38,093 nt of DNA from assembly GCA_021818105.1 (NCBI GenBank), contig JAKAFB010000012.1, forward strand, positions 25,165 to 63,257. Direction: 5' to 3'. Within the stretch, counting starts at the first letter, position 1, and the number at the start of each line of letters is the position of its first letter. Made by a program: the position numbers and the translations under genes. The notes beneath the pieces were generated by a model, which worked only from the letters and a program-made list of their open reading frames with translations, was not told where the DNA came from and searched no databases. The DNA is from Acidobacteriota bacterium. GTDB taxonomy: Bacteria > Acidobacteriota > Terriglobia > Terriglobales > Acidobacteriaceae. Of this stretch, positions 1 to 38,093 are shown piece by piece.

Positions 1-1221
1 CATGCCATCGGATATCAGTGGCCACAGATTAGCCAAGGTGCTGCCGGCAACGGTTGTACAACCTGCTATGGTACGGACTATTTCGGTACGGCAAACAACA
101 CTAACTGGATCGATCCCTACACGGAACAGTGGGGGCTGAGCGTGGACCACGACTTTGGCAACGGCTATGCAGGACGCATTTCGTATATTGGGTCAGCGAC
201 TCATCATCTTGTCTGGGCTCCCGATGAGAACACACTACCCTTCTCATCGACTGTGTCTGCCTACAACCAGCCGCTCAGTGCCCGGCGGTTCCCGAACTGG
301 GGCACGATTAACAACCGTGACACCAGCGCGAATGCAAGCTACAACGCTTTGCAGATTGAAGCAGATCATCGCCTGCAGCACGGCCTCGAATATCACTCGA
401 CCTTCACGTGGGCCAAGGCGCTCTCTGATGCGCAGGGCCCATCCGGTACCGGCTTTGCCGGCGAAGGCGGCGGTGCGCGAGCCACTTCAATCCTTGATCG
501 TTATGCCGACTTCGGCAATGTGTACGGCACACGCCGACTGATGTGGAATACAACGGCCCTCTACGATCTTCCTGTGGGACGCGGCAAACTCCTTGGCGGC
601 AGCATGCCACGCGCTGCAGATCTAGTCCTTGGCGGATGGCGACTCTCTTCCATCCTCACGCTTGAGACCGGACCATGGGAGACACCTTACTTCCCCGGCG
701 GCCAGGGAGACCCCTCCGGTACTGGCTCTGGTCTTCGTTCCTCGCTGGCTGGCTGGTCGCCCTCGGGCCGCCCTCAGCATCCTGACCGTGTGGCCGGAAT
801 GAGTCTTTCCCCAGCTGCGAAAGATCGCTTCCACTGGGTGAGCGGATCAGCGTTTACTTGCCCCGGCGATCCTTCATGGACACTCGGAACCCCGTGTACC
901 ACTGGTTCGGGATTTGACAAGAATGGAAATCCGAACGGGCCTGTACCGCTCCCAATCGGCCGCTTCGGCAACTCGCAAGTTGGTTCCGTGCAAGGCCCTG
1001 GCCTCTTCAATCTCTCCGCAGGGATCAGCAAGACGTTCACCATTACGGAGCGGCTGAAGGTTGAAGCCGAGGGAACCTTCACAAACGTTCTCAACCACAC
1101 CAATCTGGGCGATCCGAATATGAATCTCAGTTCACCGAGCTTTGGACTCATATCGGGCACTATCGGCTCTGATTTCGGTGGGGCTAGAACTGGCCAGGTT
1201 GCCATCCGGGCTGAGTTCTAG
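1..1221 (+). CDS. TonB-dependent receptor, Oar-like, C-terminal part (5' end outside window)
   Basis: The reading frame is open from the first base and ends at a TAG, giving 406 visible residues. It is the C-terminal part of an outer-membrane beta-barrel of the large acidobacterial Oar-like receptor type, which imports substrates through the outer membrane with TonB energy. What shows this: the segment LPVGRGKLLGG followed by GGWRLSSILTLETG, the late-barrel motif with VEAEGTFTNVLNHTNLG, and a terminal phenylalanine as expected for outer-membrane insertion. The complete receptor at 4864-8691 has the equivalent motifs LPVGRGRMF, GGWAIAGIS and LEALNIFNHPNFGN in the same order, so the two are paralogues. 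Signal peptide, carboxypeptidase-regulatory-like domain and plug must lie upstream of the window. A rho-independent terminator follows directly. Substrate unknown. Confidence 0.9.
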   Translation, partial: HAIGYQWPQISQGAAGNGCTTCYGTDYFGTANNTNWIDPYTEQWGLSVDHDFGNGYAGRISYIGSATHHLVWAPDENTLPFSSTVSAYNQPLSARRFPNWGTINNRDTSANASYNALQIEADHRLQHGLEYHSTFTWAKALSDAQGPSGTGFAGEGGGARATSILDRYADFGNVYGTRRLMWNTTALYDLPVGRGKLLGGSMPRAADLVLGGWRLSSILTLETGPWETPYFPGGQGDPSGTGSGLRSSLAGWSPSGRPQHPDRVAGMSLSPAAKDRFHWVSGSAFTCPGDPSWTLGTPCTTGSGFDKNGNPNGPVPLPIGRFGNSQVGSVQGPGLFNLSAGISKTFTITERLKVEAEGTFTNVLNHTNLGDPNMNLSSPSFGLISGTIGSDFGGARTGQVAIRAEF

Positions 1222-1629
1222 ATAACGCGGGATGAAAAGGCGCGGGCCTACGTGCCCCGCGCCTTTTTTCATGGTATTGCGGCCCGCGCGGTCGCTGTAA
1301 CGCCCCGGATGATTGGTCGTCCGACACTCGACAGTGTGCCTTGGACGGCCTCCGGGCAAATCAGTCCTGGAAAGGCGACGCAACTTATTCAGCATTCCCT
1401 GGGGGAACTCCACTTCCCGGCGCCGCTTGATCTCCTGCTGCATCTCCTCGAAGGTCAGGGCCAGGATCCGGGCTGCCTTGTGGTGCGAAAGGCCCCGCTC
1501 CCGAACCCTGGCTACTAGATAGGAACGGCCGCCGATCGTCTTACTCTGCACTATCGTCAAACTTGCGTAGAACAGTAGATCCAATGCTAACGACGCCTGC
1601 CACGCCGCAACTTTATGAATTTCCAGCAT
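1132..1629 (-). CDS. Doubtful hypothetical gene or gene remnant, HTH-like segment
   Basis: The gap between the receptor and the TPR gene has a minus-strand frame whose middle reads like real protein. From an ATG at 1629 it starts MLEIHKVAAWQAS and continues with a basic helical part containing GLSHHKAARILALTFEEMQ, which resembles a helix-turn-helix, then QQEIKRRREVEFPQ. Third codon positions between about 1290 and 1500 are mostly G or C, as in the genuine genes nearby. Against a functional gene: the frame runs on through the terminator and into the antisense of the receptor before it stops, no ribosome-binding site precedes the ATG, and I do not recognise a family. It may be the decayed 5' part of a small DNA-binding protein whose end was lost. 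Only the portion above about 1290 is worth considering as coding. Confidence 0.25.
   Translation of the reverse strand: MLEIHKVAAWQASLALDLLFYASLTIVQSKTIGGRSYLVARVRERGLSHHKAARILALTFEEMQQEIKRRREVEFPQGMLNKLRRLSRTDLPGGRPRHTVECRTTNHPGRYSDRAGRNTMKKGAGHVGPRLFIPRYLELSPDGNLASSSPTEIRADSARYESKAR
1235..1270 (+). terminator. Rho-independent terminator after the partial receptor gene
   Basis: Perfect 8-bp GC-rich stem (GGCGCGGG at 1239-1246 pairing with CCCGCGCC at 1256-1263) with a 9-nt loop, flanked by AAAA on the left and six T on the right. It begins 14 bases after the receptor stop codon. The A and T flanks extend the stem, so it could also work on the minus strand. Confidence 0.9.
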
Positions 1630-1726
1630 ATTGTAGGCAGGCCGCGCAGGGGAGTTCTCAGCGTCAGCCACCGCCACAGATTGTGAGATTGCCTCTGAGC
1701 ACGTGAAGGCATTATGGTGACACCAC

Positions 1727-2992
1727 ATGTATCGGTGGATTCCAACTGTTCGAAGATTCTGTGTGACGCTAGGCGTAATCGTTCTTGCACAATGCGCATC
1801 CGGGCAGACTGCTCCCTCCGAAACCTTTGCAGCCCTGCTCAAGCAAGGCTTCCAACTTCATCAGCAAGCGCGATTTATTGAGGCCATTTCCATTCTGGAG
1901 CAAGCGGATCGCCTGCATCACGGCGATTACTTTGTCAACCTTCTTCTCGGTATTGATAAGCTGCGGACCGGTGATGTTGACCAGGCTTTGCCGCATCTGG
2001 AGTTGGCCGCACGCGCCCGCCCTGACGAAGCTATCCCTGACGAATATTTGGGAGAAGCTTACGCACGCCTGGGGCACTTCGCCAGCGCAGCGGAAGCATT
2101 TCAAGCAGCGGCGGAGCGCAGTCACGGATCCGAGGACGCGCTGCTGGCTTGGGCAGGCTTTGCACTGGAGCGAATTCGCGAGATAGGAGCCGGTTTGCGC
2201 TCCTATGATGCTGGCCTTGCCGTTGCTCGCAGAATAGAGAAGGCTGCCGTTGTCCCGGGCACTCGGTGCACTGGATCAATTCCGGTGCTGGAGCGCCAAC
2301 TGACTTCGATCTCGATTGCGAGCCCAACTGCGAAGGCAAACACTGCGGGCGACCTATCGATCTGCTATGCGTTTGCGGCCGGCAAGGCGGCAGACAAGCT
2401 GAAAGCCGATGGAGATGATCAGGCCGCGATCGATCGCTTGTATGGTGACATTTTGTTGCGGCTAAAGAGTGATCCCGCCGGAGCTCAACTTGAATATCAA
2501 AAGGCCATCGCAATGCGACCGGAGGATCCCTCGTTGCTGGAGCGATTGGCGGCAGCGCAACTAGCTTCAGGAAATATGGATGCCGCACGAGATTCCGCGC
2601 AAGCCTCACTTCAAATAAATCCTCACGGGCGTGAAGCGCTGCGCACCTTGGCTGCGATCGCAATGGCACAGCGCGAATACGAGCAGGCGGTACCACTCCT
2701 GAAGCGTCTGGCGCATGAAGCGCCGGGCGACCTAAACGTGCAGGTGGATTTGGGAAGAGCGCTAGTCCAGACAGGCAACGCGGCAGAAGCTTTACAGCAC
2801 CTGATGCCAGTACTCAATGCTGGCTACCCCGATGAGAAGGGTGCTTTACATGCTATGGAAGCGCGCGCTCTACGTCAGATGGGAAGGAACCAGGAAGCAG
2901 AGAAAGCCTCCGCGGAGGCGCGCCACCTCTCCGATCTTTTCCAGGCGCGCAACAAAGAAGGAGGGCGGGAGAAGTCAAATGGAGTTCAGTAG
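1727..2992 (+). CDS. Secreted tetratricopeptide-repeat protein
   Basis: A 421-residue protein with an N-terminal signal sequence (hydrophobic FCVTLGVIVLAQCASG, cleavage probably near residue 26) followed by TPR units. Clear repeats lie at about residues 35-65 and 70-130, with further units at about 245-390 (for example YQKAIAMRPEDPSLLERLAA and LGRALVQTGNAAEALQHL). The middle, about 170-240, is not obviously TPR. TPR domains form a protein-binding superhelix, so an extracytoplasmic scaffold or assembly role is likely. The last 14 bases overlap the start of the FG-GAP/ASPIC gene, indicating co-translation and probable physical partnership. Secreted TPR proteins next to ASPIC/UnbV proteins and Oar-like receptors are a common acidobacterial arrangement. 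The start is the first ATG giving a complete signal peptide; no good Shine-Dalgarno precedes it. Confidence 0.85.
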   Translation: MYRWIPTVRRFCVTLGVIVLAQCASGQTAPSETFAALLKQGFQLHQQARFIEAISILEQADRLHHGDYFVNLLLGIDKLRTGDVDQALPHLELAARARPDEAIPDEYLGEAYARLGHFASAAEAFQAAAERSHGSEDALLAWAGFALERIREIGAGLRSYDAGLAVARRIEKAAVVPGTRCTGSIPVLERQLTSISIASPTAKANTAGDLSICYAFAAGKAADKLKADGDDQAAIDRLYGDILLRLKSDPAGAQLEYQKAIAMRPEDPSLLERLAAAQLASGNMDAARDSAQASLQINPHGREALRTLAAIAMAQREYEQAVPLLKRLAHEAPGDLNVQVDLGRALVQTGNAAEALQHLMPVLNAGYPDEKGALHAMEARALRQMGRNQEAEKASAEARHLSDLFQARNKEGGREKSNGVQ

Positions 2993-4667
2993 GCGATCAC
3001 TCCTGCGCTCTGTACCGAACCTAGCATCCATCATTCTCACGAGGGCGAGGTGGGGAGCAGCACTGGAAGCATTATCCATTCCACCATCACCGATACGCAT
3101 GGTAAATGGGGCCTCAGCAGCCGGCCTGAATTTTGTACTCCGCAACGATGCGAGAGGCAGGAAATATCAGGTGGAGACGCTGCCCGGCGGGCTGGGCGTG
3201 ATTGATTTCGACGGCGACGGATGGCCTGATCTTTTCTGTACGAATGGCGCCATACTGCCCGGAATGAACAAGGCCGGCCCTGACTACTGGAATCGCCTAT
3301 ATCGAAACAACCGGAATGGTACGTTCAGCGATGTGACCGAAAAGGCCGGCCTGCAAGGAAGCGGCTACAGCATGGGTGTTGCCGTGGCCGACTACAACAA
3401 CGATGGTCATGAGGACCTGTTCGTTGTCGGTGTACATGGGAATCATCTCTACCGGAATAACGGAGACGGCACGTTTACGGAAACAACGAAGGATGCAGGA
3501 TTGGCTGGTCCAGGCTCATTAGGGCGTCCTGCCTGGTCGGTCGGCGCTTGCTGGCTTGACTATGACAATGATGGCTTCCTTGATTTGTTTATCTCAAATT
3601 ATTGCGACTGGGAACCAGGCACAGATCCCATCTGTGGCGGTATGGAAGATCAGGCACGCGCTTACTGCCATCCCGACAATTACCGGGCTGAGTCCATGCA
3701 GCTCTATCACAACAATGGCGACGGTACGTTTACTGAAGTGACGCATAAGCAGGGCCTTCCCGATTTAGTTGGGAAGGGAATGGGCGTTGCAGTCGCAGAT
3801 TTTGCGGGAGATGGTCGCCCGGGAATCTTTGTCGCCAACGATAATGCACGCAATCTTCTGCTACGTGATCGGGGCAAGGGCTTTCAAGAGATTGGCGTGG
3901 ATGCAGGCGTTGCATTCAACGGCGATGGGCGAAACATTTCCGGAATGGGCGCGGATTTTGGCGACATCGATGGCGACGGACGTCTGGATATCGTCATGAC
4001 TGGCCTGAAGAATGAAACCTATGAGGTATTTCTCAACCAGGGAAATGGTGTATTCGATGATGGCAGCGGGCGTACAGGACTGCTGAATGAGAGTCGCCTA
4101 TGGAATGGATGGGGCTGCGGACTGGCGGATCTCGACAATGACGGCTGGCTTGATCTGTTCGTGGCCGGTGGAGGACTCGATACCCAGGATGCTCAGCCCA
4201 ATCGAATCTTTCACAATCGCAGAGGACACTTTGAGGACGTGAGCGGTGCAGTTGGCCCCGACTTTCAGCAAGCCGCGCTCCATCGTGGAGTCGTGTTTGC
4301 GGATTTCGACCGTGATGGGCGCGTGGACGCCGCAGTGACTGCACTCAATGCGCCAATTGAGTTGTGGTGGAATCGAAGCCCACGCGATACCCAGGCGGGG
4401 CATTGGCTGCAGTTTCGGCTCACAGGGAGAAAGAGCAATCGATCTGCTGTGGGAGCAGAGGTACGCTGCCGCAGCAACGGCCGCCTGCAGGTGCGCACCG
4501 TGTCTGGCAGCATGGGCTACGCTTCCACGAGTGATCTGACGGTCCACTTTGGGCTGGGTGAGGCTGGCAGCGCGGAGGTGGGGATTCGCTGGCCATCTGG
4601 GAAGATTCAGCGACTGGGGGCTGTGAATGCCGACCAGCGCCTGAACCTGATGGAGCCCGCTGGCTGA
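2979..4667 (+). CDS. FG-GAP/VCBS repeat protein with C-terminal ASPIC/UnbV domain (CRTAC1-like)
   Basis: A 562-residue exported protein. The start at 2979 is chosen because GGAGGG lies just upstream, although the frame stays open further 5'. The N-terminus MEFSRRSLLRSV has an RR pair and may be a weak Tat or Sec signal. The body is a beta-propeller of FG-GAP/VCBS repeats with calcium-binding DxDxDG-type loops: DFDGDGWPDLF, DYNNDGHEDLF, DYDNDGFLDLF, DFAGDGRPGIF, DIDGDGRLDIV, DLDNDGWLDLF and DFDRDGRVDAA. The C-terminus, about residues 480-560, is an ASPIC/UnbV domain (GAEVRC, VSGSMGYASTSDLTVHFGLG, WPSGK). In other organisms this architecture binds extracellular ligands or calcium; no enzymatic activity is known. 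It overlaps the TPR gene by 14 nt, and a TonB receptor follows 196 bp later, suggesting a role at the cell surface. Confidence 0.9.
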   Translation: MEFSRRSLLRSVPNLASIILTRARWGAALEALSIPPSPIRMVNGASAAGLNFVLRNDARGRKYQVETLPGGLGVIDFDGDGWPDLFCTNGAILPGMNKAGPDYWNRLYRNNRNGTFSDVTEKAGLQGSGYSMGVAVADYNNDGHEDLFVVGVHGNHLYRNNGDGTFTETTKDAGLAGPGSLGRPAWSVGACWLDYDNDGFLDLFISNYCDWEPGTDPICGGMEDQARAYCHPDNYRAESMQLYHNNGDGTFTEVTHKQGLPDLVGKGMGVAVADFAGDGRPGIFVANDNARNLLLRDRGKGFQEIGVDAGVAFNGDGRNISGMGADFGDIDGDGRLDIVMTGLKNETYEVFLNQGNGVFDDGSGRTGLLNESRLWNGWGCGLADLDNDGWLDLFVAGGGLDTQDAQPNRIFHNRRGHFEDVSGAVGPDFQQAALHRGVVFADFDRDGRVDAAVTALNAPIELWWNRSPRDTQAGHWLQFRLTGRKSNRSAVGAEVRCRSNGRLQVRTVSGSMGYASTSDLTVHFGLGEAGSAEVGIRWPSGKIQRLGAVNADQRLNLMEPAG

Positions 4668-4798
4668 TTGGGCGTGCCTTCAGGAGTGAGTTTGTAAAGC
4701 TCCGGCGTGGTCTTGGCGATATCCCAACAAATGCTCTTAAAACAATAGAAATATCCTCATCGTGCGTAGACTCCCGATTTGCGCGAGCGATATCAATG

Positions 4799-4835
4799 GG
4801 TTCACACAGGCAAGCCGGCTTCCTTGAGGTGAACC
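4799..4835 (+). promoter_or_regulatory. Concentric inverted repeats in the leader of the TonB receptor gene
   Basis: A 7-bp perfect inverted repeat (GGTTCAC 4799-4805, GTGAACC 4829-4835) encloses a 10-bp palindrome AAGCCGGCTT (4812-4821). The two dyads share nearly the same centre. The block ends 28 bases before the start codon, just ahead of the Shine-Dalgarno GGGAGG. It could be an operator with two half-site pairs or an mRNA hairpin that tunes receptor translation. The dyads are directly visible; the function is inferred. Confidence 0.4.
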
Positions 4836-4863
4836 ACACTGACCGGCGTCGGGAGGCAAATCA

Positions 4864-7800
4864 ATGCAACATAACGCAAGACGAGGCGCTATCCCTCTCT
4901 CGCTCTTGAAGGTTCCAGCACTGGCGCTGGCAATAGCCATAGCCATGTTTAGCCCGCGCGTGAATGCACAAAGCACGAATGCACAACTGAGTGGCCTGAT
5001 CGCCGACCCTTCGGGAGCTGTGATTCCTGGCGCTGAAATCAAGGCTGTGAATACGGCGACCAACGTGCCCTACACGGCAGTTTCGAATGGTTCCGGTATC
5101 TATGTGTTGACCGAGCTCCTGCCCGGTCCTTATGTTGTCTCAGCCAGTTCTCCTGGCTTCGGGTCGGTCAAGCACAGCGGGTTGATCCTAAGCACAGGCG
5201 ATCATCTGTCGCTGAATTTCACACTCAAGCCTGGCGGTGTGGAAGAGAGTGTCACCGTGACTGCAGCACAGACGCTTATCTCTTCTGATGAAGCGAATTC
5301 GTCCAGCGTTCTAGACAACAAGATGATTACCGAGCTGCCGCAGTTGAACCGCAATGCCCTCGACTTGACTGCGACTGCACCGGCAATCCAGGGCAGTGGT
5401 CCGCTAGTTGACCAGATTGGGACGCTTGGTAATGCCGCATATTTGATTGCCAACACTGGCAACAGCTACTCGGTAGCCGGAGGGCAGGTCAATGGGACTA
5501 ACATCAGCGTCGATGGGAATCCGGTGCAGGAGGCGGAGTTTAATGCCACGAATCGATCCATCCCGACCCCTGATTCTATTGGCGAATTCCGCGTTGAGAG
5601 TGGGGTGCTGACGGCTGACAAGGGTCGATATGCGGGAGGCGTCATCTCGATGCAGACGCAGAGCGGCACTGACCAGTACCATGGACGCGCTTTCTTCTAC
5701 TTCCGCAATGAGGTCATGAACAGCAACGACTGGACAGACAACTCGCTGGGCAACCCTCGGCAAGCCTTTGACCAAAAGAACTATGGCGCTGCAGTGGGTG
5801 GTCCGGTGCGCATCCCGCACCTGTACAACGGCAAGAGCCACACCTTCTTTTATGCGGCATGGGAAGGCGAGCGCTTTTCCCAGGGCCAGGAGGTTGTCAG
5901 CAGCATTCCCACCCTCCTGAACCAGCAGGGTGACTTCTCCCAGACAGTCATTAATTACAACAACGGTGCTCCGGTGTACGCGAATATTTATGATCCATTC
6001 TATGGGACCTACGACTCAAATCCTGCGGATTGCACCGGGCCGCTGGCCGAGCAGTACAGCACGCAAGGCAATTGCTGGGTCCGTCCTCAGTTCCCGGGCA
6101 ACAAGATTCCTGCGACCTACGGATCTGGCGTGTCCGGACAGAGCAGGCTCTTTTCGCATTACCTTGCCCTCTGGCCGTCGCCGAATCATCAGCCCGCCGC
6201 AAACAGCGACTTCCTGAATAATCGCTACGACCACGTCAATATCACCCGTCCAACGGACAAGTACTTTCTGCGCATTGACGAAGCCTACGGCAACAATCAG
6301 CATCTGTCTGCGAGCTTCAGCCGCTCGATGCTCACCGACAACATCCCTGCGCCATTTCTGCATGCGGCTGAGTCAGTAACGACCGACGCCGATTGGAACG
6401 GCGGACTCCTGTACACGCTGGCTCCCAACGCAAAGACCGTTGTGAACGCGCGTCTGGGATTCGGGGTAACGAACCTGTATAGCAATGGAGTATCTGGGAA
6501 TGGGTCCGCTCCCGACCCCAACATCAATACTTCCCAATGGCCGTTTGATCCCATGATTGAGTCGAATAACGAGAAGACGACCAACGAGATTCCTCCGGTA
6601 ATCAACATGGGGAGTGCGGCAGGCAGCTACACGCACGTCGGGGGTGCTGAGTACGACACCTTCATTACGCAGCAATTGAATGGCACGGTTTCAGTCCAGC
6701 GTTTGATTGGACGGCACGCGGTGAAGATAGGCTATGAGCAGTACTTCAACCGCTTCACTGAACAGGGTGGTGATAAGACCGGAGTCGCATGGGTCAATCC
6801 CGGTGGCGGTTCCAACCAATATTGGAACCAAAATGACGGCCTGACAGGCAGCCAACTTGCTGAGTTGATGATGGGTTCATCGAACTATTTCAACTGGGGC
6901 AACTGGGATATTACGCCCTACGGCTGGAACCAGGCCGCGTATGTCATGGACGACTGGAAAGTGAACAGCAAGCTTACCGTGCAGATCGGTCTGCGGTGGG
7001 ATCACGATGGCGCGCGCCAAGGGCGGCATGTTCCCGGCAGCCTGGTCTACGACATGAATGCGAAGAACGTCTTGAGTCCAAATGGCAATTGGAGCTGGGG
7101 TCAGGTAACGGCAGCTGTGCCGGGCCTTGGTACTCTCCCAACTCCCGCATGGCTTAGTCAGGGTGCGACGGGTCGCGTTGCTTTGATTGGAACTCCCGAG
7201 TATCCGCAGAAGAACCTATACACAACGAACATGGTGAATCTGCAGCCACGGCTCGGTATCAACTGGGCAATTGATAGCAAAACGGTGGTGCACCTCAGTG
7301 CAGGCACTGTCGATCAGGGGCTGAATGGACTAGCGACTGATTGGTTGAGTTTCTACTACAACTCAAACACGTTTAACCAAGTTTCCACGGTAGATGGCCA
7401 GCACTGGATCAGCGAATTCGGTGGCGACCACGGCCTGCCTGCCTTTCCTGCACTGCCTGGTGGTGGCAATTTGGGATGGGTGCCGCCAATCACAAACAAT
7501 AACGACTATTGGTACGCCAGTTATGGTGCGGCAGGCAACTTCGATCAGACTGGAACGACGATGGGGCACTTTGATACACCCACAAACTACATGTGGGGTT
7601 TCAGTGTCCAGCGCCAGCTTTCGGACAACTGGGCCGTTTCGGCAGACTATCTAGGTGTCAAGGGCGTCCATCTGATTACGAATGTCTGGGGTTGGAGCCT
7701 CAACAATGTTCCGCTGCAGTACTACTCACTCGGAACACACCTGTATGACCAGGTGCCAAACCCGTTCTATGGGCAATCGTTGAACTTCTCGCTTGAACCC

Positions 7801-8691
7801 ACAGTCTCGCTTGCGCAGTTGTTGGGTCTCTCGCCGCAGTATGCGGGCACGAATTCGACAACGCCAGGCCAGGCGACCTGGGGAAAGTCATTCTCAAATT
7901 TTGCCAACTTCCAGATTCAGGCGCGCGCATTCCACGGACTCGAACTGCTTGCCGCGTATTCGATCAGGAAGACTCTTACTAACACTTCGAGCACAGATAT
8001 TCACGTCTTTGGAAGCGCTGCCGGCGCACTTCAGAATCCTCATAATTTGATGGAAGCCTACTCTGTTGCAACGTACGAGCTGCCACAAACCCTCAAGCTT
8101 AACTACTCGTACGATCTTCCCGTCGGTCGCGGCAGGATGTTTCTCTCTGCGCCGCAGGGGGTGGGGCAGAAAGTGCTTGATGCTGTAGCTGGGGGCTGGG
8201 CAATCGCGGGAATCTCCATTTGGAGTCCACATGGAACTCCGGTCCAGGTTCCGACCGTTGACGGCGGGAATCAGGTTCCGGGGGCAGCGCTGCGCTGGTC
8301 CTTTGCGAATCAAAGCTTCCGCAAATCTGGATCCAGCTACGAGAATGCGCTTGTAATGAATGGTGCTTGGGTTAATCAGAGTGGCGGAAGCGGTATCCTG
8401 AACCCGCAGGCATTCCTGCGCACTCCGGACTTCTCGCTTGCCAACTCGCCGGTGTTCTTCGCCAACCTGCGGAATCCCGGCATGTTCTCGACCGACGCGA
8501 GTATCCTGAAGCAGTTCTACCTGAGTGAAAACAAAGCCCGCTACATTGAGACGAGGCTTGAGGCGTTGAACATCTTCAACCATCCCAATTTCGGAAATAT
8601 CATCGCAGACCCGGATTCTCCGGTTTTCGGTGGCATTAATGGGAAAACCGGCCAGCGTGTCATGCAGGTCGGCGTACGCTTCTTCTTCTAG
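4864..8691 (+). CDS. TonB-dependent receptor, Oar-like, with N-terminal carboxypeptidase-regulatory-like domain
   Basis: A complete 1275-residue outer-membrane receptor. Residues 1-36 are a signal peptide (hydrophobic ALALAIAIAMF, then RVNA before the mature end). Residues about 38-125 form a CarboxypepD_reg-like beta-sandwich (LSGLIADPSGAVIPGAEIKA, YTAVSNGSGIYVLTELLPG). A plug domain follows at about 125-260 and the rest is a large beta-barrel ending in FFF, typical for BAM-dependent insertion. The length and domain order match acidobacterial Oar-like receptors that import glycans or other large substrates. The start is supported by GGGAGG seven bases upstream. It stands in its own transcription unit between the TPR/ASPIC pair and the alpha-galactosidase operon, so the glycoside processed by that operon is a reasonable but unproven substrate. 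A stem-loop follows the stop. Confidence 0.93.
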   Translation: MQHNARRGAIPLSLLKVPALALAIAIAMFSPRVNAQSTNAQLSGLIADPSGAVIPGAEIKAVNTATNVPYTAVSNGSGIYVLTELLPGPYVVSASSPGFGSVKHSGLILSTGDHLSLNFTLKPGGVEESVTVTAAQTLISSDEANSSSVLDNKMITELPQLNRNALDLTATAPAIQGSGPLVDQIGTLGNAAYLIANTGNSYSVAGGQVNGTNISVDGNPVQEAEFNATNRSIPTPDSIGEFRVESGVLTADKGRYAGGVISMQTQSGTDQYHGRAFFYFRNEVMNSNDWTDNSLGNPRQAFDQKNYGAAVGGPVRIPHLYNGKSHTFFYAAWEGERFSQGQEVVSSIPTLLNQQGDFSQTVINYNNGAPVYANIYDPFYGTYDSNPADCTGPLAEQYSTQGNCWVRPQFPGNKIPATYGSGVSGQSRLFSHYLALWPSPNHQPAANSDFLNNRYDHVNITRPTDKYFLRIDEAYGNNQHLSASFSRSMLTDNIPAPFLHAAESVTTDADWNGGLLYTLAPNAKTVVNARLGFGVTNLYSNGVSGNGSAPDPNINTSQWPFDPMIESNNEKTTNEIPPVINMGSAAGSYTHVGGAEYDTFITQQLNGTVSVQRLIGRHAVKIGYEQYFNRFTEQGGDKTGVAWVNPGGGSNQYWNQNDGLTGSQLAELMMGSSNYFNWGNWDITPYGWNQAAYVMDDWKVNSKLTVQIGLRWDHDGARQGRHVPGSLVYDMNAKNVLSPNGNWSWGQVTAAVPGLGTLPTPAWLSQGATGRVALIGTPEYPQKNLYTTNMVNLQPRLGINWAIDSKTVVHLSAGTVDQGLNGLATDWLSFYYNSNTFNQVSTVDGQHWISEFGGDHGLPAFPALPGGGNLGWVPPITNNNDYWYASYGAAGNFDQTGTTMGHFDTPTNYMWGFSVQRQLSDNWAVSADYLGVKGVHLITNVWGWSLNNVPLQYYSLGTHLYDQVPNPFYGQSLNFSLEPTVSLAQLLGLSPQYAGTNSTTPGQATWGKSFSNFANFQIQARAFHGLELLAAYSIRKTLTNTSSTDIHVFGSAAGALQNPHNLMEAYSVATYELPQTLKLNYSYDLPVGRGRMFLSAPQGVGQKVLDAVAGGWAIAGISIWSPHGTPVQVPTVDGGNQVPGAALRWSFANQSFRKSGSSYENALVMNGAWVNQSGGSGILNPQAFLRTPDFSLANSPVFFANLRNPGMFSTDASILKQFYLSENKARYIETRLEALNIFNHPNFGNIIADPDSPVFGGINGKTGQRVMQVGVRFFF

Positions 8692-8703
8692 ATCTAAGAT
8701 CGT

Positions 8704-8730
8704 AGGGGCGGATTGGATTCAGCCGCCCCT
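8704..8730 (+). terminator. Stem-loop after the TonB receptor gene
   Basis: Perfect 8-bp stem AGGGGCGG (8704-8711) with CCGCCCCT (8723-8730) and an 11-nt loop, 12 bases after the receptor stop codon. No T tract follows, so it is at best a weak intrinsic terminator, or a 3'-end protecting or attenuating hairpin ahead of the alpha-galactosidase gene. Confidence 0.5.
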
Positions 8731-8800
8731 GCGACACTCATGGACTCCTTTGGGTTGTTTCGAATTGCCTTCTCCAACTGATGCGTATCTTCCAGCGTGA

Positions 8801-11026
8801 ATGGCCAAGAAAATGTTGCGCATGATTCGATTCACCACCGCGCCTTTCATCGTGCCTGTATTCTTAGTAGCAGGTCTTTCAGGCCGATATTGCGCATCGG
8901 CTACGCCGGAGGCTTCGGGAGCTTTGTCTATCTCCACCTCCGACATCCGCATTGCTGTTGATTCTTCAGCAGCACAGCCGCGACTGGCCTCGATCAATGC
9001 TCCTTCCGGGCTCTCCCTTCAAAATCATGCTGATGAGCTGCTCCCTGAGTTTGTAGTCATGGATGGCACTCAATTACCGCTTCAGTGGGAGCATAGGAAG
9101 GCTCTGGACACTCTTAATGGGCGCCAAATCGTGATTGTCTACGAGTCGCAGAATCCACATTTGCGTTTGTCGTGGAAATGGCAAGTGCGTGCTGGATTCG
9201 GCCCCGTTGAACACAGTATCACCGTAGAGAATCTGGGAGAACGCGAAGTATGGCTGCCCATGATTGACTCGATGCGCCTGGGCTTCGCGGTTTCAGCCTC
9301 AACCCAGATGCGCAACTTTTTTGTTGAGAAGGGAGATGGCGCGCCTTCTCCGCAAGGCATACATCTTGAAGATATAGCGGATGGATACCGCTGGACTGGT
9401 TTCTCCTCCACTTATGCGCACACTCACGAAGGCGAGCCTCGGGAGATCATTCCTGCGGAGTTTGTCTTCGATGCAGACCAGCCTCAGGTGGGTTGGTATG
9501 CGGGCATAGAATTTAGCGGTAGGACTCGTATCTCTCTAGAGCGCGCCGGTGATGATCTGCAATCGGTGCTTGGTTTGAATCCAGATCCCGGCCCGTTTCG
9601 CACGCGCCTTGTTCCCGGCGGCAGTTTTGAATCGCCCACGGTGTTTCTGGGTGCGTTCAGCGGTGGCCCTGATGGTGCGGGCAATCAACTTCGCCCGTGG
9701 GTGCGAACAGTGCTGGGAAATCCCCTAACGTGGAAGAACCTTCATTACCCCTATGTGGTGAATAACAGTTGGGGCAGTGGCATGTCCGTGGATGAGCCGC
9801 TTGCACTGCGCATGATTGCTGAATCCAAGGAACTGGGTGTGGAGATGTTCCACATCGATGCAGGCTGGTTCCGTGGCGTGGGTGACTGGTACCCCGATCC
9901 GAAGAAGTTCCCCCACGGTCTTGCATACATTGCTGATCAGGCGCACAAGAATGGTTTGCGTTTTGGTATCTGGGTTGACTGGACGCAGGCTGGGTTAGGT
10001 GCCAATGCGGGTGCACTCAACGTGCACGATCCCAAGGTTGCCAACTGGATGGTCAGTGACGTGCCTCCAGACTGGAAGCCCGAGGAGTTCAAAGGGCAGA
10101 CTATCGATCTTGGGGTGCCAGCCGCCCATGATTACCTCCGCAATGAGGTGAACCGCATCGTCGGCGACTATCACCTTGATATGCTCGAGCACGACGGCTA
10201 TCTCGTTGCGCAAGGTTGCGTGCGCGACGATCATCCGCATGCGCCGCCAAACCGGAGCTCGATGAAGATTACGCACGAGGGTATCTCCGACTTTGTGCTG
10301 GCTTCGAACTCCACTGACGTGAGTTATCACGCTGTGCGTTCTTATTACGATATCTATGCATCTACGCGCGCCAAGCATCCCGGCCTCATCTTTGAAATCT
10401 GCAATGACGGCGGGCGCATGGTGGACTTTGGTTCTGCCGCGCACGGCGACTATTTCTCCATCACCGATACCTATGACCCGCTGTCGAATCGTCGCGCTTT
10501 CTATGATGCCAGCTACGTCCTTCCAGCGGCGATGCTCGAGAGCTATGTGGAGAAGTGGCCCACACCCCGCCCGGAAAATTTCCTCTATATGTTGCGAAGC
10601 GGCATGATGGGTTGGGTCACTTTGATGCTGGACACATCCGTATGGACTGCTGAGCAGCATGAAGCGGCTCAGCGTGCCATTGCCCTCTACAAACAGAGCG
10701 TGAGGCCGCTCATTCGTGATGCCAGCCTGTACCACATATCGTTGCGTCCCGACGGCATACATTGGGATGGCATGGAGTACTGGGACGCAGTGCGACGGCA
10801 GGGGGTGGTATTTGCATTTCGAGGCAGCATTTCTGATGAATCGGAGCATCGGTTTGCGCTGGCCGGGCTAGACCCCATGCGAAATTACAGGCTCCATTTT
10901 CAAGACGGAAGCAGTGCGGACCGAACGGTCTCTGGCCGGGACTTGATGCATGGCCTCGAAATTCATCTTTCTCACCCGCTCAGTTCTGAACTTGTTTTCC
11001 TCTCTGACGCAGGGATCAAACGCTGA
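8801..11026 (+). CDS. Secreted alpha-galactosidase-like glycoside hydrolase (clan GH-D, GH36-like)
   Basis: A 741-residue predicted exported enzyme expected to hydrolyse terminal alpha-galactosyl (or related) residues with retention. Residues 1-35 contain a signal sequence (FIVPVFLVAGLSG); starts at 8801, 8813 or 8822 are all possible, since no strong ribosome-binding site decides. Residues about 40-300 form the N-terminal beta-supersandwich. The (beta/alpha)8 barrel carries the clan D signatures NNSWGSGM, HIDAGWFRGVGDWYPDPKKF (around residue 351) and RFGIWVDWTQAG. The Asp in MLEHDGYL (about 464) is the likely nucleophile, and the Asp in FSITDTYD (about 555) the likely acid/base. The nucleophile region differs from the classical KxDxN of MelA-type enzymes, so specificity could be another alpha-glycoside. 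It is first in a co-directional run with a sugar dehydrogenase 26 bp downstream. Confidence 0.85.
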   Translation: MAKKMLRMIRFTTAPFIVPVFLVAGLSGRYCASATPEASGALSISTSDIRIAVDSSAAQPRLASINAPSGLSLQNHADELLPEFVVMDGTQLPLQWEHRKALDTLNGRQIVIVYESQNPHLRLSWKWQVRAGFGPVEHSITVENLGEREVWLPMIDSMRLGFAVSASTQMRNFFVEKGDGAPSPQGIHLEDIADGYRWTGFSSTYAHTHEGEPREIIPAEFVFDADQPQVGWYAGIEFSGRTRISLERAGDDLQSVLGLNPDPGPFRTRLVPGGSFESPTVFLGAFSGGPDGAGNQLRPWVRTVLGNPLTWKNLHYPYVVNNSWGSGMSVDEPLALRMIAESKELGVEMFHIDAGWFRGVGDWYPDPKKFPHGLAYIADQAHKNGLRFGIWVDWTQAGLGANAGALNVHDPKVANWMVSDVPPDWKPEEFKGQTIDLGVPAAHDYLRNEVNRIVGDYHLDMLEHDGYLVAQGCVRDDHPHAPPNRSSMKITHEGISDFVLASNSTDVSYHAVRSYYDIYASTRAKHPGLIFEICNDGGRMVDFGSAAHGDYFSITDTYDPLSNRRAFYDASYVLPAAMLESYVEKWPTPRPENFLYMLRSGMMGWVTLMLDTSVWTAEQHEAAQRAIALYKQSVRPLIRDASLYHISLRPDGIHWDGMEYWDAVRRQGVVFAFRGSISDESEHRFALAGLDPMRNYRLHFQDGSSADRTVSGRDLMHGLEIHLSHPLSSELVFLSDAGIKR

Positions 11027-11052
11027 CCAGAATGGTTGCCGAGGGAAAACCG

Positions 11053-11829
11053 ATGAACAATGAATTCAAAGGCCGGGTTGCAGTTGTTACGGGTGCTGCG
11101 CAAGGCATAGGTCTTGCCATCGCCTGTGAACTCCGTGCGCGGGGAGCCCGTGTGCTGCTGGTTGACCGCAATGCCTCTGGACTGGCAAGAGTTACGCAAA
11201 CGCTGGACAACAAGGATCATTCAGCTATGCGGGCGTTTGTGGCTGACCTCGCGGATCCTGATGCTATCGAGGAGCTGGCCAGCCAGATTTCCAAGGCAGA
11301 ATCTCGAATTGATGTGCTGGTCAACAATGCGGGAATTGAAATCGACCTTCCCTTCGAGAAAGTTGACGTCGAAATTTTCAACCAGGTGATTGCGGTCAAC
11401 CTTCGCGCCCCACTGCTGATGACGCAGGCTCTTTCTCAACTTTTTCCTTCATCGGGCGGTGCCATTATCAATATCAGTTCTATACATGCTAATCATGCCT
11501 TCCCGAATGCAATTCCTTATGCCTGCTCCAAGGCGGGGCTCTTGGCGTTAACGCGTAATCTGGCGCTTGAGCTGGCCCCTCGGAACATCCGGGTGAATGC
11601 AATATGTCCGGGGTACATTGACACCCCCATGTGGGAAGAATGGCTTCGCAGCGCGAGCGATCCCGCAGCCTTGGCAGAGGAGACCGAAAAGCTGCACCCC
11701 TTGGGCCGCCGGGGACTGCCACGCGATGTTGCAATGGCGGTGGCTTATCTTGCCGGGCCGCAGGCGCCCTGGATTACCGGCACGAGCCTCGTTGTGGATG
11801 GCGGTCTGACAGTCCGTGCGCATCCCTGA
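11053..11829 (+). CDS. Short-chain dehydrogenase/reductase, probable sugar dehydrogenase
   Basis: A 258-residue classical SDR that oxidises a hydroxyl group with NAD(P). The Rossmann nucleotide motif TGAAQGIG is near the N-terminus, NNAG follows in the middle, and the catalytic Ser-Tyr-Lys set is Ser143 (NISSIHA), Tyr156 and Lys160 (YACSK). The stretch NAICPGYIDTPM and the final WITGTSLVVDGGL are typical of the family. The start at 11053 is chosen because GAGGGA sits six bases upstream; an in-frame codon at 11032 lacks this. It begins 26 bp after the alpha-galactosidase stop, so the two are almost certainly co-transcribed. Context suggests a galactose or similar aldose dehydrogenase giving a lactone, but sequence alone cannot fix the substrate. 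Confidence 0.9.
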   Translation: MNNEFKGRVAVVTGAAQGIGLAIACELRARGARVLLVDRNASGLARVTQTLDNKDHSAMRAFVADLADPDAIEELASQISKAESRIDVLVNNAGIEIDLPFEKVDVEIFNQVIAVNLRAPLLMTQALSQLFPSSGGAIINISSIHANHAFPNAIPYACSKAGLLALTRNLALELAPRNIRVNAICPGYIDTPMWEEWLRSASDPAALAEETEKLHPLGRRGLPRDVAMAVAYLAGPQAPWITGTSLVVDGGLTVRAHP

Positions 11830-11879
11830 ACGGATTGTATTGAAAACAGGAATGTTGGTGGAGCTCTAAAGGGGTTGAT

Positions 11880-13898
11880 ATGACGACGATTGGTGGTGAT
11901 TTTTCAGTGTTCGAAGGCGGCAATGATGGCCTAAGATGTCTTCACCATTTCAAGTCTTTCCCAACCGCCATGAAACGCCAGAAGAACGCCCTGAGCGAAG
12001 CGCTCAAACAGGAATTCAAAAAAGACCTCGAGTTATTTGAGTACTTTCTTGTGCTCGTGAATAATTCCAGCCCGATCCGAAACGTAGAGCTGATGTGGGC
12101 TGACGATCTCGAGCTGTTCGATGCAGCACAGCGCAGGCGTTTCAATACAGGTGAAGCGCTGATCCAGTTGCAGGCTCATGGGGCGGTCTCCCCCGAGAGG
12201 AGTTCGCCTAGCCCCAGCACGCATTTCTGTGACCTGGTGCATGGCTTGGGCACGTACGAGGAGCAGACGTGCTCTCGCAGCGACAAGCCCGCAAAGGAGC
12301 GTTGTCGTGCCACGGGGTGTAGCCACGTCTACCCGTGTCACGTAGGGCTAACAGACATCGCGGTTCCCGTAATCTGTGAGGGTCGTTATCTGGGCACATT
12401 GTTTAGCGGACAGGTGCTGACTGATCCGCCTACGCCCGAGGGATTTGCCCGTGTACGAGAGGCGCTGGTGGGCCAATCGCACATTGACTTCGAACAGCTC
12501 GAAGAGGCTTACTATCGAGTTCCCGTAGTCACTGCTGCGCAACTGGCTGAAATGGTACGCATGATGGAGGTATTCGCGCGCTACCTGGCAAACACATGGA
12601 AGCGCCTTGAGATCACCAGTGAATTTCACCAAATTCATGAGAAGGAAGTTGCCCTCGATCGCCGTGAACTGGCTGAGCGGTTGCTCTCATCCCACGTTGG
12701 TACGGGGACGCGCGACCTTCCCTCGCTGGCGCGCAGTGTAGGCCTTGATCGCTTCCCTGACAGGATTCTGCTGCTTCGCCTCCAGAGCTCTGCTCGCCAG
12801 AGCGCGCGTGCCGTGGACAATGATGGCGCGCCTGACTCAATCAGAGAGATTGGCAGCCAGCTAATTATAGGCAGGGTTCTACATCTCATTGAAGATCGGT
12901 GCAGAATCTGGCCGAACACGTTGGCTACGCCCATTGCCCCCGGCGAGTTGTGCATCTTTACCTGCCAGGACGCGTGTGATCTGGAGCAGGAGAAGCAGCT
13001 TCTGGATGAACTGGCCCAGACTTTGCTCCGGATTGCCCGCTCGAACGGATTGACGTCCGCTCGAATCGGAGTAAGCCGCAAGTACCCGCAGGCGACAGAG
13101 TTGTTGGGTGCCTATCATGAAGCTGCCTCTGCACTTGCATCGGCGCAATCCACTGTCAATTGGTTTGAGGATCTACCCGAGCGTCGTCAGGAGCCCACGC
13201 AGGCTCTTGCGAAGTTGCTGAAGGCGCTGCAGGAGGCAGATGCGGCGGCGCTCGCGACTTCCACCCGCGAGTTCCTGACGGGTGCGGCCCCGACGGGTGG
13301 TGACTTGCAATCTGTCCAGCAAGGGCGTGGCCTTCTTACCTGGGCTTGCGAACACCTATCGCGTGAAATCATCAGTCTTGGTGTCAACACGGAGTCTGTT
13401 GATGCAGCCCGCAAAAAAGCTGTGCAGATCATCATGGGGGCTCCCGGGTCCTTTGCGATGGTTGAGGCCTTTCGCAGCTTTGTGGAAGAGTTGCGGCTTC
13501 GTGTTCTGCATCTCTTCAGCCGTCGTGAGGCAAAGATTGTGAGCGAAACGCAGCGACTGATTCGTCTGCATGGCCCGGAAAAAGTGACAGTCCATAGCCT
13601 CGCACGGGCACTGAAGCTCTCGGCCGGCCACCTTGGCCGCGTTTACAGCCGCACTGCCGGCCACACGCTCGAGGAGTACCTGATCCGGCAAAAGCTGGAG
13701 ATGAGTAAGAGACTCCTGCTGGATCCACGCCTCCAGGTGGCTGAGGTGGCCGATCGCTGCGGTTTCTGCAATCCGGCGTACTTTGCATCAGTTTTCAAGA
13801 AGTACATGCATTGCACGCCTCGCGCCTACGCCAAGGAGCCGCAACGCTGGGATGCGCGCGAGGTTGCATTCTCGGAGCTGACGCGTCTGGCGCTTTAA
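11880..13898 (+). CDS. PocR-domain AraC-family transcriptional regulator
   Basis: A 672-residue regulator. Residues about 45-245 form a PocR-type ligand-sensing domain: it holds a set of cysteines (FCDLVHG near residue 117, then TCSRS, ERCRATGC and YPCHVGL) followed by TDIAVPVICEGRYLGTLFSGQ, the family signature. The middle, about 270-540, is an AraC-associated linker region without a domain I can name. Residues about 558-660 form the double helix-turn-helix of AraC/XylS proteins (VHSLARALKLSAGHLGRVY, then VAEVADRCGFCNPAYFASVF). PocR domains sense small metabolites such as 1,2-propanediol or sugars. Lying between two dehydrogenase genes of the same run, it probably controls this sugar locus. 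AAAGGGG upstream of the ATG supports the start. Confidence 0.88.
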   Translation: MTTIGGDFSVFEGGNDGLRCLHHFKSFPTAMKRQKNALSEALKQEFKKDLELFEYFLVLVNNSSPIRNVELMWADDLELFDAAQRRRFNTGEALIQLQAHGAVSPERSSPSPSTHFCDLVHGLGTYEEQTCSRSDKPAKERCRATGCSHVYPCHVGLTDIAVPVICEGRYLGTLFSGQVLTDPPTPEGFARVREALVGQSHIDFEQLEEAYYRVPVVTAAQLAEMVRMMEVFARYLANTWKRLEITSEFHQIHEKEVALDRRELAERLLSSHVGTGTRDLPSLARSVGLDRFPDRILLLRLQSSARQSARAVDNDGAPDSIREIGSQLIIGRVLHLIEDRCRIWPNTLATPIAPGELCIFTCQDACDLEQEKQLLDELAQTLLRIARSNGLTSARIGVSRKYPQATELLGAYHEAASALASAQSTVNWFEDLPERRQEPTQALAKLLKALQEADAAALATSTREFLTGAAPTGGDLQSVQQGRGLLTWACEHLSREIISLGVNTESVDAARKKAVQIIMGAPGSFAMVEAFRSFVEELRLRVLHLFSRREAKIVSETQRLIRLHGPEKVTVHSLARALKLSAGHLGRVYSRTAGHTLEEYLIRQKLEMSKRLLLDPRLQVAEVADRCGFCNPAYFASVFKKYMHCTPRAYAKEPQRWDAREVAFSELTRLAL

Positions 13899-13925
13899 CG
13901 TGACATGCAAAGTCTTGGGAGAATT

Positions 13926-14915
13926 ATGCGCGCTTTGGTCTACACCGCACCGCACCGGGTTGAGCTTCGCGAAGTGGAGCGCCCCGTAACTGGCGGCGGA
14001 GATGTCGAAATCGCTGTGGAAGCAGCGGGTATCTGTGGGTCTGACATGTCCGGCTTTCTCGGTCATAGCCGCCGCCGCATTCCACCCTTGGTTCTCGGTC
14101 ACGAACTCGTCGGCCGCCTTCGTGATGGAAAACGCGTCGTCGTTAATCCACTCATCAGTTGTGGACGGTGTACAGCCTGCCTGAGTGGGGCGCAAAACCT
14201 TTGCTCCAGTTGGCGTCTTCTGGGCTTGGACCGCATTCAGGGCTGCTTTGCTGAATCTGTTGCCCTGCCTGAATCGCAAGTCTATGAAATCCCCGATGAT
14301 CTTCCTGACCATAGCGCGGTCATGACCGAACCGCTGGCAAACATCGTCCACCTGTTCCGTCTTGCCTCGCCCAGACCTTTCTTCCGCATGGGAATTGTAG
14401 GCGGGGGAACCATGGGATCGTTGGCGCTTCTCACTGCGCTTCATCTGGGAGTGCGCGACATTCTGGTGCAAGACGTAAGCGATGTGCGCCTTGATACCGC
14501 GCGCCGAATGGGCGCAACGCTTACCGCGAATGCTGCCACAGAAGAAGGTCGCTCTGAGGCCCACCGCTTTGCGGGGCACGGTCTAGACTTCGTGCTGGAT
14601 GCATCCGGCACCGGTCCAGCACGTCAAGCTGCCCTTGACCTCTGTCGCCCGGGTGGCGTCGTGCTTCTTTTGGGCATGAGCAGCGAACGCAGTGAAGTTG
14701 ATTTTGTCACCAGCATTCGCAAGGAGCACCGCGTCCTCATGTCATTCGCCTATACCCCCGTAGACTTTGAGCGCTCTTTGGCGCTGCTGAAGGCTGGGGA
14801 AATAGATCTCACTCCGTGGACTATCGAGATGCCGCTCGAGCACGGCCAACAGGCATTCGAGCGTATGACCTCAGCTCCGGGCAACACCCTGAAGATGGTG
14901 CTCCGTGTTCATTAA
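13926..14915 (+). CDS. Zinc-dependent medium-chain dehydrogenase (sorbitol/threonine dehydrogenase type)
   Basis: A 329-residue member of the MDR alcohol dehydrogenase superfamily, oxidising a polyol or sugar with NAD(P). The catalytic zinc ligands are visible as Cys37 (GICGSD) and His59-Glu60 (GHE). The structural-zinc loop has four cysteines (SCGRCTACLSGAQNLC). The nucleotide-binding fold has GIVGGGTMG. It is slightly shorter than the usual 340-350 residues. The start at 13926 follows GGGAGA with good spacing; a frame opening at 13905 also exists but lacks this. It starts 27 bp after the regulator and its last 11 bases overlap the next gene, so it belongs to the same operon. Substrate probably a sugar or sugar alcohol released upstream; not provable from sequence. 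Confidence 0.88.
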   Translation: MRALVYTAPHRVELREVERPVTGGGDVEIAVEAAGICGSDMSGFLGHSRRRIPPLVLGHELVGRLRDGKRVVVNPLISCGRCTACLSGAQNLCSSWRLLGLDRIQGCFAESVALPESQVYEIPDDLPDHSAVMTEPLANIVHLFRLASPRPFFRMGIVGGGTMGSLALLTALHLGVRDILVQDVSDVRLDTARRMGATLTANAATEEGRSEAHRFAGHGLDFVLDASGTGPARQAALDLCRPGGVVLLLGMSSERSEVDFVTSIRKEHRVLMSFAYTPVDFERSLALLKAGEIDLTPWTIEMPLEHGQQAFERMTSAPGNTLKMVLRVH

Positions 14916-16170
14916 TTCCATAGGCCCCCGTCGGCTACGAAAGATTTTCTTCGCATACGTGCGCTTCGTGTGCGCATTGGCCTGCCTTGAAGTGAGTGCT
15001 CTGGCCATGACCCAAAAGCCGCTTCCCTCGCTCCACGATGGCACCGTTGTTTCGGGTCCGGGAGAGTTTCGCCATGACGGCGAGTTATTGGTGCAGGGCA
15101 AGGTCACTCTGAGCAACCTGACGCTCCATCTGCACGGTCCCATACGCCTTGCCGCGGGAGCAACGTTGGAGCTTACAGACGTCCATCTGTTTGTCTATGA
15201 TCCGGCAGGCGCCTCAAACGGAACGAGCGGACTGCAATGCGATGGTCCGGTCCAGGTTGTCATTCGAAATTCTACGATGGCACCGGTTGGCGATGCCCAT
15301 CCGATGTGGCTCCTAAAGGGGAAGATTGAGTTGGATGGGTTTACGACGACCAATTCGGAATTTCATTTCGATCACGTTCAGGCCCGCCTTAACAACCTGA
15401 AGATCTTTGAACTGGAAATTTCTCATGAGAGCCAAGTCACAGCGCAAAATCTCGACCTCGTATTCCTCTCCACCCATACCGGTGATGACGACGAGTTGAA
15501 CTTTGAGAACATACCGGCTGATCGACCTTTCACGCGGACACTGCAACTTGGATCAGGCGCACATGCCCAGCTCACGGCTACACGGCTGCAGTTCTTCCTT
15601 CTCTACATGCATGGAAGATCGAGAGCCGACCTTGCCCACATGGATCGTGTGCAACTGGCACTGTCACCCCGCTGTGATGGAACTTTACGCTTGCCGAAGG
15701 GGCGGCTCGGATCGGCGGAGCGGCCTGCAGTCTTCCCCCGGCCAGGTTCCTCCACCTGTCCCTTCCGCCTGACATTGAACGACGTCAACGTGGACACCTG
15801 GGATGTGTACGCAGGCGACAACGCGAATCTTGTAATTGAGGATTCGCAGATCGATGAGCTTGTCGCAACAGAGAACGCTAGAATCGCAGTTCGCAATTCA
15901 ATCGTCTATGCAGATTGGCTGAGCATAGGAAATCATGCGTCTGTCAGTATTGCGTCATCCACCGTCGGCGCTTTGCGGCTTGCTTCTCAAAGGCCTGATC
16001 TTGCGACAAGCCAGATAAGGGTCTCTGACGATGGCCATGCGGATTTCTCCGAAGTGCGATTTGACTGCGGGATTGTGGCCGATGGGGATGCCTCAGTCAA
16101 CATCAGCCACTCTGTCCATCCTCCCGCGTATGTGCACAGAGGCGGTCATGCAATCGTCAAGGAAAAATGA
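14905..16170 (+). CDS. Exported protein of unknown function, probably right-handed beta-helix-like
   Basis: A 421-residue protein of no family I can name. The proposed GTG start at 14905 overlaps the preceding dehydrogenase by 11 bases and gives a basic N-terminus (GPRRLRK) plus a hydrophobic stretch (IFFAYVRFVCALACLEVSALA), a plausible signal peptide; a start at the next ATG would lose it. The mature part is built of short beta strands with repeating turns such as VTLSNLTLHLHGPIRLAAGA, LELTDVHLFV and IEDSQIDELVATENARIAV, rich in N, D, S and small hydrophobics. That is the composition of right-handed parallel beta-helices (pectate-lyase-like or carbohydrate-binding). No catalytic residues stand out. 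As the last gene of the alpha-galactosidase run it may bind, cleave or modify the same polysaccharide; this is inference. Confidence 0.75.
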   Translation: MFINSIGPRRLRKIFFAYVRFVCALACLEVSALAMTQKPLPSLHDGTVVSGPGEFRHDGELLVQGKVTLSNLTLHLHGPIRLAAGATLELTDVHLFVYDPAGASNGTSGLQCDGPVQVVIRNSTMAPVGDAHPMWLLKGKIELDGFTTTNSEFHFDHVQARLNNLKIFELEISHESQVTAQNLDLVFLSTHTGDDDELNFENIPADRPFTRTLQLGSGAHAQLTATRLQFFLLYMHGRSRADLAHMDRVQLALSPRCDGTLRLPKGRLGSAERPAVFPRPGSSTCPFRLTLNDVNVDTWDVYAGDNANLVIEDSQIDELVATENARIAVRNSIVYADWLSIGNHASVSIASSTVGALRLASQRPDLATSQIRVSDDGHADFSEVRFDCGIVADGDASVNISHSVHPPAYVHRGGHAIVKEK

Positions 16171-16223
16171 GACTTTGTAATGGACGAGTGAGTGCCGCCT
16201 CCAGTGATGGCTCTCCGAGCAGG

Positions 16224-17360
16224 TCACTTCTGCACAAAGCGGTACCGAGCAATCGTCTCCTCATTCAGCGTCACGCCTAGTCCCGGTGCCTGCGGGACGC
16301 GTACGCAGCCGTCTTCCTCCACAGGAAAATGCTCGCGCGTCGTTTCCCAGCGCAAAGGCGAGTGGCTTAGTGAGAACTCCAGGGGTTCTGTATTGGGCTG
16401 CGTCGCAAGAAAGTGCAGATTCGCTGCAATCTCGATGTTGGTCTTGTAGCCGTGTGTGATCACACGCTTACCCCGCTTGTAGGCGGCCTCTGCAATTTGG
16501 AGAATTCCTGTAAAGCCTCCTACCTGCGATATGTCTGGTTGGCAAATACTTGCGCCACCCCGGTCCATCATTTCAACGAATTCGCGCACATGCGTGAGTC
16601 CCAAATCACCGACGCCTATTGGCAAGCCATGCCGGCTCATTTCCAGATGTCCATCCACATCGTCGAGTGGCAGTGGAGCTTCCAGGAACCAGATGCCCAC
16701 TTCCCGGAAGTAGGGAATCAGCCGCGCTCCTTCTTCGGCTGTGCGATACGAAAGCGCTGCGTCAATAATGAGGTGTGCTTCATCGCCAGCCTGCTTGCGC
16801 GCCGCTGTTAGCAGGCTGCCGGTCAGAGCAAGATCGTCGAGCCACCAGGGATCTGCTGCAAACTTGAAGTTACGCAGATTCTTTGCCTGTCCTTCGGCAA
16901 TCTGGTCTCGCACACCCTCCGGAGTGCGTGCCATCGGATAAATAGTTCCGTATGCTGGCAGCCGGTCCCGCTGCGCACCGCCCAGAAGCGCATGCACCGG
17001 CTTATTCTCAATCTTCCCTCGGAGATCCCAAAGCGCAAGGTCGATGCCGCCAATCGCGTGCATGGCCAATCCGCGTCGTCCGATGTAGTCGGTAGCCTCA
17101 TACATGCGGTGCCACAATTCAGCCGGATCGCTTGGATCGGCACCCACCAACACTGCTGAAAGCGCGCGTGCGTGATTGTGGGCAGAAGGACCGCGCACGA
17201 TCGCTTGAACGGCGGGTGCCATGGATTCAGTTTCTCCAATGCCCGTCAATCCGCTGTCGGTGTGCACCACCAGCACGCAATCGTCATAGGAGCCATCAAA
17301 CAGCTCGATCAATGGGTCTTCCGCACGCAGATGAATCGCCTCGATGCCGGTGATCTTCAT
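16224..17360 (-). CDS. Mandelate racemase/muconate lactonizing enzyme family protein, probable sugar-acid dehydratase
   Basis: A 378-residue enolase-superfamily enzyme. It has the N-terminal capping domain (MKITGIEAIHLR, DSGLTGIGETE) and a (beta/alpha)7-beta barrel. Expected metal ligands are Asp200 (LIIDAALS), Glu227 (FLEAPL) and Asp252 (GVGDLG). A His303/Asp275 dyad (ITHGYKT, CQPDIS) matches the mandelate racemase subgroup. Only one lysine of the usual KxK is present (NFKF, Lys166). Members of this subgroup dehydrate sugar acids such as galactonate, gluconate or fuconate. An in-frame GTG at 17375 is an alternative start; the ATG at 17360 fits the family's usual N-terminus. It is convergent with the alpha-galactosidase run and divergent from the transporter pair, so it likely performs the aldonate dehydration step of the same pathway. 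Confidence 0.85.
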   Translation of the reverse strand: MKITGIEAIHLRAEDPLIELFDGSYDDCVLVVHTDSGLTGIGETESMAPAVQAIVRGPSAHNHARALSAVLVGADPSDPAELWHRMYEATDYIGRRGLAMHAIGGIDLALWDLRGKIENKPVHALLGGAQRDRLPAYGTIYPMARTPEGVRDQIAEGQAKNLRNFKFAADPWWLDDLALTGSLLTAARKQAGDEAHLIIDAALSYRTAEEGARLIPYFREVGIWFLEAPLPLDDVDGHLEMSRHGLPIGVGDLGLTHVREFVEMMDRGGASICQPDISQVGGFTGILQIAEAAYKRGKRVITHGYKTNIEIAANLHFLATQPNTEPLEFSLSHSPLRWETTREHFPVEEDGCVRVPQAPGLGVTLNEETIARYRFVQK

Positions 17361-17547
17361 AGGTGTCCATTCCACTCCGATGGGCAGATGATAAAACTCA
17401 TTGCCGACCCTTCGAAATTGGAGAACGTCAGAACGAAAGTATGAACCGGGAAACAGGATTCAGCCAGCAGCATTCCCATTGCAAATGTCCTGCTAGTCCC
17501 GATATCCTCACCGCGTGGATACAGGTGTCTACGAGGACTCGGATGCG

Positions 17548-18015
17548 GTGAGCAATCCCGTGATCGGGCAAAGAGGTTTTGCAAAAATTCCCCGCTGGCT
17601 TTTCTGGTCCCTGCTGACAATCGTGTTGTGGGGCACATGGGGGCTCGTCTCCAAAGTGGCCTCGGCCGGCATGGACGCGTACGTCAATCAACTGCTCTAC
17701 ACAACCGGTCTAGTTCCGCTCATGATCTTTGTTGCCTGGACGGTGCGCAGACAGCACTCGAGCGAGCCTCGAAGAGTGCGCGCTCAGGGTATCTTCTGGG
17801 CATTTCTAACGGGCATTCTCGGCGGAGTGGGCAATATCTTCTTCTTCGAGGCTCTGGTTAAAGGAGGCAAGGCTTCTGTTGTAGCTCCAGTTACTGCGCT
17901 CTTTCCAATGATCACAGTTCTGCTCGCACTCGTGTTTCTGAAAGAGCGTCTGGGCCGTCTCCAATGGAGCGGTCTGGCACTTGCCTTCGTCGCAATCTAT
18001 CTCTTGAGCAAATGA
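17548..18015 (+). CDS. Half-size EamA/DMT transporter, first subunit of a pair
   Basis: A 155-residue integral membrane protein with a single EamA domain of five predicted helices (WLFWSLLTIVLWGTWGLVS, LVPLMIFVAWTV, IFWAFLTGILGGVGNIFFF, VVAPVTALFPMITVLLALVF, GLALAFVAIYLLS). Full EamA transporters carry two such domains in one chain, so this is a half transporter that must dimerise. The GTG at 17548 is preferred because GAGGA lies about ten bases upstream; another in-frame GTG at 17515 would add eleven residues. The second half follows 22 bp later with a different sequence, so a heterodimer is likely. The gene diverges from the sugar-acid dehydratase, suggesting movement of a sugar or sugar acid, though DMT specificity cannot be read from sequence. 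Confidence 0.85.
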   Translation: MSNPVIGQRGFAKIPRWLFWSLLTIVLWGTWGLVSKVASAGMDAYVNQLLYTTGLVPLMIFVAWTVRRQHSSEPRRVRAQGIFWAFLTGILGGVGNIFFFEALVKGGKASVVAPVTALFPMITVLLALVFLKERLGRLQWSGLALAFVAIYLLSK

Positions 18016-18037
18016 GCATTCCCAACGGAGGAGCACG

Positions 18038-18475
18038 ATGCATCTATGGTTAAGCTTTGCAGTTCTGGCGCTCGTGCTCTGGGGGATTACGGGTGTTACG
18101 CAAAAGCTCTCGACCAATTGCATCTCCAGCGAACGTTCGTTCCTCTGGTTCTCCTGGGCCATGATCGCGCTATCCGGTGCGGTGCTTTTTGTGGCGCACC
18201 CTCATTGGGGACTTGGCAGGCTGGTCGTACTCTGTTCCATTGCCGGCGGGGCTTTGAACGGCCTTGGCGCATGGACCAGTTTTCGCGCACTCGAGTCCGG
18301 AGGTAAGGCTTCCATCGTCATTTCTCTTGTTTCGCTCTATCCGCTGCTGACCGTCGCCCTTGCGGTTCTGCTGTTACGCGAGCGTCTCAACCTTGCCCAG
18401 ACATTCGGCGCCATCACAGCAATCGCCGCTGCTATTCTGCTTTCAATGGAAGCGCAGCAGCAACCCGAAGGCTGA
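18038..18475 (+). CDS. Half-size EamA/DMT transporter, second subunit of a pair
   Basis: A 145-residue membrane protein with one EamA domain of about five helices (LWLSFAVLALVLWGITGV, FSWAMIALSGAVLFV, LVVLCSIAGGALNGLG, IVISLVSLYPLLTVALAVLL, FGAITAIAAAILLS). The segment ESGGKASIVISLVSLYPLLT is clearly equivalent to VKGGKASVVAPVTALFPMIT in the upstream gene, so the two are diverged duplicates. GGAGGA lies six bases before the ATG. The spacing of 22 bp indicates co-transcription and probable heterodimer formation, as in paired SMR exporters. Its stop codon lies only 5 bp from the end of the convergent epimerase-like gene, leaving no room for a separate terminator. Confidence 0.85.
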   Translation: MHLWLSFAVLALVLWGITGVTQKLSTNCISSERSFLWFSWAMIALSGAVLFVAHPHWGLGRLVVLCSIAGGALNGLGAWTSFRALESGGKASIVISLVSLYPLLTVALAVLLLRERLNLAQTFGAITAIAAAILLSMEAQQQPEG

Positions 18476-18480
18476 TTCGT

Positions 18481-19476
18481 TCAGGCTTCATCGCCGGGAA
18501 TAATCGTTCCGTCCGCATTGATGCCTCCGATGGAATGCAGTCCCTGTTGCACAGAAAATGTGACCTCGGTTTCAAGACTTTGCCCAGCGGGCAAAGTGCG
18601 GGCCTGCCCATTGGCGATCAATTTCTGCATTTGGAACGGATATCCGGTTGCCGGTTCCAGAACGGCCACATTCAGTCCGCGCCACCCCCCGTGTGTTGCA
18701 AACAGCCAGCAACTCGAAAACACCTTGGGATCAAAGCGCAGCGCCGCCGCCAGCTTCTTTTCGCGATCTGTCACACCGCACCAGCCATTCGCGTACTCAG
18801 TGCCATAAAAGAAGTGCAATGCTTGCGACGAAGCATCAGGAACCTGGCGCAGATCCAGCAGATGATCGCCCAGCGATGCATACGGCCAGGAGAAGACAGG
18901 CGGGGCATTCTCGAGGGTTCCTGGAAAGTCGATCTCCCTTACCACTTTCATCGGCGGGAAATCGATTCGGTGCGCGGCCGTTACGGCGAATGCCGGGTGC
19001 AGCTTCCAGAGGAATGGCAAAGACTGAGAGCTCATGTTGGTCAGTTTGTATCGAACCTTGAGCAGATGGCTTTCATCCTGCAGAGTGATCTCCTTCTCTG
19101 CGATGAATTGTGTAATCGGAGTGACAAACTGCAGCTTCAGCGCATTTGTCCCGCACTGCATCGAATGCCACTTTCCCGTCCACAGCTCGCCGTGGTCCGG
19201 CAGGTTGAGACCCATCAAACTGCAGGCTTCGTCGTTGGGAAACAACTCATCCCATCCCCCGCTCCAGTTGTCGTCGTAGCTGGTGTGCAGCGAATGCACT
19301 GCAGGCGGTACCGCAGGGCTTTGCCACAGCAAGTCAGCCTGCAGAGGTTTGTACGTGATCTGCCAGATCTTGCCACCGGCCTCCGGAAGCACAACGACGC
19401 GGAGAGACCGGTTTTCTAGGATCATCATCTGCAATTTCTGTATACATGAGCCAGAGTGTGCACTGAAGGCATCCAT
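18481..19476 (-). CDS. Aldose 1-epimerase-like (galactose mutarotase superfamily) protein
   Basis: A 331-residue protein of the mutarotase-like beta-supersandwich fold. The opening ENRSLRVVVLPEAGGKIWQI is the typical first hairpin of aldose-1-epimerase relatives. WDELFPNDE and LPDHGELWTGKWH sit where the family has its substrate-binding histidine region, and KLHPAFAV carries a second conserved histidine. It lacks the exact catalytic set of GalM, so it belongs to a divergent subfamily that may act on another sugar or only bind one. AGGAAG precedes the ATG at 19476 with good spacing. If active it would interconvert alpha and beta anomers of the sugar released by the nearby alpha-galactosidase. 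It is convergent with the half-transporter pair. Confidence 0.75.
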   Translation of the reverse strand: MDAFSAHSGSCIQKLQMMILENRSLRVVVLPEAGGKIWQITYKPLQADLLWQSPAVPPAVHSLHTSYDDNWSGGWDELFPNDEACSLMGLNLPDHGELWTGKWHSMQCGTNALKLQFVTPITQFIAEKEITLQDESHLLKVRYKLTNMSSQSLPFLWKLHPAFAVTAAHRIDFPPMKVVREIDFPGTLENAPPVFSWPYASLGDHLLDLRQVPDASSQALHFFYGTEYANGWCGVTDREKKLAAALRFDPKVFSSCWLFATHGGWRGLNVAVLEPATGYPFQMQKLIANGQARTLPAGQSLETEVTFSVQQGLHSIGGINADGTIIPGDEA

Positions 19477-19706
19477 CGATTCTTCCTGATTTCTCAGGCT
19501 AGACCATCAGCGCGCAGAGTTGATCCCTTGAACTAATGCTTTAAGGCGAATTCCTGCATATACGCTGCCGCAACCGCTCAGAGATGATCTGCAGCGGCTT
19601 TCTTGCGACATTGGCCAAGTGTATGCGCGCATGAATAAGCAGCACGAGTTGCTGTCGATTTCCTCTGGTGTGCTGTGCCCAAGCAGAGGAGATGGCCACT
19701 CCCGCT

Positions 19707-22064
19707 TCAATGTGCTGTTAGAGCCTCATGTACATAAGCCGACTTTAGTGGTAAACGGCGAAGGATCTTCCCAGTTGCATCGTGGAGTGCTGCCGCTATC
19801 GCCGGCGCGGCCAGGGCATTGGCAGCCTCTGAACCGCCGCCGTAACTGCCAACCCTAGGATTGTTGATCAATTCAACTTTGATTTCCGGGATGTCCGCCA
19901 TCGTCAGGACTGGGTAGCTATTCCAGTCGTCCTGCATGACTCCGCTTTCGTCCGTCATCACCTCTTCGAGCAGCGCAATGCTTATTCCCATCATCGCGCC
20001 ACCTTCCACCTGCCGTTTCAACTGTGTGGGGTTGATGACGACGCCCGGATCGACCGCAAGCGTACACTTTTCCACCTTAATCGCGCCTGTGGCGGGAGTT
20101 ACGGCTATATGGCAGGCGCACGCCCAATAGGTTCCATCGCGAAGCATGAGCGAAACACCGCGTCCGCGCACGGCTTCTGTTCCCTCGGCCGCAGCATGCG
20201 GACTCGGCGACGGGCGCGTATCCCAGCCCGATGCATCGCGCACCTTCTTCAGCACACCGATGGCGCGCTCTTCCTTTAGGTTGTTGATGCGGAATTGAAT
20301 TGCATCCACACCGGCAAGTACAGCCGCTTCATTAATAGCTAACTCACGCGGAAAGTTCTGCTGGAACTGCGCCGGTGTGCGCATGCTGTGATCACGAAGT
20401 CCTACTGCAATGGGCGATACTTTCTGGCCCACCTGGAATGTGCCATGCCCGCGCTCAATCACATTGGGAACCCGTGCATAAATCCAGTCATCCGAGATAT
20501 TATTCACCGTTGAAGTGACGAAGTCACCGTGGACATCCGGGGCAGGCATTGTCGGCAGCCCCGCCAGCACCGCACCAACAGGTCTGTCGTCCTGCATGGG
20601 TGGCATATAGTGGTCGATCTGGTAAGCGGCAAGCATGCCCTGATCATCCACCGCGAGTTCCACATCGGAGAAGGCCGCAGGCGATTGCGTCGACCACTGC
20701 ATGTCATCTGCGCGCATCCACTGCACGCGCACCGGCTTGCCCACGGCCTGCGAAAGAATTACAGCCTCGTCTTCCGCTCCCGCGTTTCCACCGTTCGACC
20801 TTCCGTAGTGTCCGGGTCCCGCATAGATATGTACGATCACCTTGTCGATCGTCGTGCCGAGCATCTTTGCAATCTCGCCGCGCAGTTCCTGTGGATTCTG
20901 GTTATGCGTGTGGACGTGCACCATGCCGTCCGGCTTCACATCGCCCACGGCCATCGTTGGGCCAATCGGCGCGTGTTTCATGTACGATATCTGATATGTA
21001 GCGGTGAACTTCTTGCTGGCCGACGCTAGCACCGCAGCGGCATCGCCCTTGGTCGCGCGGCTCTTCATAACCGGCGTTGAATCCCAGTCAGATTCGTTCC
21101 TTAGATGGTCATATAGCTTTGCGCTGCCCGGCAGTCCCTTCCAGTCCGTCCACTTTGTGCTTTCTGCAACCTGCTGTGCGGCCTGGATCGCTTCCCACTC
21201 CGTCGGCGCTACCACGCCCACAAGATTACCCTTTACGATGACTTGCGTATGTGGATACTTCGTCTTGTCGAGTTTTCCGACTGACACCAGCGTCGAACCC
21301 AGTGTCTTCGGATGTACCACTCGTCCGTGCAGCATGCCCGGCAGGCGCACGTCTGTTGCCCAAAGCACCTTAGCAGTTACTTTCTCTTGAATTGCGGAGC
21401 TTGGATAAGACTTGCCAATAACCGTGTATTCGCTCACGGGTTTCATTGGAGGATTGCCTTCGACGCTTAGCCCGACGATACTCGTCAGTTCTCCCCTAAC
21501 GGGAATGGTGAGGCTGAACTGTTGCCCTTTGATCAGGTCGCCGTAGGAGATGGTCTTGCCACCGCCGGAGACTACGCCGTCCTTCACCGTCAGCTTGCTT
21601 CTATCCACACCCATCTTCTTCGACGCAATATCAAGCAGTGCCTGATATGTGTACGCAGCCACCTTGCGAAGATTCGGCGTGCCGTCGTTCAGGAAGCCGA
21701 ATGAGCCGCCTCCGTCGGGAGTCTGGTCGGTCGATCCGGTGACAACCGTAGTAATGGCCTCGAATGGCATCGACAGCTCTTCGGCCACAATCTGCCGGTA
21801 CGCAGTGTAGACCGATCCTTGGCCAAAGTCATTTTTGCCGGTGCGGATCGTTACTGTGTTATCGGGATGAATCTCGAGCCAGGAACTGGCGATGGATGGG
21901 TCAAGTGAATTTTTCGCAACTACTGCTTTCGGTGTTTCGCCCCTGAGAGGCGACGCGCCAACAATGCTGAAGCCCACAGCGAGCACGCCCCCGGTCTTCA
22001 CAAACTGGCGGCGAGTAAGTGTCGCCCCAAATACATCGATGGACTTGCTGCTCTTGGTCGCCAT
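19707..22064 (-). CDS. Molybdenum hydroxylase large subunit, isoquinoline 1-oxidoreductase beta-like, Tat-exported
   Basis: A 785-residue molybdopterin-binding catalytic subunit of the xanthine oxidase family, IorB-like. A Tat signal is present (LTRRQFVKTGG with Arg18-Arg19, then the hydrophobic VLAVGFSIVGASP), so the folded cofactor-loaded complex acts in the periplasm. Family motifs: GKNDFGQGSVYTAYRQIVAEE, HIYAGPGHYGRSNGG and, near the C-terminus, GSYGGGSEAANALAAPA with the glutamate expected as catalytic base. These enzymes hydroxylate aldehydes or N-heterocycles with water as oxygen donor. It starts 3 bp after the iron-sulfur subunit, in one operon. Neither an FAD subunit nor a cytochrome c gene lies next to it, as in two-subunit IorAB enzymes whose electrons go to another acceptor. 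The substrate is unknown. Confidence 0.92.
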   Translation of the reverse strand: MATKSSKSIDVFGATLTRRQFVKTGGVLAVGFSIVGASPLRGETPKAVVAKNSLDPSIASSWLEIHPDNTVTIRTGKNDFGQGSVYTAYRQIVAEELSMPFEAITTVVTGSTDQTPDGGGSFGFLNDGTPNLRKVAAYTYQALLDIASKKMGVDRSKLTVKDGVVSGGGKTISYGDLIKGQQFSLTIPVRGELTSIVGLSVEGNPPMKPVSEYTVIGKSYPSSAIQEKVTAKVLWATDVRLPGMLHGRVVHPKTLGSTLVSVGKLDKTKYPHTQVIVKGNLVGVVAPTEWEAIQAAQQVAESTKWTDWKGLPGSAKLYDHLRNESDWDSTPVMKSRATKGDAAAVLASASKKFTATYQISYMKHAPIGPTMAVGDVKPDGMVHVHTHNQNPQELRGEIAKMLGTTIDKVIVHIYAGPGHYGRSNGGNAGAEDEAVILSQAVGKPVRVQWMRADDMQWSTQSPAAFSDVELAVDDQGMLAAYQIDHYMPPMQDDRPVGAVLAGLPTMPAPDVHGDFVTSTVNNISDDWIYARVPNVIERGHGTFQVGQKVSPIAVGLRDHSMRTPAQFQQNFPRELAINEAAVLAGVDAIQFRINNLKEERAIGVLKKVRDASGWDTRPSPSPHAAAEGTEAVRGRGVSLMLRDGTYWACACHIAVTPATGAIKVEKCTLAVDPGVVINPTQLKRQVEGGAMMGISIALLEEVMTDESGVMQDDWNSYPVLTMADIPEIKVELINNPRVGSYGGGSEAANALAAPAIAAALHDATGKILRRLPLKSAYVHEALTAH

Positions 22065-22067
22065 TGC

Positions 22068-22589
22068 TTACCTCCCCTGCGCCATAATTGCGGCTGCACG
22101 CTGCACAGCTTCGATGATCGCGGTATAGGTGCCGCAGCGGCACAGATTCGGTGACACTCCTGACGTGGTATAAGCCGCTTTGATCTGCTCCACTGTCGGA
22201 TGCGGATTACTTTCCAGGAGTTCTGTCGCCTTGATCATCATTCCGTTCTGGCAGAAACCACACTGAGGAGTCTGTTCCTCGATCCAGGCTTGCTGGACAG
22301 GGTGGAGTGCGTGTTTCTCATCTTCTGCCGTAATACCCTTCTGCTTTGCCCACCGGGCGGGAAGGCCCTCGAGCGTCGTAATTTCCTGGCCTGCCACGTC
22401 TGCCACGGTTGTGACGCAGGAGCGCACTTCCTTGCCTGCGACAAGCACGGAGCAGGCGCCGCATTGGGCAAGCCCACAACCAAACTGCGGCCCTGTGAGC
22501 TCAAGATCGTTACGTAGAACGTAGAGCAGCGGTGTGTCACCCGCAACGTCCACTTCCTGCCGGACCCCATTCACGATAAGTGTGGACAT
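22068..22589 (-). CDS. (2Fe-2S)-binding subunit of the molybdenum hydroxylase, IorA-like
   Basis: A 173-residue electron-transfer subunit. The N-terminal plant-ferredoxin-like domain has the first cluster cysteines (FGCGLAQCGACSVL, plus RSCVTTV). The C-terminal helical domain has the second cluster (QCGFCQNGMM and LCRCGTY). The size and the two clusters match small subunits of two- or three-subunit molybdenum hydroxylases. The ATG at 22589 is chosen because GGAGGGA lies six bases upstream; in-frame codons slightly earlier (TTG 22604, ATG 22595) overlap that site. It lies directly upstream of the catalytic subunit, separated by 3 bp. It has no signal peptide of its own and probably leaves the cell as a hitch-hiker with the Tat-tagged large subunit. 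Confidence 0.93.
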   Translation of the reverse strand: MSTLIVNGVRQEVDVAGDTPLLYVLRNDLELTGPQFGCGLAQCGACSVLVAGKEVRSCVTTVADVAGQEITTLEGLPARWAKQKGITAEDEKHALHPVQQAWIEEQTPQCGFCQNGMMIKATELLESNPHPTVEQIKAAYTTSGVSPNLCRCGTYTAIIEAVQRAAAIMAQGR

Positions 22590-22746
22590 ATTCATTCCCT
22601 CCAAGACTTCATCCCGAGATCAGACTACTTTGCGGAGTGTCACTACTTTACATGCAGCAGCCCGGGTTGAGACAGCCTTTCTTTGGACCGTGTACAAACG
22701 TTTCTGTGCTTGGATTTTACAGCTATTGGCCGAAGTCATTGTGCCA

Positions 22747-22902
22747 TCAAGCGCACAGGGCCTGAGCGCCTGATGACAGCATCTCGTCGAAGGCTAAGTT
22801 ATCCAGGATCTCGATGAGATCCGGGTAAGTGGCTACCAGTTTGGAGCAGATACTCCGAAACAACTCGTCGTGATTGCCGAGAGCTCGCCTGCTCTGATCC
22901 AT
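22747..22902 (-). CDS. Small ORF (51 aa) downstream of the aldo/keto reductase
   Basis: A 51-residue ORF that begins MDQSRRALGNHDELF and ends LSSGAQALCA. It starts 17 bases after the aldo/keto reductase stop, preceded by GGGAGA at eight bases, so it is probably translated from the same mRNA. The composition is that of a soluble, mostly helical protein (SKLVATYPDLIEILDNLAFD), with charged and hydrophobic residues in regular alternation and no membrane segment. I do not recognise a family. It could be a small partner of the reductase, or a conserved micro-protein of unknown role. Confidence 0.5.
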   Translation of the reverse strand: MDQSRRALGNHDELFRSICSKLVATYPDLIEILDNLAFDEMLSSGAQALCA

Positions 22903-22919
22903 TACGTTCGTCTCCCAGG

Positions 22920-24444
<1,525 letters not shown>

Positions 24445-25401
24445 TTGGCATCTACATCTATCATCGAGTCGATTTCTGCTGGAAGTAGTGCTGAACAGCA
24501 GAAAGAACGCAAGCTCCTACAACTCTTCGCAAGCAGGATCGCCGCCCACGCACACGTCGAAAGCGACCCGATGACAGAAATTACGAGCCTAAAACTCTTC
24601 CGGGGGACAGCCCTGACCAGTTGCACCTCAGCAGCGTATGAGCCGTCGCTCATCCTCTATGCGCAGGGTCAGAAAAGAGTTCAGGTCGGTGACTCCACTT
24701 ACATTTGCGACGAGGGTACGTGCCAGTTGACCAGCGTGGACATGCCTGTCTTCAGCCAGGTGACTAAGGCCAGTGCCCAGCGGCCGATTCTCGCGATGAT
24801 ATTGAAGCTCGATATGGCGCTGGTACGCGAGGTCCTCAGCCAGCAGGAATTCCTCCCGACGGAAGCCTGCGCCGGGACGCGCGGCATGGCGATTGGCAAG
24901 GCTACGCCGGAACTTATCACCGCATGCATGCGGCTGCTGGATCTGCTTGACACGCCGCGCGACATACCTTTTCTCGCCGGGCTTGTGGGGCGCGAAGTCA
25001 TCTACCGTACGCTGCATAGCCCGTTGGGCAAGCACCTGCGTGCTATCGCGACCCTGGGTGAGCAAAGCAACCGCACGGCGAAGGCCGTGGCCTGGCTTAA
25101 GGCCAACTATGCGAAGCCGCTGCATGTGGAGGAATTGGCAAGTCTTGCGCAGATGAGTGTCTCCACTTTCCATCTTCGTTTCAAGACGCTCACGCAGATG
25201 AGCCCTCTTCAATACCAAAAGCGGCTCCGGCTCCATCACGCGCGACTTCGCATGATGAACGATGGGCTGGATGCGGCCAGTGCTGCATTTGAAGTGGGCT
25301 ATGAAAGCGCCAGTCAGTTCAGCCGCGAATACCGCCGCTTCTTTGGCCGACCGCCCATGCAGGATGTTAAAGCACAGCAAGTAGCGGCAGAACCAGTCTG
25401 A
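24445..25401 (+). CDS. AraC-family regulator with AraC_N domain (YqhC-like)
   Basis: A 318-residue transcription factor. Residues about 45-200 are the AraC_N type sensory domain, with YEPSLILYAQGQKRVQVGDSTY and YICDEGTCQLTSVDMPV as in YqhC relatives. Residues about 215-305 are the two helix-turn-helix units (LHVEELASLAQMSVSTFHLRF, AASAAFEVGYESASQFSREYRRFFG). The start is a TTG preceded by GAGGTAAGG; there is no better ATG upstream. YqhC-type proteins sense aldehydes and activate an adjacent reductase. The divergent aldo/keto reductase fits that role. A candidate operator lies immediately upstream. Confidence 0.9.
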   Translation: MASTSIIESISAGSSAEQQKERKLLQLFASRIAAHAHVESDPMTEITSLKLFRGTALTSCTSAAYEPSLILYAQGQKRVQVGDSTYICDEGTCQLTSVDMPVFSQVTKASAQRPILAMILKLDMALVREVLSQQEFLPTEACAGTRGMAIGKATPELITACMRLLDLLDTPRDIPFLAGLVGREVIYRTLHSPLGKHLRAIATLGEQSNRTAKAVAWLKANYAKPLHVEELASLAQMSVSTFHLRFKTLTQMSPLQYQKRLRLHHARLRMMNDGLDAASAAFEVGYESASQFSREYRRFFGRPPMQDVKAQQVAAEPV

Positions 25402-25550
25402 GTGAAGTGACGACAAGAAGGAAGTCCAGGTGCTCTTCGATTGAGCGCCATTTGGCAGGGCAGACGCCACCTTGCGAGTCCACTTCGCCGGCTGACCGAC
25501 ATAGTGAGCAGTTACGTTCACATGTGAGCGTCATTTAGGGTGGAAGGAGG

Positions 25551-26507
25551 ATGGCGAATCGGGCAACAAATGTGTCGGAGCAGGGAGCAATCGGGTTTGC
25601 ACTGGCAGGATTTACCTTTTGGGTGCTGGCGGATAGCTCGATCAAGCTTGTAGGGCAGTCGGGGCTACCGGCCTATGAGATGGTGGCGTTTCTGGGCTTG
25701 TTTATGGCCGCTTGTATAGGGGCGTATGGCTTGGCGCGGGGTGAAGCGGGGCGTCTGCGACCTCACCGGCTGAAACTGCAACTACTGCGTGCGTGCCTGG
25801 ACATGGGCAACAATGTGTGCGTGGTGGTGGCACTCAGGCATCTGACACTGACGCTCTTTTACATTCTGGTGTTCACGGCGCCGATGGTGATCGCACTGTT
25901 GTCGGCGGTTGTTTTGCGCGAAGGCCTTGGGTTGCGCAAGGTGGTGTCACTTGCGGCGGGATTTGCAGGCGTGGTGTTGGCAGTTCATCCGTGGGATGCG
26001 ATTAGCGCTACGACAGGCGCGACTGGAAATGGGTTCGGGCGGGAGTGGGATTGGGTGGGTGTAGGCGCATGCGGTGTGTGTGTCGCGTGCTTCTCGACCA
26101 ATATGGTGTGGTCACGGGTACTGACTCAAACGGAACGGCCCGAAAGCCTGGCATTCTTTTCGGGTGTGGTGACCGCTGTAGCTGGGGGTGTGTGGATGGG
26201 AGTGTGGCACAGCGAACCGGTAACGGTCCGGCTTGCGGTTGGTCTGGCAGCGATGGGGCTATTTTGCGCGTTGGGAACGCTGTGCTTTTACGTGGCGGTG
26301 AAGCATACCTCTGCAGCTACTGTGTCCCAGTACCACTACACACAGCTGGTAACGGGCGCGGTGGTGAGCTATCTAGTGTGGCGAAATATTCCTGGGTGGC
26401 ATGTGCTGGTTGGCGGGGTGCTGATCCTAGGGTCAGGACTATATATGGCAATGATGGCGCGGGAGCACGCTCCGTTAACAGGGGAAAACAGACAAAATAA
26501 CGCGTAA
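25551..26507 (+). CDS. EamA/DMT superfamily transporter, full length
   Basis: A 318-residue inner-membrane protein with two EamA domains and about ten helices, for example FALAGFTFWVLADSSIKLVG, FYILVFTAPMVIALLSAVVL and LVTGAVVSYLVWRNI. It resembles the RhaT/YdcZ-type carriers annotated as metabolite exporters; the substrate cannot be inferred. AAGGAGG directly before the ATG gives an excellent start. Unlike the neighbouring genes, codons here are strikingly rich in G at position three (GTG, GGG, GCG, TTG), so the coding strand has a strong G-over-C skew. That may reflect recent arrival or local strand bias. No obvious operon partner. Confidence 0.88.
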   Translation: MANRATNVSEQGAIGFALAGFTFWVLADSSIKLVGQSGLPAYEMVAFLGLFMAACIGAYGLARGEAGRLRPHRLKLQLLRACLDMGNNVCVVVALRHLTLTLFYILVFTAPMVIALLSAVVLREGLGLRKVVSLAAGFAGVVLAVHPWDAISATTGATGNGFGREWDWVGVGACGVCVACFSTNMVWSRVLTQTERPESLAFFSGVVTAVAGGVWMGVWHSEPVTVRLAVGLAAMGLFCALGTLCFYVAVKHTSAATVSQYHYTQLVTGAVVSYLVWRNIPGWHVLVGGVLILGSGLYMAMMAREHAPLTGENRQNNA

Positions 26508-26877
26508 AAACAGGGGTGCGAGCAGCGCGCATAGCTGGCAGCTACAGCTCCGAGAGACTAGGAGAGCTTCGCTATGTGCGGTAGAAGAAGACCCGTGTAC
26601 CAGTGCCTATCCAAAATCTCTGCTTCCGCAAATTTAACTTTCGTTAGCTCTGGCTTCTACAAGTTTTGCCAGTGGTTCCAGGAGGAACCGGAAACTATGC
26701 TTCTTCAGTCGGATGGAGTAAACCGAGCAGGGGCTGGGTAGGCGTGCGCGCTCGCGTGGCGTAATGAGGAGAGCAGCGGCACATGCGAATGACGAGGCCG
26801 TCCGAGGCCACGGTGCAAACGGCAGCAGGCCGCTCGAGCCAAATGCGATGCCAATGCGGCTGCATGGAGCAGTGACC
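26508..26877. other. Intergenic region ahead of the SulP gene
   Basis: About 370 bases. No gene can be supported. A short perfect hairpin, GGTTCC (26674-26679) / GGAACC (26684-26689) with a 4-nt loop, is visible. An open frame from 26764 runs into the SulP gene, but its translation is low in complexity and has no ribosome-binding site. Confidence 0.4.
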
Positions 26878-28590
26878 ATGTCGACGGAAGGTCTGTCTCG
26901 CAATTATCTCGTCCTGCCGGACTGGCTTGTCGGTTACAGGAGAGAGTGGCTTCGGCCAGACTTGCTTGCCGGATTGACCACGGCAGCGGTGGTCATTCCA
27001 AAGGCCATGGCCTACGCCACGATTGCCGGTCTGCCTGTGCAGGTCGGACTGTATACGGCCTTCCTGCCACTTGTGATCTATGCCCTGCTCGGGACCTCTC
27101 GCGCCCTGAGTGTGAGCACAACAACGACGCTGGCGATCCTGGCTGCAACCCAACTTGGCGAGGTGGTGCCCAGCGGAGACCCCAAATCACTGCTGATTGC
27201 CTCTGCCGCCCTGACGGCTTTGGTTGGGGCAATGCTCGTCGTGGCCGCGATATTGCGACTCGGCTTCATTGCGAATTTCATCTCTGAACCGGTGCTGATC
27301 GGCTTCAAGGCCGGCATCGGAGTCGTTATTGTTGTCGATCAGATTCCGAAAATTCTTGGCATTCATTTTCCGAGGGGAACCTTTGTGCAGAGTCTGATCG
27401 CCATCGTCCGGAATGTCCCGCACACCCAACTGGAGACGCTCACGCTCGGGATTTCCATCATCGCAGTGCTGATTCTGGCTGAACGCCTTGCTCCGAAGGC
27501 GCCGGCTCCGCTCATCGCAGTGGCCGGAGGCATCCTTGCTGCGTATTTTCTGAGCCTGCAGGCGCATGGTGTTCAGCTTGTCGGCAACATTCCCAAGGGA
27601 CTGCCCTCTTTGACCATTCCGGACTGGTCCTTCATTTCTCAGCTCTGGCCGGGCGCGCTGGGCATAGCCCTGATGAGTTTTACAGAGACGATCGCCGCCG
27701 GCCGCGCGTTCACCGGAAAGGATGAGCCTGCGCCGCAGGCGAACCGGGAGTTGTTGGCAACGGGACTGGCAAGCGGCGTGGGCGCATTCTTCGGCGCGAT
27801 GCCGTGCGGCGGCGGAACGTCACAGACAGCAGTGAACCGGCTCGCAGGCGCGCGCACACAGCTTGCTGAAGTGGTAACCGCCGGCATGACACTGATCACC
27901 ATGCTCCTTCTTGCGCCGTTGATTGGCATGATGCCGCAGGCTACCCTTGCAGCCATCGTGATCATCTATTCGATAGGACTGATACACCCATCGGAGTTCA
28001 AGGAAATTTTGCGCGTACGACGAACGGAGTTCACGTGGGCCCTGATCGCATTCGCCGGCGTTGTGCTGCTTGGCACGCTCAAAGGAATCATGGTGGCGAT
28101 CGTTGTGTCTCTTATTGCGCTTGCATTCCAGGTGACTAACCCTCCGGTCTATGTTCTCGGACGGAAGCCGGGCACAAACGTGTTCAGACCGCGCTCCACG
28201 GATCATCCCGAGGACGAGACATTTCCCGGTTTGTTACTGGTGAAGCCGGAAGGGCGTATCTTCTTCGCCAACGCAGCGAATATCGGGCAGAAAGTGAACG
28301 GTTTTATTCAGGAGGCCCAGCCAAGGGTCGTTGTACTCGATCTCAGCGGTGTCTTCGACCTTGAGTACACGGCTCTGAAGATGTTGACTGATGGCGAGAA
28401 GAGGTATCGTGAGCACGGCGTCCCGCTGTGGCTTGCGGGCCTCACGCCAACAGTGCGGACCATGGTTGAGCACTCAACGCTGGGGAAAATGCTGGGGCGC
28501 GACGGAATGCACTTCAACCTGGAGATGGCGGTCGCAAAGTACCTAGAGATGTTGGCCGAACGAGGATCATCAGACGAGAAAGAGAAATAA
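26878..28590 (+). CDS. SulP-family inorganic anion transporter with STAS domain
   Basis: A 570-residue inner-membrane anion transporter. The signature PKAMAYATIAGLPVQVGLY is near the N-terminus, followed by a membrane domain of the usual 12-14 helices, for example LIGFKAGIGVVIVVDQIPK and MPCGGGTSQTAVNRLAGA. The C-terminal STAS domain occupies about residues 440-560 (VVVLDLSGVFDLEYTALKML). SulP proteins move sulfate, bicarbonate or dicarboxylates; here no carbonic anhydrase or sulfur gene lies beside it to decide. The start at 26878 follows GGAG and gives MSTEGLSRNYLVLPDWL, which matches how the family normally begins; the frame is open to 26764 but the added residues look non-coding. Confidence 0.92.
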   Translation: MSTEGLSRNYLVLPDWLVGYRREWLRPDLLAGLTTAAVVIPKAMAYATIAGLPVQVGLYTAFLPLVIYALLGTSRALSVSTTTTLAILAATQLGEVVPSGDPKSLLIASAALTALVGAMLVVAAILRLGFIANFISEPVLIGFKAGIGVVIVVDQIPKILGIHFPRGTFVQSLIAIVRNVPHTQLETLTLGISIIAVLILAERLAPKAPAPLIAVAGGILAAYFLSLQAHGVQLVGNIPKGLPSLTIPDWSFISQLWPGALGIALMSFTETIAAGRAFTGKDEPAPQANRELLATGLASGVGAFFGAMPCGGGTSQTAVNRLAGARTQLAEVVTAGMTLITMLLLAPLIGMMPQATLAAIVIIYSIGLIHPSEFKEILRVRRTEFTWALIAFAGVVLLGTLKGIMVAIVVSLIALAFQVTNPPVYVLGRKPGTNVFRPRSTDHPEDETFPGLLLVKPEGRIFFANAANIGQKVNGFIQEAQPRVVVLDLSGVFDLEYTALKMLTDGEKRYREHGVPLWLAGLTPTVRTMVEHSTLGKMLGRDGMHFNLEMAVAKYLEMLAERGSSDEKEK

Positions 28591-28637
28591 TTCAAAACAC
28601 ATATACTTCGGCTGTTCATATTATTGAGACTAAGAAG

Positions 28638-29139
28638 CCTCTGAAAATCTTCCTGATCCACAACTTGTGCGGGTAGAGTAGAGCGAGAAGATTGAGCAGG
28701 AATGCGGCAGCTTACCTTGGCCCAGCAAGCAGAGTTTCAATGCAACTCAAAGAAGGTGCGGTGTAGCTGTTTCTTGAAGAGATGGATGCGGTCAAGCCAT
28801 GGGCCGAGTAGCTGGCCTAAGTTGCGCCGTACTACTCCAAAGGCGAAACTGGTCGCAAGCCGATAGGGCTTGAGATCACAAGCTGTGCAGACGCGGGTTG
28901 AGGAAGAACTACGAATGGCTATGCACTTCTATTATCTCAATCTATATCTATCAGTATCGCCAGAGACTGGCGACGAGCAATGGGCAGGCGGCAGCTCAAG
29001 GGGCGTAGTGTGTATGCCGGAGTGCACATGCGACCGCCGATGGCAAAACCAGTAGGACAATGAAGCCCAAACCAGCGATTATTAGCCTCTAAAAGCCTAA
29101 CTTTGTTGGCCGATCCAGTAATTCGCTGCTTTTCAGAGG
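28638..29139 (+). mobile_element. Decayed IS5-family insertion sequence
   Basis: About 500 bases bounded by a perfect 10-bp terminal inverted repeat: CCTCTGAAAA (28638-28647) and TTTTCAGAGG (29130-29139). The interior holds the broken N-terminal part of an IS5-type transposase. A complete IS5 element is about 1.2 kb, so roughly half has been lost. Four bases outside each repeat lie CTAA (28630-28633) and CTAG (29144-29147), both matching the YTAR target preference of IS5, but they are not identical and cannot be called a certain target duplication. Confidence 0.6.
28702..28878 (+). pseudogene. IS5-family transposase, N-terminal fragment, frameshifted with in-frame stops
   Basis: From the ATG at 28702 the frame gives MRQLTLAQQAEFQ, a typical IS5 transposase beginning. 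After a shift near 28745-28770 the frame beginning at 28770 reads FLEEMDAVKPWAE, stop, LA, stop, VAPYYSKGETGRKPIGLE, which lines up with the IS5 N-terminal domain (FLEEM..V.PWAEL.ALVAP.YPK...GRKPIGLE). At least one frameshift and two stop codons make it inactive. A possible scrap of the C-terminus (RQRLATSNGQAAAQGA, ending near 29008) suggests an internal deletion of the DDE core. Confidence 0.75.
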
Positions 29140-29197
29140 AATTCTAGAATTGTGTGAGTGATTTGTTCGGGCACTGCGGGCGAGGAACCAATTGACT

Positions 29198-30595
29198 CTA
29201 TCCAACTTCCAACTTGCCGTACTCTTTGGCTATTGCCATCAAAACTCGGCTTGCATCCCCCTCCGAGCGATTATATTCGGCTGATTCAACTTGCTCTGGC
29301 TCTTCCTCGTTAACCTCATGAGTAGCTTCCTGGGTATCTTTTGTGCAAGGGATTGAAAATGCCCAGCGCATGATCAGTGGAGTGAACAACGTGGTGAGAA
29401 GTACCACGGCTACCATAACAGCGACCTCGGGTGCTTTGAAGATCCCTGTGCTGGCTCCCATGGCTGTCACGATGAGACCTACTTCGCCGCGTGAAATCAT
29501 ACCGCAGCCAATGCGGAGACTGCGTACAGGCCCCATTCCCATTCCCAGAGCAGCCAGGCCGCAGCCTACAGCTTTGCTGATGACGGCAACAATAAAGATC
29601 AGTGTTAACAGCAGCCAGTGACCGCCCAGGGCGCGGAAATTGCTCGACAGGCCGATGGAAATGAAAAACAGCGGGATGAGCAGTCCATGCCCGATTGCGG
29701 CAAAGCTGTGCTCGATGAGGGTTTTCAGCTTTGCACTGGCAAAAACAAAGCCAAGCAGGTAGGCGCCTGTGATACCAGCCACCGACCCAAGCCACTCCGC
29801 ACCGACAGCGTAAAGCATCACGAGGGCGAGCACGCAACTTGGTACGGCTTCGTTTACGTCCATTTTGCGAACCAGACGTATGAGCGGGTCGGCCCATCTC
29901 TGCGCAGAGCCATAGGCAACGAAGAAGAAAACAGCGACGCAAAGTGCAATCAGCATCATTTGTACGAACAGCGGGTGCTGTGCGGCAAACTGAAGGTGCG
30001 AGCGCATCCACTCGGAGAGCATGGGGGCGACGCCAAAGGTGCTTTGTTCTGCGCTGCAGGATGCGGCAAGAAACGCGAGCACGAAGAGGCCTATCACATC
30101 GTCGATTACTGCGGCTCCGAGGATGACCGCTGCTTCAGGGCTTGTCATCTTGCCCGCATCCATTAGGGTGCGCGCAGAAATGGAGACACTGGTAGCGGTG
30201 AGTGCGCCGCCGAGGAACCATGAAGTGCTCCAAGGCAGGCCGCAAAGATGCGCTGCCCCAGCGCCTAGGAAGAACGGCCATACCACACCGGAAAAGGCCA
30301 CAAGAAATGCAGTTGCACTTGCCTCACGCATGCGGTTGATATCTGTTTCCAGACCGGCAATAAACATCAGCACGAGACCGCCTATCTGGGCCATAAGCAG
30401 GAAGGCATCCGGCGCTACGTTACCGCTGAAGAGGTGTTTGTGCAGGATGTCAAAGCAGCCCGGACCGGCCACGACGCCCACCATCAACTCGCCGAGAATT
30501 GCCGGGATGCCAAAGCGCGTGCTGATGGACGCAACAATCTTCCCAGCTGGGAGCAGTATGGCAATTAGCAGTGCAAATTGCAGAGTCGCGGGCAT
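29198..30595 (-). CDS. CPA2-family cation:proton antiporter
   Basis: A 465-residue Na+/H+-type exchanger of about 12 helices. The paired aspartates of the ion site are Asp165-Asp166 (GAAVIDDVIGLF). FGIPAILGELMVGVVAGPG, LMFIAGLETD and GMISRGEVGLIVTAMG are diagnostic of CPA2 antiporters. The C-terminal tail of about 50 residues is acidic and cytoplasmic, without a TrkA-N domain. The gene starts 17 bp after a TPR protein gene and probably belongs to the same minus-strand transcription unit as Amt. Ion or pH balancing during ammonium uptake is a possible reason for the linkage, but this is inference. The IS5 relic lies just beyond its 3' end. Confidence 0.9.
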   Translation of the reverse strand: MPATLQFALLIAILLPAGKIVASISTRFGIPAILGELMVGVVAGPGCFDILHKHLFSGNVAPDAFLLMAQIGGLVLMFIAGLETDINRMREASATAFLVAFSGVVWPFFLGAGAAHLCGLPWSTSWFLGGALTATSVSISARTLMDAGKMTSPEAAVILGAAVIDDVIGLFVLAFLAASCSAEQSTFGVAPMLSEWMRSHLQFAAQHPLFVQMMLIALCVAVFFFVAYGSAQRWADPLIRLVRKMDVNEAVPSCVLALVMLYAVGAEWLGSVAGITGAYLLGFVFASAKLKTLIEHSFAAIGHGLLIPLFFISIGLSSNFRALGGHWLLLTLIFIVAVISKAVGCGLAALGMGMGPVRSLRIGCGMISRGEVGLIVTAMGASTGIFKAPEVAVMVAVVLLTTLFTPLIMRWAFSIPCTKDTQEATHEVNEEEPEQVESAEYNRSEGDASRVLMAIAKEYGKLEVG

Positions 30596-30612
30596 TCTTT
30601 TACCTGGGTCTC

Positions 30613-31191
30613 CTACTTGGATACGACCAGCGCTGGCGCAATTCCCTGTGCCCTGGAATTGCGCCGACGAAACGGAAGGATACGGTGAAGCAAACTGCGG
30701 TAACCGCCGCGCTCGATGCCTTCACGCAGCATGGTGCGAATGGTTGCGGCCTGTCTGCGCGCCAACTCCGACTGAACTGGGTTCGATGCGAGCTTCGCCG
30801 CCACCGCAGTTTCCTCTGCGGCTCGATCGCAAATGCGCAGGCGCATCAGCAATTCTCCAAACTTGAGCCTGACAATGAATGAGTCAGGCGCCTGACGTGC
30901 GGATTCGCGCAACTGCTCCAGAGCTTCCTGAGCTTGCAGATCAACGCACAGTGCCATACCCAGAAGAACACGGATTTCCGGAATGCTGGGCTCGAGTTCA
31001 ACGGCGACTCGGAGTTGTGCTATTAAATTAGTGCGTTCATGAGGCTCTAGAACGCGCGGGTCGCGGAACATGCGGGTGAGTAATTGCGACGTGTCGCTGC
31101 GTAAAATTGACGGCAAGGCTACTGAAGCCGGGGTAGGAGTGGGGATTGCTACCTCGTTTTCGACGTTCGTGCTGAGAAGAAGGTTCTTCAT
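30613..31191 (-). CDS. TPR-like protein of unknown function
   Basis: A 192-residue cytoplasmic protein without a signal peptide. The central part, about residues 50-150, has two to three TPR-like helix pairs (LIAQLRVAVELEPSIPEIRVLLGMALC, ALEQLRESARQAPDSFIVRL, LASNPVQSELARRQAATIR). The N-terminal 35 residues are low in complexity (PTPTPAS) and the C-terminus is basic (HRILPFRRRNSR). It sits between the ammonium transporter (153 bp upstream) and the antiporter (17 bp downstream). A scaffold or regulatory partner for one of these membrane proteins is possible. No better assignment is justified. Confidence 0.75.
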   Translation of the reverse strand: MKNLLLSTNVENEVAIPTPTPASVALPSILRSDTSQLLTRMFRDPRVLEPHERTNLIAQLRVAVELEPSIPEIRVLLGMALCVDLQAQEALEQLRESARQAPDSFIVRLKFGELLMRLRICDRAAEETAVAAKLASNPVQSELARRQAATIRTMLREGIERGGYRSLLHRILPFRRRNSRAQGIAPALVVSK

Positions 31192-31283
31192 CTTTAGGCT
31201 CCAGGTAACAACTTAAAAAGGGCAGCAAGGCTTGGCAGATGATCCTTGCTGCTCAGGAGAAGGTCCTTGGCATAGCCATTCGA

Positions 31284-31327
31284 CGCCGGATCCGGCGAGA
31301 ACGAGTGAGGAGATCTCACCGGATCCG
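31284..31327 (-). repeat. Palindrome cluster between amt and the TPR gene
   Basis: A perfect 14-bp palindrome CGCCGGATCCGGCG (31284-31297), a short hairpin GTGAG/CTCAC (31305-31309, 31315-31319) and a second CCGGATCCG copy (from 31319) lie together, 18 to 61 bases past the amt stop codon. On the minus strand they could form an attenuating or mRNA-stabilising structure that lowers expression of the downstream genes. No T tract is present. Confidence 0.4.
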
Positions 31328-31344
31328 CGGAGTACTGGCTACTG

Positions 31345-33003
31345 CTAGGCAACCGCCACTTTTTCCGCTGCGACCAGCACATCCGGTTCTGCTTTGAAGA
31401 TGAACTCCGGATAACCAAGCTGGCCCATCTCAGGCAGATCGAGGCCGGCAACTTCCGACTCGATTGAGACGCGATGTCCAATCGTGATGTCGAGCACCCA
31501 GTTCAGAACGTAACTGAAGGTGAAGACGAAGCCAATCAACGTTGCGATACCAATCAATTGCGCAACGAGTTGTCCCGGATCGCCGTAGAATAAGCCGGTG
31601 ACTGAGCCACTCACCCCATTCCAGGCGCCACCATAGTTGCTGGTTCCGTCTGCAAAGAGCCCCACCGAAAGCACGCCCCAGAGACCGCAAACACCGTGAA
31701 CAGAGATGGCACCTACGGGGTCGTCGATTTTGAGTGTGTTCTCAACAAACGAGACGCTCAGGCAAACTAGAACCCCGGCCAGAAAGCCAATAATCGCACT
31801 GCCCGTTGGATTTACGAATCCACTGGGCGCAGTAATGGCCACCAGACCGGCTAGCAATCCGTTGCCGCTCATCGAGGCGTCGGGTTTGCCCTTCAGCCAC
31901 CACATGTAAAGAATTGCGCCGAATGTTCCGGTGCAGCCAGCCAGCATGGTATTCACTGCCACCGATCCGATGCGGAGACATCCTGCAGCCGATGCCCCCA
32001 AAGTGCTTCCTGGATTGAAGCCAAACCAACCGAAGGCAAGAATGAAGCAGCCGATAAGAACTGCCGAAATATCGTGGCCGATGATGGCGTTGCTGGATCC
32101 ATCGCGATTGTACTTGCCGATGCGCGGGCCGATGATCATGGCAACGGCGAGTGCAGTGAGGCCACCAACGGCATGCACCACGCCCGATCCAGCGAAGTCA
32201 GAGTAACCCTTGCCGAGACCGGCATTGACGCCGAGCTGCGAGAGCCAGCCGCCGCCCCATGCCCAATTAGCGAAGAGCGGGTAGGTGAATGCGCCCATAA
32301 TGATCGAAGAGACGCAGAAGGTGAGGAACTTCCAGCGTTCCGCGCATGCGCCGGTGACAATGGTGAGCGCGGTGTCCATGAACACCATCTGGAACAGGAA
32401 GATCACCATCACTCCCACGTCATAGGTGTGTCCGGCAAGAAACATGCCAGTCTGACCGAAGATGCCCCAGTGCGTGCCGAATAGGTTGAGCATGTGCTCA
32501 GTGGCGAGAGGCTGCAAGCCGCCGAGGTTGCCGTTGCCGGCCGCACCTCCCATCTGGATGGCAAAGCCGATAATCCAGTAGGCGAAGAGGCCGCACCCGT
32601 AGACGAAGAAGTTCATCATGTAGGTGTGGTTGGTGTTTTTCACGCGGCACAGGCCTGCTTCAACCATGGCGAAGCCGGCCTGCATAAACATAACCAGGAA
32701 GCCGGCGATCAGCGTCCACACGAAGTTGACCGCAATCTTGTTCTGGCCAACCTGGTTGGCGACGTCGCCGAGAGTGATGCCGGCTTTGGCATCGGACACA
32801 GGCACGTCGCTAATTGTGCCGGTGATGGTGCCGCCGGGGTCGCCATTGGCGAGCAGCGCGGTTGTAGGCGCCTTGCCAGCAGCGTCCTTCAGCTCGATCG
32901 CCGACGCTGAAGGAGCAGCGCTGGCGCTAGCCACAAATCCTGCGCTCGCTGTGAGCACGATAGCTAAAGTGCAGATACGCGATGCGAAACGGGCAATTCT
33001 CAT
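31345..33003 (-). CDS. amt: Ammonium transporter, Amt family
   Basis: A 552-residue ammonium channel of the inner membrane. A signal peptide (about residues 1-30, ending ASASAA) and a spacer of about 60 residues precede the eleven helices, which explains the length compared with the usual 400-450. The twin-histidine pore is present (GVVHAVGGLTAL and ISVHGVCGLWG), as are DFAGSGVVH with the conserved Asp and the helix GFALVEAG-like FAMVEAGLCR. The C-terminal tail GHRVSIESEVAGLDLPEMGQ is the PII-interaction region. No glnK gene lies in the window. GGAG nine bases before the ATG supports the start. A small membrane protein gene lies 51 bp upstream and a TPR gene follows. Confidence 0.95.
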   Translation of the reverse strand: MRIARFASRICTLAIVLTASAGFVASASAAPSASAIELKDAAGKAPTTALLANGDPGGTITGTISDVPVSDAKAGITLGDVANQVGQNKIAVNFVWTLIAGFLVMFMQAGFAMVEAGLCRVKNTNHTYMMNFFVYGCGLFAYWIIGFAIQMGGAAGNGNLGGLQPLATEHMLNLFGTHWGIFGQTGMFLAGHTYDVGVMVIFLFQMVFMDTALTIVTGACAERWKFLTFCVSSIIMGAFTYPLFANWAWGGGWLSQLGVNAGLGKGYSDFAGSGVVHAVGGLTALAVAMIIGPRIGKYNRDGSSNAIIGHDISAVLIGCFILAFGWFGFNPGSTLGASAAGCLRIGSVAVNTMLAGCTGTFGAILYMWWLKGKPDASMSGNGLLAGLVAITAPSGFVNPTGSAIIGFLAGVLVCLSVSFVENTLKIDDPVGAISVHGVCGLWGVLSVGLFADGTSNYGGAWNGVSGSVTGLFYGDPGQLVAQLIGIATLIGFVFTFSYVLNWVLDITIGHRVSIESEVAGLDLPEMGQLGYPEFIFKAEPDVLVAAEKVAVA

Positions 33004-33054
33004 CGATTCAGCTCCATATAGGGTTGAACGTGTTTGGTAAAAGAAGATCGAAAA

Positions 33055-33444
33055 TCAGGCCTTCCATATAGCGTTCTTATTCGAAGCCACCGGCAGGAAA
33101 TAGAGCATGCCCACCAGCGAGATTGCGAGGCCCACGAGAGAGGTGACCATCCTGCCGGAGACGCTCGCGGTGAGGTGGATTCCTACAAGAACAATGCACC
33201 AGCCGAGCAGGACCGATATGATTCCTGTGACTCTTAGCGCCAGGGGCTGTTCTGTTTCGCCGGTTCTTCCTTCCATTGGCTTAATCTTGATGAAGCCAAC
33301 AAACGATATCCCAATAAGGATTAGTCCCAGAACAAGTGCGGCAATTCCACCGCCCGAGGAACTGTAAGCCAATCCAGCAGCTGCCGTAGTTGCGCCTACC
33401 ATAAAAATTGTGAAGCTCTTGCCTTGTGATGTGGTTGCCGCCAT
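33055..33444 (-). CDS. Small integral membrane protein upstream of amt
   Basis: A 129-residue protein with four predicted membrane segments in two pairs (FTIFMVGATTAAAGLAY, IAALVLGLILIGISFVGFI, RVTGIISVLLGWCIVLVGIHL, MVTSLVGLAISLVGMLYFL), separated by a charged loop (KIKPMEGRTGETEQP). No known family is recognised. AAAGGAGGGAG immediately before the ATG makes the start certain. It precedes amt by 51 bp and is probably co-transcribed with it. A helper or modulator of the transporter is conceivable but unproven. The promoter region upstream holds two perfect dyads. Confidence 0.8.
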   Translation of the reverse strand: MAATTSQGKSFTIFMVGATTAAAGLAYSSSGGGIAALVLGLILIGISFVGFIKIKPMEGRTGETEQPLALRVTGIISVLLGWCIVLVGIHLTASVSGRMVTSLVGLAISLVGMLYFLPVASNKNAIWKA

Positions 33445-33490
33445 AACTCCCTCCTTTGGTAGTTAGTAAAGCTAGTTTTTTGCGTTTCGA

Positions 33491-33544
33491 TATCTGATTA
33501 CAGATACTTATTTGCCGCACTCGTATGACAATCTTTGCGGCAAA
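33491..33544 (-). promoter_or_regulatory. Two dyad elements in the amt operon promoter region
   Basis: A 9-bp perfect inverted repeat TTTGCCGCA (33511-33519) / TGCGGCAAA (33536-33544) with a 16-nt spacer, and beside it the hairpin-like TATCTG-ATTA-CAGATA (33491-33506). They lie 47 to 100 bases upstream of the small membrane protein's ATG, where regulator binding would control the unit leading into amt. The repeats are certain; a nitrogen-responsive function is a guess. Confidence 0.5.
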
Positions 33545-33564
33545 CGAGAGAACCTAAAGGTTAC

Positions 33565-34026
33565 TTAGCATCCTTCACGGGTTATGGGAGTCATGCTCTT
33601 AAGAGCACCTTCCGCCAGCGTGAAATGGAAACCGCACAATCTTGCCCTCATGGCAACTGATGTAACCCTGTGAAGCACTTCGTTTGTGCGACTAAGAGTT
33701 CCTGTCATCACCAACTCGAGATGCCGATTAGGGGCTACGCGAAACATGCGCAAGCAGGCGTATTCGACTGCAGGAAAGCAACGAAAAATGGATTCGCGCA
33801 GGTCAAGTGCGTCTCTCAGCGCTTGCAACGTTTGGTTCTCTCGTGCCAGATGAGGCGGAAGAGAACTGTCCCACGGATCATTGAGCCGCATCAGCCAGTC
33901 GCATTGAACCGAGTCTCTCTTCCACTCGAGACGAAGCAGAGTAAGCGGCTCCCGCGAATACTCCCCGAAGCGCATTTTCCTGCGCAGCTCACTGACGAAA
34001 TGTGAGGTATCCATGAGCACGCTCAT
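33565..34026 (-). CDS. Hypothetical protein, coupled to an upstream membrane protein
   Basis: A 153-residue protein of no recognised family, starting MSVLMDTSHFVSELRRKMRF. It is soluble-looking, with mixed alpha/beta composition (LTLLRLEWKRDSVQCDWLMRL, RVAPNRHLELVMTGTL). The spacing of conserved-looking turns resembles small GGDEF- or PAS-size domains, but I see no motif to support either. The ATG at 34026 overlaps the TGA of the upstream gene as ATGA, which fixes the start and indicates translational coupling. An open frame continues further 5' in antisense-like sequence and should be ignored. The short gap after it holds the amt promoter dyads. Confidence 0.7.
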   Translation of the reverse strand: MSVLMDTSHFVSELRRKMRFGEYSREPLTLLRLEWKRDSVQCDWLMRLNDPWDSSLPPHLARENQTLQALRDALDLRESIFRCFPAVEYACLRMFRVAPNRHLELVMTGTLSRTNEVLHRVTSVAMRARLCGFHFTLAEGALKSMTPITREGC

Positions 34027-34328
34027 GAGTGACTCGCCTCCGCAGCGGGCTTTAAACTTGGAAGAGCAAGGAACGCCAGGAATTGCGCAGCCACGGTGAT
34101 TTCGGCCACAAGCGGCACACCCATTTGCAGACGCATCAGCACCAGCAGCAGGACCATTGAGAACCATTGCCAACGCGAGCGCCGCAGACGATCCAGCCTT
34201 CCTGTCAATGAAAAGAGTCGCCTGGGCGTGAGACCGCGTAAGCTCGGGGCGTCAGATCGTGCGCGCAAGCAGGCGACTGCGAAGAATGCGGAAAGCAGGA
34301 TTTCTACGAACAATGCCTGAGTGCCCAT
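34023..34328 (-). CDS. Small membrane protein, hypothetical
   Basis: A 101-residue protein with an N-terminal membrane segment (ALFVEILLSAFFAVACL), a basic loop (RSDAPSLRGLTPRRLFSLTGRLDRLRRSRW) and two further hydrophobic segments (FSMVLLLVLMRLQMGVPLV, AAQFLAFLALPSL). No family is recognised. AGGAGG seven bases before the ATG gives a firm start. Its stop overlaps the next gene's start by four bases (ATGA). The basic loop suggests cytoplasmic positioning beside the inner membrane. The pair may form a membrane-anchored complex. Confidence 0.7.
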   Translation of the reverse strand: MGTQALFVEILLSAFFAVACLRARSDAPSLRGLTPRRLFSLTGRLDRLRRSRWQWFSMVLLLVLMRLQMGVPLVAEITVAAQFLAFLALPSLKPAAEASHS

Positions 34329-34402
34329 GTGTGACCTCCTATGGGTAGACTCCGACTGTCAGAGTGCGCCGCCGAGAGACGAGGCATCCATGCGAGACAG
34401 GG

Positions 34403-34442
34403 TCAAAAAAAGATTGAGTGGGCCTGCAGGGGCAAGCCCTGC
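34403..34442 (-). terminator. Possible terminator of the two-component operon (weak)
   Basis: A 6-bp stem GCAGGG (34426-34431) / CCCTGC (34437-34442), loop 5 nt, read on the minus strand about 170 bases past the response regulator. A run of seven T (minus strand, 34403-34409) follows, but about 16 bases from the stem, which is too far for a classical terminator. Confidence 0.25.
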
Positions 34443-34608
34443 ACGGACTGGCCATTCGATTCACGCTGAACAATCGAATGCTATGTACGCGAGATTACGC
34501 GGCTGGGAGAGTCAATTCAATTATCCCAAGGTATAGTTCTGCAATTTCTTTATGTGCTCTTTATGCGGAGATTAGTCAGCGCTGACTATCACGAGGGTCA
34601 TAAATTTC

Positions 34609-35235
34609 CTATAACTTTTCAGACATTTTTACTAGATCTGCAAGCGAGCCAGCTTGCATTTTTCGCATCATCTGCCCTCTATATAGCTTTATCGTCACAA
34701 CGCTTAAGCAGAGTTGTTCTGCGATCTCCTTGTTTGTCAGTCCGGCGGTCACCAGGTCCATCACCTGCCGCTCACGTTCCGTCAAAGTTTCCAGTCTCGC
34801 CTGAACTACATTCCTTAAGTCCTCAGCCTTTCTGCGCATGTGATCGAGGGTGAATGCGTGCTTAACGGCTTGGAGTAGTTCTTCTTTCTGGAATGGCTTG
34901 ACAAGAAATTCTACAGCGCCGGACTTCATTACTTTGCGAACCATAGGGACGTCTCCGTGCGCGGTCATGAAGATCACCGGAAGTGCAATGCCGGACTTCT
35001 TCATCTGTTCTTGAAACTCGACACCGCTGATTCCGGGCAGACGCGCATCCAGTAGCAGACAGCCCGCATTGGCCGGGTTCCACTCTTTCGCAAAACTTTC
35101 AGCGGATGGGTAGGATCGCGCTCCGATTCCAACCGATTCGAGCAGGTTGACCAATCCCTCGCAGATTGACGGATCGTCATCGACGATGAAGACAGTTTCG
35201 CGAATCGGCTTGTCTGATGTTGCTGTCGTGTTCAT
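34609..35235 (-). CDS. FixJ/NarL-type response regulator
   Basis: A 208-residue two-component regulator. The receiver domain, residues 15-130, has acidic pocket VDDD near residue 20, phosphoacceptor Asp63 (CLLLDARLPG), Thr91 (FMTAH) and Lys113 (LVKPFQ). The LuxR-type helix-turn-helix lies at about residues 147-205 (LTERERQVMDLVTAGLTNKEIAEQLCLSVVTIKLY). It is phosphorylated by the histidine kinase whose stop overlaps its start as ATGA (35232-35235), so both are made together. TodT/FixJ family members usually activate a small regulon near by; the orphan pair and amt unit next to it are candidates, but no site evidence links them. Confidence 0.95.
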   Translation of the reverse strand: MNTTATSDKPIRETVFIVDDDPSICEGLVNLLESVGIGARSYPSAESFAKEWNPANAGCLLLDARLPGISGVEFQEQMKKSGIALPVIFMTAHGDVPMVRKVMKSGAVEFLVKPFQKEELLQAVKHAFTLDHMRRKAEDLRNVVQARLETLTERERQVMDLVTAGLTNKEIAEQLCLSVVTIKLYRGQMMRKMQAGSLADLVKMSEKL

Positions 35236-36761
35236 GCTGGCGTTCGAATTGTGAACTGGAAGACGGCGCCGCCGTGTATGGAGTTTGCAACCCAGAGGCG
35301 CCCGTCGTGCATTTCCACAATGCTACGACATATTGCAAGGCCCATGCCCATCCCGGCGGACTTCGTGCTGAAGAAGGGATCGAAGATTCGCGCTGCGATC
35401 TCTTCCGGAACTCCGGGGCCGCGATCCTCAACTGAAACAAGAATTTGGCCATTGCCGCGATATTCCGTGCGGATCTTCAATTCTCGAGGTGGTGGAGATT
35501 GCACCATCGCCTCCATCCCGTTGGTCGCCAGGTTCAGCAGCACCTGCTGAATCTGAATCGGGTCAATTTCCAGGCACGGAAGATTCTGCTCCAGCTCAAG
35601 CGCAATGGACACTTCTCGCCGGATTGCTTCATCGCGTAGCAAACGCACCAGATCACGAATCAGAAGGTTGATGTCTGTTGTTTCTCGCTCATGCACTTCC
35701 TTGCGGAAAAGCGTACGAACCCGGCTGACGACGGCACTGGCACGTGTACTCTCCTGCACGATCTTTTCCGCCGTAGCCGAAGCCTTGGTAAGATTCGCGG
35801 GTTGAGCGCGAAGCCATTCGCGGCAGGCATAAGCATGCGTTACCACGGCAGTCAGAGGTTGGTTGAGCTCATGTGCAATCGAGGCTGCCATTTCCGCCAT
35901 GCTCAATGTGTGCGAGAGCCTCGAGAGATGTTCCTGTGCGACGATGAGATCCTGCTGTGCGCGGTGCTGCTCTTCAATATCGATGTGAATGCCGTACCAT
36001 CGCGCAACCTTTCCGTTTGCAGAAAGCTGCGGAATAGAGCGTGCTAAAAACCATCGGTACTGACCATTTGCGCCGCGAATTCTCGCCTCCATTTCGAATT
36101 TGATACCTGCTTCGACGGCCCTAAGCCAACCTTGGCGGAAAAGCTGTTCGTCTTCTGGATGAAGATTGGCAAAGAATGCCTCCCCGCGCAGCGACTCCAG
36201 TGGCTTGCCAAGGTACTCAATCAAGTGCTGATTGCAGTATTCGATAGCACCGGTCGCATCGGCCCTCCAAATCTGCTGGGGAATCGCTTCCGTGAGCAAA
36301 CGCAACTGGCGTTCGCTTTCCTGGATCTCCAAATTAGATTGCTCCAGCTCGGCGGTTCGCTCGCGAACCTTTTCTTCAAGTCGGTCGCGGGCTTCGCGAA
36401 TGACAATCTCTGCCCGCTTTCTCGACGAACTTACGACCGTAATCCCAACTGCGCACAGAATGAATGCGGCTAGAAAGCTTTGGGATTCCTTGGCAACCGA
36501 CATGGAGAAGACAGGAGGGATGAAAAAGAACGTGACTAGAAGCGAGGACAGGACGACTGCCATGAAACCGGCAATCATGCCGCCGAACCAAGCGCTCCCC
36601 ATGATTGCACCGAAGAACAGGAATACGAACGGATAGGCAATCTCGTGTTGCAGAAGAAAAGTCCACAGCAGTGCGACGATAACGAAGAAGACGGCGATCG
36701 CGCATGGCTTGAGGAAGTATGCTTCCACCCATTGTGTAAGCCGCTCTGCGTAGGCTGTCAT
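35232..36761 (-). CDS. DUF4118 membrane sensor histidine kinase with PAS domain
   Basis: A 509-residue hybrid-free sensor kinase. Residues 20-112 are four membrane helices of the DUF4118 (KdpD-type) sensor (IAVFFVIVALLWTFLL, FVFLFFGAIMGSAWFGGMIAG). A coiled coil lies at about 115-150 and a PAS domain at about 152-265 (IWRADATGAIEYCNQHLIEYLG). HisKA follows with His297 (SIAHELNQPLTA), then the HATPase domain with N box (NLATNGMEAM), G1 (VEDRGPGV), F (FDPFFSTK) and G2 (GMGMGLAICRSIVE) boxes. The PAS has no haem-binding FixL histidine that I can identify, so the signal is unknown. It is immediately upstream of its FixJ-type partner. Confidence 0.93.
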   Translation of the reverse strand: MTAYAERLTQWVEAYFLKPCAIAVFFVIVALLWTFLLQHEIAYPFVFLFFGAIMGSAWFGGMIAGFMAVVLSSLLVTFFFIPPVFSMSVAKESQSFLAAFILCAVGITVVSSSRKRAEIVIREARDRLEEKVRERTAELEQSNLEIQESERQLRLLTEAIPQQIWRADATGAIEYCNQHLIEYLGKPLESLRGEAFFANLHPEDEQLFRQGWLRAVEAGIKFEMEARIRGANGQYRWFLARSIPQLSANGKVARWYGIHIDIEEQHRAQQDLIVAQEHLSRLSHTLSMAEMAASIAHELNQPLTAVVTHAYACREWLRAQPANLTKASATAEKIVQESTRASAVVSRVRTLFRKEVHERETTDINLLIRDLVRLLRDEAIRREVSIALELEQNLPCLEIDPIQIQQVLLNLATNGMEAMVQSPPPRELKIRTEYRGNGQILVSVEDRGPGVPEEIAARIFDPFFSTKSAGMGMGLAICRSIVEMHDGRLWVANSIHGGAVFQFTIRTPA

Positions 36762-37542
36762 GCTGGCATCATAATATGGAGTTTCACGCTCCTTGAGATC
36801 GTCGAACGAAGATTGTTGAACTGGGTAGGCTTCTGCGCGATTTCGACGAAGTAAGTCCCAGAATCAAATACACCTCAATATCTCTCTGGGCAGCATGGAA
36901 CCAAAATGACTAGGGTCATGGACATGGCGCGAAAGAAGCATGTGTCCACTTGAAACGGGAGCAATGAATGTCAGAGATTGCGCTATGGGATATGGTGCAG
37001 CCGATCCGTGGTGCCGCTAGGCGCGTAGGCAGGCTTGATGCGGACGCCTTCCATGGGTATTTGCATAAAAATTGCGGCAATTTGTTTCGTCTTCGAACCG
37101 CTTCCGGGATGTTCGGCAGCATTTCCCAATTGATTCGGAGGAACACTTTACAATTCATGTGCATGTTCTCGCTTCGGAATTCGTACCGATGAGATGAACC
37201 AGTCGAAATAACGAGCAAGAATCGAATAGAACGACACGGTGCTCTACTAAGCCTCTGCAGAGAGGGGAAAGCAGGTCTGGCCTATTGTCCACGGTTAGAA
37301 TTTGGACTGCAATCACCCAACATCTCTCTCATTCTGCCTCGAGTAAGCAATCAGATATTGGGTATGTGTCAGGGGAATAGACGGTGAAATGACCCATCCG
37401 GGGGCGCATTTCGGGGTGTTCCAACACAATGTAACCGTATGTCGTTGCAAAATCATCTCTTATATATGAAAAGTGTCAAGCCAATCGCGGCCGTGGTTGC
37501 GAGCAGGCCGGGGCTGTTCTTTGCAGCCCCCCTGGGGGTACG
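36762..37542. other. Gene-poor region upstream of the sensor kinase
   Basis: About 780 bases with only short open frames of non-biological composition on both strands (for example near 36916-37218), none with a plausible ribosome-binding site plus protein-like sequence. It should contain the sensor-kinase promoter on the minus strand. No repeats, tRNA-like folds or transposase remains were recognised. Confidence 0.45.
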
Positions 37543-37952
37543 ATGCATTTTATGTTGCTTTCTCGTGCCCGCCTACTTTTCTTGCTCATAGTCATGCAGG
37601 CAGTCGCACTAGGACAGCCAGGGCAACAGTAAATTGTGGGCGAGGTGACGTCGGCTCTTCGCCAGCGTGACTACGACCGTGGCTCAGGATGCTCGAATCG
37701 GCGCTTCATGCCTCCTCCGGCAATCCACAGTTACGAGTCCTCCAAGGCATTGCGTACGCCGGCAAGCAAAAGTAATGGAAGCGCTTGCCTCATATCAGCG
37801 CGCGCTCAAGGGAGCTCCGGATTACCTGCCTGCGCTCGAGGGTGCCGCACGGCTGGAATATACGGCTGGCACAATTACGCCAGGAGGCAGCCAAGGAAGA
37901 GCGCGAGCAATATCGCTACAAGCTCATTGAAGGAGACTCCGCTACAAAATAG
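37543..37952 (+). pseudogene. Broken gene for a secreted TPR protein
   Basis: The ATG at 37543 starts a perfect signal peptide (MHFMLLSRARLLFLLIVMQA, then VALGQPGQQ), but a TAA follows at once. The same frame continues IVGEVTSALRQRDYDR; a shifted frame then gives MLESALHASSGNPQLRVLQG IAYAGKQK, and a third VMEALASYQRALKGAPDYLP ALEGAARLEYTAG, which is an unmistakable TPR pair. A last shift gives LAQLRQEAAKEEREQYRYKL IEGDSATK and a stop at 37952. Together the pieces make a coherent secreted TPR protein broken by one stop and about three frameshifts, and shortened, since several repeats are missing. The gene-poor DNA before it fits a decaying region. Confidence 0.75.
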
Positions 37953-37954
37953 GT

Positions 37955-37974
37955 GGGCAGCACGATGGCTGCCC
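37955..37974 (+). terminator. Hairpin after the TPR pseudogene
   Basis: Perfect 7-bp stem GGGCAGC (37955-37961) / GCTGCCC (37968-37974), loop 6 nt, three bases after the pseudogene stop, followed by a pyrimidine-rich but not pure T tract. Probably a residual terminator shared with the convergent gene beyond it. Confidence 0.5.
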
Positions 37975-38009
37975 CTTCGTTGTCTTGCTCCCTTGAATCA
38001 GGCGCGCAG

Positions 38010-38093
38010 TTAAATCCAGACCTTTGACTCGATCAAGCTTCCGGTTGCGGGAGTGCTTGAGGGCTGGTATTCATCGGACGGATATTCGTGCGG
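38010..38093 (-). CDS. C-terminal end of a possible minus-strand gene (cut by window edge)
   Basis: The last 84 bases read on the minus strand as a 27-residue tail, PHEYPSDEYQPSSTPATGSL then IESKVWI and a TAA at 38010-38012. The residue mixture looks like a genuine protein end, and the frame is open to the window edge. It is convergent with the TPR pseudogene, with a hairpin in between. Too short to assign a family. Confidence 0.35.
   Translation of the reverse strand, partial: PHEYPSDEYQPSSTPATGSLIESKVWI

Follow-up and report, generated by a model that had tools for sequence, protein, structure and literature searches.

Which sugar is released at a receptor-linked glycosidase locus of an Acidobacteriota bacterium, and by what chemistry is that sugar then broken down? 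The question is raised by a stretch of 38,093 nucleotides, here called the window, in which about 12 genes spanning positions 1727-19476 form a conserved set that is common to soil bacteria of this phylum, itself abundant in many soils (excerpt of PMC3174227). Among the literature matches listed, no locus of such make-up, joining receptor, glycosidase and oxidation, is named in Acidobacteriota. The unit runs from a TPR gene through an ASPIC/UnbV gene and an Oar-like receptor gene (together 1727-8691) to a GH36-SDR-PocR/AraC-MDR-beta-helix series, a dehydratase gene, a pair of half-size EamA genes and, last, a mutarotase-like gene. An earlier sequence-only reading had placed the locus at 8801-19476; its end at 19476 stands, whereas the start moves out to the TPR gene at about 1727. 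The families which that reading had named are present at about the positions given, with DUF4432 (PF14486, 31.2 bits) just below its Pfam cut-off of 32.5. We propose that the unit is a conserved Acidobacteriota glycoside-utilisation locus that operates by non-phosphorylative sugar oxidation, a reading that we give about an even chance of being correct.

That these genes belong together is indicated by their recurrence. Among 51 loci of fetched GH36 relatives, the SDR gene lies directly 3′ of GH36 in 25, the PocR regulator is present in 23, the Oar-like receptor stands 5′ of GH36 in 21 (54-93% identity) and the ASPIC gene lies upstream in 16. Oar matches in L021 and L029 (24-26%) and other weak Oar/ASPIC matches (24-28%) were left out of these counts, and L032 and L043 were taken as the same records as stretches L005 and L006, their rows not being independent. 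The left flanks of sister loci supply the dehydratase, MDR, EamA pair and DUF4432 genes. We consider it extremely improbable that the genes are a neighbourhood of unrelated carbohydrate genes: 26/51 GH36 relatives do lack the SDR, and the beta-helix gene stands alone in G012, but eleven families are common to the loci, with the next commonest neighbour family occurring in 4, and the shared gene order appears in two arrangements with sharp borders. Since many Acidobacteriota carry these genes in the same order, the locus is more than a product of chance. Molybdenum-enzyme genes (19707-22604) and an aldo-keto reductase gene were also considered as pathway members and rejected because they are absent from the fetched stretches of all 25 SDR-linked loci. 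The aldo-keto reductase is the only one of these families that is shared, in L056, a locus that lacks the SDR.

Three forward-strand genes open the unit. The first encodes a TPR-repeat protein (1727-2992; Pfam TPR models) with a signal-like N-terminal segment, and its homologs also lie upstream of ASPIC/Oar in sister loci. The second encodes an FG-GAP/ASPIC-UnbV protein (2979-4667; PF13517, PF07593); the listed ORF opens at 2817, and by our own count the likely start is the Met before a twin-arginine-like SRRSLLRS segment. The third is the Oar-like outer-membrane receptor (4864-8691; Pfam CarboxypepD_reg and OMP_b-brl_4). We propose that the receptor, together with its TPR and ASPIC/UnbV partners, imports a glycoside; localisation, here and below, is predicted from N-terminal segments read by eye. 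The arrangement resembles the SusC/SusD polysaccharide utilisation loci (PULs) of Bacteroidota in uniting an outer-membrane receptor, exported partner proteins, an exported glycosidase and a dedicated regulator. It differs in that the regulator is of the PocR-AraC type and that TPR and ASPIC/UnbV proteins replace SusD: Pfam matched these proteins to TPR-type, FG-GAP and ASPIC models, with no SusD match among them.

The nature of the sugar is best approached through the predicted exported glycosidase (8801-11026, forward strand). Its membership of GH36 and clan GH-D is evident from sequence family (PF02065 melibiase, 95.7 bits, cut-off 27) and from fold, the AlphaFold2 model (pLDDT 89.7) matching GH36 structures in Foldseek, with 2xn0 at E 1.6e-42 and TM 0.74. 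Using PDB alignments and the catalytic and -1 subsite positions in the excerpt of PMC7688924, we assigned the pocket motif D353-A354-G-W, the nucleophile motif E463-H464-D465 and, by alignment, D556 as acid/base. The aligned rows, window included, are the 49 ORF predictions that exceed 70% of the length of the window's own ORF, taken from 51 family ORFs; L018 and L044 yielded no GH36 ORF in that set, and that of L052 is split in two. The catalytic aspartates are kept (D465 in 49/49 rows; D556 in 46/48, with Glu in 2). Solved GH36 alpha-galactosidases (AgaA/AgaB, LaMel36A, AgaSK) share this fold, these aspartates and the equivalents of Asp366 and Trp411, but two pocket motifs are changed, DD to DA and K-W-D to E-H-D. 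Thus, of the -1 subsite residues expected for EC 3.2.1.22 (Asp366-Asp367 and Lys476; PMC7688924 excerpt), Asp366 is retained, whereas Asp367 is replaced by Ala354 and Lys476 by Glu463 in all 49 aligned sequences. By alignment Trp477 is also replaced by His464, Arg443 by Lys431 and Trp537 by Ser553, while Trp336 aligns with Ser323, beside an invariant Trp324; identity in the fold alignments is 15-18%. Because the two residues are changed throughout although the aspartates are kept, the case for the alpha-galactoside substrate assigned by the sequence-only reading is weakened, and the released sugar is probably other than ordinary galactose. The pocket also warns against labelling every soil-metagenome GH36 gene an alpha-galactosidase. 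On the GH36 tree the cluster label (24/48 rows) needs 11 changes against a shuffled mean of 16.2, with 5/500 shuffles as low; we rejected the tree as proof of a single origin of the cluster, as the label changes are scattered and the outgroup branch is very long.

What the sugar might be instead can be narrowed only tentatively. It is possible, though doubtful, that it is a galacto-like pentose (e.g. beta-L-arabinopyranose) or a 6-deoxy sugar degraded by a Weimberg-like or diketo-acid route, in which case loss of the second pocket Asp would mirror the missing C6 hydroxyl. The change of Asp367 to Ala fits this choice, as do the beta-L-arabinopyranosidase model that is the glycosidase's only NCBIfam match (30.5 bits, cut-off 1100), the second rank of arabinonate dehydratase (135.4 bits) among models matching the dehydratase, a GH127 beta-L-arabinofuranosidase gene near the sister cluster L033, and the existence of 2-keto-3-deoxy-pentonate dehydratases in the FAH family (excerpt of PMC9795676). 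However, these model scores all fall far under their cut-offs, GH127 occurs at 1 locus only, and the exchange of Lys476 for Glu is left without explanation. Such a choice of substrate is compatible with the non-phosphorylative oxidation that we propose. Glu463 could be accounted for if it touched a basic group on an amino or N-acetylated sugar, and a solved GH36-like galactosaminidase (9awt), a PIG-L deacetylase-like gene 3′ of the cluster in L053 and a GlmS-like SIS-domain gene 3′ of MR2 in L042 point in that direction; we nevertheless find this very unlikely, as each of these genes occurs at one locus and none in the window, and 9awt is distant (TM 0.55). A sulfosugar was set aside by our own judgement because the pocket glutamate is ill-suited to a sulfonate.

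We propose that this retaining GH36-type enzyme cuts the terminal sugar from the imported glycoside, perhaps following some action of the beta-helix protein on it. That protein (14905-16170, forward strand; 421 aa) is predicted to be exported and has no Pfam or NCBIfam match; Foldseek at E<=0.001 and a PDB profile search at E<=1 likewise returned no match. Its AlphaFold2 model is all-beta (pLDDT 90.3), and the 50 VIA-align matches listed have Z of 11-17. These include pertactin 1dab (Z 14.2, rmsd 3.3, 178 aligned), pectate lyase 1jrg (Z 13.3, rmsd 4.1, 187 aligned) and AlgG 4nk6 (Z 12.0, rmsd 4.3, 192 aligned); the top match among those listed, 7akv, has Z 17.0 but an rmsd of 13.8. Model and matches back the earlier suggestion of a possible beta-helix protein, here right-handed, and on the predicted model the resemblance is one of shared fold only.

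The sugar, or a product made from it, may then be carried over the inner membrane by the EamA pair, two half-size membrane proteins encoded on the forward strand (17515-18015 and 18038-18475; both PF00892). EamA transporters are often exporters, which counts against this step. Described at first as a split transporter, the pair does consist of two halves, but because they are separate genes in 21/21 loci, window included, we reject a frameshift or assembly error and regard them as a conserved gene pair. The DUF4432 protein, encoded by the last gene of the unit (18481-19476, reverse strand), would equilibrate anomers. Its profile match is to the aldose 1-epimerase 3nre (E 9.8e-6), and H95, H160 and E274, which by eye we take to be the mutarotase catalytic His/His/Glu, occur in 16/16 rows, window included.

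Oxidation of the sugar at C1 would fall to the SDR (11032-11829, forward strand), a candidate aldose 1-dehydrogenase recognised by Pfam, with GAAQGIG and YACSK motifs and a score of 230.1 bits, above the cut-off of 215, for the NF005559 'glucose 1-dehydrogenase' subfamily; L053 holds two additional SDRs. The sugar acid would next be dehydrated to a 2-keto-3-deoxy acid by the predicted MR/enolase-superfamily dehydratase (16224-17375, reverse strand; PF13378/PF02746). The residues identified in its active site are K171, D205, E232, D257, D281 and H308; a His-Asp dyad and metal ligands are present, and K171, D205, E232, D281 and H308 were found in 12/12 rows, window included. The closest solved structure is 3sjn (E 2e-65), and the best NCBIfam model scores 137.6 bits, with no cut-off of a named sugar-acid dehydratase model passed. 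Together, the SDR and this enzyme uphold the oxidation-then-dehydration logic put forward earlier. An MR-type dehydratase is present in or linked to 21/25 SDR-linked loci: 13 are of the window's type (75-90% identity), 7 form a second subfamily (26-29%) and 1 is at 36-37%. Among the 13, that of L049 is on another contig with matching genes and that of L027 lies about 25 kb off on the same contig; the remaining four loci (L030, L033, L039, L062) have stretches that are incomplete on at least one side.

We propose that the Zn-dependent MDR (13905-14915, forward strand; PF00107/PF08240) oxidises the 2-keto-3-deoxy acid at a secondary alcohol to give a diketo acid. The nearest models of this candidate dehydrogenase are those of threonine, idonate and polyol dehydrogenases, and its Zn-ligand motifs are present; the gene is missing at its usual place in L031, L043 and L046. 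A FAH-family hydrolase would then cleave the diketo acid, so that no kinase would be needed. Within the fetched stretches, a FAH-family gene lies beside the cluster in 3/25 SDR-linked loci (L050, L060 and L042/L072); the window has none, and the source genome encodes two homologs, both on other contigs. The best NCBIfam model of the FAH proteins is 2,4-didehydro-3-deoxy-L-rhamnonate hydrolase (250.7 bits, cut-off 500), and their best solved relative is L-2,4-diketo-3-deoxyrhamnonate hydrolase, 8gsr (E 4.7e-65). Because the FAH proteins of these loci are closest to a diketo-acid hydrolase, they would seem to favour the diketo-acid route over a De Ley-Doudoroff one; FAH cannot single out one route, since enzymes of this family also serve as 2-keto-3-deoxy-pentonate dehydratases (PMC9795676 excerpt).

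The published non-phosphorylating L-fucose pathway proceeds, in the excerpt of PMC11199699, through a mutarotase, 1-dehydrogenase, lactonase and dehydratase, then a 4-dehydrogenase and hydrolase. The locus resembles this L-fucose/L-rhamnose route 3 (FucM-FucA-FucB-FucC-FucF-FucG) in its mutarotase-like protein, SDR, enolase-type dehydratase (recognisable by family and active-site residues), further dehydrogenase and the FAH gene of three sister loci. It differs from the excerpted route in the absence of FAH from the window, in having the MDR where the route has an SDR as 4-dehydrogenase, and in that Pfam recognised no sugar lactonase in the conserved unit.

A De Ley-Doudoroff pathway, as the sequence-only reading had it, would require a true alpha-galactosidase to free D-galactose, the SDR to make galactonate, the MR-type enzyme to dehydrate it, and KDGal kinase and KDPGal aldolase encoded elsewhere to complete the route. 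The dehydrogenase-dehydratase logic, the GH36 fold and the retained aspartates agree with this, the galactonate dehydratase score (131.1 bits) is near that of the best model, and the genome search suggested earlier does find PfkB kinase and KDPG/KHG aldolase genes, adjoining on contig C130, so a kinase-aldolase ending is possible. We nonetheless judge this pathway unlikely here. The C130 genes are unlinked to the locus and have their own SDR and MR beside them, and the 30 neighbour genes scanned at sister and paralog loci include FAH but neither PfkB kinase nor KDPG aldolase. The MR-type enzyme is far under the galactonate dehydratase (PRK14017) cut-off of 311 bits, although a distinct enzyme might have this activity, and the two -1 subsite changes are those described above. 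The same genome also encodes a second, canonical GH36 with MDDGW and LKWD, a galactokinase (PF10509, 73.8 bits) and GalT (PF01087, 211.2 bits), so the claim that the locus replaces the Leloir route fails for free galactose.

Control of the proposed oxidative pathway would rest with the regulator (11880-13898, forward strand), which joins a PocR sensor, a GGDEF-like part and an AraC HTH domain (PF10114, PF17853, PF12833 (HTH_18)) and may sense a pathway molecule. A search of the assembly, which is 97.9% complete, gave this protein as its sole PF10114 match, in keeping with the earlier view of a dedicated PocR-AraC regulator for a single sugar-catabolic unit, and C117, C131 and C142 are kept in 23/23 rows, window included. 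Salmonella PocR, which governs 1,2-propanediol use, has the same sensor and DNA-binding domains, but the present protein is 672 aa long with the GGDEF-like part inserted, and for the PocR equivalog NF047788, whose cut-off is 500, it scores 74.6 bits.

More speculatively, the locus might be an acidobacterial PUL counterpart in which TPR and ASPIC/UnbV proteins are to Oar as SusD is to SusC, with a GH36 clade whose rebuilt pocket accepts a sugar new to GH36, a new non-phosphorylative SDR-MR-MDR(-FAH) pathway in which the MDR makes the diketo acid, and two distant MR subfamilies in the dehydratase slot; as a joint reading this is tentative. The locus offers a testable set of one changed-pocket glycosidase clade, one regulator and one candidate pathway. 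Its carriers include at least one named isolate, Acidicapsa dinghuensis 4GSKX (L025), a species for which a literature search returned no papers. With regard to the lactonase step, two further genes were seen, an amidohydrolase gene 3′ of DUF4432 in L016 and, upstream of the window (C120:20273-22951), a gene for a beta-propeller (PF10282) and phosphoesterase protein; as far as seen, neither is conserved with the unit.

The conserved unit in the window spans about 1727 to 19476. Pfam places the melibiase-family (GH36) glycosidase, the SDR, the PocR-AraC regulator, the MDR, the mandelate racemase (MR)/enolase-type dehydratase and two EamA halves where the sequence-only reading had them, with the Oar-like receptor preceding the GH36 group and the DUF4432 protein in its place at a score just under the cut-off. 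Scanning public genomes with a GH36 alignment yielded 51 loci, of which 46 have record titles that place them in Acidobacteriota; because the scan relied on two short peptide patterns, it is biased toward close relatives. By tblastn with the window proteins, the SDR follows GH36 in 25 of the 51 loci and the PocR regulator is present in 23, while the Oar receptor and an ASPIC protein lie upstream of GH36 in 21 and 16, respectively. Clustering of neighboring ORFs gave eleven shared families, all of them represented in the window; the most frequent family after these occurs at 4 loci. Two main arrangements were found: that of the window, in which TPR-ASPIC-Oar-GH36-SDR-PocR is followed by MDR, dehydratase, EamA pair and DUF4432; and one, visible once left flanks were fetched, in which dehydratase-MDR-EamA pair-DUF4432-beta-helix lies upstream of TPR-ASPIC-Oar-GH36-SDR-PocR. 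Two sister loci (L042 and L047) are exceptions, with the dehydratase to the right. The boundaries of the unit follow from these arrangements and shared families. The molybdenum-enzyme genes from 19707 onward are not conserved with the sugar cluster and were rejected as members; those at 19707-22604 encode a two-subunit molybdenum hydroxylase (MoCoBD large subunit, 2Fe-2S small subunit), and no FAD subunit was matched among the neighboring genes scanned. The unit is accessory: GH36 occurs in 14 of 59 genomes of the window's genus, its own included, the other copies being 64-83% identical.

The glycosidase adopts the GH36 fold (model pLDDT 89.7; best match 2xn0, E 1.6e-42, TM 0.74). For a GH36 alpha-galactosidase, the account in PMC7688924 gives Trp336, Asp366, Trp411, Arg443, Lys476 and Trp537 as the -1 subsite, Asp478 as nucleophile and Asp540 as acid/base. 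We mapped these residues using HMMER alignments and by counting positions ourselves along the AgaB row, with the Lys476-Asp478 stretch mapped on 2xn0 and 3mi6. The nucleophile corresponds to Asp465 and the acid/base to Asp556 (Asp in 46 of 48 sequences, Glu in two), and Asp366 and Trp411 correspond to Asp353 and Trp391. Elsewhere the pocket differs: Trp336 maps to Ser323, which adjoins the invariant Trp324, Asp367 to Ala354, Arg443 to Lys431 (Lys in 43 of 49 aligned sequences), Lys476 to Glu463 and Trp537 to Ser553. Ala354, Glu463 and His464 are identical in all 49 aligned sequences, window included, and the first two of these substitutions argue against the proposal that the locus acts on alpha-galactosides. 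On the simplest reading, the protein is plausible as a catalyst but its sugar pocket has been altered.

Nor does the genome bear out a pathway used instead of the Leloir route. Contig C123 of the same genome carries a second, canonical GH36 alpha-galactosidase gene (L087:1450-3684; 387.2 bits), whose product begins with a signal-like segment and has the standard MDDGW, LKWD and SDNTD motifs, and the genome has one galactokinase-type and one GalT-type gene. With these genes, judging from sequence, ordinary alpha-galactosides could be handled elsewhere.

The oxidative idea itself holds. The original interpretation is partly supported, and its underlying observation is confirmed and extended. The SDR has GxxxGIG and YxxxK motifs, the MDR has zinc-ligand motifs, and H95, H160 and E274 of the DUF4432 protein are present in 16 of 16 rows. 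The MR-type dehydratase (16224-17375, minus strand) has the metal ligands and His-Asp dyad; its third metal-ligand position, where Glu is expected in other MR-superfamily enzymes, is Asp257 in 11 of 12 rows. Its best NCBIfam scores are for L-talarate/galactarate (137.6 bits), arabinonate (135.4) and galactonate (131.1), and no NCBIfam sugar-acid dehydratase cut-off is reached. Of the 25 SDR-linked loci, 21 contain such a dehydratase or have one linked to them, in three kinds: 13 of the window type (75-90% identical), seven of a second subfamily (26-29%) and one at 36-37%. At L049 it lies on another contig, which also holds matching genes, and at L027 about 25 kb off on the same contig; the stretches of the remaining loci (L030, L033, L039 and L062) are incomplete on at least one side.

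The pathway proposed earlier resembled that of De Ley and Doudoroff; the locus fits better with a non-phosphorylating L-fucose-type route, which comprises a mutarotase, 1-dehydrogenase, lactonase, dehydratase, 4-dehydrogenase and hydrolase (PMC11199699). A gene of the FAH family, to which 2,4-diketo-3-deoxyrhamnonate hydrolase belongs, adjoins the cluster at three of these 25 loci: L050, L060 and L042, the last with two short matching ORFs in its flank. The nearest solved relative of the L060 protein is L-2,4-diketo-3-deoxyrhamnonate hydrolase (8gsr), and its best NCBIfam model carries an equivalent name, at a score under the cut-off. The FAH family extends to 2-keto-3-deoxy-pentonate dehydratases as well (PMC9795676), which keeps a Weimberg-like pentose route in contention. 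Unlike the L-fucose-type route, the locus contains no recognised lactonase and offers an MDR for the 4-dehydrogenase step, for which the known enzyme is an SDR. Possible lactonase candidates are an amidohydrolase encoded after DUF4432 at L016 and an 892-aa protein encoded immediately before the window (C120:20273-22951; L084:273-2951), with weak matches to a PF10282 lactonase-type beta-propeller (32.5 bits) and a phosphoesterase domain (32.4 bits) that both exceed the cut-off; neither candidate was seen as a member of the conserved unit. The kinase and aldolase families called for by the De Ley-Doudoroff-like scheme do occur in the genome, but in a separate sugar-acid catabolic locus on contig C130 (L080:414-8965), where Aldedh, FAH, KDPG/KHG aldolase, PfkB kinase, SDR and MR genes lie within 9 kb; because of this PfkB-aldolase set, the pathway may instead have a kinase-aldolase ending. 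At one sister locus each, a GlmS-like SIS-domain gene (L042:16302-17381) and a PIG-L deacetylase-like gene (L053:12909-13649) follow the cluster, a possible hint at amino sugars.

That the locus has its own PocR-AraC regulator is upheld: the assembly has no PocR match other than this 672-aa protein (PocR, GGDEF-like and AraC domains), which directly follows the SDR in all 23 fetched loci carrying it. Salmonella PocR responds to 1,2-propanediol (PMC11264322). The "split transporter" does consist of two EamA halves, but not of a broken gene, as the half-size proteins are separately encoded at every one of the 21 loci, the window's among them, in which the two were found side by side; the natural reading is a putative two-subunit transporter.

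The TPR, ASPIC/UnbV and Oar-like proteins encoded at the front of the unit may form an outer-membrane uptake set, comparable in proposed role to SusC/SusD; Pfam found no SusD-family match among them. Genes of these three kinds occur together at two other sites in the genome, on C86 (L085; three ASPIC genes in a row) and C60 (L086), which suggests a recurring uptake module; most of the genome's 21 ASPIC matches have no adjoining OMP_b-brl_4 receptor. No description of such a set was among the literature matches listed, in a search with most subscription journals outside its scope; the only paper found to combine ASPIC, UnbV, TonB and Acidobacteria does so in its paralog tables (PMC3174227).

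The 421-aa protein at 14905-16170 matches nothing in Pfam or NCBIfam, and Foldseek alone returned nothing at E<=0.001. The beta-helix guess nevertheless stands as a prediction, because the AlphaFold2 model is all-beta (pLDDT 90.3) and the 50 structures listed by VIA-align, which include pertactin, pectate lyases, AlgG and tailspikes, score Z 11-17. The gene is present in 4 of 99 genomes, its own included, in one case (genome G012) outside the cluster; a copy outside the cluster at L007:13289-14530 adjoins an SRP54-family gene. Among the GH36 relatives, L023:9905-13257 holds a GH36-MDR pair without SDR or PocR, its MDR 77% identical to the window's; MGH1-like glycoside hydrolases adjoin GH36 at L021:4540-9878, L045:12240-14822 and L033:8335-12675, and a GH127 gene lies near L033.
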